From the NCBI GenBank assembly GCA_002086835.1, contig MVIG01000018.1, positions 32,185 through 96,184 of the forward strand: 64,000 bases of DNA. Reading direction: 5' to 3'. Below, piece by piece: positions 1 through 64,000 of the stretch. The notes under the pieces are model-generated. The model had not been told where the DNA came from. It did not search any database and saw only the letters and a program-made list of their open reading frames with translations. Source of the stretch: Mycolicibacterium porcinum. Lineage in GTDB: Bacteria > Actinomycetota > Actinomycetes > Mycobacteriales > Mycobacteriaceae. Numbering within the stretch: the stretch's first letter is position 1; the number at the start of each line of letters is the position of its first letter. A program made the position numbers and the translations under genes.

Positions 1-3000
1 CCAGATCCGCGGCGGTCATTCGCGGATCCCGTTGTCTCAGTAGCGCATCCGCCGCAACCTGAACGTCGGACGGCACCGTCTCACCCGGACGCCATCGGGG
101 ATTCCACGGGCGACGCGGGCCGTCGCGGTCCGCATACGCATCGCCGTCCAGCCGCAACGGCCGTCCCTCGGCCGGATCAACCGTGCGCCCGTCCACGACC
201 CGGCGGTGCTTTTCGCGGTCCAATCCGTCGGTGCGACCGGCGGCGATCCGTCCTGAGTTGGCCAGAGATTCGGAACGTACCGGTGCCCCGTCACCCTGGT
301 CCACGTGGTGGTGGTAGCTCTTGTGCGTTCCTACGGTGCCCACGGTGTTCATCGAGGACGGGAACTCGGAGGTGACCCGAACCGCCCCGAAGGTATCGAC
401 GGCCGGGTCCATTCCCAGCCCACGCCCCGCGAACCGGCCGTCCTGGCCCGGCACCCGGCCACCGAACCCGGTGACCGGGTCCAGCGAGGAGGAGGCGACG
501 AACACGTTGCCGGGTTCGAGCCCGAATTGGCCGGCGTGCTGCATCGGACCCGCGCCCGGGGACCCCATCAGGGTGATGGTCCTGACGTGTTTCGCCAGTT
601 GCCCACCTTCGCCGGCGTAGCTGACGGTGGTCGAACCGTAGGAGTGTCCGAAGACATGGTTTCCGGTGAACTTGCTGCCGTCTCCGGCGACGACGTTGCG
701 AGCGGCGTTGAACGCCTGGATATCGGAGTAGAGAATCTTCGCACCGTCCTGCGCCAACTTCGGGCTCAGTACCCGGCCGCTGGCCATGCCGTTCGGTGCG
801 TCGTAGCCGATCCAGGCGATCGAGGTGGCCGCCAGCGTCGGATCCTCGTGCATCGTCGACTGCACGTGGTTCAGTGCGTTGCGCATGTTCACTTCGAGCT
901 TGTCGATGGTCGTCGCGAATCCCGGCACCAACCACGACACCGAATCCGCGTGGTACGGGTCGGCACCGAAACTCACGACCGCGCGACCGTCGCCTCCGAA
1001 TGCCGGCGGATCGAACGCCAGCACCAGCGGCGCGTCGAGACCGGCCGCCGCGGCTTCGCGCCCCATCTGCTGCAAGCCGGCATCCAACCGGTTCACCCGA
1101 AGCAGGTTCTTCAGTTCGCTGTCGCTGGGCCGAACGCCGCGGTCGATCATCGACTGCACGTGGTGCTGGAAGCGTTGGATCGCAAGGCGGTTCGCCGTAT
1201 CGCGATCCGTCGGCGGAATGCCCTCGGCATTGCCGATCCGCGCCGGATACGCGTCGATCAAGGTCGCCCGCTGGTCTGGTTCCAGAGACGACCACCATCG
1301 TGCATTGGCCTCGGCCCGCGACAGGGCAGCGTCGGCCCGGTTCAAGGGGTTGACGATGCCGTCGATGGCGACCGGCGGAATCCGCTGCTGCAACAGCCTG
1401 TTCGCAGCGTCGATGACCTCCTTGCGGCGTGCCTGACCGCTGTCCTCGCTCTGCGACCAGTCGGGCTCGGCGACGGCCTGCTGCGGGTCACCGTCGACGT
1501 CGGAGGCCCGCCACCGCGGGTTCCACCAGTTGCGCCGCTGGCTGCCGCTGCGGGTCGCCGCGGGTTCGACGGTCTCGCGGCGGGTGCCGAACAAGCGGCC
1601 CGGCCGTTCGGCCACGGTGCGGTGTTCTTCGAACCGGAGCGCGTCGAGGTTTCCGGAAGCGATGCGGCCGAGGTTGGCCAGCGATTCAGAGGGGAGCGCG
1701 CGTGATGGTGTGACCAGCCATTGCCGGGTACCAGGTCCGTCGGTCTCCTGGAAGTCGAAATACGCGTTGTGGGTGGAGGTGGTGTCCTTGCGGTCCATCG
1801 ACGCCGGGAACTCGGCGCGAATCCGCTGTGCGCCAAAGGTATCCATCGCCGGGTCGGTGCCGAGTCCACGTCCGAGGCGGCCGTGCGAGTCCGATGTCCG
1901 CCCCCCGAGGCCTGTGACGAAATCCCGAGAGGACGATGCGACGAACACCCGGTCGGTGTTGATGCCGAAATCCCGGGCATGGCTCAGCGGGCCTGCGCCC
2001 GGTGAACCGATCAGCGTCACCGTCTCGATGTGGTCGGCGAGCCTGCCGCCGCGGCCGGCGAAGCTGGTCGTCGTCGACCCGTACGAATGCCCGAACACAT
2101 GGTTGCCCTTGAAATGGCTGCCGTCATCGGCCAAGGCATCCCGCGCCGCGTTGAACGCGCTGATGTCGGCGTGCAGGATGTCACCGCCGGCCTCCGCCAG
2201 ATCGGTACTCCCGACCTTCAGCGTCGCCGAACCGTTCGGCGCGTCGTAACCCAGCCAGGCGATCGAGGCCGCCGCCATCGACGGGTTCTCACTCTGCGTC
2301 GACTGCAGGATGTTCAACGCGCAGTGCATGATGTAGTCGAGCTTGTCGACCTGAGCACCCAGCCCGGGCACGTACCACGACACCGAATCCGCCACATACG
2401 GGTCGGCACCGAAACTCACCAGCACCCGGCCGTCACCGCCGAAGGCAGGCGGATCGAACGCCAGGATGAGTGGCTCCCCCACCCCCGCCTGCCGGGCCGC
2501 CGCGTCCGCCCGTTGCAGGGCGCTCTCGAGCTTGTTCACCCGGAGCAGGAAGTCGAGCTGCGTGTTGTCCGGCTTGGCGCCGGCATCGATCAGCGCTTGA
2601 ACGGAGGCCGCACGGTCCAGGTAGCGTTGCAGCACACGGCGATTGGCATCATTACGCACGTCGGCGGGGATGCCCTCGGCGTTGCCGATCTGGAACGGGT
2701 GGGCGTTCAGAAGTGCTTGCTGCTGATCCGGCGACAACCCCGACCACCACGCCGCGTTGGCCCGGGCCCGGGCCGCGGCCTGCGGCTCGTCTCCCAGCGA
2801 GGTGGTCAGCCCGTCGATGGACACCTGCGGGTCTCGTTGTCGCAGAGCGTCGGCCACTACCGGGTCGGTGGCGCGGGTGACCTCGCCCGGGTGCCACCGT
2901 GGGTTCCACCGGCGCAGTTCCTTGGCCTGTTCGGTGTCCGTCTCGCTGTCCAGCCGCAGCGGCCGTCCGGCTGCCGGATCCACGGTGCGTCCGTCGACGA

Positions 3001-5190
3001 CCCGCCGGTAGCCCTCCCGATGCACAGTCTCCGCCTGCCCGGCGGCGATCCGACCGAAGTTGGCCAGCGATTCCGTGCGTACCCGTGGGTCGGCGTCGCC
3101 CGGCATGTACTGGTAGTAGCTTCTGTGCGTCCCGACCGCGCTCAGGTCGTTCATCGAATCAGGGAACTGCGCGGTAATCCGGACCGCACCAAAGTCTTTC
3201 ATCGCCGGATCGAGGCCGAGGCCGCGCCCGAGGAACCGGCCATTCTGTCCCGGTGTGCGCCCGCCCAGGCCGGTGACCGGGTCCAGCGACGACGACGCGA
3301 CGAAAACGTTCTGAGCGCCGATCCCGAATCCGCTGGCGTGCCGGATCGGACCCGCGCCCGGTGAACCGAGCAGCGTCACCGTGCTGATGTCTTCGGCCAG
3401 TCGTCTGCCCTTACCCGCGTAGCTCGCGGTCGTCGAGCCGTACGAGTGCGCGAAGATGTGGTTGTTGCGGAATTCGCTGCCGTCGCCGGCGGTGGTGTTG
3501 CGCGCGGCGTTGAACGCCCGGATGTCGCTGTAGAGAATCTCCCCGCCCTTGCGGGCCAAACCACGGGCGGCGACCCGAGGGATGGCCGCATCGTTGGGCG
3601 CGTCATAGCCGATCCAGGCGATCGACGCCGCCGCCAGGTCCGGGTTCTCCTGTTGCGTCGACTGCAGATGGTTCAGCGCATTGCGCATGTTGCCTTCAAG
3701 CTTGTCGATCGTCGTGGCGAACCCCGGCACCAACCACGACACCGAATCAGCCAGGTACGGGTCGGCGCCGAAGCTCACGATCGCCCGGCCGTCACCGCCG
3801 AAGGCCGGAGAATCGAATGCCAGCACCAGCGGCGGGTCGATCCCGGCTGCCGCCGCTTCACCCTTCATCGTCGTCAGCGCATTGTGGAGGTTGTTCATGC
3901 GCCGCAGCAATCTGAGTTCACGCTTGGTGGGCTGCTCGCCACGATTGATCTTGCCCTGCACAAAATTTCGGGCGCGCTCGACGGAAAGACGGTTCGCCTT
4001 GTCGCGGGCCGTCGGCGGGATTCCCTCGGCATTGCCGATCTGTCTGGGGTAGGTCTCTATCAGCGCGTCGCGTTGTTCGTCGGACAGGCCCGCCCACCAT
4101 CGGGCGTTGTCCTCGGCCCGGGTCACGGCATCATCGGCCTTGCCCAGCGGGTTGACCACCTCGTCGATGTCGACGGCTGGCTCCCGTTGCGCCAGAGCAT
4201 TGTTCGCCGTCTCGCGGATGGTCGGCTCGACGGTGGCGTGCTCGGGAGGATCGGCCGGAGCGTCTGTCTCAGACGACGCCCCGAAGGCTTCGGTGGTGGG
4301 ATCGACACCGAGGTTCACCTCGACGACCGGGGTCCGCCCGTCGAGCGCGGCGGGCAACTCACGCGCCGACGATGCGACGCGGACGTTGCCGGGTTCCAGG
4401 CCGAACTCGGCGGCACGGCGCACCGGCCCGGTCCCTGGCGAGTCGGTGAAGTTGATCGCGCGAATATCGTGTGCCAACCGGGCATCTCGCCCGGCATAGC
4501 TGACGGCGGTCGTGCCGTAGTCCTGCGCGAAGATGTGGTTCTCGCTGAAGTGGCCACCGTCGGCGGCCAAGGTGTCGCGCGCAGCGTTGAACGCCCGGAT
4601 ATCGCTGTAGAGGATGGCCCCGCCGTCGCGGGCGAGCTGGTGACCGGCTGCGCGCCAACGGTTCCAGCCGCTGGGCGTGTCGTAACCGAGCCACGCGATC
4701 GCGGCTGCCGTCTGTGTCGAGTTCTCCTGTTGGGCCGCCTGCAGGTGGCTGATCGCGTCGCCCATGGTGACGCCGATCCGGTCGATCGTCACCCCCTGCC
4801 CGGGTACGTGCCACGACACCGAGTCCGCTTGATACGGATCGGCACCGAAGCTGACGACCGCGCGCCCGTGGCCACCGAATTCCGACGCATCGAAGGCCAA
4901 CAGCAGGGGACCGTCGATTCCCGCTGCTTGGGCCTGGGTCTGCGCCTGGGCGAGCGAACTCTGGATCCGCTCCAGCCGCGCCAGCGTCTTGCTCTGCGCT
5001 CTGGTGAGCCGATGTCCGCTGTCCCGCCAGGACTTCAACTGGTCGCGCTGGTTGCCGAGCAGTTCGGTGTTGGCCTCATGCCGAGCCTTGGGCGAGACAC
5101 CTTCGGCGTTGCTGATCTGCTGCGGGTGCACATCGATCAGGGCCCGCTGCTCTTCTCCGGACAGCGCGGCCCACCAGGCGGCGTTGGCGC
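1..5190 (-). repeat. Tandem divergent DUF1023 modules inside the giant toxin gene
   Basis: Four imperfect copies of a 360-480-residue unit lie head to tail. Each begins with a helical segment (RANARWW, then QIGNAEGIP) and continues with FDPPAFGGDGRAVVSFGAD, a VPG strand, the elbow (HSYGST in three copies) and a tail with DGRTVDPAxGRPL. Elbows are near 4522, 3445, 2086 and 643, so the spacing is about 1.1, 1.4 and 1.4 kb. The frame leaves the window inside sequence resembling the lead-in of another unit (ADALLRQRDP), so a fifth copy is likely. Copies share short near-identical DNA runs, for example around 920-950 and 3720-3750, which could support recombination or copy-number change. Confidence 0.85.
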
Positions 5191-7774
5191 GGGCGCGGGC
5201 GTCGGCTGACTCCATCAACCCCAAGGGGTTTCGGAGTTCTTCGCCATCGCGTAGACCTCGCTTGGCGAGCGCCTGATCGGCGAGATCGCTCTGCCGGGTG
5301 ACGCCTTGCCACTGCTCACCCGGAGTCTGGTCCGGCGTGCCCTGCACATCGCCCACCGCGATCGCGGCATCGAGATCATCGGGGAGTCGCCCCAGCTTGT
5401 CGACCGCAGCACCTTCTGAATCAAGGAAACCGACCGCGGTCGTCGACACCGCGTGCTGGCCCCACGACGGCGGCCAGCCCTTCCGTTCGCCGCGGTGGAG
5501 CAGATATACGTCCTTACCGTCGTATACCGCCACATAGGCGTGCCCACCCTGGCGCTGCCCGTCACCGGCCCACGCCGATGTGATGACCGCGGCCGAGCCG
5601 GGCGCCATGCCCCGCAGCCTGGCCTCGATCTGGCTGTAGGTGGCGAAGTCGGCCCGCGACCCGACGGCCTGGTACAGGGCCCGCGCGGGCATTCCGGTGG
5701 ACGTCGGCTCCCCGGTGACCTGATACTGCTTGCCGAAGTGCCGGGACAGATCATCGGCTGCGTCGAGCAGACAGTTCCGGCCGCCATGCGGCGGACCGCC
5801 GGTCTCGCTGACCTCGGGTGCGGCGTTGGCCGGCGTGACGTCCTGGTTGGTGTCCTGGGCCGCGCTCTGATTCGTAGCCTGGGCGGTGTCCTGGACCTGC
5901 GCAGCCGGAACGCCCGCGACCTGCGTTTCCGGCCCGGCGGGGCGCGCGGCAGGAGCCTCCTGCCTGATTGTGGTCGACGTCGAATCAGACTTCGAATCAG
6001 GTTTTGCCGCAGTCGGTTTGGCGTCCTGATCCGGTGTCGTCGACGTCGTGGTGACCGGCGTCTGCGAGGCGGGCACCGGCGACGCCGTGCTGGTCGAGGA
6101 CGACGGTTGGGCAGGGGCACCGACAGCCGGGGCCTGCTGCTCGGGAGCGTCCGGCGCGGAGGTCTGCGGTGCGGGATCGGTCGGTGCCTGGGCGGCGTCG
6201 GTGACCCCAGCGGTCACCTTGGCGTCTTCGACGTCCTGACTGACGTCGGTCGGCCCGGTATCGACCTGCCCGGCGTCGACTTGTCCGGTATCGACCGACA
6301 CCGGTTCTGCGGCCACCGCGGCGTGCGGAACGTCCGTCGTCGCGGCGTTCGCCGCCGGACCGGCGACATCCTGGTCCGGACTCAGTGTGGCGGTGTGCGC
6401 GGGTTCATCCTGCGACGAGTGCTGCTCGTCCGACGCGACGGAGGGCGGGTCGGCGCGCGCATCGTCGGATTCGTGCTTGGCGTTGGTATCGGTGTGGGTT
6501 TCACTGTCGGCGCCGTCGTCGGTTTCGGCGTCTGCGTGATCCGGCGACTCGTCGGAGTCCTGGACCGTCGACTTGTCGGCCGCGCCATGCTGCTCGGAGT
6601 TTCGGGACGCGGACTTCGAATCCGATTGCAGTGTGGTGTTGTTCGTCTGGCCGGCCCCGGCACGTCCCGGACTCGACTTGGCGGGCGCGGCCGACTGCCC
6701 GGTGGAATCGTGCTGCGAAGTTCGGTTGGGGTCGGTCTCGCCGTCGTTCTCGCCGTCCTGCCGGCCGGTGTCCAGCTCCCCATCCGGATTCTCGCCCCGC
6801 AGCCCGACATTCGGAGCATCGGGGCCCGGCGGACCGCCGCCCGGATTCGCCTGGTTGTTCTGCTGAGGCGTATGGCCGCCGCCGATGCCTTTCAGACCAC
6901 CGATGCTGGTGCTGGTAGAACTGGCCAGTATCGAGATCGTGTCGAATTCGCCGCCGACCGACAACGTGCCTGCCACGTTGCCCGACACTCCGGCGGTGAA
7001 CATGGTGGTCGCGCCCTTGGTCGCCGCGGTGAACCGGTTGCGTGCGGGTCCGAGTCCGTGGGCCACCGGCACGGCGGTGGCTCCGCCCGCTCCGCCACCG
7101 ACCACGGAAGAGATCGCCGTCTGCTGGAACCGGTCCCACCGGTATGCGGCATGTCCGTTGTTGGCCTGGATGCCCTGGACGATCCCTTCTTGAAGCAGGC
7201 CCTGTGCCAGCTCCTCCACGGATTCCTGCAGGGTTTCGTGCAGCAGCCGCTTCATCATCGTCTTGGTCAGCAGTTCGGCCATCTTCTCGCCGAGACGCCG
7301 GATCGCCCACATGACGAGCGCACGTATCCACGCGATGGTGGTCGTCTCGATGACGGGGATCGCCGCCGTCGACGCCCCGTAGGTGGGTCCCGCCATGGCG
7401 AGGCTGTACGAGATCTCGGCGGCGGCGAGCGCCAGCCCGACGATGATCGACAGCTTGCTGTATTCGATCTCGGAGCTGAAATTGGTGGCGCCCTCACCCA
7501 TTCCCGAGATGCCCTGAGCGAGTTTCTCCACCGTGTAGTCGCCGTCGAACAGCATGGCGAACTGGCGATCGGCGGCGTCGGCGGTGTCGCCGGTCAGAAC
7601 CGACATCGTTTCTCCGCGGACCCTGTTCAGGTCGGGGATCAGGTCTTGCAGCGCCTCGGCCGCGGCTTGGTAATGCTCGCCGATTCGGCGGGTGCGGGTC
7701 TCACTGCCTTGCGGCCACTCACCGCCCGCGAGGTATGACACCCACTGGAGTTCGGGTGGGATCTGGATGTCCAT
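1..7774 (-). CDS. Giant CpnT-like polymorphic toxin with papain-fold and tandem DUF1023 hydrolase domains (3' end outside window)
   Basis: One open frame runs from ATG at 7774 through the left edge, more than 2,590 codons without a stop. Residues 1-110 (start MDIQIPPELQW, then GGEWPQGSE) match the WXG100-like N-terminal domain of CpnT-type toxins. About 115-240 are hydrophobic and amphipathic. About 290-650 form a Gly, Pro, Ser, Asp and Gln-rich disordered linker. A Tox-PL (papain-fold deamidase/protease) domain follows, with Cys668 in RNCLLDA and His745 in GGHAYV. From about residue 840 come at least four DUF1023 alpha/beta-hydrolase modules with nucleophile elbows at 1085 (Asp), Ser1444, Ser1897 and Ser2378. 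It lies 56 bases after the WXG100 gene, on the same strand, so it is probably an ESX substrate. The ribosome-binding site is weak. Immunity and terminal toxin domains, if any, lie outside the window. Confidence 0.85.
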   Translation of the reverse strand, partial: MDIQIPPELQWVSYLAGGEWPQGSETRTRRIGEHYQAAAEALQDLIPDLNRVRGETMSVLTGDTADAADRQFAMLFDGDYTVEKLAQGISGMGEGATNFSSEIEYSKLSIIVGLALAAAEISYSLAMAGPTYGASTAAIPVIETTTIAWIRALVMWAIRRLGEKMAELLTKTMMKRLLHETLQESVEELAQGLLQEGIVQGIQANNGHAAYRWDRFQQTAISSVVGGGAGGATAVPVAHGLGPARNRFTAATKGATTMFTAGVSGNVAGTLSVGGEFDTISILASSTSTSIGGLKGIGGGHTPQQNNQANPGGGPPGPDAPNVGLRGENPDGELDTGRQDGENDGETDPNRTSQHDSTGQSAAPAKSSPGRAGAGQTNNTTLQSDSKSASRNSEQHGAADKSTVQDSDESPDHADAETDDGADSETHTDTNAKHESDDARADPPSVASDEQHSSQDEPAHTATLSPDQDVAGPAANAATTDVPHAAVAAEPVSVDTGQVDAGQVDTGPTDVSQDVEDAKVTAGVTDAAQAPTDPAPQTSAPDAPEQQAPAVGAPAQPSSSTSTASPVPASQTPVTTTSTTPDQDAKPTAAKPDSKSDSTSTTIRQEAPAARPAGPETQVAGVPAAQVQDTAQATNQSAAQDTNQDVTPANAAPEVSETGGPPHGGRNCLLDAADDLSRHFGKQYQVTGEPTSTGMPARALYQAVGSRADFATYSQIEARLRGMAPGSAAVITSAWAGDGQRQGGHAYVAVYDGKDVYLLHRGERKGWPPSWGQHAVSTTAVGFLDSEGAAVDKLGRLPDDLDAAIAVGDVQGTPDQTPGEQWQGVTRQSDLADQALAKRGLRDGEELRNPLGLMESADARARANAAWWAALSGEEQRALIDVHPQQISNAEGVSPKARHEANTELLGNQRDQLKSWRDSGHRLTRAQSKTLARLERIQSSLAQAQTQAQAAGIDGPLLLAFDASEFGGHGRAVVSFGADPYQADSVSWHVPGQGVTIDRIGVTMGDAISHLQAAQQENSTQTAAAIAWLGYDTPSGWNRWRAAGHQLARDGGAILYSDIRAFNAARDTLAADGGHFSENHIFAQDYGTTAVSYAGRDARLAHDIRAINFTDSPGTGPVRRAAEFGLEPGNVRVASSARELPAALDGRTPVVEVNLGVDPTTEAFGASSETDAPADPPEHATVEPTIRETANNALAQREPAVDIDEVVNPLGKADDAVTRAEDNARWWAGLSDEQRDALIETYPRQIGNAEGIPPTARDKANRLSVERARNFVQGKINRGEQPTKRELRLLRRMNNLHNALTTMKGEAAAAGIDPPLVLAFDSPAFGGDGRAIVSFGADPYLADSVSWLVPGFATTIDKLEGNMRNALNHLQSTQQENPDLAAASIAWIGYDAPNDAAIPRVAARGLARKGGEILYSDIRAFNAARNTTAGDGSEFRNNHIFAHSYGSTTASYAGKGRRLAEDISTVTLLGSPGAGPIRHASGFGIGAQNVFVASSSLDPVTGLGGRTPGQNGRFLGRGLGLDPAMKDFGAVRITAQFPDSMNDLSAVGTHRSYYQYMPGDADPRVRTESLANFGRIAAGQAETVHREGYRRVVDGRTVDPAAGRPLRLDSETDTEQAKELRRWNPRWHPGEVTRATDPVVADALRQRDPQVSIDGLTTSLGDEPQAAARARANAAWWSGLSPDQQQALLNAHPFQIGNAEGIPADVRNDANRRVLQRYLDRAASVQALIDAGAKPDNTQLDFLLRVNKLESALQRADAAARQAGVGEPLILAFDPPAFGGDGRVLVSFGADPYVADSVSWYVPGLGAQVDKLDYIMHCALNILQSTQSENPSMAAASIAWLGYDAPNGSATLKVGSTDLAEAGGDILHADISAFNAARDALADDGSHFKGNHVFGHSYGSTTTSFAGRGGRLADHIETVTLIGSPGAGPLSHARDFGINTDRVFVASSSRDFVTGLGGRTSDSHGRLGRGLGTDPAMDTFGAQRIRAEFPASMDRKDTTSTHNAYFDFQETDGPGTRQWLVTPSRALPSESLANLGRIASGNLDALRFEEHRTVAERPGRLFGTRRETVEPAATRSGSQRRNWWNPRWRASDVDGDPQQAVAEPDWSQSEDSGQARRKEVIDAANRLLQQRIPPVAIDGIVNPLNRADAALSRAEANARWWSSLEPDQRATLIDAYPARIGNAEGIPPTDRDTANRLAIQRFQHHVQSMIDRGVRPSDSELKNLLRVNRLDAGLQQMGREAAAAGLDAPLVLAFDPPAFGGDGRAVVSFGADPYHADSVSWLVPGFATTIDKLEVNMRNALNHVQSTMHEDPTLAATSIAWIGYDAPNGMASGRVLSPKLAQDGAKILYSDIQAFNAARNVVAGDGSKFTGNHVFGHSYGSTTVSYAGEGGQLAKHVRTITLMGSPGAGPMQHAGQFGLEPGNVFVASSSLDPVTGFGGRVPGQDGRFAGRGLGMDPAVDTFGAVRVTSEFPSSMNTVGTVGTHKSYHHHVDQGDGAPVRSESLANSGRIAAGRTDGLDREKHRRVVDGRTVDPAEGRPLRLDGDAYADRDGPRRPWNPRWRPGETVPSDVQVAADALLRQRDPRMTAADL

Positions 7775-7830
7775 AAGCGAATTGGTGTGGCAACAGGTCT
7801 ATCCGGTGCACCACTCCGTACGGTTGACGG

Positions 7831-8127
7831 CTACGGCTGGTCGTTCTGTTCGAAGGAGTCCGCGGACCCCTTCAAGCCGTCCGAGTAGTAGTCGAGCAGA
7901 TCGGTCTTGACCACCACCGACCCGTCGACCCAATCCTTTTGCGCCAGATACCCCGCACTGCCTTTCGCGTACCCGTCACCCATCTTGTCGTCACCCCAGG
8001 CGGCACCTTCGGCAGCCAGATTGGCTTGCAGGGTGGACAGCACGTTCTTCATCCTGACGCTGACATCGTTCAGGTTCCTCGACGTTGCCCGCAGGTCAGA
8101 GGGTCCGACACCGAGCTCGTCAGCCAT
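7831..8127 (-). CDS. WXG100 family protein (Esx-like)
   Basis: This 98-residue protein has the WXG100 size and helix-turn-helix layout. The turn is at AAWGDD, with Trp44 and Gly45 as the WxG-type motif, between two predicted helices of about 35 residues. Family members are small dimeric substrates of type VII secretion and often pair with a partner WXG100 protein or with the N-terminal domain of a larger toxin. No clear YxxxD/E secretion signal is visible in the C-terminal tail, where DYYSDGL lacks an acidic residue at the right spacing. It may therefore rely on a partner. It starts 4 bases after the EspL-like gene and is followed after 56 bases by the giant toxin gene, which suggests one operon. 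Confidence 0.85.
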   Translation of the reverse strand: MADELGVGPSDLRATSRNLNDVSVRMKNVLSTLQANLAAEGAAWGDDKMGDGYAKGSAGYLAQKDWVDGSVVVKTDLLDYYSDGLKGSADSFEQNDQP

Positions 8128-8131
8128 GGAT

Positions 8132-8596
8132 TCAGCTCCTCACGGTGGGGAATGCGGATTCGTCCCGGTCGTCGCCCTCAGGCTCGTTCGCCCGGACGTC
8201 AGTGCCGTCGTTGCCGAACACGGATCTGGTCAGGTCGCGCAGATCGGGCGCACCGTCGGCGATGTCGGACAGAGCCGGCATCATCCGGCGCCGTTCTTCG
8301 ATCGGCATCATCAGGGCAGCCGACCGCTGCGCCACGAGTTGCGCCGCGGTCTGCGCGGCCGCGGTGACGTGGCCGCCGAGTTCTTCGAGTTCGTACTCGT
8401 CGAGATACGACTCGTCGATGACGGTCTCGATGACATGGCCGCGGGCGTCGACGGTCACCGCGACCAGGCCATCGGCCTCCTCAGCACTTGCGGTGAGCTG
8501 CGCCTGCTCGCGCTGCACCGCAGCAATGTCGGCCATCTGCTCGGAGACCAAGGCGAGTACCTCGGTCATCTGATGCCGGAGGGCATCGTTGTTCAT
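8132..8596 (-). CDS. EspL-like YbaB/EbfC family protein
   Basis: This 154-residue protein starts MNNDALRHQMTEVL. It has the YbaB/EbfC pattern: an N-terminal amphipathic helix (about 1-40), a short beta segment (DGLVAVTVDARGHV) and a C-terminal helix, followed by an acidic tail. In the ESX-1 locus the YbaB-fold protein EspL (Rv3880c) stabilises secreted substrates. By position, as the first gene before the WXG100 and toxin genes, it may be a chaperone-like accessory factor here; that role is inferred. The ATG at 8596 is preferred because the upstream in-frame extension reads as Arg-rich non-coding sequence. Confidence 0.75.
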   Translation of the reverse strand: MNNDALRHQMTEVLALVSEQMADIAAVQREQAQLTASAEEADGLVAVTVDARGHVIETVIDESYLDEYELEELGGHVTAAAQTAAQLVAQRSAALMMPIEERRRMMPALSDIADGAPDLRDLTRSVFGNDGTDVRANEPEGDDRDESAFPTVRS

Positions 8597-8851
8597 TCCG
8601 ATCAGTGTTCCAGATTCGCAAACGCGTCGCCACGTTCTTTGCCGAATTCGATTATGGCCGACCGTATTTGAGTGACCGAACAATTACGCTTGCGAAATTG
8701 CCATCATCGCAATGCCACTCACACCGCAATTTGCCACCCGCGCGTAGATAACCGAGATTTACTCGGCAGTCCGCGCCCCGCGCGCATAGCTCACACACCG
8801 CCCACCGATTCGCGCGTTCTTTGCCTATGCGAGGTTTCGATGCGGCTGCGG
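8597..8851 (-). promoter_or_regulatory. Intergenic region before the EspL-like/WXG100/toxin genes
   Basis: These 255 bases between two minus-strand genes are the longest non-coding gap in the ESX locus and look more AT-rich than their surroundings. They probably carry the promoter for the substrate genes, which would separate their control from the eccC-eccD-mycP-espI unit. No convincing -10/-35 pair or operator could be picked out. Confidence 0.35.
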
Positions 8852-10381
8852 TCACCGGTACTGCGGCGCACCGCGCAGCCGGGGAAACTTTTCCGCCACT
8901 GCGGCTGCCAGTTCCAGATACGCCTGGAGGGTGGCCGGGTCCAGCAGGTCGAAGTCGACGTCGGCGCCCTCGGCCAGATGCGGATCGAACGGGATCATGT
9001 GCACCGAGCGGCACCTGGCTTGGAAATGCTCGTAGACCTTGTCCAGCTTGAGCTTCGCCGATCCTGGTCGTGAGGCACTGAGCACCACGTGTGCCTCGCG
9101 GACCAGCGCGGAGTGACCGTGCTGCATGAGCCAGTCCAGCGTCGCCGATGCGCTGCGCGCCGCGTCGATGGCCGGCGAGCTGACCAGCACGATCGCGTGC
9201 GCCAGGTCGAGCACGCCTGCCATCGCGGAATGCATGATGCCGGTACCGCAGTCGGTGAGGATGATGTTGTAGTAGCGACGCAGGATGCTGACGGTGCGGC
9301 GGTAGTCCGATTCGCCGAACACCTCCGACACCGCGGGTTCCTGCTCGCTGGCCAGGACCTCCAGCCGGCTGCCCGCCATGCGGGTGTGGCTGCGGACGTC
9401 GGCATAACGCTGGATGTCGGGATCCGACAACAGATCTCGCACCGTCGATTGGCTCGACGCGTCCCGCACCCGCTCGGCCAACGTGCCGCGGTCCGGATTG
9501 GCGTCCACCGCGATCACCCGGTCGTTGCGCATCATGGCCAGCGCCGAGCCCAACCCCAACGTGGTGGTGGTCTTGCCGACCCCACCCTTGATCGACAGCA
9601 CCGCGATCCGGAAGTCGCCGGCGATCGGCTGACGGATCTGGGCCAGCAGGTCGTCCCGCTCACGCTCCTTGCGTGACTCACCGGGGTTGACGCGACCGGC
9701 GCTTGCCAGGTGCACGGCCCGGCGCCATCCCGAGTGGGGGGCGTTGCGGGCCCGGTTGATGATCCCTGCGTCATCCAGCGAGGGCGGCACCGGCGAATAC
9801 TGCGGCGGCTGAGTCACGCCCGGGGGCGGGGGCATCAGCGGTGGCACGAAGCCCGGCGGCGGAAACGGCAGCGGGGGCAGCGGTGGCGGCGGAGGAGGCG
9901 GCAACGGCGCAGGCGCCTGCGGCGCTGCCTCCGGCGGCAGGGCATGCCTGGGTGGCAGCGGCGGAATCGGGATCAGGCCATTCGGCGGCTCGGGGCGTTC
10001 AGCGGCCGGCGCCTCGGGCTGGGCCGCAGGTTCCGGCTCATCGAGCTCGAATCGCTCGGCGAACTCCCTGGACCCGATCGAGCTGTGCATCTGCCACGGT
10101 GGCGGCGCGAGCCGGCGGACCGGCGCAGCCGCAGGGGCCGGTTCGACCTGGGATTGTTCGGGCTGGGACTGTTCAGCCCGAGGTGGAGGTGGCGGAGACA
10201 CCACGAATGCATCGGTGGTGTCATCTGCCGGCGATGAGGCGGTGTGGTTCTGCCTGGCTGTGCGTTGCGCCGCAATCTGTTCCAGCAGCGCGGCCGCCCT
10301 GGCCTCCACCTCGTCCAATTCCCCAGGAGCCAAGTCGTCGAGCGATGTGGGCTCGACGTTCGGCCGATTCTCGTCCGGCAT
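8852..10381 (-). CDS. EspI-like ESX-associated MinD/ParA-type ATPase
   Basis: This 509-residue protein has two parts. Residues 1-190 are Pro, Ala and Gln-rich and likely disordered, with long proline runs. The C-terminal part is a SIMIBI/MinD ATPase domain with a deviant Walker A, KGGVGKTTTT, near residue 266, and a switch region (ILTDCGTG) near residue 375. The same arrangement is seen in EspI of ESX-1 and in the Rv3888c type of ESX-2. In ESX-1, EspI has been linked to regulating secretion in response to ATP. The start lies 12 bases after the mycP stop, so it is probably the last gene of the eccC-eccD-mycP-espI operon. Its exact function here is unproven. Confidence 0.85.
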   Translation of the reverse strand: MPDENRPNVEPTSLDDLAPGELDEVEARAAALLEQIAAQRTARQNHTASSPADDTTDAFVVSPPPPPRAEQSQPEQSQVEPAPAAAPVRRLAPPPWQMHSSIGSREFAERFELDEPEPAAQPEAPAAERPEPPNGLIPIPPLPPRHALPPEAAPQAPAPLPPPPPPPLPPLPFPPPGFVPPLMPPPPGVTQPPQYSPVPPSLDDAGIINRARNAPHSGWRRAVHLASAGRVNPGESRKERERDDLLAQIRQPIAGDFRIAVLSIKGGVGKTTTTLGLGSALAMMRNDRVIAVDANPDRGTLAERVRDASSQSTVRDLLSDPDIQRYADVRSHTRMAGSRLEVLASEQEPAVSEVFGESDYRRTVSILRRYYNIILTDCGTGIMHSAMAGVLDLAHAIVLVSSPAIDAARSASATLDWLMQHGHSALVREAHVVLSASRPGSAKLKLDKVYEHFQARCRSVHMIPFDPHLAEGADVDFDLLDPATLQAYLELAAAVAEKFPRLRGAPQYR

Positions 10382-10393
10382 CTTCCCCCTAAC

Positions 10394-11776
10394 TCACCTG
10401 GTCCGCCGCCGGGCAGCAGCCACCGCCACCGCCGCCACCATCAACGCAAGACACGCCGCGGTGACGGTGAAGACGATCCTGCGCGCCCGCACATTACCCG
10501 CATCAGGTTGCGGCGGCCCGCTGATCGGTGAAGCGGCGGTGACGTCGCGCTCGGCGGTCCCGGGTGTGAGCTGGTAAGTCAGCGCTGCGACGGGGTCCAC
10601 GACTCCATAACCCGTGGCCTGGTTGGGTCCATTCCCCGGGGTGCGGGCGGTGCGTTGGACCAGATCCTTGACCTCACCAGCGGTCAGCGCGGGGTAGCGA
10701 GAGCGGATCAACGCCACCACACCCGAGACGAACGGTGCCGCGAAGCTGGTGCCGTTCAACGGGGCCAGGCCCTGCTGGCCGAGTTGTGCGTTGCTCAGGC
10801 CGGGTCCGCCGGCATCCAACGAGGTGACCCGCTCGCCGGGGGCGGCCACCGCCAACCACGGCCCATGCAGGCTGAAGTCGGCCGGGGTGGCCGAGGTGGT
10901 CACGGCTCCGACGGTCAGCACGTAGTCGGAGAACCAGGCCGGGCTGGCTATGGTGCTGACGCTGTTCCAGCCGGTGTGCAAGGGCTGGTTCGGATCGTCC
11001 ATGTTGTTCTGCGCACTGCACATGCTCTGGGAGTTGAAGTTGCCCGCGGCCGCCACCACCACGACGTTCCGTTCGTACGCGTAGCGCACCGCACGCCCGA
11101 GCTCCCGGTCGTCCATACCTGCGGCCACCGGGGCGCACGCCACCTCGGAAAGGTTGATCACCGTGGCGCCGAGGTCGACCGCCCGGGCGATCGCCAGTGC
11201 CAGCGTGCGCGTGTTGCCGTAGCCGACCGATGTCGCGTTGGGGTCGTCGTTCTGGCCGCTGCTGGTGCCCGCGACGCTGTAGGCCCCGCTGTTCTGCCGG
11301 ATCGACAGGATCGTCGCCTCGGGCGCGACCCCGGCGAAGCTGTCGCCGTCGGCCGGCGCCGCACCGATGATGCCGGCGACCAGGGTGCCGTGTGCATCGC
11401 AATCGACCAGTCCGTCGGTGTTCGACACGTAGTCGCCGCCCGGCTCGAGCGCGGGCAGTCGCGGATGACGGTTGACGCCGGTGTCGATCACCGCCACCTT
11501 CTGCCCCGCGCCGCGCGAAAAGCGCCAGGCCTTGCGGTATTCGAGCATGGCCTCGGCGCTGGTCTGCTTGGTGAAGTCGGTACCGGGCAGCACGCCGGTG
11601 GGGACGCCGCAGATCGACTTCTGCTCGGTGGGTTGCGTCGGCGCGACGGGCCCGGTCGGCGGCGGACCGGGTTCGACGACGGGTGGGGTGACCGCACCGG
11701 CCGGGGGCGCGCCGAAGCCGGCCAGCACCACCGTGAGAACGACGGACACCACAGCCGTGCACCGCCGGGCGGTCAT
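10394..11776 (-). CDS. mycP: Mycosin, subtilisin-like ESX serine protease
   Basis: This 460-residue membrane-anchored protease is an essential component of mycobacterial ESX systems and acts on the outer side of the membrane. It has a Sec signal peptide (about 1-28), a Pro-rich propeptide-like stretch and a complete subtilase catalytic set: Asp98 in VAVIDTG, His129 in DAHGTLVAG, oxyanion Asn246 in AAAGNFN and Ser344 in NGTSFAAP. One C-terminal transmembrane helix (about 432-452) ends in an Arg-rich cytosolic tail. The ATG overlaps the stop of the upstream eccD gene as ATGA, which implies translational coupling. Which mycosin paralogue it matches best cannot be settled by eye, so no ESX number is given. 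Confidence 0.95.
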   Translation of the reverse strand: MTARRCTAVVSVVLTVVLAGFGAPPAGAVTPPVVEPGPPPTGPVAPTQPTEQKSICGVPTGVLPGTDFTKQTSAEAMLEYRKAWRFSRGAGQKVAVIDTGVNRHPRLPALEPGGDYVSNTDGLVDCDAHGTLVAGIIGAAPADGDSFAGVAPEATILSIRQNSGAYSVAGTSSGQNDDPNATSVGYGNTRTLALAIARAVDLGATVINLSEVACAPVAAGMDDRELGRAVRYAYERNVVVVAAAGNFNSQSMCSAQNNMDDPNQPLHTGWNSVSTIASPAWFSDYVLTVGAVTTSATPADFSLHGPWLAVAAPGERVTSLDAGGPGLSNAQLGQQGLAPLNGTSFAAPFVSGVVALIRSRYPALTAGEVKDLVQRTARTPGNGPNQATGYGVVDPVAALTYQLTPGTAERDVTAASPISGPPQPDAGNVRARRIVFTVTAACLALMVAAVAVAAARRRTR

Positions 11777-13209
11777 CAGCCGCCCAGCCGTTCGTACAGT
11801 CCGAGGGGCCACAGGGCCAGCGGTATCACCGCCGCCACGGCCAGATACTCCAGGTAGCCGGCAGCCGACCGGATCCGGCGAAGGTACGGGGCCGCGACTC
11901 CGCCGACGGCCAGCGCCGCGAGCACGACGACCCCGGTGAGCTGCAGCGGCCACGCCCCGGTCTGGGCCTGCACGCACACGGCCAGCACGAGCGCACCCGC
12001 TGGTACTGCAAGCCCGGCACGTTCCGGCCAGGTCGCCGCCCGGCGGCTGTTCAGGGCCAGCACCGCACCACAGCCGACGGCGAAAGCGAAGGCCGCCCAG
12101 CCTGTGTCGAGCCGCATCACCACGGCGGCGCCGACCAGCGCGGTCGTCGCCGCACCGGCCAGCAGTCCCGAGCGCGTCAGCACCGCGGCGTGCACCCGGT
12201 CCCACACCTGCTCCGCGCTCGGCATCGGGGTCCCGGGTTCTACCGTGGCGACCGACGCGGTGAAGGGATCGTCCCCGCGGGACGCGACCACGGACGCCAC
12301 GGGGTACTGGTCCAGCTTCGCCGTCAGCACCGGCACTGCCAGGCACGCGAACACCGCGACCACGGCGGTCACGGTGGCCACCGCAAGGGCCGGTGCGCCC
12401 AGTGTCCGGGCCCCGAACGCAGCGGTGCCGAAACCCAGCAGCACCGCGGCGGCGACATAGGTCCAATGGCCCGCGGCGATCACCCGGTGACAGATCACCG
12501 TGAGCCCCAACAATATTGCGCACGCAGCGGCGAAACCGACGGCACCGTGCGGGGCCGCAGGCACCCAGCCCGCCGCGGTGCCGACGGCGATCACCGGCGG
12601 ACCCGCCGCCGCGGCGATGTCGGAGCGGCCCAGTACCCGGCGGACCAGCGCCGCACCGGCGACCAGGGTCACCAGCATCAGCGCCGCTGCCACCAGGACC
12701 ACCGCCCGGTGCGCCGACAACGCCGGCGCCAGCAGCAGGACCACCCACACCGCCGCGCACAGCCACAAGCCGGCGAAGGCCATCATCCGTGCCGCGGTGG
12801 CACTCCAGGCCGCATACGACGCCCGGTTCAGCCGGGCCGCCGCATCCACCACGTCGTCGTACAACGCGGGCGGCGTGAGCGCCTGGCGAGCCGAAAGGCG
12901 CAGCAGCTCGCCGTTTTTCACCCCGGCCTCACGTAGCGTCCGGTCGGGCGGCAACACACCGGCCCCGGCCCGCTCTTCGCGACTGAGCTCCCAGAAGGTC
13001 CGCCGTTCGTCGCGGTCGGCCAGGTCGTCACTGCGTTCGTCGTCGCGGGACTTGATCAGCCGGGCCAGCTCGGGCAGGAATGCCGCGACCGGGACGTCGG
13101 CAGGCAGCGCGACATCCAGCTGGGTGCGGCCGCCAACCACCGACACGCGGATCGCCTCGGGTGCCGCCGACACCACGTGTACCGGGCGAAGCTCCTCGAC
13201 CCCGGTCAC
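11776..13209 (-). CDS. eccD: EccD-type ESX membrane channel protein (copy A, in the eccC operon)
   Basis: This 477-residue protein has a ubiquitin-like cytosolic domain at about 15-100 (IRVSVVGGRTQLDVALPADV) and then roughly 11 hydrophobic segments ending in ALWPLGLYERLGG. This is the EccD architecture. In solved ESX-3 and ESX-5 complexes each protomer holds two EccD copies, which dimerise and form the membrane vestibule. It overlaps eccC upstream and mycP downstream by 4 bases each (ATGA), so the three are tightly coupled. A second, clearly different EccD is encoded on the opposite strand at 17329-18795. A charged Arg/Asp/Glu insert (about residues 54-72) sits inside the ubiquitin-like domain. 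Confidence 0.9.
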   Translation of the reverse strand: MTGVEELRPVHVVSAAPEAIRVSVVGGRTQLDVALPADVPVAAFLPELARLIKSRDDERSDDLADRDERRTFWELSREERAGAGVLPPDRTLREAGVKNGELLRLSARQALTPPALYDDVVDAAARLNRASYAAWSATAARMMAFAGLWLCAAVWVVLLLAPALSAHRAVVLVAAALMLVTLVAGAALVRRVLGRSDIAAAAGPPVIAVGTAAGWVPAAPHGAVGFAAACAILLGLTVICHRVIAAGHWTYVAAAVLLGFGTAAFGARTLGAPALAVATVTAVVAVFACLAVPVLTAKLDQYPVASVVASRGDDPFTASVATVEPGTPMPSAEQVWDRVHAAVLTRSGLLAGAATTALVGAAVVMRLDTGWAAFAFAVGCGAVLALNSRRAATWPERAGLAVPAGALVLAVCVQAQTGAWPLQLTGVVVLAALAVGGVAAPYLRRIRSAAGYLEYLAVAAVIPLALWPLGLYERLGG

Positions 13210-16200
13210 AGGTCGGGCATCCTCGACAGTTGAACCACACCACTGCGGGTGGTCCGCGAGACCAGCATGCCGCGGCCGGGAGGCATCGCGCTGGCCTTGT
13301 ATCCGCCGAACAGCCCGCCCTCGTCTCTGCTTCCGCTCATCACCAACCCGTTGCAGGACAGGTCTTTCAGACGTCCGACGATCGGATCCATCATCGCCCG
13401 TCCGGCTCCGCCGCTGCGCCGGGTGATGATGACGCGCAGTCCGATGTCACGGGCCTGCGGCAGATACTCGACCAGCGGGCCCAGCGGATGGCTCAGCGAA
13501 CCACCGGGGATCAGGTCGTAGTCGTCGATCATCACGAAGAGGTCCGGCCCCGACCACCACGACCGTTCCTTGAGCTGCTGTTGAGTGATGTCGTTGGGTG
13601 GCAGCCGATCTTTGAGCGCGCCGGCCAGTGCGGTCATCAGATCCGTGCACGACTGTGGGGCCGTGGCGTAGCCGCCCAGGTATTCGTCGGGCACGACGCC
13701 CAGCATCGAGCGCCGGAAGTCGACCAGGATGATCTTGGCTTCCACCGGGGTGGCGTTCTCCATCACGCCTGCGGCGATGTTGCGCAGCAGACCGGTCTTT
13801 CCGCATTCGGTGTCTGCGAAGGCCACCAGATGCGGCTGCGAATCGAAATCCAGGATGACGGGGGCGAGCTCTTCCTCGTTGATGCCGATGGCGATTCGGG
13901 CCTTGCTGAGCTGGCCGGCATCGCGCGCGACCCGGACAACATCGTCGCGGTTCACGTCGTGCGGCAGCATCCGCACCTTCGGCGCCTCGCGGTCCTGGTA
14001 ATGGGCGCGCACCGCCTCGACGGCCGCTGCCACCCCGGCGGGGAGATCCTCCACCCCGGAACTGGAATCCAGCCGCGGCAACCCGATCAGGATGTGCAGA
14101 CGCTCTGAGTTGATACCGCGACCGGGCCGGCCGATCGGGACCAGTTCGGCCGACCGGCGTGCCACCTCGCTGTCGATCGGGTCACCGAGGCGCAGCTCGA
14201 TACGGGTGCCGAGCATGTCCTTGACCGCAGGCCGGATCTCCATCCACCGCGATGCGGTGATCGCTACGTGCACGCCATAGGACAGGCCCTGGATGGCCAG
14301 CGATTGGATCACCGGGTCGAGCTGCTCGAAGTCGCTCTTGATCGATGCCCAGCCATCGACGACCAGCACCACGTCGCCGAAGTTGTCCTGGCTCAACGGA
14401 TCCTGCGCGGCCTCCGCCGGAGGTAGCGCGGCCAGACGGGCCTTGCGCTGGCGGAAGTCGCGCATCGATTCGATGCCGAGTTCGCGGAACAGCTGCTCGC
14501 GGCTGCGCAGCACCCCGGCCACCTCGGCCACGGTGCGCCGGATGGCGTCGGCGTCCATCCGGCCTGCCACCCCGCCGACGTGCGGCAACTTCGCGAGGCT
14601 GGTCAGCGTGCCACCACCGAAGTCCAGACAGTAGAACTGCAGCTGCTCGGGAGTATGGGTGGCGGCCGCGGACATGATCAGCGTGCGCAGCGTGGTCGAC
14701 TTGCCCGACTGCGGACCACCCACCACCGCGACGTTGCCCTGGGCACCGGACAGGTCGACCATGAGTACGTCGCGGCGCTGGTCGTAGGGCCGGTCCACCA
14801 CGCCCATCGGCATCCACAACCGGCCGTTCAGGTTCTGCGGGGACGACCAATCCGATTCGGGCAGCAGCTCGTTCACGGCGGGGCTGTCATCGAGCGGCGG
14901 CAGCCACACCTCGTGGGCGGGCCTGCCGTGGCCGCGGAGCCGGCTGACCACCATGTCGAGCAGCGTCGTCTTGGTCGGCCCTGAGCTGGCCCGCTCCGGC
15001 TCGGTCTCCGGCACGTCGTGCGGCAGCGGCACGCGCTCTGGCACCGGATCCTTCTTGACCGGCGTGGCGGTGAACAGCTTCGGGGCCAGTGCCCCCAATT
15101 GGGTCACCCGCCCGGTGCGCGCCGAGATCCGGGGTTTGACGTAGTCGCCCGAGACATAGCAGGCATTGAACCGGATCGGCTCGGAGGCATCGCATTTCAG
15201 GAACGCCGACCCGGGGACGCTGGGCAGGTGATAGGCGTCGGGCACGCCGAGCACGCTGCGCGACTCGCCCGCGGAGAACGTCTTGAGACCGATCCGGTAG
15301 GACAGGTGCGAGTCCAGGCCGCGCAGCTTGCCTTCCTCCAGGCGCTGCGAGGCCAGCAGCAGGTGCATGTGCAGCGAGCGGCCCAGCCGGCCGATCATCA
15401 CGAATAGCTCGGCGAAATCCGGTTTCTGGGACAGCAATTCGGAGAACTCGTCGACCACGACGAACAGGGCGGGCAGCGGTTCGAGGTCGGCCCCCGCCGC
15501 GCGGGCCCGCTCGTACTCGGTGACGTTCGGGAAGTTACCGGCGGCCCGCAGCAGCTCCTGACGGCGGTTCATCTCACCGGACAGCGCGTCACGCATGCGG
15601 TCCACCATGGTGAGCTCGTCTTCGAGGTTGGTGATGATGGCCGCGATGTGGGCGATGCCGTCCAGACCGAGGAACGTGGCGCCGCCTTTGAAGTCGACGA
15701 GCACCAGGTTGAGCTGTTCGGGTGAGTGCGACGTGATCATCGACAGCACCAGGGTGCGCAGGAATTCCGACTTGCCCGAGCCGGTGGCGCCGATACACAG
15801 CCCGTGCGGGCCCATGCCGCCCTCGGCCGCCTCCTTGATGTCGAGTTCGAGGGGCTGACCGTTCGGGGTGATGCCGATCGGCACCCGCAGCCGCTCCCGC
15901 GGCGAGCGCTGCCGCCACACCTGTTCAGGCACGATACCTGCCGCGTCGGGAATCTTCAGCAGTGCCATCAGGCCGGGATCGACTGCCCGCGAATCGGCTT
16001 CCAGGCTGACGATGTGCGCGGCGTTCGCCGGACGGTAGCGGCCGATCCGCCGGGCCGTGGTCTCGGCCTCGGGAATGGTGATCGTGTCCGGGGTCGCGAA
16101 CCGCTCGACACCCACCGCGGTGCGGGCGGCGACGTCGTCACCGTCGAGGACCAGTTGCAGGCTGCGACGGGCCGAGGCGCCGGCACGCAGGCCGTTGAGG

Positions 16201-17243
16201 TCCAGCAGCGTCACGCTGTCCAGCCCGGCGTCGGTGATCAGCTGCTCGTCGCCGGTGACGAATCCGTCATCGAGCACGACCACGAGTTGTTTCAGACCCT
16301 GTGTGGGCTGCGCGTTGCGGGTGAACCGGCCGCGTTCGGCCAGCTCGGCGGACATCGCGGTCTCCATCAGCTCGAGCGTGGGGAACAGCAACCGCATCGA
16401 ACCAAGGCCGTCACGGGTCGACGAATGCTGCGCGTGCGGCAGCCATTTGACCCAGCTCCAGTTCTCCCCGTCCGGGTTGGCGGTGACGATCGCCACCTGC
16501 ACGTGGTCAGGGCCGTGAAAAGTGCACAGCTCCAACACCATCGACCGCACCAGCTGCTGGGCGAGCTTGCGCTCCCCCTCGAAGGTGATGGTGGGAAACG
16601 CCCGCAAGGACACCGCGGTCGGCAGCGCGTGCACCACGGAATGGGTCTTGACGAACCGGCGCAGCGCCACCGTCGACACCGGTTCCAGGTCCTCGGGTGG
16701 GCCGGTCTCGGGCGCCATCAACCGCGTCGCCAGCCGGTGGGTCCCGATCCCGACCCTGATGTGGCAGTAGTCCGCATCGCTGGGCCGCCGCTCCCACATC
16801 CGCCTGGTGCCCACCACATCGCTCAGCGCCCGCGGATCGGGATGGCTCCATTCCAGCGCCGTGCGTTGTTCGGCACCGGTGGTGTCGGCTTCCTCGCGAA
16901 GATTGGCCAGATAGCTGAAGTAGTCCTTGCGTTCCTCGTTGAGCTCGGCGGCGGCTTTGCCGTTCCGGTTTCCGCCGCCCATGAACATGCCGACCATCGA
17001 CATGATCATCATCATCGGAAACAGCAGGAACATCGGGCTTCTGGCCATGTCCCGGCCACCGACCGTGACCATCAGCGCGATCATGCCGATCACCGCGACC
17101 AGCATCACGAACGGCATGAGCCGCATCATCAGGTTGCCCGGGATCGCCCGCGGCACCTCGGGCGGTGGGGCCAGGTTGACCTCGCCTCCAGGCATCCGCG
17201 GCGGCGCCACCCGTAGGCGGCGGACGAACCCCTGCGTACTCAA
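13206..17243 (-). CDS. eccC: EccC, FtsK/SpoIIIE-type ATPase motor of the ESX system
   Basis: This is the single-chain EccC motor, 1,345 residues. It has two transmembrane helices near 35-85 and three FtsK/SpoIIIE ATPase domains with Walker A motifs GATGSGKSE (about 485), GGPQSGKST (about 844) and DTECGKT (about 1146). The Walker B strand LVLVDFKGG is in ATPase 1. EccC recognises substrates through its last ATPase domain and powers export. The start is placed at TTG 17243 (protein STQGFVRRLR), directly preceded by a GGGAGGG ribosome-binding site. The same frame stays open far upstream, but that stretch is antisense to eccD copy B. It is the first gene of the eccC-eccD-mycP-espI unit and diverges from eccD copy B. 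Confidence 0.93.
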   Translation of the reverse strand: MSTQGFVRRLRVAPPRMPGGEVNLAPPPEVPRAIPGNLMMRLMPFVMLVAVIGMIALMVTVGGRDMARSPMFLLFPMMMIMSMVGMFMGGGNRNGKAAAELNEERKDYFSYLANLREEADTTGAEQRTALEWSHPDPRALSDVVGTRRMWERRPSDADYCHIRVGIGTHRLATRLMAPETGPPEDLEPVSTVALRRFVKTHSVVHALPTAVSLRAFPTITFEGERKLAQQLVRSMVLELCTFHGPDHVQVAIVTANPDGENWSWVKWLPHAQHSSTRDGLGSMRLLFPTLELMETAMSAELAERGRFTRNAQPTQGLKQLVVVLDDGFVTGDEQLITDAGLDSVTLLDLNGLRAGASARRSLQLVLDGDDVAARTAVGVERFATPDTITIPEAETTARRIGRYRPANAAHIVSLEADSRAVDPGLMALLKIPDAAGIVPEQVWRQRSPRERLRVPIGITPNGQPLELDIKEAAEGGMGPHGLCIGATGSGKSEFLRTLVLSMITSHSPEQLNLVLVDFKGGATFLGLDGIAHIAAIITNLEDELTMVDRMRDALSGEMNRRQELLRAAGNFPNVTEYERARAAGADLEPLPALFVVVDEFSELLSQKPDFAELFVMIGRLGRSLHMHLLLASQRLEEGKLRGLDSHLSYRIGLKTFSAGESRSVLGVPDAYHLPSVPGSAFLKCDASEPIRFNACYVSGDYVKPRISARTGRVTQLGALAPKLFTATPVKKDPVPERVPLPHDVPETEPERASSGPTKTTLLDMVVSRLRGHGRPAHEVWLPPLDDSPAVNELLPESDWSSPQNLNGRLWMPMGVVDRPYDQRRDVLMVDLSGAQGNVAVVGGPQSGKSTTLRTLIMSAAATHTPEQLQFYCLDFGGGTLTSLAKLPHVGGVAGRMDADAIRRTVAEVAGVLRSREQLFRELGIESMRDFRQRKARLAALPPAEAAQDPLSQDNFGDVVLVVDGWASIKSDFEQLDPVIQSLAIQGLSYGVHVAITASRWMEIRPAVKDMLGTRIELRLGDPIDSEVARRSAELVPIGRPGRGINSERLHILIGLPRLDSSSGVEDLPAGVAAAVEAVRAHYQDREAPKVRMLPHDVNRDDVVRVARDAGQLSKARIAIGINEEELAPVILDFDSQPHLVAFADTECGKTGLLRNIAAGVMENATPVEAKIILVDFRRSMLGVVPDEYLGGYATAPQSCTDLMTALAGALKDRLPPNDITQQQLKERSWWSGPDLFVMIDDYDLIPGGSLSHPLGPLVEYLPQARDIGLRVIITRRSGGAGRAMMDPIVGRLKDLSCNGLVMSGSRDEGGLFGGYKASAMPPGRGMLVSRTTRSGVVQLSRMPDL

Positions 17244-17328
17244 CCTTCCCTCCCCGGAAGCTGCTGGAGCCGGATGCTGGGTATTGTTCGTGTCGAGCAA
17301 TCCCATTGCGCAGGAGGCCGACTGGATT
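17244..17328. promoter_or_regulatory. Divergent intergenic region between eccC and eccD copy B
   Basis: These 85 bases separate two divergent ESX genes and must carry the promoter of the minus-strand core operon and probably that of eccD copy B. An AGGAGG ribosome-binding site at 17312-17317 serves the plus-strand gene. No -10/-35 pair could be assigned confidently. Confidence 0.4.
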
Positions 17329-18795
17329 GTGACCCTACTTGAGCCAGAGCTCGAGGCGGAAGCCGAACCCGAGCTGAGCCGATTGACCCTGGTGGTCGGC
17401 GAACTGAACATCGACGTCGGGCTGCCTGCACACGTCAGCATCGCCCAATACATTCCCGATGTCATCGATATCGCGAATGAACAGATCACGAACCAGGACG
17501 CGATCGTCGAGTTCGACGCCGCCGACGGGCGGTGGACGCTGGCCCCGCTCGGCGGCGCGCCGATCGAACCGCACCTGTCCCTCGGCGAGGCCGGGGTCCA
17601 CGACGGCGACCTGTTGATGATCTGCGCGGTGGGCCAGCCGGTCAGCCCGCTGCTGTTCGACGACGTCGACGACACCCACGCCGCAGCGGCAGGCACCGTC
17701 CGCAGTTGGCTCGCGGACAAGGCGAACGCGCTGGCCGGGTTCGGTGTCACCGCGGCCGCCGCGGTCACGCTGGCCGGCGTCGTCGCACGCTGGACCGCCC
17801 AGCCCGCCGTCCCCGCGGCGGTGCTGGCCCTCGGCGTGACGGGAATGGTGCTGGCCTGCCTGGTGGCGCACCGGCCCGCAGCCGCCGCGGCGCCGGCGTG
17901 GATCACCGCGGTGTCGACCCCGCTGGTGTTCGCGGGCTCGCTGTACCTGGTGCCCGGCGGTTCCGGCGCGACATCGCTGCCGATGGCGTTCGCCCTGACC
18001 GCTTTCGGTGCGCTCCTGGTACTCCTCGTCTCGGGCAGCGGGTCTGCCGTGTACACCGCGATCATCACGGCGTGCGCTTTCGGCGGCGTCAGTTCGACGG
18101 CGATGTTGCTGTGGCAGGCGCCCATCCGCGCCGTGGGCGCTTTGCTCGCCACAGTCGCCGTTATCGTCGTCTACCTCGCGCCGCGGGTGACCATCGGGCT
18201 GTCGAAGCTCCCGATCCCACGGGTGCCGACGGCCGGTGAACCGCTCGACGACATCGAGACCCAGGGCGGCCCAACTGTCGAGGGCGTCAACGCGATCGGC
18301 AAGCAGATCATCCCCACCGAGGAAGACCTGATCAGCCGCGTCCGCCGGGCCAATCAACACCTCACCGGGATTCTCGTCGCGGCCGCCCTCGCGGCCCTGG
18401 TCGGCTGTTACCTGGCCGTGGATGTCAGCGACGGGTTCTATTGGCAGGGCACCGTTTTCGCCGTCATGGTGGCGACGGTGCTGTGCCTGCGCGGTCGCGG
18501 CCACCATGACCTGGTGCAATCGGCCACGCTCATCGGCAGCGGACTGACCATCGCTGTCGCCGTGGTCCTCAAGACCGCGCTGAACGTCGAGGGCTGGCAG
18601 GCCCGTGCTGTGGTCGTGCTGCTCGCCCTGATGGCGCTGATCCTGGCCTGCGGGCTGGTCGCACCGCTGCGCGAGTTCTCCCCGGTGGCGCGGCGCCAGG
18701 TCGAGATACTCGAATACATCGCGGTGGGATCGCTTTTCCCGCTGTGCTTCTGGATCGTCCGGGTCTACGCGTTCTTCCGCGAGATGCGCCTCTGA
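17329..18795 (+). CDS. eccD: EccD-type ESX membrane channel protein (copy B, divergent from eccC)
   Basis: This 488-residue protein has an acidic N-terminus, a ubiquitin-like domain (about 15-100; LTLVVGELNIDVGLPAHV) and about 11 transmembrane segments ending in FWIVRVYAFFREMRL. The GTG at 17329 is chosen for its AGGAGG site 11 bases upstream; GTG 17290 in the same frame is an alternative. Position and orientation, divergent from eccC, match eccD4 in the classic ESX-4 locus. Its sequence differs substantially from copy A, so this is an ancient paralogue pair and not a recent duplication. Its stop codon directly abuts the stop of convergent eccB. Together the two could supply both EccD positions of one protomer. 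Confidence 0.88.
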   Translation: MTLLEPELEAEAEPELSRLTLVVGELNIDVGLPAHVSIAQYIPDVIDIANEQITNQDAIVEFDAADGRWTLAPLGGAPIEPHLSLGEAGVHDGDLLMICAVGQPVSPLLFDDVDDTHAAAAGTVRSWLADKANALAGFGVTAAAAVTLAGVVARWTAQPAVPAAVLALGVTGMVLACLVAHRPAAAAAPAWITAVSTPLVFAGSLYLVPGGSGATSLPMAFALTAFGALLVLLVSGSGSAVYTAIITACAFGGVSSTAMLLWQAPIRAVGALLATVAVIVVYLAPRVTIGLSKLPIPRVPTAGEPLDDIETQGGPTVEGVNAIGKQIIPTEEDLISRVRRANQHLTGILVAAALAALVGCYLAVDVSDGFYWQGTVFAVMVATVLCLRGRGHHDLVQSATLIGSGLTIAVAVVLKTALNVEGWQARAVVVLLALMALILACGLVAPLREFSPVARRQVEILEYIAVGSLFPLCFWIVRVYAFFREMRL

Positions 18796-20301
18796 CTACG
18801 GCTTACCCGTCGACACCTTGCTGCTGTCGGGGTCGGCCGCCATCCCGTCATGGGCGACCAGCGCCGCCTCCTGGGACAGTTCCGGTCCGGCCGGCAACAG
18901 CGATAGCACCGCCCACGGCGCCCACTGCGGGGCGTTGACCGGGCCGTCGGGAACCTTGACGCCGGCGACCCCGAGCACCTCGGCCGTCGGAAAATCCTTG
19001 ATGTGGTAGCGCACTCCGGTGTCGGACACGTAGAATAGCTGCCCCGTCGCGCGGCTGTCCGGATCGTTGCCGGTGGCCTGCACGTACTCCCCGGCGCCCG
19101 GGGTGAGGTACACCGAGTCGGCACCGGCACCGGCGCCGTCGGCGCTCGCCAGCCGGACCGTCTGGGCTCCCTCGGCGGTGGGCAGCCGGTGCCCCACCAG
19201 CAGCCGCACGTTCGCGCGGGCGTCGGTGTTGGACCGCTGCCAGCCCATACACACCACGCGATCCGGGTTGGGCGGCACCATGCGGGGCGATTGCAGGGGG
19301 TAATGGTCGGTCGCCAACCGGTGCACGGTCGGCACCTCGGCGAGCGTCGCGGGGGCGATCTCGTCGGCCTGCCCGGTGGCCACCTCGCCGGACGCGCCGT
19401 AGCGGATGATGTCTGCGGTGGCCTGCGATACCGGCTGCAGGCCCTCGCGCAACACGACGTAGAGCTGTTCGCCCCGGGAGTCGACGGACTTCACGATGGC
19501 GCCCACCGGATGCTCCGGCCCGAGCGGTCCCGGCTCCCCCGAACCCTGGATGGCCACCGGGGTGATCGGGTCGACCAGCGGGAAGGTGTTGAGCACCGAC
19601 AGTGACATGGGCCGGGTGGCCGCGCCCTGGAGGTGAAGGCCGTTGACCAGAACCGGATCCGACATGTCGATCGGGGCCCGCACACCGCCATAGATGAGAT
19701 AGGTGGTGCCGCCGGATTCGGTGAGGATCGCCTCGTCGGACTCGGCGGGGCGGATGCCGCCGTCGAGCACCGGGTCGTTGGCCAGCACCGTGGTCTGCAG
19801 GCTGGACGTGCCGGTGGTTTCGGTGACGGCCGGTGTCAGCAGGTTGTCGCACACGGTCCACGACGACATCGCCAGGTCGTCGCCGCGGTTGATGCTCGTG
19901 GGCGCGCCGACGATGCCGACCATCGGACCGCGCGGTACGGCGTCGAGGAACTTGTCGTCGACCTGCTTGGGACTGTCGTTCTTGCCGACGATCAGCCGCG
20001 CCGAGGCCAGGTTCAGCACGGGATGGATCTGCTCGCCGATGCGCACGAACGGCGCACCGCTGGACTTGCTCAGCACGATCTGCGCATCACCGAGATTGGG
20101 TGTGGGCTTGAAGAACGCCATCACCGCCGAGGCCCCGGCGATCAGGACGGCGATCACCACTCCCACGATCAGGGCCCGCATCTGGCCGCGCATCGGGTCG
20201 TGGATCATCCGCGAATCGCCCCGGATGAGTGCGTGCTCAAGGCGGCGGATCAGGAAACGGTAGCCGTTCACCTGTGCGCGAGTGGTAACTTGCGCTGGCA
20301 T
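18796..20301 (-). CDS. eccB: EccB, ESX core membrane/periplasmic protein
   Basis: This 501-residue protein has the typical EccB opening (PAQVTTRAQVNGYRFLIRRLEHALIRGD). It has a single transmembrane helix at about 45-66 and a large periplasmic domain with the repeated beta/alpha layout and two Cys (about 151 and 351) that may form a disulfide. EccB links EccD/EccC to the periplasmic ring of the secretion complex. The stop codon abuts the stop of convergent eccD copy B without a gap. The start is 62 bases from the divergent eccE start, leaving room for a shared promoter region. Confidence 0.95.
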   Translation of the reverse strand: MPAQVTTRAQVNGYRFLIRRLEHALIRGDSRMIHDPMRGQMRALIVGVVIAVLIAGASAVMAFFKPTPNLGDAQIVLSKSSGAPFVRIGEQIHPVLNLASARLIVGKNDSPKQVDDKFLDAVPRGPMVGIVGAPTSINRGDDLAMSSWTVCDNLLTPAVTETTGTSSLQTTVLANDPVLDGGIRPAESDEAILTESGGTTYLIYGGVRAPIDMSDPVLVNGLHLQGAATRPMSLSVLNTFPLVDPITPVAIQGSGEPGPLGPEHPVGAIVKSVDSRGEQLYVVLREGLQPVSQATADIIRYGASGEVATGQADEIAPATLAEVPTVHRLATDHYPLQSPRMVPPNPDRVVCMGWQRSNTDARANVRLLVGHRLPTAEGAQTVRLASADGAGAGADSVYLTPGAGEYVQATGNDPDSRATGQLFYVSDTGVRYHIKDFPTAEVLGVAGVKVPDGPVNAPQWAPWAVLSLLPAGPELSQEAALVAHDGMAADPDSSKVSTGKP

Positions 20302-20363
20302 GCGTAGTGTTTAGCACGTCCGCACCACCTCGACATGACGTCCGAGCGCCTACTCGAAAAGCG

Positions 20364-22055
20364 ATGCGTCCATTGACTTTCGCAGCAAAGCTGACCACCG
20401 CCGGCGATACCGGCCCGCAGCGGGTCTTCCCCCTGGTCGACCTGGTCGCCCTGCAAATTATCGTCGTCGTAGGTATCGGTACCGCCGTCCTACTGGAGCG
20501 GCCGGGCTGGCAGGGCGCGGTCGCGGGCTTGGCGGTGGCCCTGCTGGTGGTAGCTCCGGTCGTACGGGGGACGACGGCACCCCGGGCGCTGGCACTGCGC
20601 GGCAGGTTCGTGCGCAACCGGCGGCGACGCACGGGTAAAACCGCGTCGGGCTCCCTGCCCGCCGAGCCGTTCGACGTCCCCACCCCCGACGGTCTGCAGA
20701 TCGGATTCCGTTGGAACGGTTCAACGTTGCTGTCCTTGCTCAAGATCGACGAAAACCCCAGGGCGTTGACCGTTTTGGAGCCAGGGGTCACCGTTTCCGG
20801 CGAGATGGTTCCCGTGCAGGCCCTGCTGGAGTGCCTGCGCCAGTTCGACATCACGCTCGAGTCCATCGACATCATCAGTCAGGGCGCCCGCTCGGCCGGT
20901 CACACCGACGTCGCCGCGGTCTACGACTCGGTGTTGGGACCGTTGCCCGCGATCGCCCAGCGCACCGTGTGGATTGCGGTGCGGTTCAATCCGTCACGCT
21001 GTGCGGAGGCGGTCCGTCGCCGCGGCGGTGACCGTGACGGCATCCTGCGCGCCGCCACCACCGCCACCCGCCGCGTCGCCAACCGGCTGGCCGAGGCCGG
21101 CCTACAGCCCCAGTTCCTGTCCGCGAGCGGCATCGCGGCGGCCACCAATCAGCTCAGCGACGGCGTCAATCTCGGCACCGTCGAAGAAACCTGGGAGGAC
21201 TGCCGCGAGGGCCACTTCCGGTTGTCCAGCTTCGCCGTTGAACCGAACATGCTGACCACGCCGGGCCTCGGACTGTTGTGGACGGTGCCGAGCTACTCCA
21301 CCACGGTGTGTCTGTCGCTGCGGGAGGCGGCCGAGGAAGACCTGGTGCAGGTTCGCGGGCTGGTCCGTTTCGACAGCGACGTGCGTGTCCCCACCCACCT
21401 GCGCGGCCTCATCCCGCTGCACGGTCAGCAGTTCTCCGCGCTGGCCGCCACCCTTCCGATCCCGACGGTGCCCGGGGCCGACCATATCGAGCACTGGGCG
21501 TCGGGCCTTCGCAGCGACGCGTTGAGCGAGCTGGCGCTGCCCGCCTCGGGCTGCGGTCAGGTGATCGGCGCCGACGAACAGGGGCGAGCCGTCGCGCTCC
21601 CGGTGTTCGGCCCACAGATTCGCCGCGTGGAGATCGTCGGGACGCTGCACCTGGCCCAGCAGGTGGTGCTGCGCGCGCTGGCCCTCGGTGCCCGGGTGTT
21701 GGTGCACAGCCGGCGGCCCGCGTTCTGGCGCGACATGGTCGAGGTGGTCGGGCGCCATGACCTGCTGTGGGTCGCGGACTTCAACCGCCGCACCATCCAG
21801 GCCGGCGCCGAGCGCAACTACACGGTCGAGATGTTCGACGGTGTTCCCGAGCAGTCGGTCCGGATCGGGGTCACCACCATGGTGCTCACCCCGCCGAACA
21901 CCCCCGCTGGGCAGGCCGACGTGGTCCTGGACCTGATCTCACTGGAGCACGACACCGTCAAGGTCAGCACCCAGGCCGGCTCGGCGGTGGTCACGATGGT
22001 CGCCACCGACGACGAGATGCGTTATCTGCGAGCATCCGCGAACAGCATTGACTGA
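20364..22055 (+). CDS. eccE: EccE-type ESX membrane protein
   Basis: This 563-residue protein has two adjacent N-terminal transmembrane helices (about 22-70) and a large cytosolic domain with RTVWIAVRFNP and LGLLWTVPSY segments, as in EccE. EccE sits at the periphery of the ESX membrane complex. Classical M. tuberculosis ESX-4 lacks EccE, whereas ESX-4 of M. abscessus and some other loci have it, so this system is of the more complete kind. The ATG at 20364 is chosen because it leaves space for a divergent promoter with eccB; GTG 20307 is in frame and would add 19 residues. The next gene starts 15 bases downstream and may be co-transcribed. Confidence 0.85.
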   Translation: MRPLTFAAKLTTAGDTGPQRVFPLVDLVALQIIVVVGIGTAVLLERPGWQGAVAGLAVALLVVAPVVRGTTAPRALALRGRFVRNRRRRTGKTASGSLPAEPFDVPTPDGLQIGFRWNGSTLLSLLKIDENPRALTVLEPGVTVSGEMVPVQALLECLRQFDITLESIDIISQGARSAGHTDVAAVYDSVLGPLPAIAQRTVWIAVRFNPSRCAEAVRRRGGDRDGILRAATTATRRVANRLAEAGLQPQFLSASGIAAATNQLSDGVNLGTVEETWEDCREGHFRLSSFAVEPNMLTTPGLGLLWTVPSYSTTVCLSLREAAEEDLVQVRGLVRFDSDVRVPTHLRGLIPLHGQQFSALAATLPIPTVPGADHIEHWASGLRSDALSELALPASGCGQVIGADEQGRAVALPVFGPQIRRVEIVGTLHLAQQVVLRALALGARVLVHSRRPAFWRDMVEVVGRHDLLWVADFNRRTIQAGAERNYTVEMFDGVPEQSVRIGVTTMVLTPPNTPAGQADVVLDLISLEHDTVKVSTQAGSAVVTMVATDDEMRYLRASANSID

Positions 22056-22070
22056 TGTGAAGGAGTGATC

Positions 22071-22796
22071 GTGGTCAATCCGCTTCACCGCAACCTGTCG
22101 ATCGCCGTGGTGGTGCTCGGCCTGGCCGCCTATGGCGTGAGTTTCGGCCCGGCGGCCGAAGGCGGCGGGACCGACTGGCACGTCAGGTTCGCAGTGCTGG
22201 CCGGCCTGGCCACCGCAATCGGCTTGCTGCCCAAGCAGACTGCCCGCCCATGGCTGCCCGCCCTCCTGGCCGCCGCGGGTTTCCTCGACGCACTGTCGAG
22301 CGCCGTGGCCTCCTCGGCAGGAGCCTCGGGGTGGGTGCTGACCACCATCGCAGTGCTCAACGGATTGCAGGCCGCGGCAGCCATCGCTGTGCTGTGGCTG
22401 GCACCGGAGGCTCCGGCCGCGGCGTCTGCCGCCGGCGGATACGAGGCCTACCTCGACTACTACAACCAGGCCGTGCAGCAGTACTACCAGCAGGCCGCGG
22501 TGGCTCAACCGGATTCGGCACAGCGCAGTGCCTACGGTCAGGCTCATGCCCAGGGCTACGGGCATTCTCAAGCCCACTCCCAGCCCACCCAACAGGCACC
22601 CCAGTACGGCGACTACGCCGATCTGCTTTCGCCGCAACAGGATTACGGCCGGGCCACCACCGCGACACCAGCCCACTCCGACGGATTTGCGGCTCCGCCC
22701 GGGCGTGCGGGTGCGGGCCCGGCCACTAACCGCGCGGCCGAGTCAGCCGATGCAGCAGCCACGCCGCAGGCACCGTGGCCACCAACGTCACGATGA
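22071..22796 (+). CDS. DUF5336-like membrane protein (34-kDa-antigen type)
   Basis: This protein of about 241 residues has four hydrophobic segments in the first 120 residues and then a Tyr/Gln/Ala-rich low-complexity tail (YNQAVQQYYQQAAVAQ, then HSQAHSQPTQQAPQYG). That layout is seen in the mycobacterial 34-kDa antigenic protein family (Rv0954 type). Function is unknown. GTG 22071 has an AGGAG site 6 bases upstream, so it is preferred to GTG 22065. It lies 15 bases after eccE on the same strand and may share its transcript. Its last 71 bases overlap the convergent acyltransferase gene. Confidence 0.7.
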   Translation: MVNPLHRNLSIAVVVLGLAAYGVSFGPAAEGGGTDWHVRFAVLAGLATAIGLLPKQTARPWLPALLAAAGFLDALSSAVASSAGASGWVLTTIAVLNGLQAAAAIAVLWLAPEAPAAASAAGGYEAYLDYYNQAVQQYYQQAAVAQPDSAQRSAYGQAHAQGYGHSQAHSQPTQQAPQYGDYADLLSPQQDYGRATTATPAHSDGFAAPPGRAGAGPATNRAAESADAAATPQAPWPPTSR

Positions 22797-23886
22797 ACAA
22801 CACGGTGGCCGAACCGGTGTAGACGTTCCAGCCCAGCACGAACTCCATGACCAGATCCATGGCGACGACGTGCAGCAGGAACACCTCGTAGGAAATCTCG
22901 CCGAGGGCAACCATCGGCCTGCTGCCCATGAACCGGGCGTAGAGACCATTCCCGCCCAGCGCCAGCGGGGCCACCACCAGGGTCGCGATGACCGCATAGA
23001 ACAGGGTTTTCGACAGGTCCTCACTCAGGTTGAGGGCGGGTGCCGTGACGACGCCGGCGATCGGGGTCGAGACCACCAGATAGCAGGCCAGAGCCAGCGG
23101 CAACGCCGCCATCGCATAGCAGCGCACGCCCATCGTGCCGAGCACTGCCAGCACCATCCCGCCGACGAACCAGACCAGGTAGTGCGGCAGCCAGGCGCCG
23201 CCGCCCACCGGCATCCAGTCGGCGTTGTGCAGCAGCACCAGCCAGACCGGGCTCATCGCGGCCAGGCCGGCCAGCCCGACCAGCAGCAGGATCGGACGAA
23301 ACCGCCTGCGGCACAACACCACCAACAACAAATAGGCCAGCAGTGGCAGCACCGCATAGAACGCCACCTCCACCGCAAGGCTCCACATCTGGCTCAGCCC
23401 CTGGTGGAGGTACTCCGTGAAGTAGTTGTCGCTGTAGATCTGGGTGAGGGTCAGGTTGCGCAGCAGGCCGGTCCAGGTGTGCCCGGGATTCGGTTGCACG
23501 GGCCGCAGTTCGTAGATGCCGTAGACGACGAGGACCGTGACGACGTAGGCGGGCATGATGCGGCGGAACCGGTTTCGCGCATAGCGCCGGGTGCTCGGCG
23601 CGTCGGATCCCGTGGCGGCCGCCCGCACCCATGGACGAAACAGCAGTAGACCCGAGAGCACGAAGAAGATCGCGACCCCCACCTCAAGGCGGGCACTCAT
23701 CAGGCCCAGGTAGCCCTGGGAGAGCAGGCCGGTGCCGTAGGCGGCGTGCGTTCCCATCACGGTCATCGCGGCCACCGCCCGCACCCCGGTCAGCGCGGCG
23801 ACCCGGTCGGCGTGCCCGATCTGCTCGAGCCCGCCCTGATCGTCCTCCGCCACCGTGCTCCTTGGTCGGTTCGCCTCCGTGGCCAT
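22726..23886 (-). CDS. Acyltransferase 3 family membrane protein
   Basis: This 386-residue integral membrane protein has about ten transmembrane helices. The family signature is at the N-terminus: RVAALTGVRAVAAMTVMGTHAAYG, with the catalytic-type His at the end of helix 1, then RRYARNRFRRIMPAY. Acyltransferase-3 proteins move acyl groups onto cell-surface glycans, lipids or antibiotics; the acceptor here is unknown. ATG 23886 is preferred. It is divergent from the glutamate-cysteine-ligase-like gene, with 48 bases between the starts. It borders the ESX locus but need not be part of it. Confidence 0.85.
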   Translation of the reverse strand: MATEANRPRSTVAEDDQGGLEQIGHADRVAALTGVRAVAAMTVMGTHAAYGTGLLSQGYLGLMSARLEVGVAIFFVLSGLLLFRPWVRAAATGSDAPSTRRYARNRFRRIMPAYVVTVLVVYGIYELRPVQPNPGHTWTGLLRNLTLTQIYSDNYFTEYLHQGLSQMWSLAVEVAFYAVLPLLAYLLLVVLCRRRFRPILLLVGLAGLAAMSPVWLVLLHNADWMPVGGGAWLPHYLVWFVGGMVLAVLGTMGVRCYAMAALPLALACYLVVSTPIAGVVTAPALNLSEDLSKTLFYAVIATLVVAPLALGGNGLYARFMGSRPMVALGEISYEVFLLHVVAMDLVMEFVLGWNVYTGSATVLFIVTLVATVPAAWLLHRLTRPRG

Positions 23887-23934
23887 TTGGCCATTCTGCT
23901 GCGCGGACGGCCGTTCGCGTTGTTGCATCGCGGT

Positions 23935-25404
23935 GTGGGTGAAGAGGTCAAGAACACCGAGTTCAGCCGCGCGCACCGGCAGGAGTACCGGCGCAAGGTC
24001 CAGCTGTGCCTGGACGTGTTCGAAACCATGCTGGCGCAGTCGAGTTTCGAATTCGAGCGTCCCTTGACCGGCATGGAGATCGAATGCAACCTCGTGGACG
24101 AGGAATACCAGCCCGCGATGACCAACCAGGAGGTGCTGGCCTCCATCGCCGATCCCGCATATCAGACCGAATTGGGCTCCTACAACATCGAATTCAACGT
24201 CCCCCCGCGCCCGCTGCCCGGCCGGGCCGCGCTGGACCTCGAAGATGAGGTCCGGCGCAGCCTCAACGCCGCAGAGATCAAGGCCAACCAGGACGGCGCG
24301 CACATCGTGATGGTGGGCATCCTGCCGACGCTGATGCCCGAACATCTCTCCGACGGCTGGATGAGCGAGTCGACGCGCCATCAAGCCCTCAACGATTCGA
24401 TCTTCACCGCCCGCGGTGAGGACATGCCGATCGACATCTCCGGGCCGGAACGGCTGAGCCTGCAGTCGGCGTCCATCGCGCCCGAGTCCGCGTGCACCAG
24501 CATGCAGCTGCACCTGCAGGTCTCACCCGCCGATTTCGCCCGCAACTGGAATGCCGCCCAGGTGCTGGCCGGCCCGCAGCTCGCGGTCGGAGCCAACTCG
24601 CCGTACTTCTTCGGTCACCAGCTGTGGGCCGAAACCCGCATCGAGTTGTTCGCGCAATCCACCGACACCCGGCCCGACGAGCTGAAGGCCCAGGGCGTGC
24701 GGCCGCGGGTCTGGTTCGGCGAGCGCTGGATCACCTCGATCTTCGACCTGTTCGAGGAGAACGTGCGGTACTTCCCGTCTTTGCTGCCGGAGCTGTCCGA
24801 CGAGGATCCCGTCGCCGAGCTCGCGGCAGGCCGGGCGCCTCAGCTCGCCGAGCTGCGGTTGCACAACGGGACCATCTACCGGTGGAACCGCCCGGTGTAC
24901 GACGTGGTGGACGGTGTTCCCCATCTACGGGTCGAGAACCGTGTGCTGCCTGCCGGCCCGACCGTGGTGGACATGCTGGCCAATGCGGCGTTCTATTACG
25001 GCCTATTGCGCACGCTGTCCGAAGAAGACCGGCCGTTGTGGACCAAGATGAGCTTCGCCGCGGCCCACCACAACTTCCTCGAGGGCGCCCAGCACGGTCT
25101 GGATGCCCGGCTGTACTGGCCCGGCCTTGGCGAGGTGACGCCCGACGAACTGGTGCTGCGCAAGCTGCTCCCGATGGCTCACGACGGGCTGCGCCGCTGG
25201 GGTGTGGCGGGGGAAGTGTGCGACCGCTATCTCGGGGTGATCGAAGGCCGCGCGAAGGCCGGACAGACGGGCTCGACCTGGCAGGTGGCGACCGTGCAGA
25301 AGCTGCAGTCGCAGGGGTTGACCAGGCCCAAGGCGCTGGCGGAAATGTTGCGGGAGTATGTCCAGCGGATGCACAGTAATGAGCCCGTCCATACCTGGGA
25401 TTGA
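23935..25404 (+). CDS. Glutamate-cysteine ligase family (GCS2) protein, Rv3698-like
   Basis: This 489-residue ATP-grasp-like carboxylate-amine ligase has the fold of GCS2 enzymes: GMEIECNLVDE near residue 45, YNIEFNVPPRP near 85 and LWTKMSFAAAHHNFLEG near 370. Family members join glutamate to an amine such as cysteine. Position next to the Rv3699-like methyltransferase matches Rv3698. The dedicated ergothioneine ligase EgtA is encoded separately at 36886-38166, so the substrate of this paralogue is open. GTG 23935 (protein GEEVKNTEF) is the best start available; no strong ribosome-binding site is present. Confidence 0.8.
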   Translation: MGEEVKNTEFSRAHRQEYRRKVQLCLDVFETMLAQSSFEFERPLTGMEIECNLVDEEYQPAMTNQEVLASIADPAYQTELGSYNIEFNVPPRPLPGRAALDLEDEVRRSLNAAEIKANQDGAHIVMVGILPTLMPEHLSDGWMSESTRHQALNDSIFTARGEDMPIDISGPERLSLQSASIAPESACTSMQLHLQVSPADFARNWNAAQVLAGPQLAVGANSPYFFGHQLWAETRIELFAQSTDTRPDELKAQGVRPRVWFGERWITSIFDLFEENVRYFPSLLPELSDEDPVAELAAGRAPQLAELRLHNGTIYRWNRPVYDVVDGVPHLRVENRVLPAGPTVVDMLANAAFYYGLLRTLSEEDRPLWTKMSFAAAHHNFLEGAQHGLDARLYWPGLGEVTPDELVLRKLLPMAHDGLRRWGVAGEVCDRYLGVIEGRAKAGQTGSTWQVATVQKLQSQGLTRPKALAEMLREYVQRMHSNEPVHTWD

Positions 25405-25422
25405 GGCGCGTACGTTGGAACC

Positions 25423-26106
25423 ATGACATCTGAACAGGTCCTGGACTGGGATGGCGCATACAAGGGGGAAGCAGGTTTCGAGGGCCCGCCGCCGTGGAAT
25501 ATCGGGGAGCCGCAGCCTGAACTCGCCGCGCTACATCGGGCCGGGAAGTTCGAAAGCGATGTGCTCGATGCGGGCTGCGGACATGCCGAGTTGTCGCTGG
25601 CGCTGGCGTCCGACGGCCTCACGGTTGTCGGGCTGGATCTGAGCCCGACTGCCATCGCCGCGGCCAACAACGCCGCGCAGGTGCGTGGCCTGTCGACGGC
25701 GAGTTTCGCCCAGGCCGACATCACATCGTTCACCGGTTATGACGGCCGGTTCAACACCGTGATCGATTCGACCCTGTTCCACTCGCTACCGGTCGAAGGA
25801 CGCGACGGATATCTGAAATCCATCCACCGGGCGTCGGCGCCGGGTGCGCATTACTACGTGCTGGTGTTCGCCAAAGGTGCGTTCCCCGTCGAAGTGGACA
25901 CCAAGCCCAACGAGGTCGACGAGGACGAGCTGCGGGCGGCGGTGTCGAGGTACTGGGAGGTCGACGAGATCCGTCCGGCTTTCATCCACGCCAATGCCGT
26001 CGCGCTGCCCACAGATGTGCCGTTCGAGTTGCCCAAGCACGACTTCGACGAGAAGGGCCGCATCAAGTTCCCGGCCTTCCTGTTGACCGCGCACAAGGCC
26101 GGCTGA
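25423..26106 (+). CDS. Class I SAM-dependent methyltransferase, Rv3699-like
   Basis: This 227-residue protein has the SAM-binding motif I VLDAGCGHAELSLALA near residue 45, the motif II strand VVGLDLSPTAI and the motif IV-like VIDSTLFHSLP. The substrate is unknown. It starts 18 bases after the GCS2-family gene. A TACGTT element at 25411-25416 sits 6 bases before the ATG and no ribosome-binding site is evident, so a leaderless transcript is possible. It is the last gene on the left that keeps mycobacterial gene order before the inserted 26-32 kb block. Confidence 0.85.
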   Translation: MTSEQVLDWDGAYKGEAGFEGPPPWNIGEPQPELAALHRAGKFESDVLDAGCGHAELSLALASDGLTVVGLDLSPTAIAAANNAAQVRGLSTASFAQADITSFTGYDGRFNTVIDSTLFHSLPVEGRDGYLKSIHRASAPGAHYYVLVFAKGAFPVEVDTKPNEVDEDELRAAVSRYWEVDEIRPAFIHANAVALPTDVPFELPKHDFDEKGRIKFPAFLLTAHKAG

Positions 26107-26145
26107 GGCAGGCCGTCTCGTCCGAGCGGTAGTCGACACCCGGGT

Positions 26146-26161
26146 GCCGAATCGATTTGGC
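26146..26161. promoter_or_regulatory. LacI-type operator 1
   Basis: The sequence GCCGAATCGATTTGGC is a near-perfect palindrome embedded in a longer inverted repeat (GGGTGCC ... GGCACCC). It lies 61 bases before the polyprenyl synthase start. It matches three other sites in this block with a CG centre typical of LacI-family operators, and would give autoregulation of the synthase-lacI pair. Confidence 0.75.
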
Positions 26162-26222
26162 ACCCGTCACTCGTGTCCGTATCCTGGTGGGATTCCTCGT
26201 ACCCACCGGAGAAGGGACCCGA

Positions 26223-27242
26223 GTGACGACGCCGACCACGCTCGCACGAGACGCGGAACCGTTCTCCCCGGAGGCGATCGATGACCAGGTGTCCTCCGTG
26301 GCCGCCGGTCTCAGGGCTCGGATCTCCGAGAGCCTCGCGAATATCCCGCTCCCAGTTGAGGATCCATCGCCGGTCATCGACGCCCTCTCCGGAGGGAAAC
26401 ATCTGCGCGCCAGGACCCTGTTGCTCATCGCGCACTCGTTCGGCACGCCTGATCCGCGGTTCTCCGCCGAAGCCGCCGTCGCTCTGGAACTGCTGCACAC
26501 CGCTTCGCTGGTCCATGACGACATCATCGACAGGTCTCAGTTCCGCCGGGGGCTGCCGTCGCTGCATTCCGCCGCGGACGAGGCCACCGCCATCCTCATC
26601 GCAGATCTGCTCATCGCCGTCTCGTTCGAAACCGCGGCTGCCCTTGGAGAGCGCGCCGTCACCCCCCTCGCCCGCGCCTTCGGGCAGCTCTGCCAGGGCC
26701 AACTTCTCGAACCCGCCCTCGGCTGGGGTGCCGACGCTCGACCCGCGATCGAGAACTATGCGACGCTCAAGACGGGCGCCCTCTTCGGATCGGCGTTCGA
26801 GCTGGGTGCCATGGCAGCTTCGTACGACCCGGCGCTCCAGGATCGTTTCCGCGCGTCCGGCGAGCGGCTCGGTCTCGCATTCCAGCTCACGGACGACCTT
26901 CTCGACGTCAGGGACGACGCTCTGAACCTCGGCAAGGATCACGGGGCCGATCTCCGCAACGGAATTCCGACGCTGCCGCTGTGGAGCGCGTATCGGCGCC
27001 TCGTCGATCTGGGCGAAACGCGTTGCGCCTCAGACTCTTCACTGCGAGACGCCCTGGCCGGCGAGGCCGGTTCCGATCGCACGCTGCGCTACACGAAGAA
27101 GCGAATCGTCGCTCTGGTCGAGGAATGCCGATCGTTGCTTCCCCCGGCGACGCAACCCGGGGCAGTCGACCTCACGGTGGACGCAGTCCTGGCTGACCTC
27201 GGCCAGTCCTCCGGCCCGGATTGCGAGTCGGAAGCTCCGTGA
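26223..27242 (+). CDS. Polyprenyl (isoprenyl) diphosphate synthase
   Basis: This 339-residue trans-isoprenyl diphosphate synthase has both aspartate-rich motifs: HDDIID near residue 100 (DDxxD) and LTDDLLD near residue 223. The GGKHLRAR motif near residue 58 binds isopentenyl diphosphate. It condenses IPP with an allylic diphosphate; chain length cannot be read with confidence. GTG 26223 has a GAGAAGGGA site upstream. Its TGA overlaps the GTG start of the LacI gene, so the two are coupled. It is the odd member of an otherwise nitrogen-compound cassette, with no terpene cyclase or quinone gene nearby. Confidence 0.9.
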   Translation: MTTPTTLARDAEPFSPEAIDDQVSSVAAGLRARISESLANIPLPVEDPSPVIDALSGGKHLRARTLLLIAHSFGTPDPRFSAEAAVALELLHTASLVHDDIIDRSQFRRGLPSLHSAADEATAILIADLLIAVSFETAAALGERAVTPLARAFGQLCQGQLLEPALGWGADARPAIENYATLKTGALFGSAFELGAMAASYDPALQDRFRASGERLGLAFQLTDDLLDVRDDALNLGKDHGADLRNGIPTLPLWSAYRRLVDLGETRCASDSSLRDALAGEAGSDRTLRYTKKRIVALVEECRSLLPPATQPGAVDLTVDAVLADLGQSSGPDCESEAP

Positions 27243-28255
27243 AACCCCGCCGCATCACCATCAAGGACGTCGCCAATGAGGCCGGCGTCTCGATCGCCAC
27301 GGCGTCTGAGTCGCTGAACGGCAAGGGACGCGTCGCCGCGGCCACCCGCCAGAATGTGATCGATGTCGCGAATCGCTTGGGGTACACGGCAAACCGGATC
27401 GCCAAGAGCCTGAATGCGGGCCGGACCGGCTCACTCGTGCTGACCGTGTCCCCCATGGCCGTACGGTCTTCGACCACCGATCTGCAGCCCGAATGGGACA
27501 TCGAGTACTACTTCAGGGTCCTCAACGGGGCCAGCGCCGAAGCCTTCAAGCGCGGGTTCCTCCTGTCCATGCTCCCGTCCCACCTGTCCTCGGAGGCATT
27601 CCTCTCGGCGGCTGACGGCCTCATCGTCGTCGACCCGAGCGATGACGACGAACTGCTCACCCAAGTCGCCCGTACCGGCTTGGCCTGTGCCACCATCGGC
27701 CGGAACTCCGGCGAATTCAGCTGGGTGGACAACGACTTCTCCACCGGCACGACAACGGCTCTGGCCCATCTGAACACGGTCCGCAGTTCGCGAACGGCGC
27801 TGTTCCTGAGCGAGACGAGTTCTTCCTATGTGCGAGACGAGCTCTCCGCATATCTCGATTGGTGCTCGGCAGTCTCGCTCGACCCGATCATCATCCGCTC
27901 TCCCGGCCCGCGGGTGGACGAGGCCGAGCCGGTGATCCGGGCCGCGCTCGCCTCTCCCGATCGCCGGTTCGACGCGGTACTGGCCACTCTCGACACTCTG
28001 GCATTCGCCACCGAGCGCAGCGCGCACATGCTGGGGCTGGCCGTGCCCGACGATCTGCAGGTGGTCAGTCTCACAGACAGCCGCTACCTCGACTACGGCC
28101 TTCAAAAACCCATCACCGCACTCGATCTGCACCCGGTTCGGCTGGGCGAGGTCGCCGTCGACCTCCTGGTGGCGGCTCTCGACGGCGACACCGGTCGCCG
28201 CCGCGAACTCGTGAACGCGTCGCTGACCGTCCGAGAGTCGACGCTCGCCGACTGA
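27239..28255 (+). CDS. LacI family transcriptional regulator
   Basis: This 338-residue regulator has an N-terminal helix-turn-helix (ITIKDVANEAGVSIATASESLNG) and hinge helix (NRIAKSLNAGRTG), followed by a periplasmic-binding-protein-like sensor domain. Family members bind 16-20-bp palindromes and release on effector binding. Four matching palindromes lie at 26146, 29861, 29914 and 31840, each in front of a transcription unit of this block, so this is almost certainly their regulator. GTG 27239 overlaps the stop of the synthase gene (GTGA). The effector is unknown but is likely the compound transported or hydrolysed by the neighbouring proteins. Confidence 0.92.
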   Translation: MKPRRITIKDVANEAGVSIATASESLNGKGRVAAATRQNVIDVANRLGYTANRIAKSLNAGRTGSLVLTVSPMAVRSSTTDLQPEWDIEYYFRVLNGASAEAFKRGFLLSMLPSHLSSEAFLSAADGLIVVDPSDDDELLTQVARTGLACATIGRNSGEFSWVDNDFSTGTTTALAHLNTVRSSRTALFLSETSSSYVRDELSAYLDWCSAVSLDPIIIRSPGPRVDEAEPVIRAALASPDRRFDAVLATLDTLAFATERSAHMLGLAVPDDLQVVSLTDSRYLDYGLQKPITALDLHPVRLGEVAVDLLVAALDGDTGRRRELVNASLTVRESTLAD

Positions 28256-28268
28256 GTCGACGGGCTTC

Positions 28269-29807
28269 TCACACCGCCTCCGGGCTGGCGCTGTAGTTCC
28301 GCAACGGGTGGCGCTCCGGCTCTGGGCCTGAGTCGAGGTCCGTTTCATCGCCTTCTTCGTCGGCCGACTCGTCCCGCTCGAAGATCACGATCGTCTGCCC
28401 GGTCGAGGCGGCGTGCAGCCTCCTCCGATGCACCCAGTTCTCCACCACCACGCCGAGTAGTCCGACCGCCAGCGCCCCGATGATCGTCGACCAGTCGCTG
28501 GCCCAGCCACCGCCGGTCTCCCGCGGCCACGCGACGTTCACGATCTGAAATGCCAGCCACGCGAGTGCAATCCACCCGATCAGACGTCCCGCACGCCCCA
28601 GGAAGAGGCCGGGCTCCTCGCGCCACTGGCCGCGAACGCGGGCGATGGCCAGTCCGAGGATAGGGAAGAGGAAGGAGATGAAGAATCCCACCGAGGAGAA
28701 GGAGATCAGCGCCATCTGGATGCCCTCGCTCTGGAACGGGATGAAGAGCAGCACCGCGATGATCGCCGTGACGACCACCGCCTTCCTCGGCAGCCCGGTC
28801 GCTCCCGAAAGACTCGTGAGAGTATGGGCGAACGGCAGCTCCCCATTACGCGCTGTCGCCCAAACGATGCGAGAGACCGTGATTTGAATGGTCATCAGGC
28901 TCGCGGCGAAGGCGATGACGAAAAGGGCCAGGACGCCACGGAACACCGGCTCGGGAAGCGCGCCGGCCATGATGGCGACGGCCGGATCCGCGGCATTCTC
29001 CGGGTTTCGCAGGAAGTCGTCGCTCGGCACCGCGAGCGTGAACGCGAGCGTGCTGAACACCACGATCGCCATGATGGCGAAGAACGAGACCACCATCGCT
29101 CGGGGCACAGCCCGCTTCGGGCGCTTGACCTCCTCGGCGATCGAACTCGCACTCTCGAAGCCGATCGCGAAGTAGCTCGAGAACGCGATGGCCATCACGA
29201 GTGGCGCCGAGAACAGCACCCCCTGATGGTCGGGAAGCGCCGCCGGCGACAGGTACTCGAGGCCCTGGTGACGTTCGAACACGAGCAGCCAGATCGCAAC
29301 CCCGACGGATCCCACCGCCTCAGCCGCGATCACGGCGACCATGAGGATCTTGATGAACACTCGACCGGCGAGATTCACCAGCGTGCTGAACGCGAGTATC
29401 GCTACTGCCAGCCACGTGACAAGCCCGTGATCGACGCCCGAGAGACCGAAGATGGGCGGCATCAGCACTGCCCCGGCGTATGCGACAGCGGGAAGCGTGA
29501 TCAGCAGCGTCCAGATGTAGGTCCACGAGGCGAACCAACCGTAACGAGATCCCAGGAGCCGGCGAGACCACTGATAGATGCCGCCCGAATCCGCCCACTT
29601 CGAGGCAAGCACACCCAGCGTGAGCACCACGACGAATTGGCCGGCATAGAGAATCAGGCCGCCCCAGATGAACGCAGGCCCTGAGGTCGCCAGCCCTACA
29701 CCCAGGACGCTGTAGACCGCCACGATCGGCGAAACGAATGCGAACGCGACAGACAGAGCGGAAAACGTGGTGAATTCTCTCTTCATCACCATCGGCGCCT
29801 CGGCCAT
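28269..29807 (-). CDS. APC superfamily amino acid/polyamine permease
   Basis: This 512-residue protein has about 12-13 transmembrane helices and the APC family pattern: FSALSVAFAFVSPIVAVYSVLG in helix 1, SYFAIGFESASSIAEEVKRPKRAVPRA around helix 6 and a long hydrophilic C-terminal tail (HRRRLHAAS, then acidic). It resembles transporters of amino acids, polyamines and related amines. ATG 29807 is chosen for the AAGGGAG site just upstream; an ATG 10 codons earlier is in frame. An operator-like palindrome lies 54 bases before the start. Convergent with lacI, with 13 bases between stops. Confidence 0.9.
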   Translation of the reverse strand: MAEAPMVMKREFTTFSALSVAFAFVSPIVAVYSVLGVGLATSGPAFIWGGLILYAGQFVVVLTLGVLASKWADSGGIYQWSRRLLGSRYGWFASWTYIWTLLITLPAVAYAGAVLMPPIFGLSGVDHGLVTWLAVAILAFSTLVNLAGRVFIKILMVAVIAAEAVGSVGVAIWLLVFERHQGLEYLSPAALPDHQGVLFSAPLVMAIAFSSYFAIGFESASSIAEEVKRPKRAVPRAMVVSFFAIMAIVVFSTLAFTLAVPSDDFLRNPENAADPAVAIMAGALPEPVFRGVLALFVIAFAASLMTIQITVSRIVWATARNGELPFAHTLTSLSGATGLPRKAVVVTAIIAVLLFIPFQSEGIQMALISFSSVGFFISFLFPILGLAIARVRGQWREEPGLFLGRAGRLIGWIALAWLAFQIVNVAWPRETGGGWASDWSTIIGALAVGLLGVVVENWVHRRRLHAASTGQTIVIFERDESADEEGDETDLDSGPEPERHPLRNYSASPEAV

Positions 29808-29860
29808 GGGGCTCCCTTGATTCACAGGTGAGGGCATGTAACGGCGCTCACACTACGGTC

Positions 29861-29876
29861 GCCGAAACGTTTTAGC
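29861..29876. promoter_or_regulatory. LacI-type operator 2, before the permease
   Basis: GCCGAAACGTTTTAGC is an imperfect palindrome sharing the GCCGAA half site and central ACG with the other three sites. It lies 54 bases before the permease start on the minus strand, a position expected to block its promoter. Confidence 0.65.
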
Positions 29877-29913
29877 AACCCACGTTAAAATGCTGGTGAA
29901 TGTGTGATCGTTG

Positions 29914-29929
29914 ATCGAAACGATTCGGG
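29914..29929. promoter_or_regulatory. LacI-type operator 3, before the nitrilase-family gene
   Basis: ATCGAAACGATTCGGG shares the core CGAAACGATTCG (29916-29927) with operator 4. It lies 43 bases before the amidohydrolase start. Together with operator 2 it brackets the divergent permease/amidohydrolase promoter region. Confidence 0.7.
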
Positions 29930-29971
29930 CATCGCCCGAATGCCAACCCCTCGGCCATACTGGAGAGCATC

Positions 29972-30754
29972 ATGACGTCACTGAACACGTTGCGCCTCAC
30001 CGTCATTCAGGAGGCACCCGAGCCACGGGATCTGGCAGCCAACTTTTCCCGGGTCAGCGAGGTCATTTTCGCCGCGCACGACGCAGACCTGGTCGTCTTC
30101 CCCGAGCTCTTTCTCTCGGGGTACCAGACGACCGCGCTCGACGAGATCGCATTGCTAGTTGACGATCCGAGGATCGCCGGGCTGGCCGACTGTTGCCGCT
30201 CGGCTGGAACCGCCCTGCTGGCCGGATTCGTCGAACGTGCCCCTGGTGGCTTCTTCGATGCCTATCTGGCCATCGACCGAGACGGCACCATCAGGAACGC
30301 CATTCGCAAAACGCACCTTTTCGGGACCGAACGCGAGGCCTTCCTCAGCGGTGATGCGCTCGAACCGGTCACCCTCTGCGACACCAGGGTTGGCGTCCTG
30401 AACTGCTTCGAACTCGAGTTCCCCGAGGTGTCTCGCACACTCGTCCTGCGCGGCGCCGCCCTTCTCGTCGCAGGGTCGGCCAACATGCACCCCTACGAGC
30501 GCGATCATGTCATCGCCGGCAGCTCTCGCGCGCTGGAGAACCGCCTCCCGGTGGCATACGCGAACCGGGTGGGAAGCGAGTCGGGGCACAGCTTCTGCGG
30601 TTCGAGCCGGATCATCGACCGGGACGGCTCTGTGCTGGCATCACTCGACTCCGTCGAGACCGGCAGCCTGACTGCCGAGGTGGAGGTCGGATTGCGCAGC
30701 GACGGCGTGGTCGACATGGTCGGTCAGCGTCGCCCCGAACTGTATGAACCGTAG
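29972..30754 (+). CDS. Nitrilase-superfamily carbon-nitrogen hydrolase
   Basis: This 260-residue protein has the full Glu-Lys-Cys triad of nitrilase-superfamily amidases: Glu in VFPELFLSGY (about 43), Lys in IRKTHLFG (about 111) and Cys in VGVLNCFELEFPE (about 143). The absence of tyrosine-rich nitrilase motifs suggests an amidase (N-carbamoyl-amine, omega-amide or similar) more than a true nitrilase. A GGAGAG site precedes ATG 29972. Divergent from the permease and convergent with the ureohydrolase, with its own operator. A possible route is ureohydrolase or amidase action on an imported guanidino or amide compound; the order of steps is inferred. Confidence 0.9.
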   Translation: MTSLNTLRLTVIQEAPEPRDLAANFSRVSEVIFAAHDADLVVFPELFLSGYQTTALDEIALLVDDPRIAGLADCCRSAGTALLAGFVERAPGGFFDAYLAIDRDGTIRNAIRKTHLFGTEREAFLSGDALEPVTLCDTRVGVLNCFELEFPEVSRTLVLRGAALLVAGSANMHPYERDHVIAGSSRALENRLPVAYANRVGSESGHSFCGSSRIIDRDGSVLASLDSVETGSLTAEVEVGLRSDGVVDMVGQRRPELYEP

Positions 30755-30773
30755 GAGCCGGCGGCACAAATAC

Positions 30774-30811
30774 GGGTGCGGGCCCGGGCTTGCTCGCCCG
30801 GACCCGCACCC
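30774..30811. terminator. Bidirectional hairpin between convergent genes
   Basis: A long GC-rich inverted repeat, GGGTGCGGGCCCGGGC pairing with GCCCGG-A-CCCGCACCC around a 6-base loop, lies between the stops of the amidohydrolase and ureohydrolase genes. It has no clear U-tract but is well placed to end transcription from both sides. Confidence 0.75.
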
Positions 30812-30825
30812 GCCCACCTGATCTC

Positions 30826-31815
30826 TCAGCCGACCCTCACCGGCGTGCGGGGCGACCCCGCGTGGAAGGCGAGTGCCTCCAGCACGACACGAGCAGCGAT
30901 CAGCTGAGTCCGGGTCGAATGATCGTGCGCCGGAAGTGCTTCGGCGACATCGACGCCGATCAGTCCGGCCGGCGAGATACCGCGGGTGATCTCCAGTGCC
31001 TCGCGCATGGTCATTCCACCCGGCGTCGGTGCGCAGGTCCCGGGCGCGTAGGCGGCGTCGAGCGAATCGACGTCGAACGTCAGGTAGAAGCCCTCGTCGC
31101 CGATCCGCTCAAGAATCTGGTCGACCACCCACGCAGCACCGTGCTCCCAGATATCCTCCAGCCAGATGACCCGGATGCCGTGGCCGCGGCAGTACTTCAA
31201 CTCCGTCTTCGGGTTCATCCATCCGCTGATCCCGACCAGCACGATCTTCGACGGGTCATAGCCGTTGTCGACGGCGCGGGTGATGGTGCAGCAGTGGTTC
31301 AGCTCCTCGCCCCCGACGTTCGGTGCGGCATCGAGGTGCGTGTCGAACTGCACCCAGCCCGGGCTCGTACCCGGTCGCTTGGCGGCCTTGCCGACCGGAA
31401 TGCTCACCGAATGGTCACCACCGAACACCACGGGAATGGCTCCGCCCGCGACGATCTCGGCAATATCGGCCTCTACCCGCTCGAAGGTCTTCACGGTGTT
31501 GCCGAGAGCGACCTTGCAGTCGCCACCGTCGGCGAGCGGAAGGTGCGCGAACAGGTCGAAATCGTAGGTCGCCTGGAAGTTCGTGAACTGCACCGAGGTC
31601 TCTCGGATCGCGCGAGGACCGTAGTTCGCCCCGCTCCTGCTGATCGTTGTCGCATCGAACGGAAATCCGTAAATCACCGCCTTGGTGCCGGACGCCCTGA
31701 TCACTTCGCGGTCGAGTTCGATGCTCGGCACACCCATAAAGGTCCCGCCGTGTCCTCCATGCAGGAGCCCGCTCCACATCGTCTCGTCGAATGAGCCCGC
31801 GGTCACTTCAGTCAT
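30826..31815 (-). CDS. Ureohydrolase (agmatinase/guanidinobutyrase/arginase superfamily)
   Basis: This 329-residue hydrolase has all binuclear metal ligands of the arginase superfamily: His in FGGDHS (about 143), the Asp-x-His-x-Asp motif in FDTHLDA (about 167) and FDVDSLDAAYAPGT (about 262). Family members cleave a guanidino group to urea and an amine. The DSLDAAYAPGT block and TPGG that follows resemble agmatinase/guanidinobutyrase-type enzymes more than arginase, but the substrate cannot be fixed. ATG 31815 has a GAGGGA site; an upstream in-frame extension is less likely. Operator 4 lies 25 bases before the start. No urease or nickel-chaperone genes are nearby. Confidence 0.9.
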   Translation of the reverse strand: MTEVTAGSFDETMWSGLLHGGHGGTFMGVPSIELDREVIRASGTKAVIYGFPFDATTISRSGANYGPRAIRETSVQFTNFQATYDFDLFAHLPLADGGDCKVALGNTVKTFERVEADIAEIVAGGAIPVVFGGDHSVSIPVGKAAKRPGTSPGWVQFDTHLDAAPNVGGEELNHCCTITRAVDNGYDPSKIVLVGISGWMNPKTELKYCRGHGIRVIWLEDIWEHGAAWVVDQILERIGDEGFYLTFDVDSLDAAYAPGTCAPTPGGMTMREALEITRGISPAGLIGVDVAEALPAHDHSTRTQLIAARVVLEALAFHAGSPRTPVRVG

Positions 31816-31839
31816 GGTTCCCTCACTTTGTTGATATCT

Positions 31840-31855
31840 GCCGAAACGATTCGGC
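31840..31855. promoter_or_regulatory. LacI-type operator 4, before the ureohydrolase
   Basis: GCCGAAACGATTCGGC has identical inverted half sites (GCCGAA/TTCGGC) and is the best of the four matching palindromes. It lies 25 bases upstream of the ureohydrolase start. Confidence 0.8.
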
Positions 31856-31966
31856 ACGACCGTAGCATTCGCCTTCACCGGCGTCTAGGGAGTCCAGCCC
31901 CCGGGCGAACCGTTCTTCTCAGAACGGGCTTGAGGGTGGCCCGCATGCGAGTGCGGTTGCGGCGTC

Positions 31967-32740
31967 ATGCTGCCGGGTTTCGCGGGCGCTGAAGCTGCTG
32001 CGGCGTTAGCGTGGTCGGCTGTGGACTGGGAATTTGAGGGCGAGGTATTCCAGTGGCGCGGTCCTGCGCCGTATTTCTTCGTCGCCACACCCGCGCACGT
32101 CGATCAGTTCCTGCGCGCTCACCACAGCGAGCTCACCTACGGCTGGGGGGTCATCCCCGCTCAGGTGCGCATCGGCACGACCGAGGTGACCACCTCGCTG
32201 ATCCCCAAAGACGGGGTCTACCTGGTACCGCTGAAGGTCGCGCTACGCCGCCCCGAAGGGATCGACGACGGCGATCAAGTACGGGTACGGCTGCAGGTCA
32301 GCCGCCACCACAGCGATGTCCCACGTGAAAGTCCGGGAATGTCCACATTTGTGATCGATGCAGCGGTGGCAATCAAACTCGCCTCCGACAATGCTGTCAT
32401 CCCTGCGCGGCACAGCCTGACCGCACCCACGCTGCTGCGTTCGCAGGTACTGGCTCTCGTGTACGCATCGGTGCGCCGCGGCGAGGTCGACGAACGCACC
32501 GGACGCAAGGTTCTTGACGATATCCGTGCCCTGAAGATCAGGTTCCTCGGTGACCGATCGCTGGAAGACCACGCGTGGCGGCTGGCCAACACTATGAACT
32601 GGCCAGACGTACACCAAGTCGAATACATCGTGCTGACCCAGCTGCAGGCTGACGCACTGGTTACCTTGAACGACGAACTCGCCGCCGCGGCAAGGGCATT
32701 CGTCAAAACCGCGTCACTAGCGGACGTTCTACAGCCGTGA
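31967..32740 (+). CDS. DUF1905-PIN domain fusion protein
   Basis: This single 257-residue frame contains two unrelated domains. Residues 19-111 (WEFEGEVFQWRGPAPYFF to VRVRLQV) match DUF1905. From Met125 (STFVIDAAVAIKL) the sequence is a VapC-like PIN domain, the RNase toxin of type II toxin-antitoxin pairs. The internal ATG at 32339 is in frame, so the PIN part could also be made alone. The first acidic residue (Asp131) is present. The usual Glu in the following helix is Gln160 (LLRSQVLAL), and the later acidic positions (QVEYIVL, LVTLNDELA) are altered, so nuclease activity is doubtful. No VapB antitoxin gene is visible. It sits at the right end of the inserted block, convergent with egtE. 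Confidence 0.7.
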   Translation: MLPGFAGAEAAAALAWSAVDWEFEGEVFQWRGPAPYFFVATPAHVDQFLRAHHSELTYGWGVIPAQVRIGTTEVTTSLIPKDGVYLVPLKVALRRPEGIDDGDQVRVRLQVSRHHSDVPRESPGMSTFVIDAAVAIKLASDNAVIPARHSLTAPTLLRSQVLALVYASVRRGEVDERTGRKVLDDIRALKIRFLGDRSLEDHAWRLANTMNWPDVHQVEYIVLTQLQADALVTLNDELAAAARAFVKTASLADVLQP

Positions 32741-32815
32741 CCGAAACAAGACGCACCAGGTCCCCGGCGGCAAGATCCAATGCAGCCAGCACAGCCGCGT
32801 ATACCGCGAGGACGG

Positions 32816-33931
32816 CTAAGGCGCGTCCCGCAACACCCCGGCGAACTGCTCCAGATCCTCGGCCGTGGTGTCGACATGCGGTGATATCCGCAGGACGGGT
32901 TTGGCCATCTCGAACGGTGCCCGCGCGAGTTCACATGCGGTGGTGACGATTCCACGCTCGGCGATCAGCCAGGCGCGCACCGCTACCGGATCGGCACCGT
33001 CAGTGGGTTCGAGTGTGGTGATCGCGGTGGGCTCGTCGACGGCTTCCACGACCCGCCAACCCGACACCCCGGCCAGCACCTGCCGCGCCGTGCGGCCCAC
33101 CTCGGCGAGCCGGTCGCGGACCGCTTCCGGACCGGCGGCGAGGTGCTCGCCGAGGGCAACCGAGTACCCGATGCGGGTCGCGGCATTGTGCTCACCGTGC
33201 TCAAAGCTCTGCAGCACCGTCACCGGCACATCCCACGCGGCCGGCGGCATCCGTCGCCGTAGCCGCGCGACGAGTTCTGGCCGCACCGCCAGGAATCCGA
33301 CGCCACGCGGTCCGGCCAGCCATTTGCGTGACGAAGAGTAGATGGCATCGGCACCGACGTTGCAGTCCAGATGCCCGAACGCCTGTGCGCCGTCCACCAC
33401 GATCGGCACCCCCGCAGCGCGGCACACCGCGACCATCTCGGCCAGCGGCTGAGCCACCCCGCGGTGGCTGGCCAGCGCCGTGAAGTGCACCAAAGCTGGT
33501 GGATCAGACGCGAACTGGCGGGCCACCTCGTCGACCACGACCCGGCCCTCGTCATCGACGGGCAGGGCCCGCACCTGAAAACCATTGGCCGCCATCACCG
33601 CGAGGTTCGGACCGAACTCACCGGGCAGGCAGGCCAACGTGCGCTCCCCTGGCCAACTGCCGAGCAGCAGATCCAGGGAATGGTTGGAACCCGAGGTGTA
33701 GACCACATCGGTGGCGTCGAGCCCGGTCAGAGCCGCGATCGCGGCCCGGCCCGCCGCGAGCACAGGCGCTGCCGCCTCCGCGGCCACATAGCCGCCGACT
33801 TCGGCCTCGTGCCGGGCATGCGCGGCGACCGCGTCGATGACCGCGAGGCTCTGCCGCGAGCAGGCCCCACTGTCGAGGTGCAGCCCGGCGACCTTGGGGC
33901 GGGCGTCGGCCCACTGCTGGGCGAGACTCAT
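32816..33931 (-). CDS. egtE: EgtE, PLP-dependent ergothioneine C-S lyase
   Basis: This 371-residue fold-type I PLP enzyme of the cysteine-desulfurase-like class cleaves the hercynylcysteine sulfoxide intermediate in the last step of ergothioneine synthesis. The PLP-binding Lys lies in [11 protein letters not shown] (about 199), the Asp that contacts the pyridine nitrogen lies in [12 protein letters not shown] (about 175) and a [13 protein letters not shown] phosphate-binding loop is near 80. The ATG overlaps the egtD stop (ATGA). It is the last gene of a complete egtABCDE operon. Confidence 0.93.
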
Positions 33932-34893
33932 TTCACCGCCAGGGACAAGCCGAAGTCACCGGCTTCATCTGTCCACCAATGAGTTTGCCGTAGACCGGCT
34001 TTCGCCAGTTCATCAGCCACCCCGGCGGCGCGGAACTTGCAGGACACCTCGGTCAGCATCTCCTCACCGGCGACGAATGCGACGTCGAGATCCAGCGCAG
34101 CCACCCGCACCTGCTGCGGCGCACCGGCCCGCAGCCACATCTCGATCCGCTCTTCGTCGGCGTTCCACTTCGCCACGTGCTCGAAGGCGTCGAGGTCGAA
34201 ATCGGCGTCGAGCTCGCGGTTCACCACCGAGAGCACATTGCGGTTGAAGGCCGCGGTCACACCGGCGCTGTCGTCATAGGCGCGGACCAACCGGCCGGCG
34301 TCCTTCACCAGGTCGGTGCCCAACAGCAGGCTGTCGCCAGGCTGCAGGGTCTGGGCCAGGGAGCTCAGGAACTCCGCCCGCGGACCGGGCGTGAGATTGC
34401 CGATGGTCGACCCGAGGAACGCCACCAGGCGGCGACCCACCGCCGGGATCTTGCCCAGGTGTTCCTCGAAATCGCCGCACACCGCATCGATTTCGATGCC
34501 CGGATACTCCTGGCCGATCGCGTCACCGGCAGCCCGCAGTACACCGGCGTCGACGTCGAACGGGATGAATCGACGCAACTGCCCGCCGTCGCGCATCGCG
34601 TCGAGCAGCATCCGGGTCTTCTCCGAGGTGCCGCTGCCCAGCTCGACGAGGGTGTCGGCGCCTGCGGCAGCCACGATCTCCGGTGAGCGCTCCCGCAGGA
34701 TCTGCGCCTCGGTGCGCGTCGGGTAGTACTCGGGCAGCCGGGTGATCTGATCGAACAGGTCGCTGCCCACCGAGTCGTAGAACCACTTGGGCGGCAACAT
34801 CTTCGGTTCCTGGGTAAGCCCCTCGCGCACATCGCGGCGCAGCGCGGTGGCAGCGGAATCGGCCGCCAGATAGTTGGACAGGGTGAGCGTCAT
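33928..34893 (-). CDS. egtD: EgtD, histidine N-alpha-trimethyltransferase
   Basis: This 321-residue SAM-dependent methyltransferase makes hercynine from histidine, the first dedicated step to ergothioneine. The EgtD family pattern is clear: [25 protein letters not shown] near the N-terminus, [17 protein letters not shown] as the SAM motif near residue 84, [11 protein letters not shown] near 160 and [15 protein letters not shown] near the C-terminus, where histidine-binding Tyr/Glu residues lie. The start overlaps the egtC stop by 4 bases. Confidence 0.97.
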
Positions 34894-35582
34894 ACCGAAC
34901 CTTTCAGCGGGGTGAGCTCGACGTCAGAGCCGGCCACGGTGACCAGGTGCCGGTCCGGGATGTCGGCCCAGCCGGGATCGTCGTCGTAGGGTTCACTGGC
35001 GAGCACGACGCCGTCCGGCAGCCGAAGCACCGACAAAGTGTCCCCCCAGGTCGTGGCCAGCATACGAGAACCATTGGCGGCCAAGATGTTCAGCCGGGCG
35101 TTCGGATCCAGGGCGCCCACCTCGGTGATCGTCTCACCCAGGGCGTCGAGTCCCCGCTGGAAGATGAGCGCGGCCAGCACAGCGCTGTCGACGACAGACT
35201 CGGCCGACCCGGTCAACGGCAGCACGGCGCGGTCCACGACCCCGTTGTGCGACAGCAGCCACTGCCCGTCGCTGAACGGCGCCGAGGCCGACGGTTCGAT
35301 CGGCATGCCGATGGTCGCCGACCGCACCGCTGCGACCACGCACCCACTGCGCAACGCCGGTGCCACCGACGCGAATGAGGCGTCACCCCACAGCGGTTTG
35401 TCGCTGCGCCACCGACGGGGCACGCTCTGGTCGAAAAACCCCGCGCCCCAGCCGTCGGCGTTCATCAGTCCGTGCTTCTGCCGACGCGGGGCGTACGACT
35501 GCACCAGCAGGCCCTGCGGCGGGTCCAATACCAGCGAGGCCACCGAGCGCGGTGCGCCCAGCCACCCGATATGCCGGCACAT
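34890..35582 (-). CDS. egtC: EgtC, gamma-glutamyl hercynylcysteine sulfoxide amidohydrolase
   Basis: This 230-residue class II glutamine-amidotransferase-fold hydrolase removes the glutamyl group from the EgtB product. Cys2 directly after the initiator Met (MCRHIGWLG) is the N-terminal nucleophile, and LLSHNGVVD near 98 is the glutamine-site loop. The gene overlaps egtB and egtD by 4 bases on each side. Confidence 0.95.
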
Positions 35583-36889
35583 CAGCTGATTCCTCTTCGC
35601 GCAAGCGGCTCATCACCGGCGTCCCAGGCCAGGCGCACGCCGGAGAAGATCTGGCGCCGGATCGGGTGGTCCCAGTTACGGAAGCTCGGTCGCAGGATGT
35701 CGGCGGACACCGCCCATGAACCGCCACGCAGGATTCGGTAATCGCCGTCGAAGAACGGCTCGGTGTAGCGGTCGTACACCATCGGCGTGAAGCCGGGCCA
35801 CGGCCGCAGCGGCGAGGAGGTCCATTCCCAGACATCGCCCAACATCTGCTCGACGCCATAGGCGGACGCGCCGGCCGGATATGCCCCGACCGGGGCGGGA
35901 CGGCGCGCGTCGCCGCCGAGGTTGGCCAGCGCCTCGGTGGGTTCGGAGGTGCCCCAAGGGAATCGACGCCGGCTTCCGGCCACCGGATCCCACGCGCAGG
36001 CCTTCTCCCATTCGATCTCGGTGGGCAGGCGGGCCCCGGCCCAGGCGGCGTAGGCCTCGGCTTCAAAGAACGTGACGTGCTGCACCGGCTCGTCGGCCGG
36101 AATCGTTTCGATGTGCCCGAACCGTCTGCGGGTGCCGTCCGGCCCCCAGAACTGAGGCGCGGTCAGGCCTGCCTCCTGCCGATGCGCCCAGCCACGTTCC
36201 GACCACCACCGGGACTGCTGGTAGCCGCCGTCGTCGATGAATTCGCGCCATTCGGCGTTGGTGACCGGCACCCGGCCGATCCGGAAGGAAGCGACTTCGA
36301 CGATATGCGCCGGACGTTCGTTGTCGAGGGAATGCGGTTCGGTGAGTTCGTCGACCCCGAGCACGAACGGGCCACCCGGGACCAGCACAGAGGTGCCTGC
36401 GACGTCCCGACGGCCGGCAGGCAACGCCGTTCCGGCGTCGAACAGGGGCGGCCCGGTCCGCAGGCTCAGTGCCTGCAGCATGGTCTCGTCGTGTTGGTTC
36501 TCGTGACTGATCACCAGACCGAAGTTGAACCCGGAGTCGTCGGGGTCAAGGGAATCGAGGGCGTCGAGCGCGCGAGACCGCACCGTCGCGCAGTAGTCGC
36601 GCGCATCGGTGGGCGGCAGCAACGGCAGGTCGACGCGGCTGGCGCGTGAATGCACGAAGGCGTCATAGAGCCGGTCGATCTCCGGATCGAGCATGCCCGG
36701 CCGGTCGGAGTTGCCGCCGCGCAGCAGCCACAGCTCCTCCTGCTGACCGATATGGGCGAGATCCCAGACCAGCGGGCTCATCAACGGGCTGTATTGGCGG
36801 TGCAATTCAGCATCGTCGAAGTCGACCAGGCGCAGAGTACGTTCCCGCGCCCGGGTGAGCTGCTGCGCCAGCGTCTCGCGTGTGGTCAA
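35582..36889 (-). CDS. egtB: EgtB, iron-dependent hercynine sulfoxide synthase
   Basis: This 435-residue non-heme iron enzyme joins hercynine and gamma-glutamylcysteine with oxygen. It has a DinB-like helical N-domain with iron-ligand histidines ([14 protein letters not shown] near 51; [12 protein letters not shown] near 140) and a C-terminal formylglycine-generating-enzyme/sulfatase-modifying domain ([37 protein letters not shown]). The start is TTG 36889 (protein [10 protein letters not shown]), which overlaps the egtA stop as TTGA. No better start is in frame close by, and a longer upstream frame is antisense-like Arg/Gly-rich sequence inside egtA. Confidence 0.95.
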
Positions 36890-38166
36890 AGCTCGCCCTT
36901 CACCAGTTGGCTCATCGCAGAAGCGATTCCATGACCCACCACCTGGTCGGCGAAATCGTCGGCCGGGCAGCGTCCCTCCTGGACCAAACGCGTCAACCGC
37001 TCCATCGATTCCGTCAGCCCAGCCGGAGCCCGCTCCGCGGCAGCCGCCACGCACACGATGGCCGCGTCCCGCAGCCGCCGATCGGTGAGCCCGATCCGCG
37101 CGGCCCGGTCCCACGCGGTGGCGACCGGTGCCGTCGCCTGGGTGGCCATCACGGCGGCCTCGGGATCGTCGAGAAGAGTGGTCAGCATGAACACCACCGC
37201 GGGCCACAGTGCGTCCGGCACGCTGTCGAGATAGCGGATCTCCAGCCAACGCCGCGGCCGGACCGGCGGGAACAGCGTGGTGAGGTGGTATTCGAGGTCG
37301 GCATCGGTGGGGCGACGGCCGCCGAGCACCGCGCGGCCGTCGGCCCAGTCGGCGAAGGGCACCCAGTTGGTCACCGGGACCGCTTCCGGGCTGTTGACGA
37401 GCATCACCGGCGCCCGCAGCGCGTAGCGTGCCCAGTCACTGGCCGGATCATCGCCGTCGGCGCCCAGAACCGGGCCGCAGCGCGCGGAATCCAGCTGGCC
37501 CCACACCCGCTGCCGCGAGGACTTCCAGCCGGTGAATTGTCCACCGAGCATCGGCGAATTCGCCGTGATGGCAATCATCGTCGGCCCCAGCGCGTGCGCC
37601 AGCCGTACCCGCCGGGCCCAGCCGTCCCGTGGGCCGGCGTCGAGGTTGACCTGAACCGAGGCGGTCGACGTCATCATCGCCGCGCCGGGACCGGCTGTCC
37701 CGCTGGCCGCGAAGAACTGCTCCATGGCCTGATAGCGCGGGCCCGGGTTGATGCGCTGGGTGGGCCGCACCGGATCGGCGCCCAACAGCACGAGCCCAAG
37801 GCCGCGGCGTTCGAACTCCGCGCACAGCACCGCCCGATCGGCCATCAGCGCGGTGATGGCCTCCGACGGTCCATCGGTCGGCGGGCCCGAGAGCTCGACC
37901 GCACCCCCGGGCTCGACGGTGATCTGGCTGCCGCCGGGCAGCGTGGGCACCGAGGCGATGACTTCTGAGATCTCCTCCCAGCCCGGACGCCTCAGCGGAT
38001 CCGCGAGGTCGAAACAGTGCGCCTCGATCTCCAGGCCCACCGGACCCACCGGACCGTCATCCAGGCAGCGGGCTTCGATGAACGCCGCGGCATGCTCGGC
38101 ACTGGTGAACTCGACGGGAGCTAGACGGGCCGCATCGGTCGTGACGGGTACTGCCAATGCAACCAC
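36886..38166 (-). CDS. egtA: EgtA, glutamate-cysteine ligase for ergothioneine synthesis
   Basis: This 426-residue GCS2-type ligase makes gamma-glutamylcysteine for EgtB. Family segments include [11 protein letters not shown] (about 47), [16 protein letters not shown] (about 80), the [11 protein letters not shown] active-site strand (about 168), [10 protein letters not shown] (about 195) and [12 protein letters not shown] (about 305). It is the first gene of the egtA-B-C-D-E operon. GTG 38166 is taken as the start. Mycobacteria use mycothiol in place of glutathione, so the product feeds ergothioneine. Confidence 0.94.
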
Positions 38167-38233
38167 CCCTCCCGGTCCTCACCGGATCAAACGGCTCGGT
38201 TCTGTTCCATCATCCAGATAGGACCGACAAGTT

Positions 38234-38875
38234 CTACTGACCCAACGTGTTCTGCATGGCACCCGCCAGGACGTTGACAGCTGGACCCGCGTTGCCGGAC
38301 TGGCACACCTTGGCTTGCAGCAGCACGTTTTCCCGCTTGCGGGTGGTGTTGAAACACCGGCGGTCCGTGCCGGCCTCCTGCTTCACCCAGTCCGCGTCGG
38401 TGGCACTCGCCGGGCCGCCGGTGAAGGTCCATACCTGCGTGACGAAGTTGTCGAGGTGCATCGCGGTGGTCTGGCCCGAGCAGCCGTTGGTGCGGTCCAC
38501 CACGCGGTGGAAGGCGCGGTCGGCGGCCTCCGGTGTCGCGAACACCCCGACGGCCTGCTTGACGTAATGGGCCTGGTCGTCACCGGAGGTCTGGGTGGTG
38601 GCGCCGTTGAACGAGGCCAGGTCCGGGTCGTTGAACACCTCGGGCAGGCCGATGTCAGCCCAGTTGTTGCAGACCGGGTTCTCCACCGAGAAACCCTGGA
38701 ACGGCACGGTGAACTCGGACTCCCACGTCATGGGGGCGCCGATGATGTTGCCCACCGAGCCTTTGGGCATGACGGCATAGGACACGACACCGGGATCTGA
38801 GGGGCGCGCACCCGCAGGTGCAGCTAATGCCAGTGCGAGACCGGCCAGCCCGAAACCGACAGTCAGGGCACGCAT
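38234..38875 (-). CDS. Secreted sensor-domain protein (PknH extracellular-domain-like), Rv3705c-like
   Basis: This 213-residue protein has a Sec signal peptide (about 1-25, AAPAGARP) and a domain with the conserved pattern of the PknH-type extracellular sensor fold: NPVCNNWADIG, RVVDRTNGCSG and a late RRCFNTTRKRENVLLQAKVC. Four or more Cys suggest two disulfides, as in PknH. ATG 38875 is preferred; ATG 38887 in frame is possible. It keeps the mycobacterial position upstream of egtA. Ligand unknown. Confidence 0.8.
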   Translation of the reverse strand: MRALTVGFGLAGLALALAAPAGARPSDPGVVSYAVMPKGSVGNIIGAPMTWESEFTVPFQGFSVENPVCNNWADIGLPEVFNDPDLASFNGATTQTSGDDQAHYVKQAVGVFATPEAADRAFHRVVDRTNGCSGQTTAMHLDNFVTQVWTFTGGPASATDADWVKQEAGTDRRCFNTTRKRENVLLQAKVCQSGNAGPAVNVLAGAMQNTLGQ

Positions 38876-38892
38876 GGCCTCGATCATGCCAG

Positions 38893-39420
38893 TTAGTGAA
38901 CCGTCCGCGTGCAATAGGTTCGTGCCGGCGACGGGTACGGCCAGGCGTAGTACCCGGTTTCGGCAGGGCAGGCCGACCCGTCCCGGACATCGAGCCGTTG
39001 GGTCACCTGAACGGTCACGCCCGGGCCGCGTTCGGTGCGCACGGCGCAGTCGGCGAGTTCGACCATGCCCGCGGGCATGCCGAGTTCGTAGCAGTGATTC
39101 GCGATCAGATTGGGTACCAGGCACAGCCGCGCGGTCGACGGATCGGCTAGCTGGGCGGGCAGATGCTGGTATTCGGCGCTCGGGCAGGCCCCGGCGCCGT
39201 CGGCGATGGCCCCGACGGTGTAGCTGGGGTCGACGTCGCAGGACACCTTGCCGGCCCGGGTCACCTCAGGGGCAGCCGGCGAGGTGGCCGGGACGCTGAC
39301 GCAATCGCCGACCGCGAAGACCATGGCCCCGCCGCGCTCGGGTTCGGCGGCCGTACTGCAGCCCGCGGCCAGCACCGGCACTGCGAGCAGTGCGGCAACC
39401 AGCAGACGATTGCGCGTCAT
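38893..39420 (-). CDS. Putative lipoprotein, LppU-like
   Basis: This 175-residue protein has a lipoprotein signal peptide ending in the lipobox VLAAGC (Cys21). The mature part contains VFAVGDCVSVP, KVSCDV, SAEYQHLPAQL, VTQRLDV and an even set of Cys likely to form disulfides. The layout resembles mycobacterial LppU-type proteins. Role unknown. Follows the terminator hairpin that ends furA transcription, so it probably has its own promoter in the 100 bases upstream. Confidence 0.75.
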   Translation of the reverse strand: MTRNRLLVAALLAVPVLAAGCSTAAEPERGGAMVFAVGDCVSVPATSPAAPEVTRAGKVSCDVDPSYTVGAIADGAGACPSAEYQHLPAQLADPSTARLCLVPNLIANHCYELGMPAGMVELADCAVRTERGPGVTVQVTQRLDVRDGSACPAETGYYAWPYPSPARTYCTRTVH

Positions 39421-39480
39421 GGTTAGCGAGAATCTCACGATTCGCCGGACCCCACCCAATCCTTGGGCGAATGCAAGGAG

Positions 39481-39510
39481 CCCCGGCCACCAAGGGGAAG
39501 TGGCCGGGGC
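39481..39510. terminator. GC-rich terminator hairpin downstream of furA
   Basis: CCCCGGCCAC pairs with GTGGCCGGGG around a 10-base loop. It lies 23 bases after the furA stop and about 60 bases before the lipoprotein start. No long U-tract, as is common for mycobacterial terminators. Confidence 0.8.
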
Positions 39511-39532
39511 GTCCGTTGGGCTGCAGAGTGGT

Positions 39533-39970
39533 CTAGTTGTGGGCTGCCGCCTGGCAATCCGCGCAGATTCCCCAGAACACGACTTCGGCCTCGTCAACCG
39601 CGAAACCGGCCAGGTCAGAGGGCTCCAGGCACGGGGTCTCGCCGACTGCACAGTCGACGTCGGCGACCGCACCGCACACCCGGCAGACCAGGTGATGGTG
39701 GTTGTCGCCGGCGCGGGTCTCGTAGCGGGCCGAAGATCCGGCGGGTTCGATACGACGGACCAGACCGGCCGTCACGCAGGCCCGCAGGACGTCGTAGACC
39801 GCCTGGGTCGACACTGAGCCGAGGGTCTCGCGGGCCAGACCGGCCACATCGTCTGCAGTCGAATGCGGATGGTCGGTCAGAGCCTGCAGAACCGCGACCC
39901 GCGGTGCGGTCACGCGCAGCCCAGCAGCCCGCAACAGGGCCTTGGGGTCGTGTTCGTGCACCGTGGTCAC
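39533..39970 (-). CDS. Fur family metalloregulator (FurA-like), not linked to katG
   Basis: This 145-residue Fur protein has a winged-helix N-domain ([32 protein letters not shown]) and a C-terminal dimer domain with the metal site [17 protein letters not shown] (CxxC near 95) and a second CADC near 136. FurA usually sits directly upstream of katG and senses iron and peroxide. No katG is found in the window and the downstream neighbour is a lipoprotein gene behind a terminator. A 28-base inverted repeat lies 15 bases before its start, suggesting autoregulation. Confidence 0.9.
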
Positions 39971-39984
39971 GGCTCCAGTATGCG

Positions 39985-40012
39985 CGCTCTTTGGAGTCAG
40001 TCCAAAAGAGCG
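39985..40012. promoter_or_regulatory. Probable FurA operator (inverted repeat)
   Basis: CGCTCTTTGGA and TCCAAAAGAGCG flank GTCAG, an almost perfect inverted repeat with one extra A. It lies 15 bases upstream of the furA start and just before the stop of the neighbouring Gly/His-rich gene. Mycobacterial FurA binds an AT-rich box in this position at its own promoter. Confidence 0.7.
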
Positions 40013-40020
40013 GGCTGTGA

Positions 40021-40494
40021 TTATGGTCGCGCGGGCGGCGCCGGTGTCGGCGGGGTCTCAGGACGCTCCGAGCCTCCGCCGGGACCCCATCCCGGCCCAC
40101 CGGGGCCGAACGAGCCGGGGCCGAACGAGCCGGGGCCCCACGGCGGCATCATTCCGTGCCGCGGCCCCATCTGCCCTGGTCCGCCGTCGGGCCCACCGCG
40201 GTGAAACATCATCATGCCGCCGCGATCATGACCGCCATTGTGGTGATGGCCGTAGCCGCCGCCACCCGAGTGCGCACCGAGGAAGAACCCGGTGCCGAAG
40301 ACGACGGCGACGATGAAGACGGTTCCGGCCGCGATGCCGACCCAGGCCAGCGCCTGCATGAGGCGGCTCGGCTTGTTCTCGGCAGGCGGGGCCACCACCG
40401 GAGCGGCCGCAGCCACCACGGGAGCGGCAGGGGCGGCCGCAGGCTCGGGCGTCGCGACCGGTTCCGTCGCAGGATCGGGGGGTGTTTCAGTCAT
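40021..40494 (-). CDS. Single-pass membrane protein with Gly/His/Met/Pro-rich tail, Rv3706c-like
   Basis: This 157-residue protein has an Ala/Pro-rich N-terminus, one transmembrane helix (about 47-72, [20 protein letters not shown]) and a low-complexity C-terminal tail. The tail has [22 protein letters not shown], then Met/Pro/Gly repeats including [14 protein letters not shown]. His and Met clusters of this sort can bind copper or other metals, but that is inference. Position between furA and the DUF4185 gene fits the proline-rich Rv3706c of M. tuberculosis. Function unknown. Confidence 0.7.
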
Positions 40495-40654
40495 GACACG
40501 AGCATGCGAGCGCTGCTGAGGTGCTGATCAAGAATTGGCTGTGAATAAGCTTTGAAAGCGCCGGGGGCGTTTCCTCGGCGCTGTTTTCCACACCCGGGCT
40601 GTTCACATTCGCAGGCCACAGCCCCACGGTAGAAAGCGACGCAGAGGGGCCGGG

Positions 40655-41788
40655 CTACTGCTCCCACGGCTTGAACGGGTTCACCGCGTACTGGATCACG
40701 CGGTACGGGGTCCCGCCGCGGGCCATGGTGTTCCACTGGCTGATGAAGACCCTGACCTGGTCCAGCGTCGAACCGGGTGAGATGTAGCCGCCGTAGGGCT
40801 GGGCCAACTGGTTGACCTCCGGCGGGGGCAGCGCGTCGACCGGGTCCGGCCACTCGCTCGCGAACACCACCGTGGTCACCGGGGCGGTGCCCAGACCGGT
40901 CGGGTCATAGGCGACACGCACCTCCATGTTCCCGTTGGTGGCGTTGAAGTACGACAGCACGGGCTTGCCGTCGATCTGCCGGATGCTCATCTCCCCCACC
41001 CGGTCGGCGAACAACGCGGTCGGCGGCTTGCCCCAACCACCTGACGATGACCAGCCCTGCCAGGTGGCCCGGTCGGTGAAGGTCTTCGGGCCGGCCCGGT
41101 ACAGGAACGGCGGGCTGCTGCGATCGAAATTGTTGGCCAGGATGTACACCCAGCCACCCGGTGAATCCGGCGCCGGGACCGGGTCGTAGTAGCCCGTGAT
41201 CTGCGACTGGGCGCCGCCCTGGTACTTGGCCTCGCGCACCGACCCGGGGACAGTCGGCCAATTGGGCCGGGCCGCATCGGCTTTCACCAACCGGGAGCTC
41301 TGCGGCCGGAGATCCTTGGTGGTGGTCACCATCATGTAGTTCTCGCGGTTGATGGAGATGACGCCGGCCGGCAGCTGGGATGCACCGGCGGGGGTCGGGT
41401 CGGCCAGCAGGGGCTTGTCCACTCCGGTCACCCCCCGGTAGCGCACACCACCCGCGTCCTCGATCGAGTCGGCGTCGACATGGAGCGCCACCGGCGAGTG
41501 CCAGCCACCGAATCCCACCGCCTGCCCCGCGAAACTGTCACCGCACACCTGGAGCACCCGGCTGGGAAACTCCATGAACTCGCACAGGTCGGTGGCACCG
41601 ATGCCGTAATCGCGGGTGGGCGTACCGGTTCCGGCGCTCGGCCCGATGCGCAGTACCTGGCCGGGAACCAGCGGAGGCACCGTCGGATCGCCGAATCCCG
41701 GATTGGCCTGCGCAACCGGTATCGCCGAAATGGCATTCCAGCAGAGAAAAGCCGAGAGAACGCCTGCTGGAATGCGGTTTCGGCGCAA
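40655..41788 (-). CDS. Secreted DUF4185 domain protein, Rv3707c-like
   Basis: This 377-residue protein has a signal peptide (about 1-28) and a DUF4185 domain that looks like a five-bladed propeller of glycosidase type: WHSPVALHVD, VISINRENYMMVTT, GWVYILANNFDRS and RVFISQWNTMARGG. DUF4185 proteins include arabinan- or galactan-degrading enzymes in actinobacteria; no activity is known for this subgroup. It starts 5 bases after asd on the same strand, so it is probably in the ask-asd operon. Confidence 0.75.
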   Translation of the reverse strand: MRRNRIPAGVLSAFLCWNAISAIPVAQANPGFGDPTVPPLVPGQVLRIGPSAGTGTPTRDYGIGATDLCEFMEFPSRVLQVCGDSFAGQAVGFGGWHSPVALHVDADSIEDAGGVRYRGVTGVDKPLLADPTPAGASQLPAGVISINRENYMMVTTTKDLRPQSSRLVKADAARPNWPTVPGSVREAKYQGGAQSQITGYYDPVPAPDSPGGWVYILANNFDRSSPPFLYRAGPKTFTDRATWQGWSSSGGWGKPPTALFADRVGEMSIRQIDGKPVLSYFNATNGNMEVRVAYDPTGLGTAPVTTVVFASEWPDPVDALPPPEVNQLAQPYGGYISPGSTLDQVRVFISQWNTMARGGTPYRVIQYAVNPFKPWEQ

Positions 41789-41793
41789 GGTGT

Positions 41794-44095
<2,302 letters not shown>

Positions 44096-44182
44096 TGTCC
44101 AACCCTTCAGAACGCTGGAATGAGTCGAACCAAGGATAAGGGAGACGCGCACGGGATTTTCCCCGCCGGTAGCTTGGCTGGC

Positions 44183-44782
44183 GTGCCTGACACGCCGAAC
44201 GGCCGGCTGGCCAGCACCAGCGTGCCGATCCATCCTGATCTCGCGGCCCGGTGGAGCCCCCGGGCGTTCGACCCTGCCGCCGTCATTACCGCTGACCAAC
44301 TCACCGCGGTTTTGGAAGCGGCGCGCTGGGCCCCCAGCTGGGGCCACCGGCAGCCGGTGCGGTTCATCGTCGGCGTGCGAGGTGACGAGACATTCACCAC
44401 ACTCGCCGGCCTGCTCAAACGCGGCAACAGCTACGCCCATGCCGCCTCGGCGCTGATCCTGGTCTGCGCCGACGAAGGCGACGACGAGCGGACCGCCTTG
44501 TACTCGGCCGTCGATGCCGGAGCGGCCATCGCGCAGATGACCATCGAGGCGGTGTCCCGCGGACTGATCGCCCACCCGATGGCCGGCTTCGACGTCGACG
44601 GCGCCCGGTCGGCGTTCAAGATCCCCGACGGAGTGCGGCCGCTGGCCGTCATCGCGGTCGGCACGCTCGGCAACTATGCCGAGGTCGATGACGCCATCGC
44701 CGAACGGGACGGCCGACCGCGCGAACGGCTACCGCTCGAGCAGATCGCATTCCGGCAGCGCTGGGGAATTCCGCTCGGCTGA
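44183..44782 (+). CDS. Nitroreductase family FMN oxidoreductase
   Basis: This 199-residue protein has the nitroreductase fold: [34 protein letters not shown] (FMN phosphate contacts) and the central helix [22 protein letters not shown]. Family members reduce nitroaromatics, quinones or flavins with NAD(P)H. The GTG at 44183 is used; an ATG at 44119 in frame would add an atypical basic leader. Divergent from ask. Physiological substrate unknown. Confidence 0.85.
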
Positions 44783-44826
44783 CGGTCGCACCGGCTACTT
44801 TTGGTGAAGCACCGGGAGAGGAACAC

Positions 44827-45771
44827 ATGGCACGACAGGCCATCCGCAAAGCCGTCATCCCCGCCGCCGGGATCGGTTCGCGCCTCCTGCCGCTGACCAA
44901 GGCCATCCCCAAGGAGATGCTGCCGGTGGGCGACAAGCCTGTCATCGAGCACACGGTGCGCGAGCTGGTCAATTCCGGGATCACCGACATCACCATCGTG
45001 GTGTCCGGTGGAAAGAACTTGATAGAGGAGCATTTTCGGCCGAACACGACGCTGGTCGATCAGCTGCGCGCGGACGGCAAAGATGCCTACGCCGACGCGG
45101 TCGCTGAAGTCGGCGAGCTCTCCGCGCGCGGCCACATCACCTACCTCCATCAGCACGGGCCGTACGGCAACGGAACTCCGGTGCTCAATGCCTCCCGCTC
45201 GTTCGGCGACGAGCCGGTCCTGGTGCTGTGGCCGGACGACGTCTTCGTCGCCGAGGTGCCGCGTGCCCAACAACTGATCCGGGCCTACGAACAGACCTCG
45301 TCCCCGGTGCTGGCGTTGATGCCGATGGCTCCTGAGAACTCCCGCCGGTACGGCGTGCCGATCATCGACGAGGAGTTGGACGGCGGCCTGCTGCGGATCA
45401 CCGGAATCGTCGAGAAGCCCCAACCCCACGAGGCGCGCTCCGAGTACGCCGCGATCGGTGGCTATGTCGTCACTCCGGGAATCATCGATGAACTCCGTGA
45501 GCTGACGAAGCGCTGGTACGAGCAGACCCGGCCCGGCGAGATCTACCTGACCGACGCGATCAATGCCCACGCCACGGACCATGCCGTCTACGGCCAGGTG
45601 ATCCAGGGTCACTGGTACGACACGGGCAATCCGGCCGACTATCTGGTCGCGCAGTTCGCCTTCGCGTTGGCCCACCCCGAATACGGCCCCGCGCTACGGC
45701 AGTTGGCCGACGAGCCGGACCCGCTGCTGCACAAGCTGTCACGGGAGATCGGGGAGAACACACCCACATGA
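44827..45771 (+). CDS. galU: UTP-glucose-1-phosphate uridylyltransferase (GalU family)
   Basis: This 314-residue nucleotidyltransferase has the GalU signature AVIPAAGIGSRLLPLTKAIPKEMLPV at the N-terminus, LVLWPDDVFV near 138 (metal-binding Asp pair) and GIVEKPQPHEARSEYAAIGGYV near 198. It makes UDP-glucose for cell-wall and storage polysaccharides. A GGGAGAGG site precedes the ATG. Its stop overlaps the start of the membrane esterase gene (ATGA), so the two are coupled. Mycobacteria often carry a second galU elsewhere, so it may be a paralogue. Confidence 0.88.
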   Translation: MARQAIRKAVIPAAGIGSRLLPLTKAIPKEMLPVGDKPVIEHTVRELVNSGITDITIVVSGGKNLIEEHFRPNTTLVDQLRADGKDAYADAVAEVGELSARGHITYLHQHGPYGNGTPVLNASRSFGDEPVLVLWPDDVFVAEVPRAQQLIRAYEQTSSPVLALMPMAPENSRRYGVPIIDEELDGGLLRITGIVEKPQPHEARSEYAAIGGYVVTPGIIDELRELTKRWYEQTRPGEIYLTDAINAHATDHAVYGQVIQGHWYDTGNPADYLVAQFAFALAHPEYGPALRQLADEPDPLLHKLSREIGENTPT

Positions 45772-47138
45772 ACTTGTCCCTGACCAACGGCCTGATCCCG
45801 ATAACTTTGCAACTGCTCGCCCTGATCGCCATCGTGGTCGCCATCGGCCGCGGCCGGTCTCGGGAGTGGATGCGGCGGTGGCTGCTCGCCGCGGTGCTCG
45901 TAGGTGTGGGTCTGGCCGCGGCCGCCCGGTTGTTCGTGCGGGACCAGGGGTGGTCCGCCGAGGCCATCTCGTTCGGCGCCGTGTTCTGGACCGCGATGTT
46001 CGGCTTCGTTGCCACTGTGTTGATCGCCGGCTGGCGCGGCAGCGAATGGTGGCGTCGGCTGGTTGCCGCGCTGTCCGTGGTGATGGTCATCGTGTGCGGC
46101 TTGGCCGCCCTCAACACCGCGACGGGCTACTTCCCGACCGTCCGCGCGGCATGGCTGCGCCTGACGCACACCGAGCCAGAGCAGTGGATCGATGAGGCCC
46201 AGCTCGCCGCGCTTCAGCAGTCCGGGGAACTACCGACGCGCGGGACCGTGGTGCGGGTCAACATTCCTGCCGACGCATCGGGTTTCGCGCACCGGACCGA
46301 GGTGGTCTACCTTCCGCCGGCCTGGTTCGCCAGCGACCCACCGCCGCAACTACCCGCGGTCATCCTGATGGGCGGCGAGTTCAACCACCCCAACGACTGG
46401 CTGCAGTCGACCGGTGCCCTGCAGACGCTCGACGACTTCGCCGCACTGCACCACGGCAATGCGCCGGTCATCGTATTCCCAGACATCGCAGGAAAGTTCA
46501 GCAATGACACCGAATGCGTCGACGGCACTCGCGGCAACGCCGCGTCCCACCTGACCAAAGACCTGGTGCCCTATCTGATTTCGCGTTTCGGGGTCAGCCC
46601 GAAAGCCGAGAATTGGGGGCTGGCCGGGTGGTCTTCGGGCGCTACGTGCGCCCTGAACACCGCGGTTCGCCATCCCGAGATGTTCAGCGCCTTCGTCTGG
46701 CTCGACGGCACCCTCGGCCCCAATGCGGGCACCAAAGAACAGACCATCGCACGACTCTTCGGCGGCGACCGAGCGGCCTGGGAAGCATTCGACCCCAGGA
46801 CGGTGATCACCCGGCACGGTCCGTACGACGACATGGCGGCGTGGCTCGGCGTCGGCGAGAGCACACCGACTGTCCATCGTGACCCGACCACCACAGCGCC
46901 ATCCGAGGACGCGATCGCCGGCTGGGACACCTTCTCCGAGGAACACGCCTCCAACGCCAACAAGCTGTGCGCCCTGCTGAGCGGCTACAACGTCGAGTGC
47001 TCCGTGGTGGGCTACAAGGGCGGGCACGATTTCCAGGCGGCCAGTACCGCATTCGACGCCGCGCTGCCGTGGCTGGCCTGGCGGCTCGGCACCCCGCATG
47101 TGCGGGAAAGACCACTGCCCGGCGCGGACAGGGAATAG
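45768..47138 (+). CDS. Membrane-anchored alpha/beta-hydrolase esterase
   Basis: This 456-residue protein has four N-terminal transmembrane helices (about 8-125) and an extracytoplasmic esterase-D/antigen-85-like hydrolase domain from about 155. The nucleophile elbow is LAGWSSGATCALN (Ser about 287) and the late catalytic His lies in GYKGGHDFQAA (about 426). This layout is found in actinobacterial surface esterases related to mycolyltransferases; substrate unknown. It overlaps galU by 4 bases, which hints at a cell-envelope glycan or lipid role. Confidence 0.8.
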   Translation: MNLSLTNGLIPITLQLLALIAIVVAIGRGRSREWMRRWLLAAVLVGVGLAAAARLFVRDQGWSAEAISFGAVFWTAMFGFVATVLIAGWRGSEWWRRLVAALSVVMVIVCGLAALNTATGYFPTVRAAWLRLTHTEPEQWIDEAQLAALQQSGELPTRGTVVRVNIPADASGFAHRTEVVYLPPAWFASDPPPQLPAVILMGGEFNHPNDWLQSTGALQTLDDFAALHHGNAPVIVFPDIAGKFSNDTECVDGTRGNAASHLTKDLVPYLISRFGVSPKAENWGLAGWSSGATCALNTAVRHPEMFSAFVWLDGTLGPNAGTKEQTIARLFGGDRAAWEAFDPRTVITRHGPYDDMAAWLGVGESTPTVHRDPTTTAPSEDAIAGWDTFSEEHASNANKLCALLSGYNVECSVVGYKGGHDFQAASTAFDAALPWLAWRLGTPHVRERPLPGADRE

Positions 47139-47145
47139 CCGTCCC

Positions 47146-47868
47146 CTACTTCCAGAGCGCCTCCAGTGAGGTGACCGACTGGCCAAGGGCCCTGGCGCTC
47201 AGCGCACGCAGGGCACGGCGTTCGACCACCTCGAAGCTCGCCCCGACATGTTCGTGCAGGGCGGTGCGGCCGGCGTCGAGCTGATCGTCGAGCAGCAGAT
47301 CGACGATCAGCAGGTGCTCGTCGATGGTGGCGATCACCCGTTCTTCGGTGACGAAGTCATACATCCGGATCAATCGGATCCGGCGGTTGACGTTGTCGAG
47401 CGTGGCGACCATCGCGCGGTTCCCAGATGCCGCGCACAGTTCGAGGTGGAATGACTCGTCACGCAGCACCATGTCACCGTCGGGCGGGGGCGGGCTGGCC
47501 TTCAGGCCCAGCCACTCCGCGCGCAACGCCGCGAGCCGGTCCTTGTCGTAGCGCAGCTCGTCGGTTTCCAGGATCCGGGTGATGCCACGCAATTCGATGG
47601 TGATGCGCAGCTCGTAGAGGTCGCGGACCCCCGGGATGTCCAGCGCGACCGGGTAGTAGCCGTCTGCCCTGCGTTCGAGCATGCCGTCCGCGTGCAGCCG
47701 GACCAAGGCCTCCCGCAGCGGTGTCCGGCTGACGTTAAGCGTGGCGCACAGCTGGGACTCGACCAGCCGCGTGCGATGGTCTATCTCCCCGACCATGAGC
47801 TTCTTGCCCAGATCGAGGTAGACGCGGTCGCGCAGGGAGACCGGTTCCTCCACCCGCACGGCGGTCAT
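47146..47868 (-). CDS. GntR family (FCD type) transcriptional regulator
   Basis: This 240-residue regulator has a winged helix ([40 protein letters not shown]) and a C-terminal all-helical FCD domain with probable metal-ligand residues ([30 protein letters not shown]). It is the last gene of an operon with the biuret hydrolase and NCS1 permease and overlaps the hydrolase by 4 bases. It probably controls this operon through the paired GTATAC elements before the permease gene. Confidence 0.9.
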
Positions 47869-48551
47869 CGCAGCTCCTTGAGCGCTGCCACCACATCGGC
47901 ACTGGCCGCATGCGCCCCGAACACGCCGCCCTGCATGGTGATCATGTTCAGCGCCGCAACGTGATTGGCGTAGTCGGTGGCACCGGTGGCATCGGAGACG
48001 ACGAGGCATTCGTACCCGCGGTCGTTGGCGTCGCGCATGGTGGTGTGCACGCACACGTCGGTGGTGATGCCGGTGAAGATGAGGTGCGTGATGCCGCGGC
48101 TGCGTAGTACGAGGTCGAGGTCGGTCGCGTAGAAGCTGCCCTTGCCCGGTTTGTCGATGACGGGTTCGCCTGGTAGCGCATCCATCTCGGGCACCAGTTG
48201 CCATCCCGGCTCGCCGCGGGTGAGGATTCGTCCGCATGGTCCGGCCGAACCGATCTCGGCCCCGATCTGAGCCGAGCGCCAGCGCTTGTTGGCGGGCAGG
48301 TCCGACAGGTCGGGCCGGTGGCCCTCGCGGGTGTGAACGATGAAGAGCCCGGCAGCCCGCGCCGCGGCGAGCACCTCCTGGGCGGGCCCGAGCGGCGTCC
48401 GCACCAGGGACAGGTCGTAACCCATGGTGTCGACGTATCCGCCCTTGCCGCAGAAGTCGACCTGCCAATCGATGTTGATCAACGCGGTGTGGCCGGCGGG
48501 AATGTCACCGTCGTAGGGCCAGACATACGGGTTGGCGTCGATGGTGATCAC
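47865..48551 (-). CDS. Isochorismatase-family cysteine hydrolase, BiuH-like biuret amidohydrolase
   Basis: This 228-residue isochorismatase-fold amidase has the Asp-Lys-Cys triad: Asp28 in [16 protein letters not shown], Lys134 in [15 protein letters not shown] and Cys167 in [12 protein letters not shown]. Segments [18 protein letters not shown] and [13 protein letters not shown] are very close to what is known of biuret amidohydrolase BiuH, which turns biuret into allophanate and ammonia. The related uracil-pathway enzyme RutB is a less likely alternative. It overlaps the permease upstream (GTGA) and gntR downstream. No allophanate hydrolase gene is in the window. Confidence 0.82.
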
Positions 48552-49843
48552 GCGGTCTCTCCCGCCAGGACGGGTTGCGACGCGCGCGCCGGCAGGTACG
48601 TCAACGCGGTGAAGGCCAGCCCGCCCACCACCATCGCCACCACCGCATCGGACAGCTGAGGTGCGTAGAAGTGGGTCAGCAGCGCTCCTCCTGCACCGAT
48701 TGCCCACGCGGCGAACGGTTTCCACGCCAGCGCGACGGCGTCCCGGCGGTGTGCGAACACCAGCTGGTCGAGGATCAGCACGATGCCGATCGGAGGTACC
48801 AGCACGCCGAGGATGTTCAGCCAGGTCGCGAAGTACGACCAGATGCCTGCGACGGCTGCGACCGTGCCGACGACGCCGAGCACGATCGTCAACTGGCGCA
48901 TGGTCTTTCCGGTGATATTGCCGAATCCGACCGCGCCGTTGTACAGGCAGTGCGCGCATACGCTGCCCAGGTTGACGAAGACGAACACGATCGCCAGCGG
49001 CACCAGCACTCCTCCGGCGCTGACCAGGACGTGCAGGAAGTCACCGCCTGCCGTCCCCGGCGCGGCAGCGGCGCCGAGAGCGACGACGAGCGCGCCGGCC
49101 AGCTGGGCGATGAAGTAGGCGACCGGGAAGGCGGCGAATGCCGCCAGCGCACCTTCCTTGCCGTTGCGGGCCCACCGCGTGAAATCGGCAGTCATGGTGC
49201 CCGAGTCGGCAAAGCATGCGAAGACCATCGTCACGGCGACCCCGAAGCTGAACGCGCTCACCCCGGCTCCGCCGCCATAGCTCAGGGCCGATCCGATCCC
49301 GGCACTGCCTGCGGCCAGCACCACGGCGACCGCACCGAGCGGGATGAACAGCACCGAGGCCACCACCCCGATCCACGAGATCGCCCGGATCCCGACGAAG
49401 GTCAGCGCCACGAACAACACGCCGGCCAGCAAGGTGATCCACGGCGCGCTCCAGCCCATCGACAGGTTGAGGGTCGAACCCACCATGCCGGTCTGGAACG
49501 CGAACCAGCCGATCACCAGCGCCGACAGGAATGCGGAGACGATCCGGAAACCCTTGGCGCCGAAGGTGTCCGCCGCGGTAAGTGCGAAGTTCTTGCCGGA
49601 GCGCCCGGCCAGGTAGCTCAGTGTGCCCACATAGCCCATCAGGAGCAGGTCGCCGACGAGGATCGCGGCCATCCCGGTGGCGAAGCCGAGGTTGTAGACG
49701 ACGATGCCGGCGAACACCGCCGAGGTCATGATCATCGGGAACCCGACCCAGACCGCCGACACCGCGAAAAGCGACTTGCGGGCGGACACCGGGACGGGTT
49801 CGTTCTCGTATTCCTCGCCGAGGGCGGATGGCGCTGTATCCAT
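48548..49843 (-). CDS. NCS1-family permease (CodB-like)
   Basis: This 431-residue protein has about 12 transmembrane helices and the NCS1 pattern ([23 protein letters not shown] in helix 1; [31 protein letters not shown]). NCS1 transporters import cytosine, purines, allantoin, hydantoins and related ureides. Linked to a BiuH-like hydrolase it probably imports biuret or a ureide. ATG 49843 is chosen because the longer frame (GTG 49888) would place the paired operator-like elements inside the coding region. Confidence 0.88.
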
Positions 49844-49847
49844 GGCT

Positions 49848-49865
49848 GTATACGGTGCGGTATAC
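49848..49865. promoter_or_regulatory. Paired GTATAC elements, candidate GntR operator
   Basis: Two 6-base palindromes GTATAC (49848-49853 and 49860-49865), each followed by GG, lie 12 bases apart directly upstream of the permease start. GntR/FCD regulators typically bind short palindromes in repressing positions, and a gntR gene ends this operon. Confidence 0.55.
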
Positions 49866-49931
49866 GGATTTCCCTGGCGTTTCGGCACATAAAGCCCGGG
49901 TTACGAGGTCCTCACCGCCCGCCCGGCGACG

Positions 49932-49975
49932 TTAACGACACCGCAACACAGGGCGTCGGTCCACGTAACAGAAAC
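49932..49975 (+). promoter_or_regulatory. Candidate GlnR-type box before amt
   Basis: TTAAC-6-GCAAC at 49932-49947 and GTAAC/GAAAC at 49965-49975 resemble the AC-n6-GnAAC half sites bound by GlnR, the nitrogen regulator of mycobacteria. They lie 55-98 bases before the amt start, as expected for a GlnR-activated ammonium transporter gene. Spacing of the second pair is not canonical. Confidence 0.4.
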
Positions 49976-50029
49976 ATCATCTACTGCCGGTGATCGGCCC
50001 GTCCGGGCCGCCACCCCCAGGAGATGTTG

Positions 50030-51289
50030 ATGGATACAGGAACCACGGCATTCATGCTGTGTTGCATCATCGGCCTCACGCTGATGATCCCGGGCCTTGC
50101 CCTGTTCTACGGCGGCATGGTCTCGGTCAAGAGCTCGACCAACATGATGATGATGACGTTCGGCGCGGTCGCCCTGGTGGGTGTGCTGTGGGTGCTGTTC
50201 GGATTCTCGATGGCGTTCGGCACGTCCTACGGCGACCTCGGCCTGCTCGGCAGCATCACCGAGTTCGCCGGCATGAAGAATCTGGTCGAGCCGATGACCT
50301 CGGTCAACGGCCTGCCCGTCAGTTTGTTCTCCCTGTTCCAGGCGTTGTTCGCGGCCATCACCGTGGCGCTGATCTCGGGCGCGGTCGCCGACCGGATGAA
50401 GTTCGGCGCCTGGATGATCTTCGCGGGCGTCTGGGCGGTGCTGGTGTACTTCCCTGTCGCACACTGGGTTTTCGCCTTTGACAAGACGTTCTCGGATGAC
50501 TCCGTGGGCGGCTGGATCGCCAACAAGCTGCACGCCATCGACTTCGCCGGTGGTACCGCGGTGCACATCAACGCCGGCGCCGCAGCCCTGGCGGTGGCCA
50601 TCGTGCTCGGCAAGTCGGCCATGTTCGGCCAGCTGCGCAAGCCGCACAACGTCCCGCTGACCCTGCTGGGTGCCGGCATGCTGTGGGCCGGCTGGTACGC
50701 CTTCAACGGTGGGTCCGCCCTGGCCGCAGGCAATTCCGCGGCCATCGTCATGGTGACCACGTTCGTCGCCACCTGCGCGGCCACCCTGGCCTGGATCGCG
50801 GTCGAGAAGCTCAAGACCGGCCACGTCACCGGCGTCGGCGCCGCGTCGGGCGCGATCGCCGGCCTCGTCGCCATCACCCCGGCCTGCGGCGCGGTCACCC
50901 CCGTCGGCGCCATCATCCTCGGTGCCATCGCCGGTGCGGTCTGCATCCTCGCCGTCGGCCTCAAGGAGAAGCTCGGCTACGACGACTCCCTGGACGTGGT
51001 GGGGGTCCACCTCGTCGGCGGCGTGATCGGCACCCTGCTGATCGGTTTCCTGGCCAGCGAAGCCATGCCGAGCAAGGTCAGCGGCCTGTTCTACGGCGGC
51101 GGCCTCGACCAGCTGTGGAAGCAGGCGATCGCCGCGGGTGCGGTGGCCTGTTACTCGTTCGCGGTCGCGTTCGCCATCGCGTATGTGCTCAAGAAGACCA
51201 TCGGCATCCGGATCTCCGCCGAGGAAGAGGAGAAGGGTATCGACACCGCGTTCCACCGGGATTCGGCTTACGAGCTCGAATTCGCCTGA
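50030..51289 (+). CDS. amt: Ammonium transporter (Amt family)
   Basis: This 419-residue protein has 11 transmembrane helices and Amt motifs: GLALFYGGMVSVKSSTNMM, IDFAGGTAVHINAGAAALA (first twin-pore His), GWYAFNGGSALA and VVGVHLVGGVIGTLLIG (second pore His). It imports ammonium under nitrogen limitation. ATG 50030 has an AGGAG site 6 bases upstream; ATG 50024 in frame is too close to it. Followed by glutamine synthetase and glutamate-synthase-like genes. No glnK/glnD follows. Confidence 0.95.
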   Translation: MDTGTTAFMLCCIIGLTLMIPGLALFYGGMVSVKSSTNMMMMTFGAVALVGVLWVLFGFSMAFGTSYGDLGLLGSITEFAGMKNLVEPMTSVNGLPVSLFSLFQALFAAITVALISGAVADRMKFGAWMIFAGVWAVLVYFPVAHWVFAFDKTFSDDSVGGWIANKLHAIDFAGGTAVHINAGAAALAVAIVLGKSAMFGQLRKPHNVPLTLLGAGMLWAGWYAFNGGSALAAGNSAAIVMVTTFVATCAATLAWIAVEKLKTGHVTGVGAASGAIAGLVAITPACGAVTPVGAIILGAIAGAVCILAVGLKEKLGYDDSLDVVGVHLVGGVIGTLLIGFLASEAMPSKVSGLFYGGGLDQLWKQAIAAGAVACYSFAVAFAIAYVLKKTIGIRISAEEEEKGIDTAFHRDSAYELEFA

Positions 51290-51303
51290 TCTGAACCATG
51301 ATT

Positions 51304-51352
51304 CCCCGGCCCGGCCGCCGTGGACCGCTCTCACGGCAGCCGGTGACCGGGG
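51304..51352 (+). terminator. Nested hairpin terminator after amt
   Basis: CCCCGG (51304-51309) pairs with CCGGGG (51347-51352) and an inner GCCGTG pairs with CACGGC, followed by TTTCCT. It begins 15 bases after the amt stop and would separate amt from the glutamine synthetase transcript. Confidence 0.6.
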
Positions 51353-51422
51353 TTTCCTCGACTTGCCGAAGTTTCCTACCGTGATACCTTGATTCTCAAC
51401 AAGAGACGAAAGTGCTGGTGCT

Positions 51423-52727
51423 ATGCCCTCCGATCTCGCCACCCTCGCCGAACAATCCGGCACCAAGTTCATCCTCGCGTTGTTCGTGGACCTACGCGGA
51501 AAGCCATGCGCCAAGCTGGTTCCTGTCGAGTCCATCGAGCTGCTGGCCACCGAGGGCGTCGGCTTCGCCGGCTACGCCGTCGGCGCCATGGGCCAGGAAC
51601 CCAAGGACCCCGACCTGATCGCAATCCCCGATCCGGCCTCGTTCACCCCGATTCCGTTCATCAAGGAGGGCCTGGCCCTGGTGCACTGCGACCCCCACGT
51701 CGGGGGCGCACCGTGGCCGTATGCCCCGAGGGTGATCCTCAAGGGGCTGATCGAGCGCGCCGCCGACGCCGGATTCGAACCATGGGTGGGTGCGGAGGTC
51801 GAGTATTTCCTGTTGCGACGCAACGCCGATGGCGGTCTGGCCACCGCCGACGCGGCCGACACCGCCGCCCAGCCCTGTTACGACGCGCGCGGCGTCACCC
51901 GCATGTACGAGCACCTGACCGCGATCTCGACGGCGATGAACACCCTCGGCTGGTCCAACTACGCCAACGATCACGAGGACGGCAACGGCCAGTTCGAGCA
52001 GAACTTCGAGTTCTCCGACGCACTGACCACCGCTGACCGGGTGATCACGCTGCGCTACCTGCTGTCGATGATCGCCGCCGAGCGCGACATGGTGGCCACC
52101 TTCATGCCCAAACCGTTCAGCGACCGCACCGGCAGCGGCCTGCACCTGCACCTCTCGCTGACCAGCGGCGGGGCACCGGTCTTCCCGGCCGATTCAGACG
52201 AGCGGGGCCTCGGTCTGTCGGAGACCGCGTACGCGTTCATCGGCGGCATCCTCGACCACGCCTGCGCGCTGCAGTCCGTGGTCGCCCCAACCGTCAACTC
52301 CTACAAGCGGACCGGGGCCACCTCGACCGCCTCGGGTGCCTCGTGGGCTCCGCGCAAGCCCAGCTACGGCGGCAACGACCGCACCCACTACATCCGGGTG
52401 CCCGACAGTCAACGCATCGAGTTGCGCGGCGGCGACGGCTCGGCCAACCCGTATCTGGCGATCGCAGCGGCCCTCGGCGCCGGGCTCGACGGCGTCAAGC
52501 GCAGTCTCGACCCGGGAGCGGTGGGCGCCCAGGGACCGGCGGCGCTGCCACCCACCCTGCTGCACGCGGTCGAGTCACTGGAGACCGATCCGATCGTCAC
52601 CGGCGTGCTCGACGTCGCAGGCGACGGCGTCGCCTCCTACTTCGCCGACGTCAAACGCGAAGAGTTCTTCGCCTACCACGGCACCGTCACGCCGTGGGAG
52701 ATCGACCAATACCTGACGGCGTTCTAG
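51423..52727 (+). CDS. Type III glutamine synthetase-like ligase (GlnT/GmaS class)
   Basis: This 434-residue protein has complete GS motifs: GAEVEYFLL (metal Glu), DGNGQFEQNFEFSDALTTAD, GSGLHLHLSL (metal His), NSYKR and RIELRGGDGSANPYLA. The N-terminus FILALFVDLRGKPCAKLVP is typical of the GlnT class, which includes gamma-glutamylmethylamide synthetase (GmaS) of the N-methylglutamate pathway as well as ammonia-using enzymes. The downstream amidotransferase and two glutamate-synthase-like genes match that pathway. Whether the amine is ammonia or methylamine cannot be told from sequence. Confidence 0.85.
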   Translation: MPSDLATLAEQSGTKFILALFVDLRGKPCAKLVPVESIELLATEGVGFAGYAVGAMGQEPKDPDLIAIPDPASFTPIPFIKEGLALVHCDPHVGGAPWPYAPRVILKGLIERAADAGFEPWVGAEVEYFLLRRNADGGLATADAADTAAQPCYDARGVTRMYEHLTAISTAMNTLGWSNYANDHEDGNGQFEQNFEFSDALTTADRVITLRYLLSMIAAERDMVATFMPKPFSDRTGSGLHLHLSLTSGGAPVFPADSDERGLGLSETAYAFIGGILDHACALQSVVAPTVNSYKRTGATSTASGASWAPRKPSYGGNDRTHYIRVPDSQRIELRGGDGSANPYLAIAAALGAGLDGVKRSLDPGAVGAQGPAALPPTLLHAVESLETDPIVTGVLDVAGDGVASYFADVKREEFFAYHGTVTPWEIDQYLTAF

Positions 52728-52741
52728 AAGGGAGACAACAT

Positions 52742-53611
52742 ATGTGCGGGATCGTGGGACTACACCTGCGCACACCCGAGCTGTATCCGCGCCTCGGTGA
52801 ACTGCTCGCCGCCATGCTGGGCGAGATGTCCGACCGAGGTGCCGACTCGGCGGGTATCGCGGTCTACGGGGACCCCGAGTGGTCGCCATACGGGCAGGGT
52901 TGCGTCTCGGTCACCGATGTTCCCGAGAAGCCCGGTCTGGGCCCGGATGTGGATGTGGTGCAGGTCGATTCGACCTTCCTGCTGTCGGCAGACATGGAGT
53001 CCGAGGAGCTTCTGAGCCTGGTGCGTGCCGCCTACCCGACCGCGCTGATCTCGGGGTTCGGTCCCGATCTGGCGGTGCTCAAAGGGGTCGGGCATCCCCG
53101 CGCCCTCACCGAGGCCTGGGGGCTTTCCAAGGCTCAGGGCTGGCAGGGCGTCGGGCACACCCGGATGGCCACCGAATCGGCGGTGACACCGTCGGGCTGT
53201 CATCCCTACACCGTCGGCCCCGGACAGTGCCTGGTGCACAACGGATCCTTCGCCAACCACGCCACCATCCGCCGCGAGCTGCGCCGGGCCGGAGTGGTGT
53301 TCGACAGTGAGAACGACACCGAGGTGGGCGCCCGGTTCGTGGCCGAACAACTGGCCGCCGGCCGTGACGTGGCCACCGCATTGAAAGAACTGTGCGCGAC
53401 CTTCGACGGCTTCTACACGCTGCTGGTCTCCGATCACGACTCGTTCGCGGTGGTGCGTGACGCCATCGCCTGCAAGCCCGCGGTGATCGCCGAGACCGCC
53501 GACTGGGTGGCGATGGCCAGCGAGTACCGGGCCCTGGCCGGGCTGCCAGGGGTCGAGCAGGCACGAATTTGGGAACCGGAACCGGAGGTGGTCTACGCAT
53601 GGACCAGATAG
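52742..53611 (+). CDS. Class II glutamine amidotransferase-domain protein (MgsA/GlxB-like)
   Basis: This 289-residue Ntn amidotransferase has Cys2 as nucleophile (MCGIVGLHLR), SDRGADSAGIAVYG near 34, VGHTRMATESAV near 140 and VHNGSFANHATIRREL near 161. It corresponds to the stand-alone glutaminase-domain subunit of N-methylglutamate synthase or GltS-like enzymes split over three genes. An AAGGGAG site precedes ATG 52742. Its end overlaps the next gene by 13 bases. Confidence 0.88.
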   Translation: MCGIVGLHLRTPELYPRLGELLAAMLGEMSDRGADSAGIAVYGDPEWSPYGQGCVSVTDVPEKPGLGPDVDVVQVDSTFLLSADMESEELLSLVRAAYPTALISGFGPDLAVLKGVGHPRALTEAWGLSKAQGWQGVGHTRMATESAVTPSGCHPYTVGPGQCLVHNGSFANHATIRRELRRAGVVFDSENDTEVGARFVAEQLAAGRDVATALKELCATFDGFYTLLVSDHDSFAVVRDAIACKPAVIAETADWVAMASEYRALAGLPGVEQARIWEPEPEVVYAWTR

Positions 53612-54297
53612 CAGCCACGCTAGTCGGATACGACCTGCGCACAACGCCTTTGCGTGAGGTGAACGCCGCACTGCATCAGGGCGATGTCGAGGGTGAGTAC
53701 GTCATCGCCCACCCCGACGGCGCACACAACGTGGCCGTCGGTCTCAACGCCCCGGTGCGGGTGACGGTCGAAGGCCACGTCGGCTACTACGCCGCCGGGA
53801 TGAACCAACTCGCCGAGGTCACCATCGACGGCAACGCCGGGACGGGCGTGGCCGAGAACATGATGAGCGGCACGGTGCGCGTCACCGGGAACGCCTCGCA
53901 GTCCGCGGGGGCCACCGCACACGGCGGGCTGCTGGTCATCGAGGGGGACGCCGCCGCGCGCTGCGGTATCTCGATGAAGGGGGTGGACATCGTGGTGGGC
54001 GGAAACATCGGCCACATGAGCGCGTTCATGGCCCAGGCCGGCCGGCTCGTGGTGCGCGGCAACGCCGGGGAGGCGCTGGGCGACTCGATATACGAAGCCC
54101 GCATCTATGTGCGCGGCGAGGTGGCTTCGTTGGGCGCGGACTGCGTGGCCAAGCCGATGCGCGACGAGCACCACGCCGAACTCGCGGAGTTGTTGGCCGC
54201 CAGCGGCTTCGGCGACGAAGATACCGCGTCCTACACCCGCTACGGCTCGGCCCGCAACCTCTACCACTTCCACGTCGACAACACGAGCGAGTACTGA
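53599..54297 (+). CDS. GltS C-terminal (GXGXG) domain protein (MgsB/GlxC-like)
   Basis: This 232-residue protein is built of the right-handed beta-helix repeats of the glutamate-synthase alpha-subunit C-terminal domain (VGYYAAGMNQ; VTIDGNAGTGVAENMMSG; VVGGNIGHMSAFMAQAGRLVVRGNAGEALGDSIYEARIYVRG). It acts as a structural and channel-lining subunit next to the glutaminase and FMN subunits. It overlaps both neighbours, showing a tightly packed operon. Confidence 0.88.
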   Translation: MDQIAATLVGYDLRTTPLREVNAALHQGDVEGEYVIAHPDGAHNVAVGLNAPVRVTVEGHVGYYAAGMNQLAEVTIDGNAGTGVAENMMSGTVRVTGNASQSAGATAHGGLLVIEGDAAARCGISMKGVDIVVGGNIGHMSAFMAQAGRLVVRGNAGEALGDSIYEARIYVRGEVASLGADCVAKPMRDEHHAELAELLAASGFGDEDTASYTRYGSARNLYHFHVDNTSEY

Positions 54298-55589
54298 TGC
54301 GCGAATCCGCCACCTTCGATCGATCCACGATCGCCGACATCCAACGGGCCGCCGAAACGGGGATCTACGACATCCGCGGCTGGGGCGCCAAACGCCGTCT
54401 GCCGCACTTCGACGACCTGCTGTTCCTGGGTGCGTCGATGTCGCGCTACCCGCTGGAGGGCTACCGGGAACGGTGCGGCACCGACGTCATCCTGGGCGAT
54501 CGCCACGCCAAACATCCACTGCACCTGGATATCCCGGTCACCATCGCGGGCATGAGCTTCGGCGCGCTGTCCGGGCCGGCCAAGGAGGCCCTGGGTCGCG
54601 GGGCCAGCGAGGCGGGCACGTCGACCACCACGGGCGACGGCGGCATGACCCCCGAGGAACGCGGGCAGAGCAAGCACCTCGTGTACCAGTATCTGCCCTC
54701 GCGCTACGGGATGAATCCCGACGACCTGCGTAAGGCAGACGCCATCGAAGTCGTGCTCGGCCAGGGCGCCAAGCCCGGCGGCGGCGGAATGCTGTTGGGG
54801 CAGAAAATCTCCCCGCGAGTAGCCCAGATGCGCACGCTGCCCGAAGGCATCGACCAGCGCAGCGCGTGCCGCCATCCGGACTGGACCGGCCCCGACGATC
54901 TCACCATCAAAATCAATGAGCTGCGCGAGATCACCGACTGGGAGAAACCCATTTACGTCAAGGTCGGGGCCACCCGCACCTACTACGACGTGAAGCTGGC
55001 CGTGCACGCCGGGGCCGACGTGGTGGTGGTCGACGGGATGCAGGGCGGCACCGCGGCCACCCAGGAGGTGTTCATCGAACATGTGGGCATCCCGACCCTG
55101 GCGGCGGTGCCGCAGGCCGTGCAGGCGCTGCAGGAACTGGGGGTCCACAGACAGGTCCAGTTGATCGTCAGCGGTGGCATCCGCACCGGGGCCGATGTGG
55201 CCAAGGCACTCGCACTGGGCGCCGACGCCGTCGCGATCGGCACCGCCGCGCTGATCGCGCTGGGCGACAACCATCCCCGCTACGCCGCCGAATACGAGAA
55301 GCTCGGTAGCGCAGCCGGTTTCTACGACGACTTCCAGGACGGCCGCGATCCGGCCGGCATCACCACCCAGGATCCGGAGCTGGCGGCCCGGTTCGACCCC
55401 ATCGAGGGCGGCCGCAGGCTGGCCAACTATCTGCGGGTGCTGACCATGGAGGCCCAGACCATCGCGAGGGCCTGCGGTAAGGCCCACGTATGTCACCTGG
55501 AGCCCGAGGATCTCGTCGCCGTCACCATCGAGGCGGCCGCGATGGCCAGGGTCCCGCTGGCAGGCACGAACTGGATTCCGGGCCAGTGA
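54297..55589 (+). CDS. FMN/iron-sulfur glutamate-synthase domain protein (MgsC/GlxD-like)
   Basis: This 430-residue protein has the FMN-binding TIM barrel of glutamate synthase: ITIAGMSFGALSGPAKEALGRGA, GDGGMTPEERGQSKHLVYQ, GQGAKPGGGGMLLG, VVVDGMQGGTAATQE and LIVSGGIRTGADVAKALALGADAVAIGTAALIALG. Late Cys residues (ARACGKAHVCHLE) may be part of an iron-sulfur site. ATG overlaps the previous stop. Completes a three-gene synthase module. Confidence 0.9.
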   Translation: MRESATFDRSTIADIQRAAETGIYDIRGWGAKRRLPHFDDLLFLGASMSRYPLEGYRERCGTDVILGDRHAKHPLHLDIPVTIAGMSFGALSGPAKEALGRGASEAGTSTTTGDGGMTPEERGQSKHLVYQYLPSRYGMNPDDLRKADAIEVVLGQGAKPGGGGMLLGQKISPRVAQMRTLPEGIDQRSACRHPDWTGPDDLTIKINELREITDWEKPIYVKVGATRTYYDVKLAVHAGADVVVVDGMQGGTAATQEVFIEHVGIPTLAAVPQAVQALQELGVHRQVQLIVSGGIRTGADVAKALALGADAVAIGTAALIALGDNHPRYAAEYEKLGSAAGFYDDFQDGRDPAGITTQDPELAARFDPIEGGRRLANYLRVLTMEAQTIARACGKAHVCHLEPEDLVAVTIEAAAMARVPLAGTNWIPGQ

Positions 55590-56773
55590 GCGCCACCGCA
55601 GACGTCGTCATCGTCGGTGGCGGACTGGAGGGCGCGGCGGCCGCGTGGGCGCTGAGTCAGCGCGGCGTCACCGATGTGACTGTGCTGGAGCGCAATACCG
55701 TCGGCTCCGGGATGACCGGGAAATCCAGCGGCATCGTGCGCTGCCACTACGGGGTCAGCTCACTGGCCGCGATGGCCACCGTCGGCCTCGAGGTGTTCGA
55801 GAACGCCGAGGAGTATTTCGGCACCGACATCGGGTTCCGGCAGACCGGCTATGTCGTCGGCGTCGGGGAACCCAACGTCGACAACCTGCGCAAGAGCCTG
55901 GCCGCCCAGCGCGAGGTCGGGGTGCAGACCGAGGAGATCGACGCCGCCGACGTGGCCGAGCTGTGGCCGTGGGCCGACCTCGAGCCGTTCGCGGCGTTCG
56001 GTTGGGAGGCCCGCGGCGGGTACGGGGACGCCTATCAGACCGCGCAGGCCTTCGCGGTGTCGGCCAGAGCCGCCGGGGTACGAATCCACCAGGGCGCCAA
56101 CGCCACCGGGCTGATCATCGACGGAGACCGGGTCACCGGTGTCGAGCTGGCCGACGGCACCCGGGTCTCGGCAGGCACCGTCGTCGTCGCCACCGGCGTC
56201 TGGACCCGGCCGTTCCTGGCGCCCTACGGCCTCGACGTCCCTATCCGGGTGCACCGGGAACAGATCGTCACGATCAAACCCGGGGCGGATATCGGCCCCG
56301 TACCGGTCTTCTCCGACCTGGTCTCGCTGCAATACATCCGGCCCGAACTGGGCGGCGAGCTGCTGTTCGGAAACTCCGATCTGGCCGAGTTGGAACTCGC
56401 CGACCCGGACAACTACCTGAACCGGGCCACCGACGGCTTCATCGATCTCACCGTCGACAAGGTCGGCACCCGATTTCCCGGCTTCCCCGACCCGGCGATC
56501 ACCGGCAGCTACGCCGGCTGTTACGACGTCACCCCGGACTGGAATCCCGTCATCTCCACGACCGGAATCGACAGCCTGCTGGTGGCGGCCGGGTTCAGCG
56601 GGCACGGTTTCAAGATCGCGCCGGCAGTCGGCCGGCTGGTGGCCGATCTGGTGACCGAGGGACGCAGCCGCGACGCGCGGATACCCGAGTCGGATTTCCG
56701 GCTCACCCGGTTCGCAGAGGACAATTTGCTCACCAGCCGGTATCCGTACGTCGGTGCCGGAGAGATGCGATAG
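55586..56773 (+). CDS. FAD-dependent amine oxidoreductase (DadA/SoxB-like)
   Basis: This 395-residue protein has a dinucleotide-binding motif at the N-terminus (VVIVGGGLEGAAAAWALSQRG) and the D-amino-acid oxidase/sarcosine-oxidase-beta fold, with GSGMTGKSSGIVRCHYG near 43 and GLLVAAGFSGHGFKIAPAVG near the C-terminus. It overlaps the FMN synthase gene (GTGA). N-methylglutamate dehydrogenase has a SoxB-like FAD subunit, so this protein could demethylate N-methylglutamate, but the other dehydrogenase subunits are absent here. An unrelated amino-acid oxidase role is possible. Confidence 0.82.
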   Translation: MSATADVVIVGGGLEGAAAAWALSQRGVTDVTVLERNTVGSGMTGKSSGIVRCHYGVSSLAAMATVGLEVFENAEEYFGTDIGFRQTGYVVGVGEPNVDNLRKSLAAQREVGVQTEEIDAADVAELWPWADLEPFAAFGWEARGGYGDAYQTAQAFAVSARAAGVRIHQGANATGLIIDGDRVTGVELADGTRVSAGTVVVATGVWTRPFLAPYGLDVPIRVHREQIVTIKPGADIGPVPVFSDLVSLQYIRPELGGELLFGNSDLAELELADPDNYLNRATDGFIDLTVDKVGTRFPGFPDPAITGSYAGCYDVTPDWNPVISTTGIDSLLVAAGFSGHGFKIAPAVGRLVADLVTEGRSRDARIPESDFRLTRFAEDNLLTSRYPYVGAGEMR

Positions 56774-56785
56774 ACCGGGGGTGCC

Positions 56786-57430
56786 GTGAGCGATCAGCCT
56801 CTGCTGCGCAATGCCGGCACGGCCCGCGAGCGCGATCCACACGAGCCGGTCGAAGCACTGGAGTTCGAGGCGGCGATCGGGCGCAACGTCCGCCAACTGC
56901 GCCAGCAGCGCGGGCTCACCGTCGCCGACATGGCCGCCCGGGTGGGCATCTCCAAGGCGATGCTGTCCAAGATCGAGAACGCCCAGACCTCGTGCAGCCT
57001 GTCCACCCTGGCACTGCTGGCCAAGGGCCTCGACGTTCCGGTGACCAGCCTGTTCCGCGGCGCCGACGTCGAACGGCCGGCGGCCTTCGTCAAGGCGGGC
57101 ACGGGTCCGGAGATCGTGCGCAACGGCACCAAGCAGGGGCACGAATATCAACTGCTCAGCTCACTGCGGGGGGAGCACAAGCGGCTGGAATGCCTGCACG
57201 TCACGCTGACCGAGAAGAGTCAGACGTACCCACTGTTCCAGCATCCCGGCACCGAGTTCATCTACATGCTCGAGGGCGTCATGGACTACAGCCACAGCCG
57301 CTCGGTCTACCGGTTGCAGCCGGGCGACTCCCTGCAGATCGACGGGGAAGGCGCTCACGGACCGGTTGACCTGATCGAACTGCCGATCCGGTTCCTGTCG
57401 GTGATCGCCTTCCCCGATTCGCAGGTGTGA
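56786..57430 (+). CDS. XRE-family regulator with cupin domain
   Basis: This 214-residue protein has an N-terminal helix-turn-helix (VRQLRQQRGLTVADMAARVGISKAMLSKIENAQTSCSLSTLALLAKGL) and a C-terminal cupin fold (TYPLFQHPGTEFIYMLEGVMDYSHSRSVYRLQPGDSLQIDGEGAHGP). Such proteins sense small ligands and often control adjacent amine or amino-acid catabolic genes. It starts 12 bases after the FAD oxidoreductase and probably regulates the preceding operon. Confidence 0.88.
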   Translation: MSDQPLLRNAGTARERDPHEPVEALEFEAAIGRNVRQLRQQRGLTVADMAARVGISKAMLSKIENAQTSCSLSTLALLAKGLDVPVTSLFRGADVERPAAFVKAGTGPEIVRNGTKQGHEYQLLSSLRGEHKRLECLHVTLTEKSQTYPLFQHPGTEFIYMLEGVMDYSHSRSVYRLQPGDSLQIDGEGAHGPVDLIELPIRFLSVIAFPDSQV

Positions 57431-57446
57431 GACACCGTCGCGGTCA

Positions 57447-57662
57447 TCACTCGTACACGCTGAGAATCCGCTGCGGGCCGTGGTGGTTGTGCCAGCCGGG
57501 CTTCATGCCGGGGGCCGGGGTGGCGTAGGTGTCGGGGCTGTAGAGGTTGCCCGCGCCGTGCGGCTCCTGCGCGGCGGCCGTGCCGGCCAGGCCGAGCGCG
57601 ACGGCGCCGAAGACGCCCGCGGACAGGATCGGCAGTGCCAGAGCCTTGGTGAACTTGGTCAT
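57447..57662 (-). CDS. Small secreted peptide
   Basis: This 71-residue protein is a short mycobacterial exported peptide. It has a Sec signal peptide (about 1-31, ending AGTAAAQE) and a mature part of 40 residues rich in Pro, His, Gly and Tyr (GAGNLYSPDTYATPAPGMKPGWHNHHG). No enzyme motif is present. ATG 57662 is chosen because the signal peptide begins there; the frame extends upstream without a good start. Convergent with the cupin regulator. Confidence 0.65.
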   Translation of the reverse strand: MTKFTKALALPILSAGVFGAVALGLAGTAAAQEPHGAGNLYSPDTYATPAPGMKPGWHNHHGPQRILSVYE

Positions 57663-57846
57663 GATCGTGAATCCTTCTGTCTCAGTTGGGTTTTCGTTTT
57701 CTGTTGCGGCTTGTTCGGCCACTGAGACAAGAATGCGATCCAGCCGGCGCCGGGTCTGTCCGGCGATCGGGCGATGAGGCTGATGAAGATGCATTCCCCC
57801 GATCGGAGGAAGTGCACGTCAACCGCGGGTTTTGGCCTGGGATTGA

Positions 57847-59811
<1,965 letters not shown>

Positions 59812-59818
59812 CTGACGC

Positions 59819-59838
59819 TGGCGTAGATCACTACGCCA
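59819..59838 (+). other. Inverted repeat between leuA and the SHOCT-domain gene
   Basis: TGGCGTAG and CTACGCCA flank ATCA, a perfect 8-base inverted repeat starting 8 bases after the leuA stop. It has no U-tract; it may be a weak terminator, an operator of the next gene or both. Confidence 0.5.
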
Positions 59839-59861
59839 CGGTCAACTACAAGGAGCAGTCC

Positions 59862-60248
59862 ATGGACTGGGGTTCGACTTGGGATTTCCTCTGGCATTTC
59901 CTGATCATCTTCGCCTGGATCGCATACCTGCTGGTCCTGTTCCAGATCCTCACCGATCTGTTCTGGCGTGATCACAAGACCTCCGGCTGGGTGAAGGCGG
60001 TGTGGGTGATCTTCCTGATCCTGCTGCCGTGGCTCACCGCGCTGGTCTACCTGATCGCCCGCGGCCAGGGCATGTCCGAGCGGGCGCAGGCGGCGGCGCT
60101 GGCGGCCAAGAAGGAGACCGACGACTACATCCGCCAGGCGGCGGGTCGGTCCCCGGCGCAGGAGATCGCCGACGCCAAGGCTCTGCTGGATGCCGGCACC
60201 ATCAGCCAGGCCGAGTTCGACGGGCTGAAGGCCAAGGCGCTCAGCTAG
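59862..60248 (+). CDS. PLD-nuclease N-terminal-like membrane protein with SHOCT domain
   Basis: This 128-residue protein has two transmembrane helices (about 8-30 and 43-66) spanning a WRDHKTSGWVKAVWVIFLILLPWLTALVYLIARG motif typical of the phospholipase-D-nuclease N-terminal-like family. A C-terminal SHOCT motif (QEIADAKALLDAGTISQAEFDGLKAKAL) follows. Function unknown; SHOCT domains often mediate oligomerisation. An AAGGAG site precedes ATG 59862. Its stop shares a CTAG with the stop of the convergent exonuclease gene. Confidence 0.85.
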   Translation: MDWGSTWDFLWHFLIIFAWIAYLLVLFQILTDLFWRDHKTSGWVKAVWVIFLILLPWLTALVYLIARGQGMSERAQAAALAAKKETDDYIRQAAGRSPAQEIADAKALLDAGTISQAEFDGLKAKALS

Positions 60249-61234
60249 AAAAGCGTGTACTGATCGCTTTCCGGTGCGGTGTCGACGAACTCCTCGATGT
60301 TCGCCCCGCCGACGACGTGGGCCAGCAGGCCCATGAACGTCTCGTCGTCGAGGAGCGGCACACCCAACTCCGCGGCCTGGTAGCCCTTGCCCTGGTCGGG
60401 CGCGGGCTCGTTGCAGAGGACCAGCGAGGTCTGCTGGTCCACCAGGTCCGTGTAGGCCAGCCCGGCGTGCAGGATGCGCTCGATGAGCTCCTCATGGGTG
60501 CGGGCCACCTCCGCCGACAGCGCCACCCGCATGCCCTGAACGAGTGGCCGCCCCGGCACGTAGACGCCCGGGTTGGCGTACTCGCACGGCAGCCGCGAGG
60601 CCAGGACCTTCAGCGGCCGCAGCTCCTCATGGGTGACGTGTCCGTTGGGCCAGCGGCGCCGGCCCACCTCCCGCAGCGGCAGCCAGACCTTGCGGTCCCG
60701 GGCCCGGGCCAGGGTGGGTTTGAGGATCTGCGCCAGCACCAACGCGTCGTCGAGGGCGTCGTGGGGCTTCATCTGGCTCACCCCCCAGTGCGCGGCCAGT
60801 GTCTCCAGCCGCAGGTTCTCGGTGCCCAGCGCCAGCCTGCGGGCCAGCTCGACGGTGCACATCACGCTGTCGACCGGGAGTTCCGCACCGACCAGCTCGG
60901 CCTCCGCGGCCAGGAAGCTGTAATCGAAGCCCACGTTGTGCGCCACCAGCGTGCGCCCGCGCAGGATGTCGCTGACCTCGTCGACGACGTCACCGAAGGT
61001 CGGCTGGCCCTCCAGCATCTCGGCCGTCAGCCCGTGCACATGGGTTGGCCCGGGATCGACCCCCGGGTTCAGCAGGGAGGCCACGCTGCGCTCGACATTG
61101 CCGTCATCACCGACGGCGAGGGCGGCCACGCTGACGATGCGGGCCTGCCCGGGCCGGAATCCGGTGGTCTCCACGTCGACGACGGCCCAGCCCGTGCCCG
61201 GCTCGGACGCCGGCCTGCCCCACGCGCTGCTCAT
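60245..61234 (-). CDS. DEDDh 3'-5' exonuclease (DnaQ-like) with C-terminal BRCT-like domain, Rv3711c-like
   Basis: This 329-residue protein has exonuclease motifs I (VVDVETTGF), II (LVAHNVGFDYSFL) and III with the DEDDh His (KPHDALDDALVLAQIL) in the first 180 residues. The C-terminal part (about 228-315, VPGRPLVQGMRVALSA to GVPLLDDETFMGLL) resembles a BRCT domain. Similar proteins act in DNA repair or proofreading. ATG 61234 is used. Position between leuA and murT matches Rv3711c. Confidence 0.88.
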   Translation of the reverse strand: MSSAWGRPASEPGTGWAVVDVETTGFRPGQARIVSVAALAVGDDGNVERSVASLLNPGVDPGPTHVHGLTAEMLEGQPTFGDVVDEVSDILRGRTLVAHNVGFDYSFLAAEAELVGAELPVDSVMCTVELARRLALGTENLRLETLAAHWGVSQMKPHDALDDALVLAQILKPTLARARDRKVWLPLREVGRRRWPNGHVTHEELRPLKVLASRLPCEYANPGVYVPGRPLVQGMRVALSAEVARTHEELIERILHAGLAYTDLVDQQTSLVLCNEPAPDQGKGYQAAELGVPLLDDETFMGLLAHVVGGANIEEFVDTAPESDQYTLF

Positions 61235-61295
61235 ATTCGCCAGGATGGCACGCGAGCCCGACAACCTCGGGCGGCACACACGCGTGTCGTGCCCC

Positions 61296-61301
61296 TAAAA
61301 T
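61296..61301 (+). promoter_or_regulatory. -10 element for leaderless murT
   Basis: TAAAAT ends 7 bases before the murT ATG at 61309, with no ribosome-binding site between. This geometry predicts a leaderless mRNA starting at the ATG. Confidence 0.6.
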
Positions 61302-61308
61302 CGCCGGA

Positions 61309-62529
61309 ATGCTGACCCTTCGCGGGCGTGCCGCACTGGCCGCCGGATCAACCGCGCGCTGGGCGTCGCGGGTCACCGGACGCGGCGCGGGCGCGATGAT
61401 CGGCGGCCTGGTGGCGATGACACTGGACCGCTCGATCCTGCGTCAACTGGGCCAGGACCGCCGCAGCGTCGTCGTGACCGGCACGAACGGCAAATCGACC
61501 ACCACCAGGATGACCGCGGCCGCCCTGGCCACGCTGGGCCCGGTGGCAAGCAACTCCGAGGGCGCCAACATGGACGCCGGACTGGTGGCGGCACTGGCCG
61601 GGACCCGCGATGCCACGCTGGCCGCCCTGGAAGTCGACGAGATGCACGTCCCGCACGTCAGCGATGCGGTGAATCCGTCGGTGATCGTCCTGCTCAATCT
61701 GTCCCGCGACCAGCTGGACCGGGTCGGTGAGATCAACCACATCGAGCGCACCCTGCGCGGCGGCCTGGCCCGCCACCGCGACGCGGTGATCGTGGCCAAC
61801 TGCGACGACGTCCTGATGACCTCGGCCGCCTACGACAGCCCCAACGTGGTGTGGGTGGCTGCCGGCGGCAGCTGGTCGGGCGACTCCGTCAGCTGCCCGC
61901 GGTCCGGAGAGATCATCGAGCGCAACGGACGCGACTGGCACTCCACCGGGAGCGACTTCAAACGGCCCAGCCCGCAGTGGTGGTTCGATGACACCCACAT
62001 CTACGGTCCCGACGGCCTCACACTGCCGATGACGCTGGCCCTGCCGGGCGCCGTCAACCGCGGCAACGCCACCCAGGCGGTCGCGGCGGCCGTGGCCCTC
62101 GGCGCGGACCCAGCCGCCGCCGTCGCCGCGGTCTCCGGAGTCGACGAGGTCGCCGGGCGGTACCGCACCGTGCAGATCGGTTCACACACCGCCCGGATCC
62201 TGCTCGCCAAGAACCCGGCCGGCTGGCAGGAGGCGCTGTCCATGGTCGACAAGCACGGCGCAGGCGTCGTGATCTCGGTCAACGGGCAGGTGCCCGACGG
62301 TGAGGACCTGTCCTGGCTGTGGGACGTCCGGTTCGAACATTTTGACGACACTCAGGTGGTGGCCGCCGGTGAGCGCGGCACCGACCTGGCCGTGCGGCTC
62401 GGGTACGCCGGCGTCGAGCATTCTCTGGTGCACGACACCGTCGCCGCGATCGACTCCTGCCCGCCCGGGCACGTCGAGGTGATCGCCAACTACACGGCTT
62501 TCCTGCAACTGAATCGGCGGATCTCATGA
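61309..62529 (+). CDS. murT: MurT, lipid II isoglutaminyl synthase Mur-ligase subunit
   Basis: This 406-residue protein has the Mur-ligase ATP-binding motif VVTGTNGKSTTTRM near 54, LEVDEMHVPHV near 106 and a C-terminal DUF1727 domain (LLAKNPAGWQEAL; NGQVPDGEDLSWLWDVRFEHF). With GatD it amidates the D-Glu of lipid II. The zinc-ribbon seen in Firmicute MurT (two CxxC pairs) is degenerate: the segment reads CPRSG ... HSTGSD, keeping one Cys. It overlaps gatD by 4 bases (ATGA). Confidence 0.95.
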   Translation: MLTLRGRAALAAGSTARWASRVTGRGAGAMIGGLVAMTLDRSILRQLGQDRRSVVVTGTNGKSTTTRMTAAALATLGPVASNSEGANMDAGLVAALAGTRDATLAALEVDEMHVPHVSDAVNPSVIVLLNLSRDQLDRVGEINHIERTLRGGLARHRDAVIVANCDDVLMTSAAYDSPNVVWVAAGGSWSGDSVSCPRSGEIIERNGRDWHSTGSDFKRPSPQWWFDDTHIYGPDGLTLPMTLALPGAVNRGNATQAVAAAVALGADPAAAVAAVSGVDEVAGRYRTVQIGSHTARILLAKNPAGWQEALSMVDKHGAGVVISVNGQVPDGEDLSWLWDVRFEHFDDTQVVAAGERGTDLAVRLGYAGVEHSLVHDTVAAIDSCPPGHVEVIANYTAFLQLNRRIS

Positions 62530-63233
62530 CAGTCCAGATCGGGCTCGTGCTGCCCGACGTGATGGGAACCTACGGCGACAGCGGCAACGCCGTGGTGCTG
62601 CAGCAGCGGTTGCGGTTGCGCGGAATCGACGCCGAGATCGTGGAGATCACGCTGGCCGACCCAGTGCCCAACTCACTGGATCTCTACACCCTCGGCGGCG
62701 CAGAAGACTACGCGCAGCGGCTGGCGACCAAACACCTGATCCGGTATCCCGGTCTGCAGCAAGCGGTTTCGCGCGGCGCGCCGGTGCTGGCGATCTGCGC
62801 GGCGATCCAGGTGCTCGGCCACTGGTATGAGACCTCCGCCGGTGAGCGCGTGGAAGGCGTCGGACTGCTCGACGTCACGACCTCGCCGCAGGAGACCCGC
62901 ACCATCGGCGAGGTGGCTTCCACTCCCCTGCTCGAGGGCCTCACCCAGCCGCTGACCGGTTTCGAAAACCACCGCGGCGGAACGGTTCTGGGACCGGACG
63001 CCAAGCCATTGGCCGCAGTCACCAAAGGCGCAGGCAACCGTTTGGGCGACGGCTACGACGGCGCGGTGCAAGGCAGTGTGGTGGCCACCTACCTGCACGG
63101 CCCGTGCCTGGCCCGCAACCCGGAACTGGCCGATCATCTGCTGTCGCAGGTGGTCGGCGAGCTGCCGCCGTTGCAGCTGCCGGAGGTCGACTTGTTGCGC
63201 CGCGAGCGGTTGGCCGCGCCACGGCGGGTGTAA
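62526..63233 (+). CDS. gatD: GatD, lipid II isoglutaminyl synthase glutaminase subunit
   Basis: This 235-residue class I amidotransferase-like protein (CobB/CobQ type) supplies ammonia to MurT. The nucleophile Cys lies in VLAICAAIQVLGHWYE (about 92) and catalytic His in VATYLHGPCLARNP (about 188), with ENHRGGT near 150. The start overlaps the murT stop, and both are needed for peptidoglycan amidation. Confidence 0.95.
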   Translation: MTVQIGLVLPDVMGTYGDSGNAVVLQQRLRLRGIDAEIVEITLADPVPNSLDLYTLGGAEDYAQRLATKHLIRYPGLQQAVSRGAPVLAICAAIQVLGHWYETSAGERVEGVGLLDVTTSPQETRTIGEVASTPLLEGLTQPLTGFENHRGGTVLGPDAKPLAAVTKGAGNRLGDGYDGAVQGSVVATYLHGPCLARNPELADHLLSQVVGELPPLQLPEVDLLRRERLAAPRRV

Positions 63234-63300
63234 TCAGGCGAAGGGGGCGAATTCGCGAACTCAAGCCGAATAGCCCTGCCCCAAAGTGATTCCTCGATTG

Positions 63301-63852
63301 TCAAACGCCTTGAACATCACGAGATTTCATTAACTCGCGGAGCTTCTGCCGGCCCCGCGCAGCCCTGGACATCACTGTGCCCTGAGGGATGTTCATGATC
63401 GCGGCTGTCTCCGCGTAGGTATATCCGTACACATTTGCGTAGTAGAGAACTTCCTGCACCCCTGGCGGCAGTGAACCGAGTGCTTCCTTCAGCACACTGT
63501 CGGTCATCCTGCTCAGCGCTTCCGACTCGGCGGAGGCGACTGCCGCTGAGCGGTCGCCACCCCATCCGGCCATCAACTCCTTCGGCCGACTCAGGCTTCT
63601 CCGATAGGCGCTAGCCCACCGGTTGTGAAGAATGCGAAACAACCAGGCACTGAGGTTCGTACCTTCGGTGAAGGTATGAAAGCCCTTGTAAGCATGCAAC
63701 AGAGCATCTTGAAACAGGTCCTCGGCATCGGCGTGGCTCTTGGTCAATCGCCGAGATTGTCGCATCAGTGGAGGCAACAACGGCCGTACCTGAAAGGAGA
63801 AGCGTGCCGCCAGGTCTCCATCACCTGCAGCAGCCCCGAGGGAATCAATCAT
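63301..63852 (-). CDS. ECF sigma factor (SigH/ECF12-like)
   Basis: This 183-residue sigma-70 family factor has region 2 (DAEDLFQDALLHAYKGFHTFTEGTNLSAWLFRILHNRWASAYRR) and region 4 (LPPGVQEVLYYANVYGYTYAETAAIMNIPQGTVMSRAARGRQKLREL). The GTNLxAWLFRIL and IPQGTVMSRAARGR blocks are close to the SigH/SigR thiol-stress class. Such factors are normally paired with a small zinc anti-sigma factor encoded just downstream, but gatD follows on the opposite strand after 67 bases and no anti-sigma gene is present. ATG 63852 lies 4 bases after the stop of the upstream oxidoreductase gene, so the two are coupled. Base composition looks less GC-rich than neighbours. Confidence 0.88.
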   Translation of the reverse strand: MIDSLGAAAGDGDLAARFSFQVRPLLPPLMRQSRRLTKSHADAEDLFQDALLHAYKGFHTFTEGTNLSAWLFRILHNRWASAYRRSLSRPKELMAGWGGDRSAAVASAESEALSRMTDSVLKEALGSLPPGVQEVLYYANVYGYTYAETAAIMNIPQGTVMSRAARGRQKLRELMKSRDVQGV

Positions 63853-63856
63853 CAAC

Positions 63857-64000
63857 TCAGCCGAGCTTGCGCAGGCGCGGTTCCAGGTCCTTCTTGAACA
63901 GGTCGAGGAACCGGCGCTGGTCATGCCCGGGCGCGTGGAACACCAGGTGGTTCAGGCCCCACGTGACGTACTGACCGACCTTCTCCACCGCCTCATCGGG
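63857..64000 (-). CDS. F420-dependent LLM-class oxidoreductase, C-terminal fragment (5' end outside window)
   Basis: The visible 47 codons read [21 protein letters not shown] and end in EPRLRKLG. This is the C-terminus of TIGR03557-type luciferase-like, probably F420-dependent, oxidoreductases related to F420-glucose-6-phosphate dehydrogenases. The stop codon is 4 bases before the sigma factor start, so both are likely on one transcript that begins beyond the right edge. Confidence 0.75.

Follow-up and report, generated by a model that had tools for sequence, protein, structure and literature searches.

Why does a single ESX locus encode two different EccD proteins? In the solved ESX-3 and ESX-5 complexes, each protomer contains two EccD molecules of one gene in non-identical positions, as was stated in a preliminary description of the locus analysed here; one molecule is bent and distal, the other extended and proximal. 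That description proposed that a locus with two eccD genes could build a fixed heterodimer, each copy being specialised for one position. We studied the pair in Mycolicibacterium porcinum using a window, i.e., the whole stretch of 64,000 nucleotides at positions 32,185 to 96,184 of the forward strand of contig MVIG01000018.1 (assembly GCA_002086835.1), and in related loci. Gene content, co-occurrence, purifying selection, and reciprocal constraint were all computed directly.

The locus is an ESX-4-bis locus, and its gene order matches the one published in the ESX-4-bis passages of PMC7478629. This order already includes two eccDs; their presence in ESX-4-bis is not new, and what is new is the evidence on how the pair works. 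Both genes are real, intact, and located where they had been described. The first, eccD-A (11776-13209, minus strand, 477 residues, GTG start), is the predicted distal (outer, bent) EccD, and the second, eccD-B (17329-18795, plus strand, 488 residues, GTG start), the predicted proximal (inner, extended) one. Both were identified by profile search, as were eccB (18796-20301, minus strand) and eccE (20307-22055, plus strand). The reported coupling of copy A to its neighbours also holds: it overlaps eccC (13206-17243, minus strand, above the cut-offs of TIGR03924 and TIGR03925) by 4 bases, GTGA, and joins mycP, the mycosin gene (10394-11776, minus strand), at a TGATG junction. The scans gave 13206-17246 for eccC and 10394-11761 for mycP; the TTG start at 17243 and the ATG overlapping the eccD-A stop codon are our readings of the sequence. 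Copy B is divergent from eccC, as described, and convergent with eccB. There is one eccB, one eccC, one eccE, and one mycP in the locus. The genome has five EccD genes, the other three being outside the window in loci (L018, L019, and L020) that resemble ESX-1, ESX-4, and ESX-3 in gene content and layout. The closest copies of A among named relatives include those of Mycolicibacterium senegalense, septicum, setense, and peregrinum (79-84%), which are the same set as the fortuitum genomes in the relevant part of PMC8752049.

Next to mycP lies a ParA/MinD-like ATPase gene (8852-10381, minus strand), which adjoins mycP in many ESX-4-bis loci. It is separated by two ORFs from a giant ORF downstream: a YbaB/EbfC-like one (8132-8683, minus strand) and a WXG100-like one of 98 residues (7831-8127, minus strand), whose 22.1 bits against PF06013 are below the cut-off of 27.3. 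The giant ORF has 5014 codons, covers positions 1-7774 (minus strand), and runs past the window to G000:C13:24914. Its first 2590 residues include a WXG100-like domain and four Abhydrolase_8 stretches, and its product may be a substrate of the ESX-4-bis system. The ESX-4-bis passages of PMC7478629 place eccA about 17 kb downstream of mycP. Here, the giant ORF takes up about 15 kb downstream, and two ORFs beyond it, searched against NCBIfam, are not EccA.

The products of both genes belong to the EccD family. Copies A and B score 139.5 and 272.8 bits against TIGR03920 (cut-off 94.95), and the Pfam YukD and EccD domains are above their cut-offs in both alike. Their AlphaFold2 models (pLDDT 88.0 for A and 85.6 for B) consist of a ubiquitin-like domain and a helical membrane part, in agreement with the ubiquitin-like domain and about 11 transmembrane segments reported for each; B has 11 long membrane helices, and in A a single long helix (203-244) seems, by our own count, to span two membrane helices. 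The reported strong difference in sequence corresponds to 32% identity over A residues 7-472. Foldseek gave EccD5 and EccD3 chains as top matches of both models. By sequence search, copy A reaches only the ubiquitin-like domain of EccD1, and it had no match at 1e-5 among 72,556 plasmid records. In comparisons with seven close relatives, A has a dN/dS of 0.19-0.25 and B one of 0.14-0.19; within this group, therefore, there is no decay of either copy.

The two copies also occur together across the genus. With copy A as the query, 396 genomes of the genus yielded A-type matches in 62 cases, a count that stops at E 3.5e-41 and excludes weaker single matches lower in the list, plus a match at a contig edge (G393). 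B is present in all 63. In 54 of the 62, the search with copy A itself returned a second match a few kb away on the opposite strand; in the other eight, B was found in the fetched loci (L054, L062, L068, L074, and L158-L161), as was the B of G393 (L163). A is full length in 59 of the 63 genomes, the exceptions being G393 (contig end), G313 (A in two pieces), G246, and G238. In G246 (L212), residues 1-202 of A are followed by mycP, and B is whole, with no Ns. In G238 (L213), A is limited to residues 1-132, mycP starts from residue 68, B is split, and there are Ns nearby. Both genomes thus have an A without its C-terminal part and a mycP whose start is also absent or unmatched. Faulty assembly could explain these cases, or the losses could be genuine, in which event they would argue that A is not strictly required or that the locus is dying out.

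The rest of the machinery is usually present once. In 45 of the 52 annotated loci (some of which are one genome under two identifiers), A, B, eccC, eccB, eccE, and mycP are each present exactly once. Among the other seven, eccB and eccE are missing from the stretch in L067 and eccE in L160 and L162, the contig ends before mycP in L093 and L163, and genes are split in L078 and L080. Both A and B are retained in L160 and L162, where the genes are reordered. One genome (G374) has two ESX-4-bis loci (L162 and L165), each with A and B, one of them rearranged. The annotated loci of other genera each have a single EccD above 70 bits. In one genus of the same family (g10), genomes contain two ESX-4-like loci separated by tens of kb; each locus has an eccC and a single EccD of its own, and the gene orders differ (L147/L148 and L149/L150).

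The solved complexes indicate which parts of EccD serve each position, as described in the passages on EccD contacts of the respective papers. In ESX-5, two EccD elements flank the EccC stalk, namely the long TMH6-TMH7 loop, contributed by the pore-proximal EccD5-1, and the Ubl-TMH1 linker, contributed by the distal EccD5-2 (PMC8232910). In ESX-3, the hinge E110-A115 of EccD3-bent touches EccC and EccB, and its I112 and A115 fit a pocket that the TM6-7 loop of EccD3-extended forms. D111 finds a partner in the bent copy and none in the extended one, and A113 and A115 of the extended copy are packed in a hydrophobic patch (PMC11370616). In these systems, the EccB helix meets TM11 of the extended or proximal EccD, EccE TM1 meets TM11 of the bent or distal one, and, in ESX-5, the N terminus of EccB hooks the TMH10-11 loop of EccD5-1 (PMC6986878, PMC8131196, PMC8232910, PMC11370616). 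The same 28-residue linker of ESX-3 adopts two shapes; according to the authors, it could rearrange with little energetic barrier (PMC6986878). At our locus, the counterpart of EccD3 V109-A115 in copy A is the hinge at residues 117-123 (YDDVVDA; 12841-12861, minus strand), and the TM6-7 loop motif of copy B is at residues 292-311 (18202-18261, plus strand), both sets of coordinates being derived from residue numbers.

We compared the conservation of these elements in 46 loci (49 minus 3 duplicates, with the split-gene loci L078 and L080 still included), where both copies are matched and share time and ancestry. The hinge has a p-distance of 0.012 in A and 0.513 in B, whereas the TM6-7 motif has 0.724 in A and 0.092 in B. 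For comparison, the whole proteins have 0.547 (A) and 0.414 (B), and the ubiquitin-like domains, at 0.457 and 0.440, evolve without any contrast in rate. In the eight loci that were not found via the hinge pattern, the values are 0.036 (A) and 0.628 (B) for the hinge, and 0.827 (A) and 0.107 (B) for the loop. A structure-blind scan of 475 windows of nine columns, with 0.02 added to both distances before taking the ratio, placed its 12 lowest A/B ratios in the linker (A113-133) and its 12 highest in the TM6-7 loop (B294 to ~313), followed by the TM8-9 loop. Given that linker and loop cover 27 and 39 of ~475 positions, the chance of both extremes falling in them is ~0.005, a rough value because the windows overlap. 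The contrast is also visible without alignment. The raw hinge pattern is present in 44 of the 46 A and in no B, the two A that lack it being the split genes of L078 and L080, and the raw loop pattern is present in all 46 B and in one A, i.e., that of L076, the only A with a loop-like PVPTVP. Residues D118-A123 of the hinge are invariant in 33 of 33 A from a protein search and in 44 of 44 in the residue counts, from which L078 and L080 had been removed.

Single EccDs of related loci mostly have both elements. The two patterns are found together in 20 of the 22 proteins, and the other two keep the loop and miss the hinge pattern by its last residue only. In this set, which leaves out the ESX-1, ESX-3, and ESX-4 copies of the M. 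porcinum genome, the p-distances are 0.354 for the hinge, 0.458 for the motif, and 0.643 for the whole protein; both elements are thus better kept than the whole. Columns conserved in 21 single EccDs give the same division: 10 were flagged as kept in A only, of which eight belong to the ubiquitin-like domain or the linker, and 23 in B only, 20 of them in the membrane part, including the TM6-7, TM8-9, and TM10-11 loops and the C-terminal end. The contig scan for single EccDs (L086-L126) used the hinge (LYDDVVDA) as search pattern, so we excluded these loci, except L088, from the conservation counts. Copy A keeps the parts used in the distal position and has lost much of those used in the proximal one, and B shows the reverse, as would be expected of two positions filled by different proteins.

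A universal rule by which every EccD has the hinge and the loop motif was considered and rejected, because many EccDs of the genus are without one or both patterns: among 29 TIGR03920 matches, 18 have the hinge without the loop pattern, five have neither, and six have both. The EccDs retrieved with the genome's own ESX-4 copy as query (L193 and L196-L209) have mostly neither (12 of 15) or the hinge only (3 of 15), which hints at a joint loss of the two elements. Since the patterns are not universal, what supports our claim is how the paralogues within a locus differ, together with the agreement of this contrast with two sets of structures.

We infer that A and B very likely pair with each other, and quite likely as an EccD heterodimer of ESX-4-bis in which A takes the distal position and B the proximal one. 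The protomer in the inner membrane would be EccB1:EccC1:EccD-A1:EccD-B1:EccE1, with one paralogue in each of the EccD positions for which ESX-3 and ESX-5 use the same protein twice. The strictly kept Ubl-TM1 hinge of A, the outer and bent copy, would pack on the EccC stalk and the EccB helix. The strictly kept TM6-7 loop of B, the inner and extended copy, would flank the same stalk and take in the hinge of A, and the TM10-11 loop and TM11 of B would meet EccB near the pore. Following the duplication of eccD, each copy would have shed what its own position does not use, and A/A and B/B protomers should therefore fail. The proposal of a heterodimer with one position per copy is supported, at the level of sequence comparison, by the reciprocal loss of hinge and loop and by co-occurrence in all 63 genomes, and the truncated A of two relatives counts against it.

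The locus might instead serve two machines, i.e., A/A and B/B homodimer complexes that have EccB, EccC, and EccE in common and may differ in their substrates or in the conditions under which they act. The single eccB, eccC, eccE, and mycP would fit such sharing, and the expression of A, on the strand of eccC, could differ from that of the divergent B. We regard this as improbable, since A/A would be without the loop and B/B without the hinge, whereas the single EccDs of related loci mostly have both.

A heterodimer with reversed positions, A being proximal and extended and B distal and bent, is also improbable, but has some residues in its favour. At the A113 site, most B have acids (E19 and D15 of 44), so B cannot copy the extended contact of ESX-3 exactly. 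Judging from the acids and mixed residues at the A113 and A115 sites, either the linker of B must sit differently or the assignment must be reversed. With its acidic hinge, B could be suited to the network of charges that links the bent copy to EccB and EccC, and A retains the hydrophobic A113 and A115 sites that the extended copy of ESX-3 uses. Against this, the D111 site is free to vary in B (D36 E5 K1 H1 S1 of 44), where the E110 site is D in 44 of 44 sequences, and both sites are invariant in A. Moreover, B has preserved the contacts of the proximal copy (TM6-7 loop, TM10-11 loop, and TM11), which have eroded in A. In particular, B retains P452, R456, E459, and R484 (43-44 of 44 each), as well as E462; the first four are mostly lost in A and lie in the TM10-11 loop and C-terminal region where EccB meets the proximal EccD. 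The models say little on this point. In A, a separate helix over the hinge (118-132) is followed by a break and TM1 (137-160), and in B one continuous helix covers 113-155; the broken and continuous helices would fit the bent and extended shapes, but these stretches are of low confidence and carry little weight. Comparing chains, Foldseek did not separate A and B by EccD position, both models having a lower rmsd to 6umm_B than to 6umm_C.

It is slightly less probable still that B alone forms the core, with A as an accessory or regulatory EccD-like protein. The faster evolution of A (0.547 versus 0.414), the disappearance from it of many conserved residues of the membrane part, and its truncation in G246 and G238 would agree with such a role. 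However, the best-kept part of A is the hinge, which touches EccC and EccB in the solved complexes and which a core made of B only would lack, and A is under purifying selection in all seven comparisons.

The phylogeny bears on how the pair arose. In a tree of 92 rows, a quick search with SH-aLRT support only, A (32 rows) and B each form one clade (SH-aLRT 100), and B is placed beside eight single EccDs (support 87) when the tree is free. A tree constrained to join A and B in one clade is no worse (p-AU 0.688, likelihood 10.7 units above the free tree). Because this fit is slightly better, a duplication within the ESX-4-bis lineage is allowed, although not proved. The neighbourhood of eccD-A and mycP resembles the eccD/mycP pair of single-EccD loci. 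The evolution of ESX systems has reportedly been treated by Dumas and by Newton-Foot, in 2016. That A is the remnant of a degraded second ESX locus, as the preliminary description had considered, is extremely improbable: the two ESX-4-like loci of g10 make a fusion of two loci conceivable as an origin, but A is intact here, with eccC and mycP directly attached, and 59 of 63 genomes have it at full length. It also evolves under purifying selection and forms one clade, and a joint clade of A and B is not rejected.

The two quasi-equivalent EccD positions are thus probably encoded, in ESX-4-bis, by paralogues that divided the contacts among themselves and have ceased to be interchangeable. If so, bent and extended would be fixed roles rather than states that one molecule must exchange during secretion. 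With the roles on separate genes, one position can be deleted, tagged, or mutated without touching the other, an option that systems with a single eccD do not offer. The pair also makes it possible to test by evolution, without recourse to the maps, which of the contacts seen in the solved complexes are important. Our literature search, which covered few of the subscription journals, returned no study that assigns roles to a pair of EccD genes within a single system.

How does the locus compare with known systems? The ESX-4-bis of Mycolicibacterium mageritense and of ICEMyc226 have a gene order with two eccDs like that of the window, and the passages on ESX-4-bis in PMC7478629 are silent on the roles of the two proteins. 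Among the ESX-4-like loci with a single EccD in other genera of the order (L086-L126, L147-L157, and L164), many share with our locus an eccC divergent from eccD, a convergent eccB, and an eccE after eccB. They differ in having only one eccD above 70 bits, located beside mycP, with hinge and loop in the same protein in 20 of 22 cases. The ESX-3 and ESX-5 cores have EccB, EccC, two EccDs, and EccE per protomer, according to the structural accounts in PMC6986878, PMC8131196, PMC8232910, and PMC11370616, and both copies of the window are homologues of EccD5 and EccD3. Yet, in those accounts, one eccD gene provides for both positions, whereas our locus has two paralogues between which hinge and loop are split.
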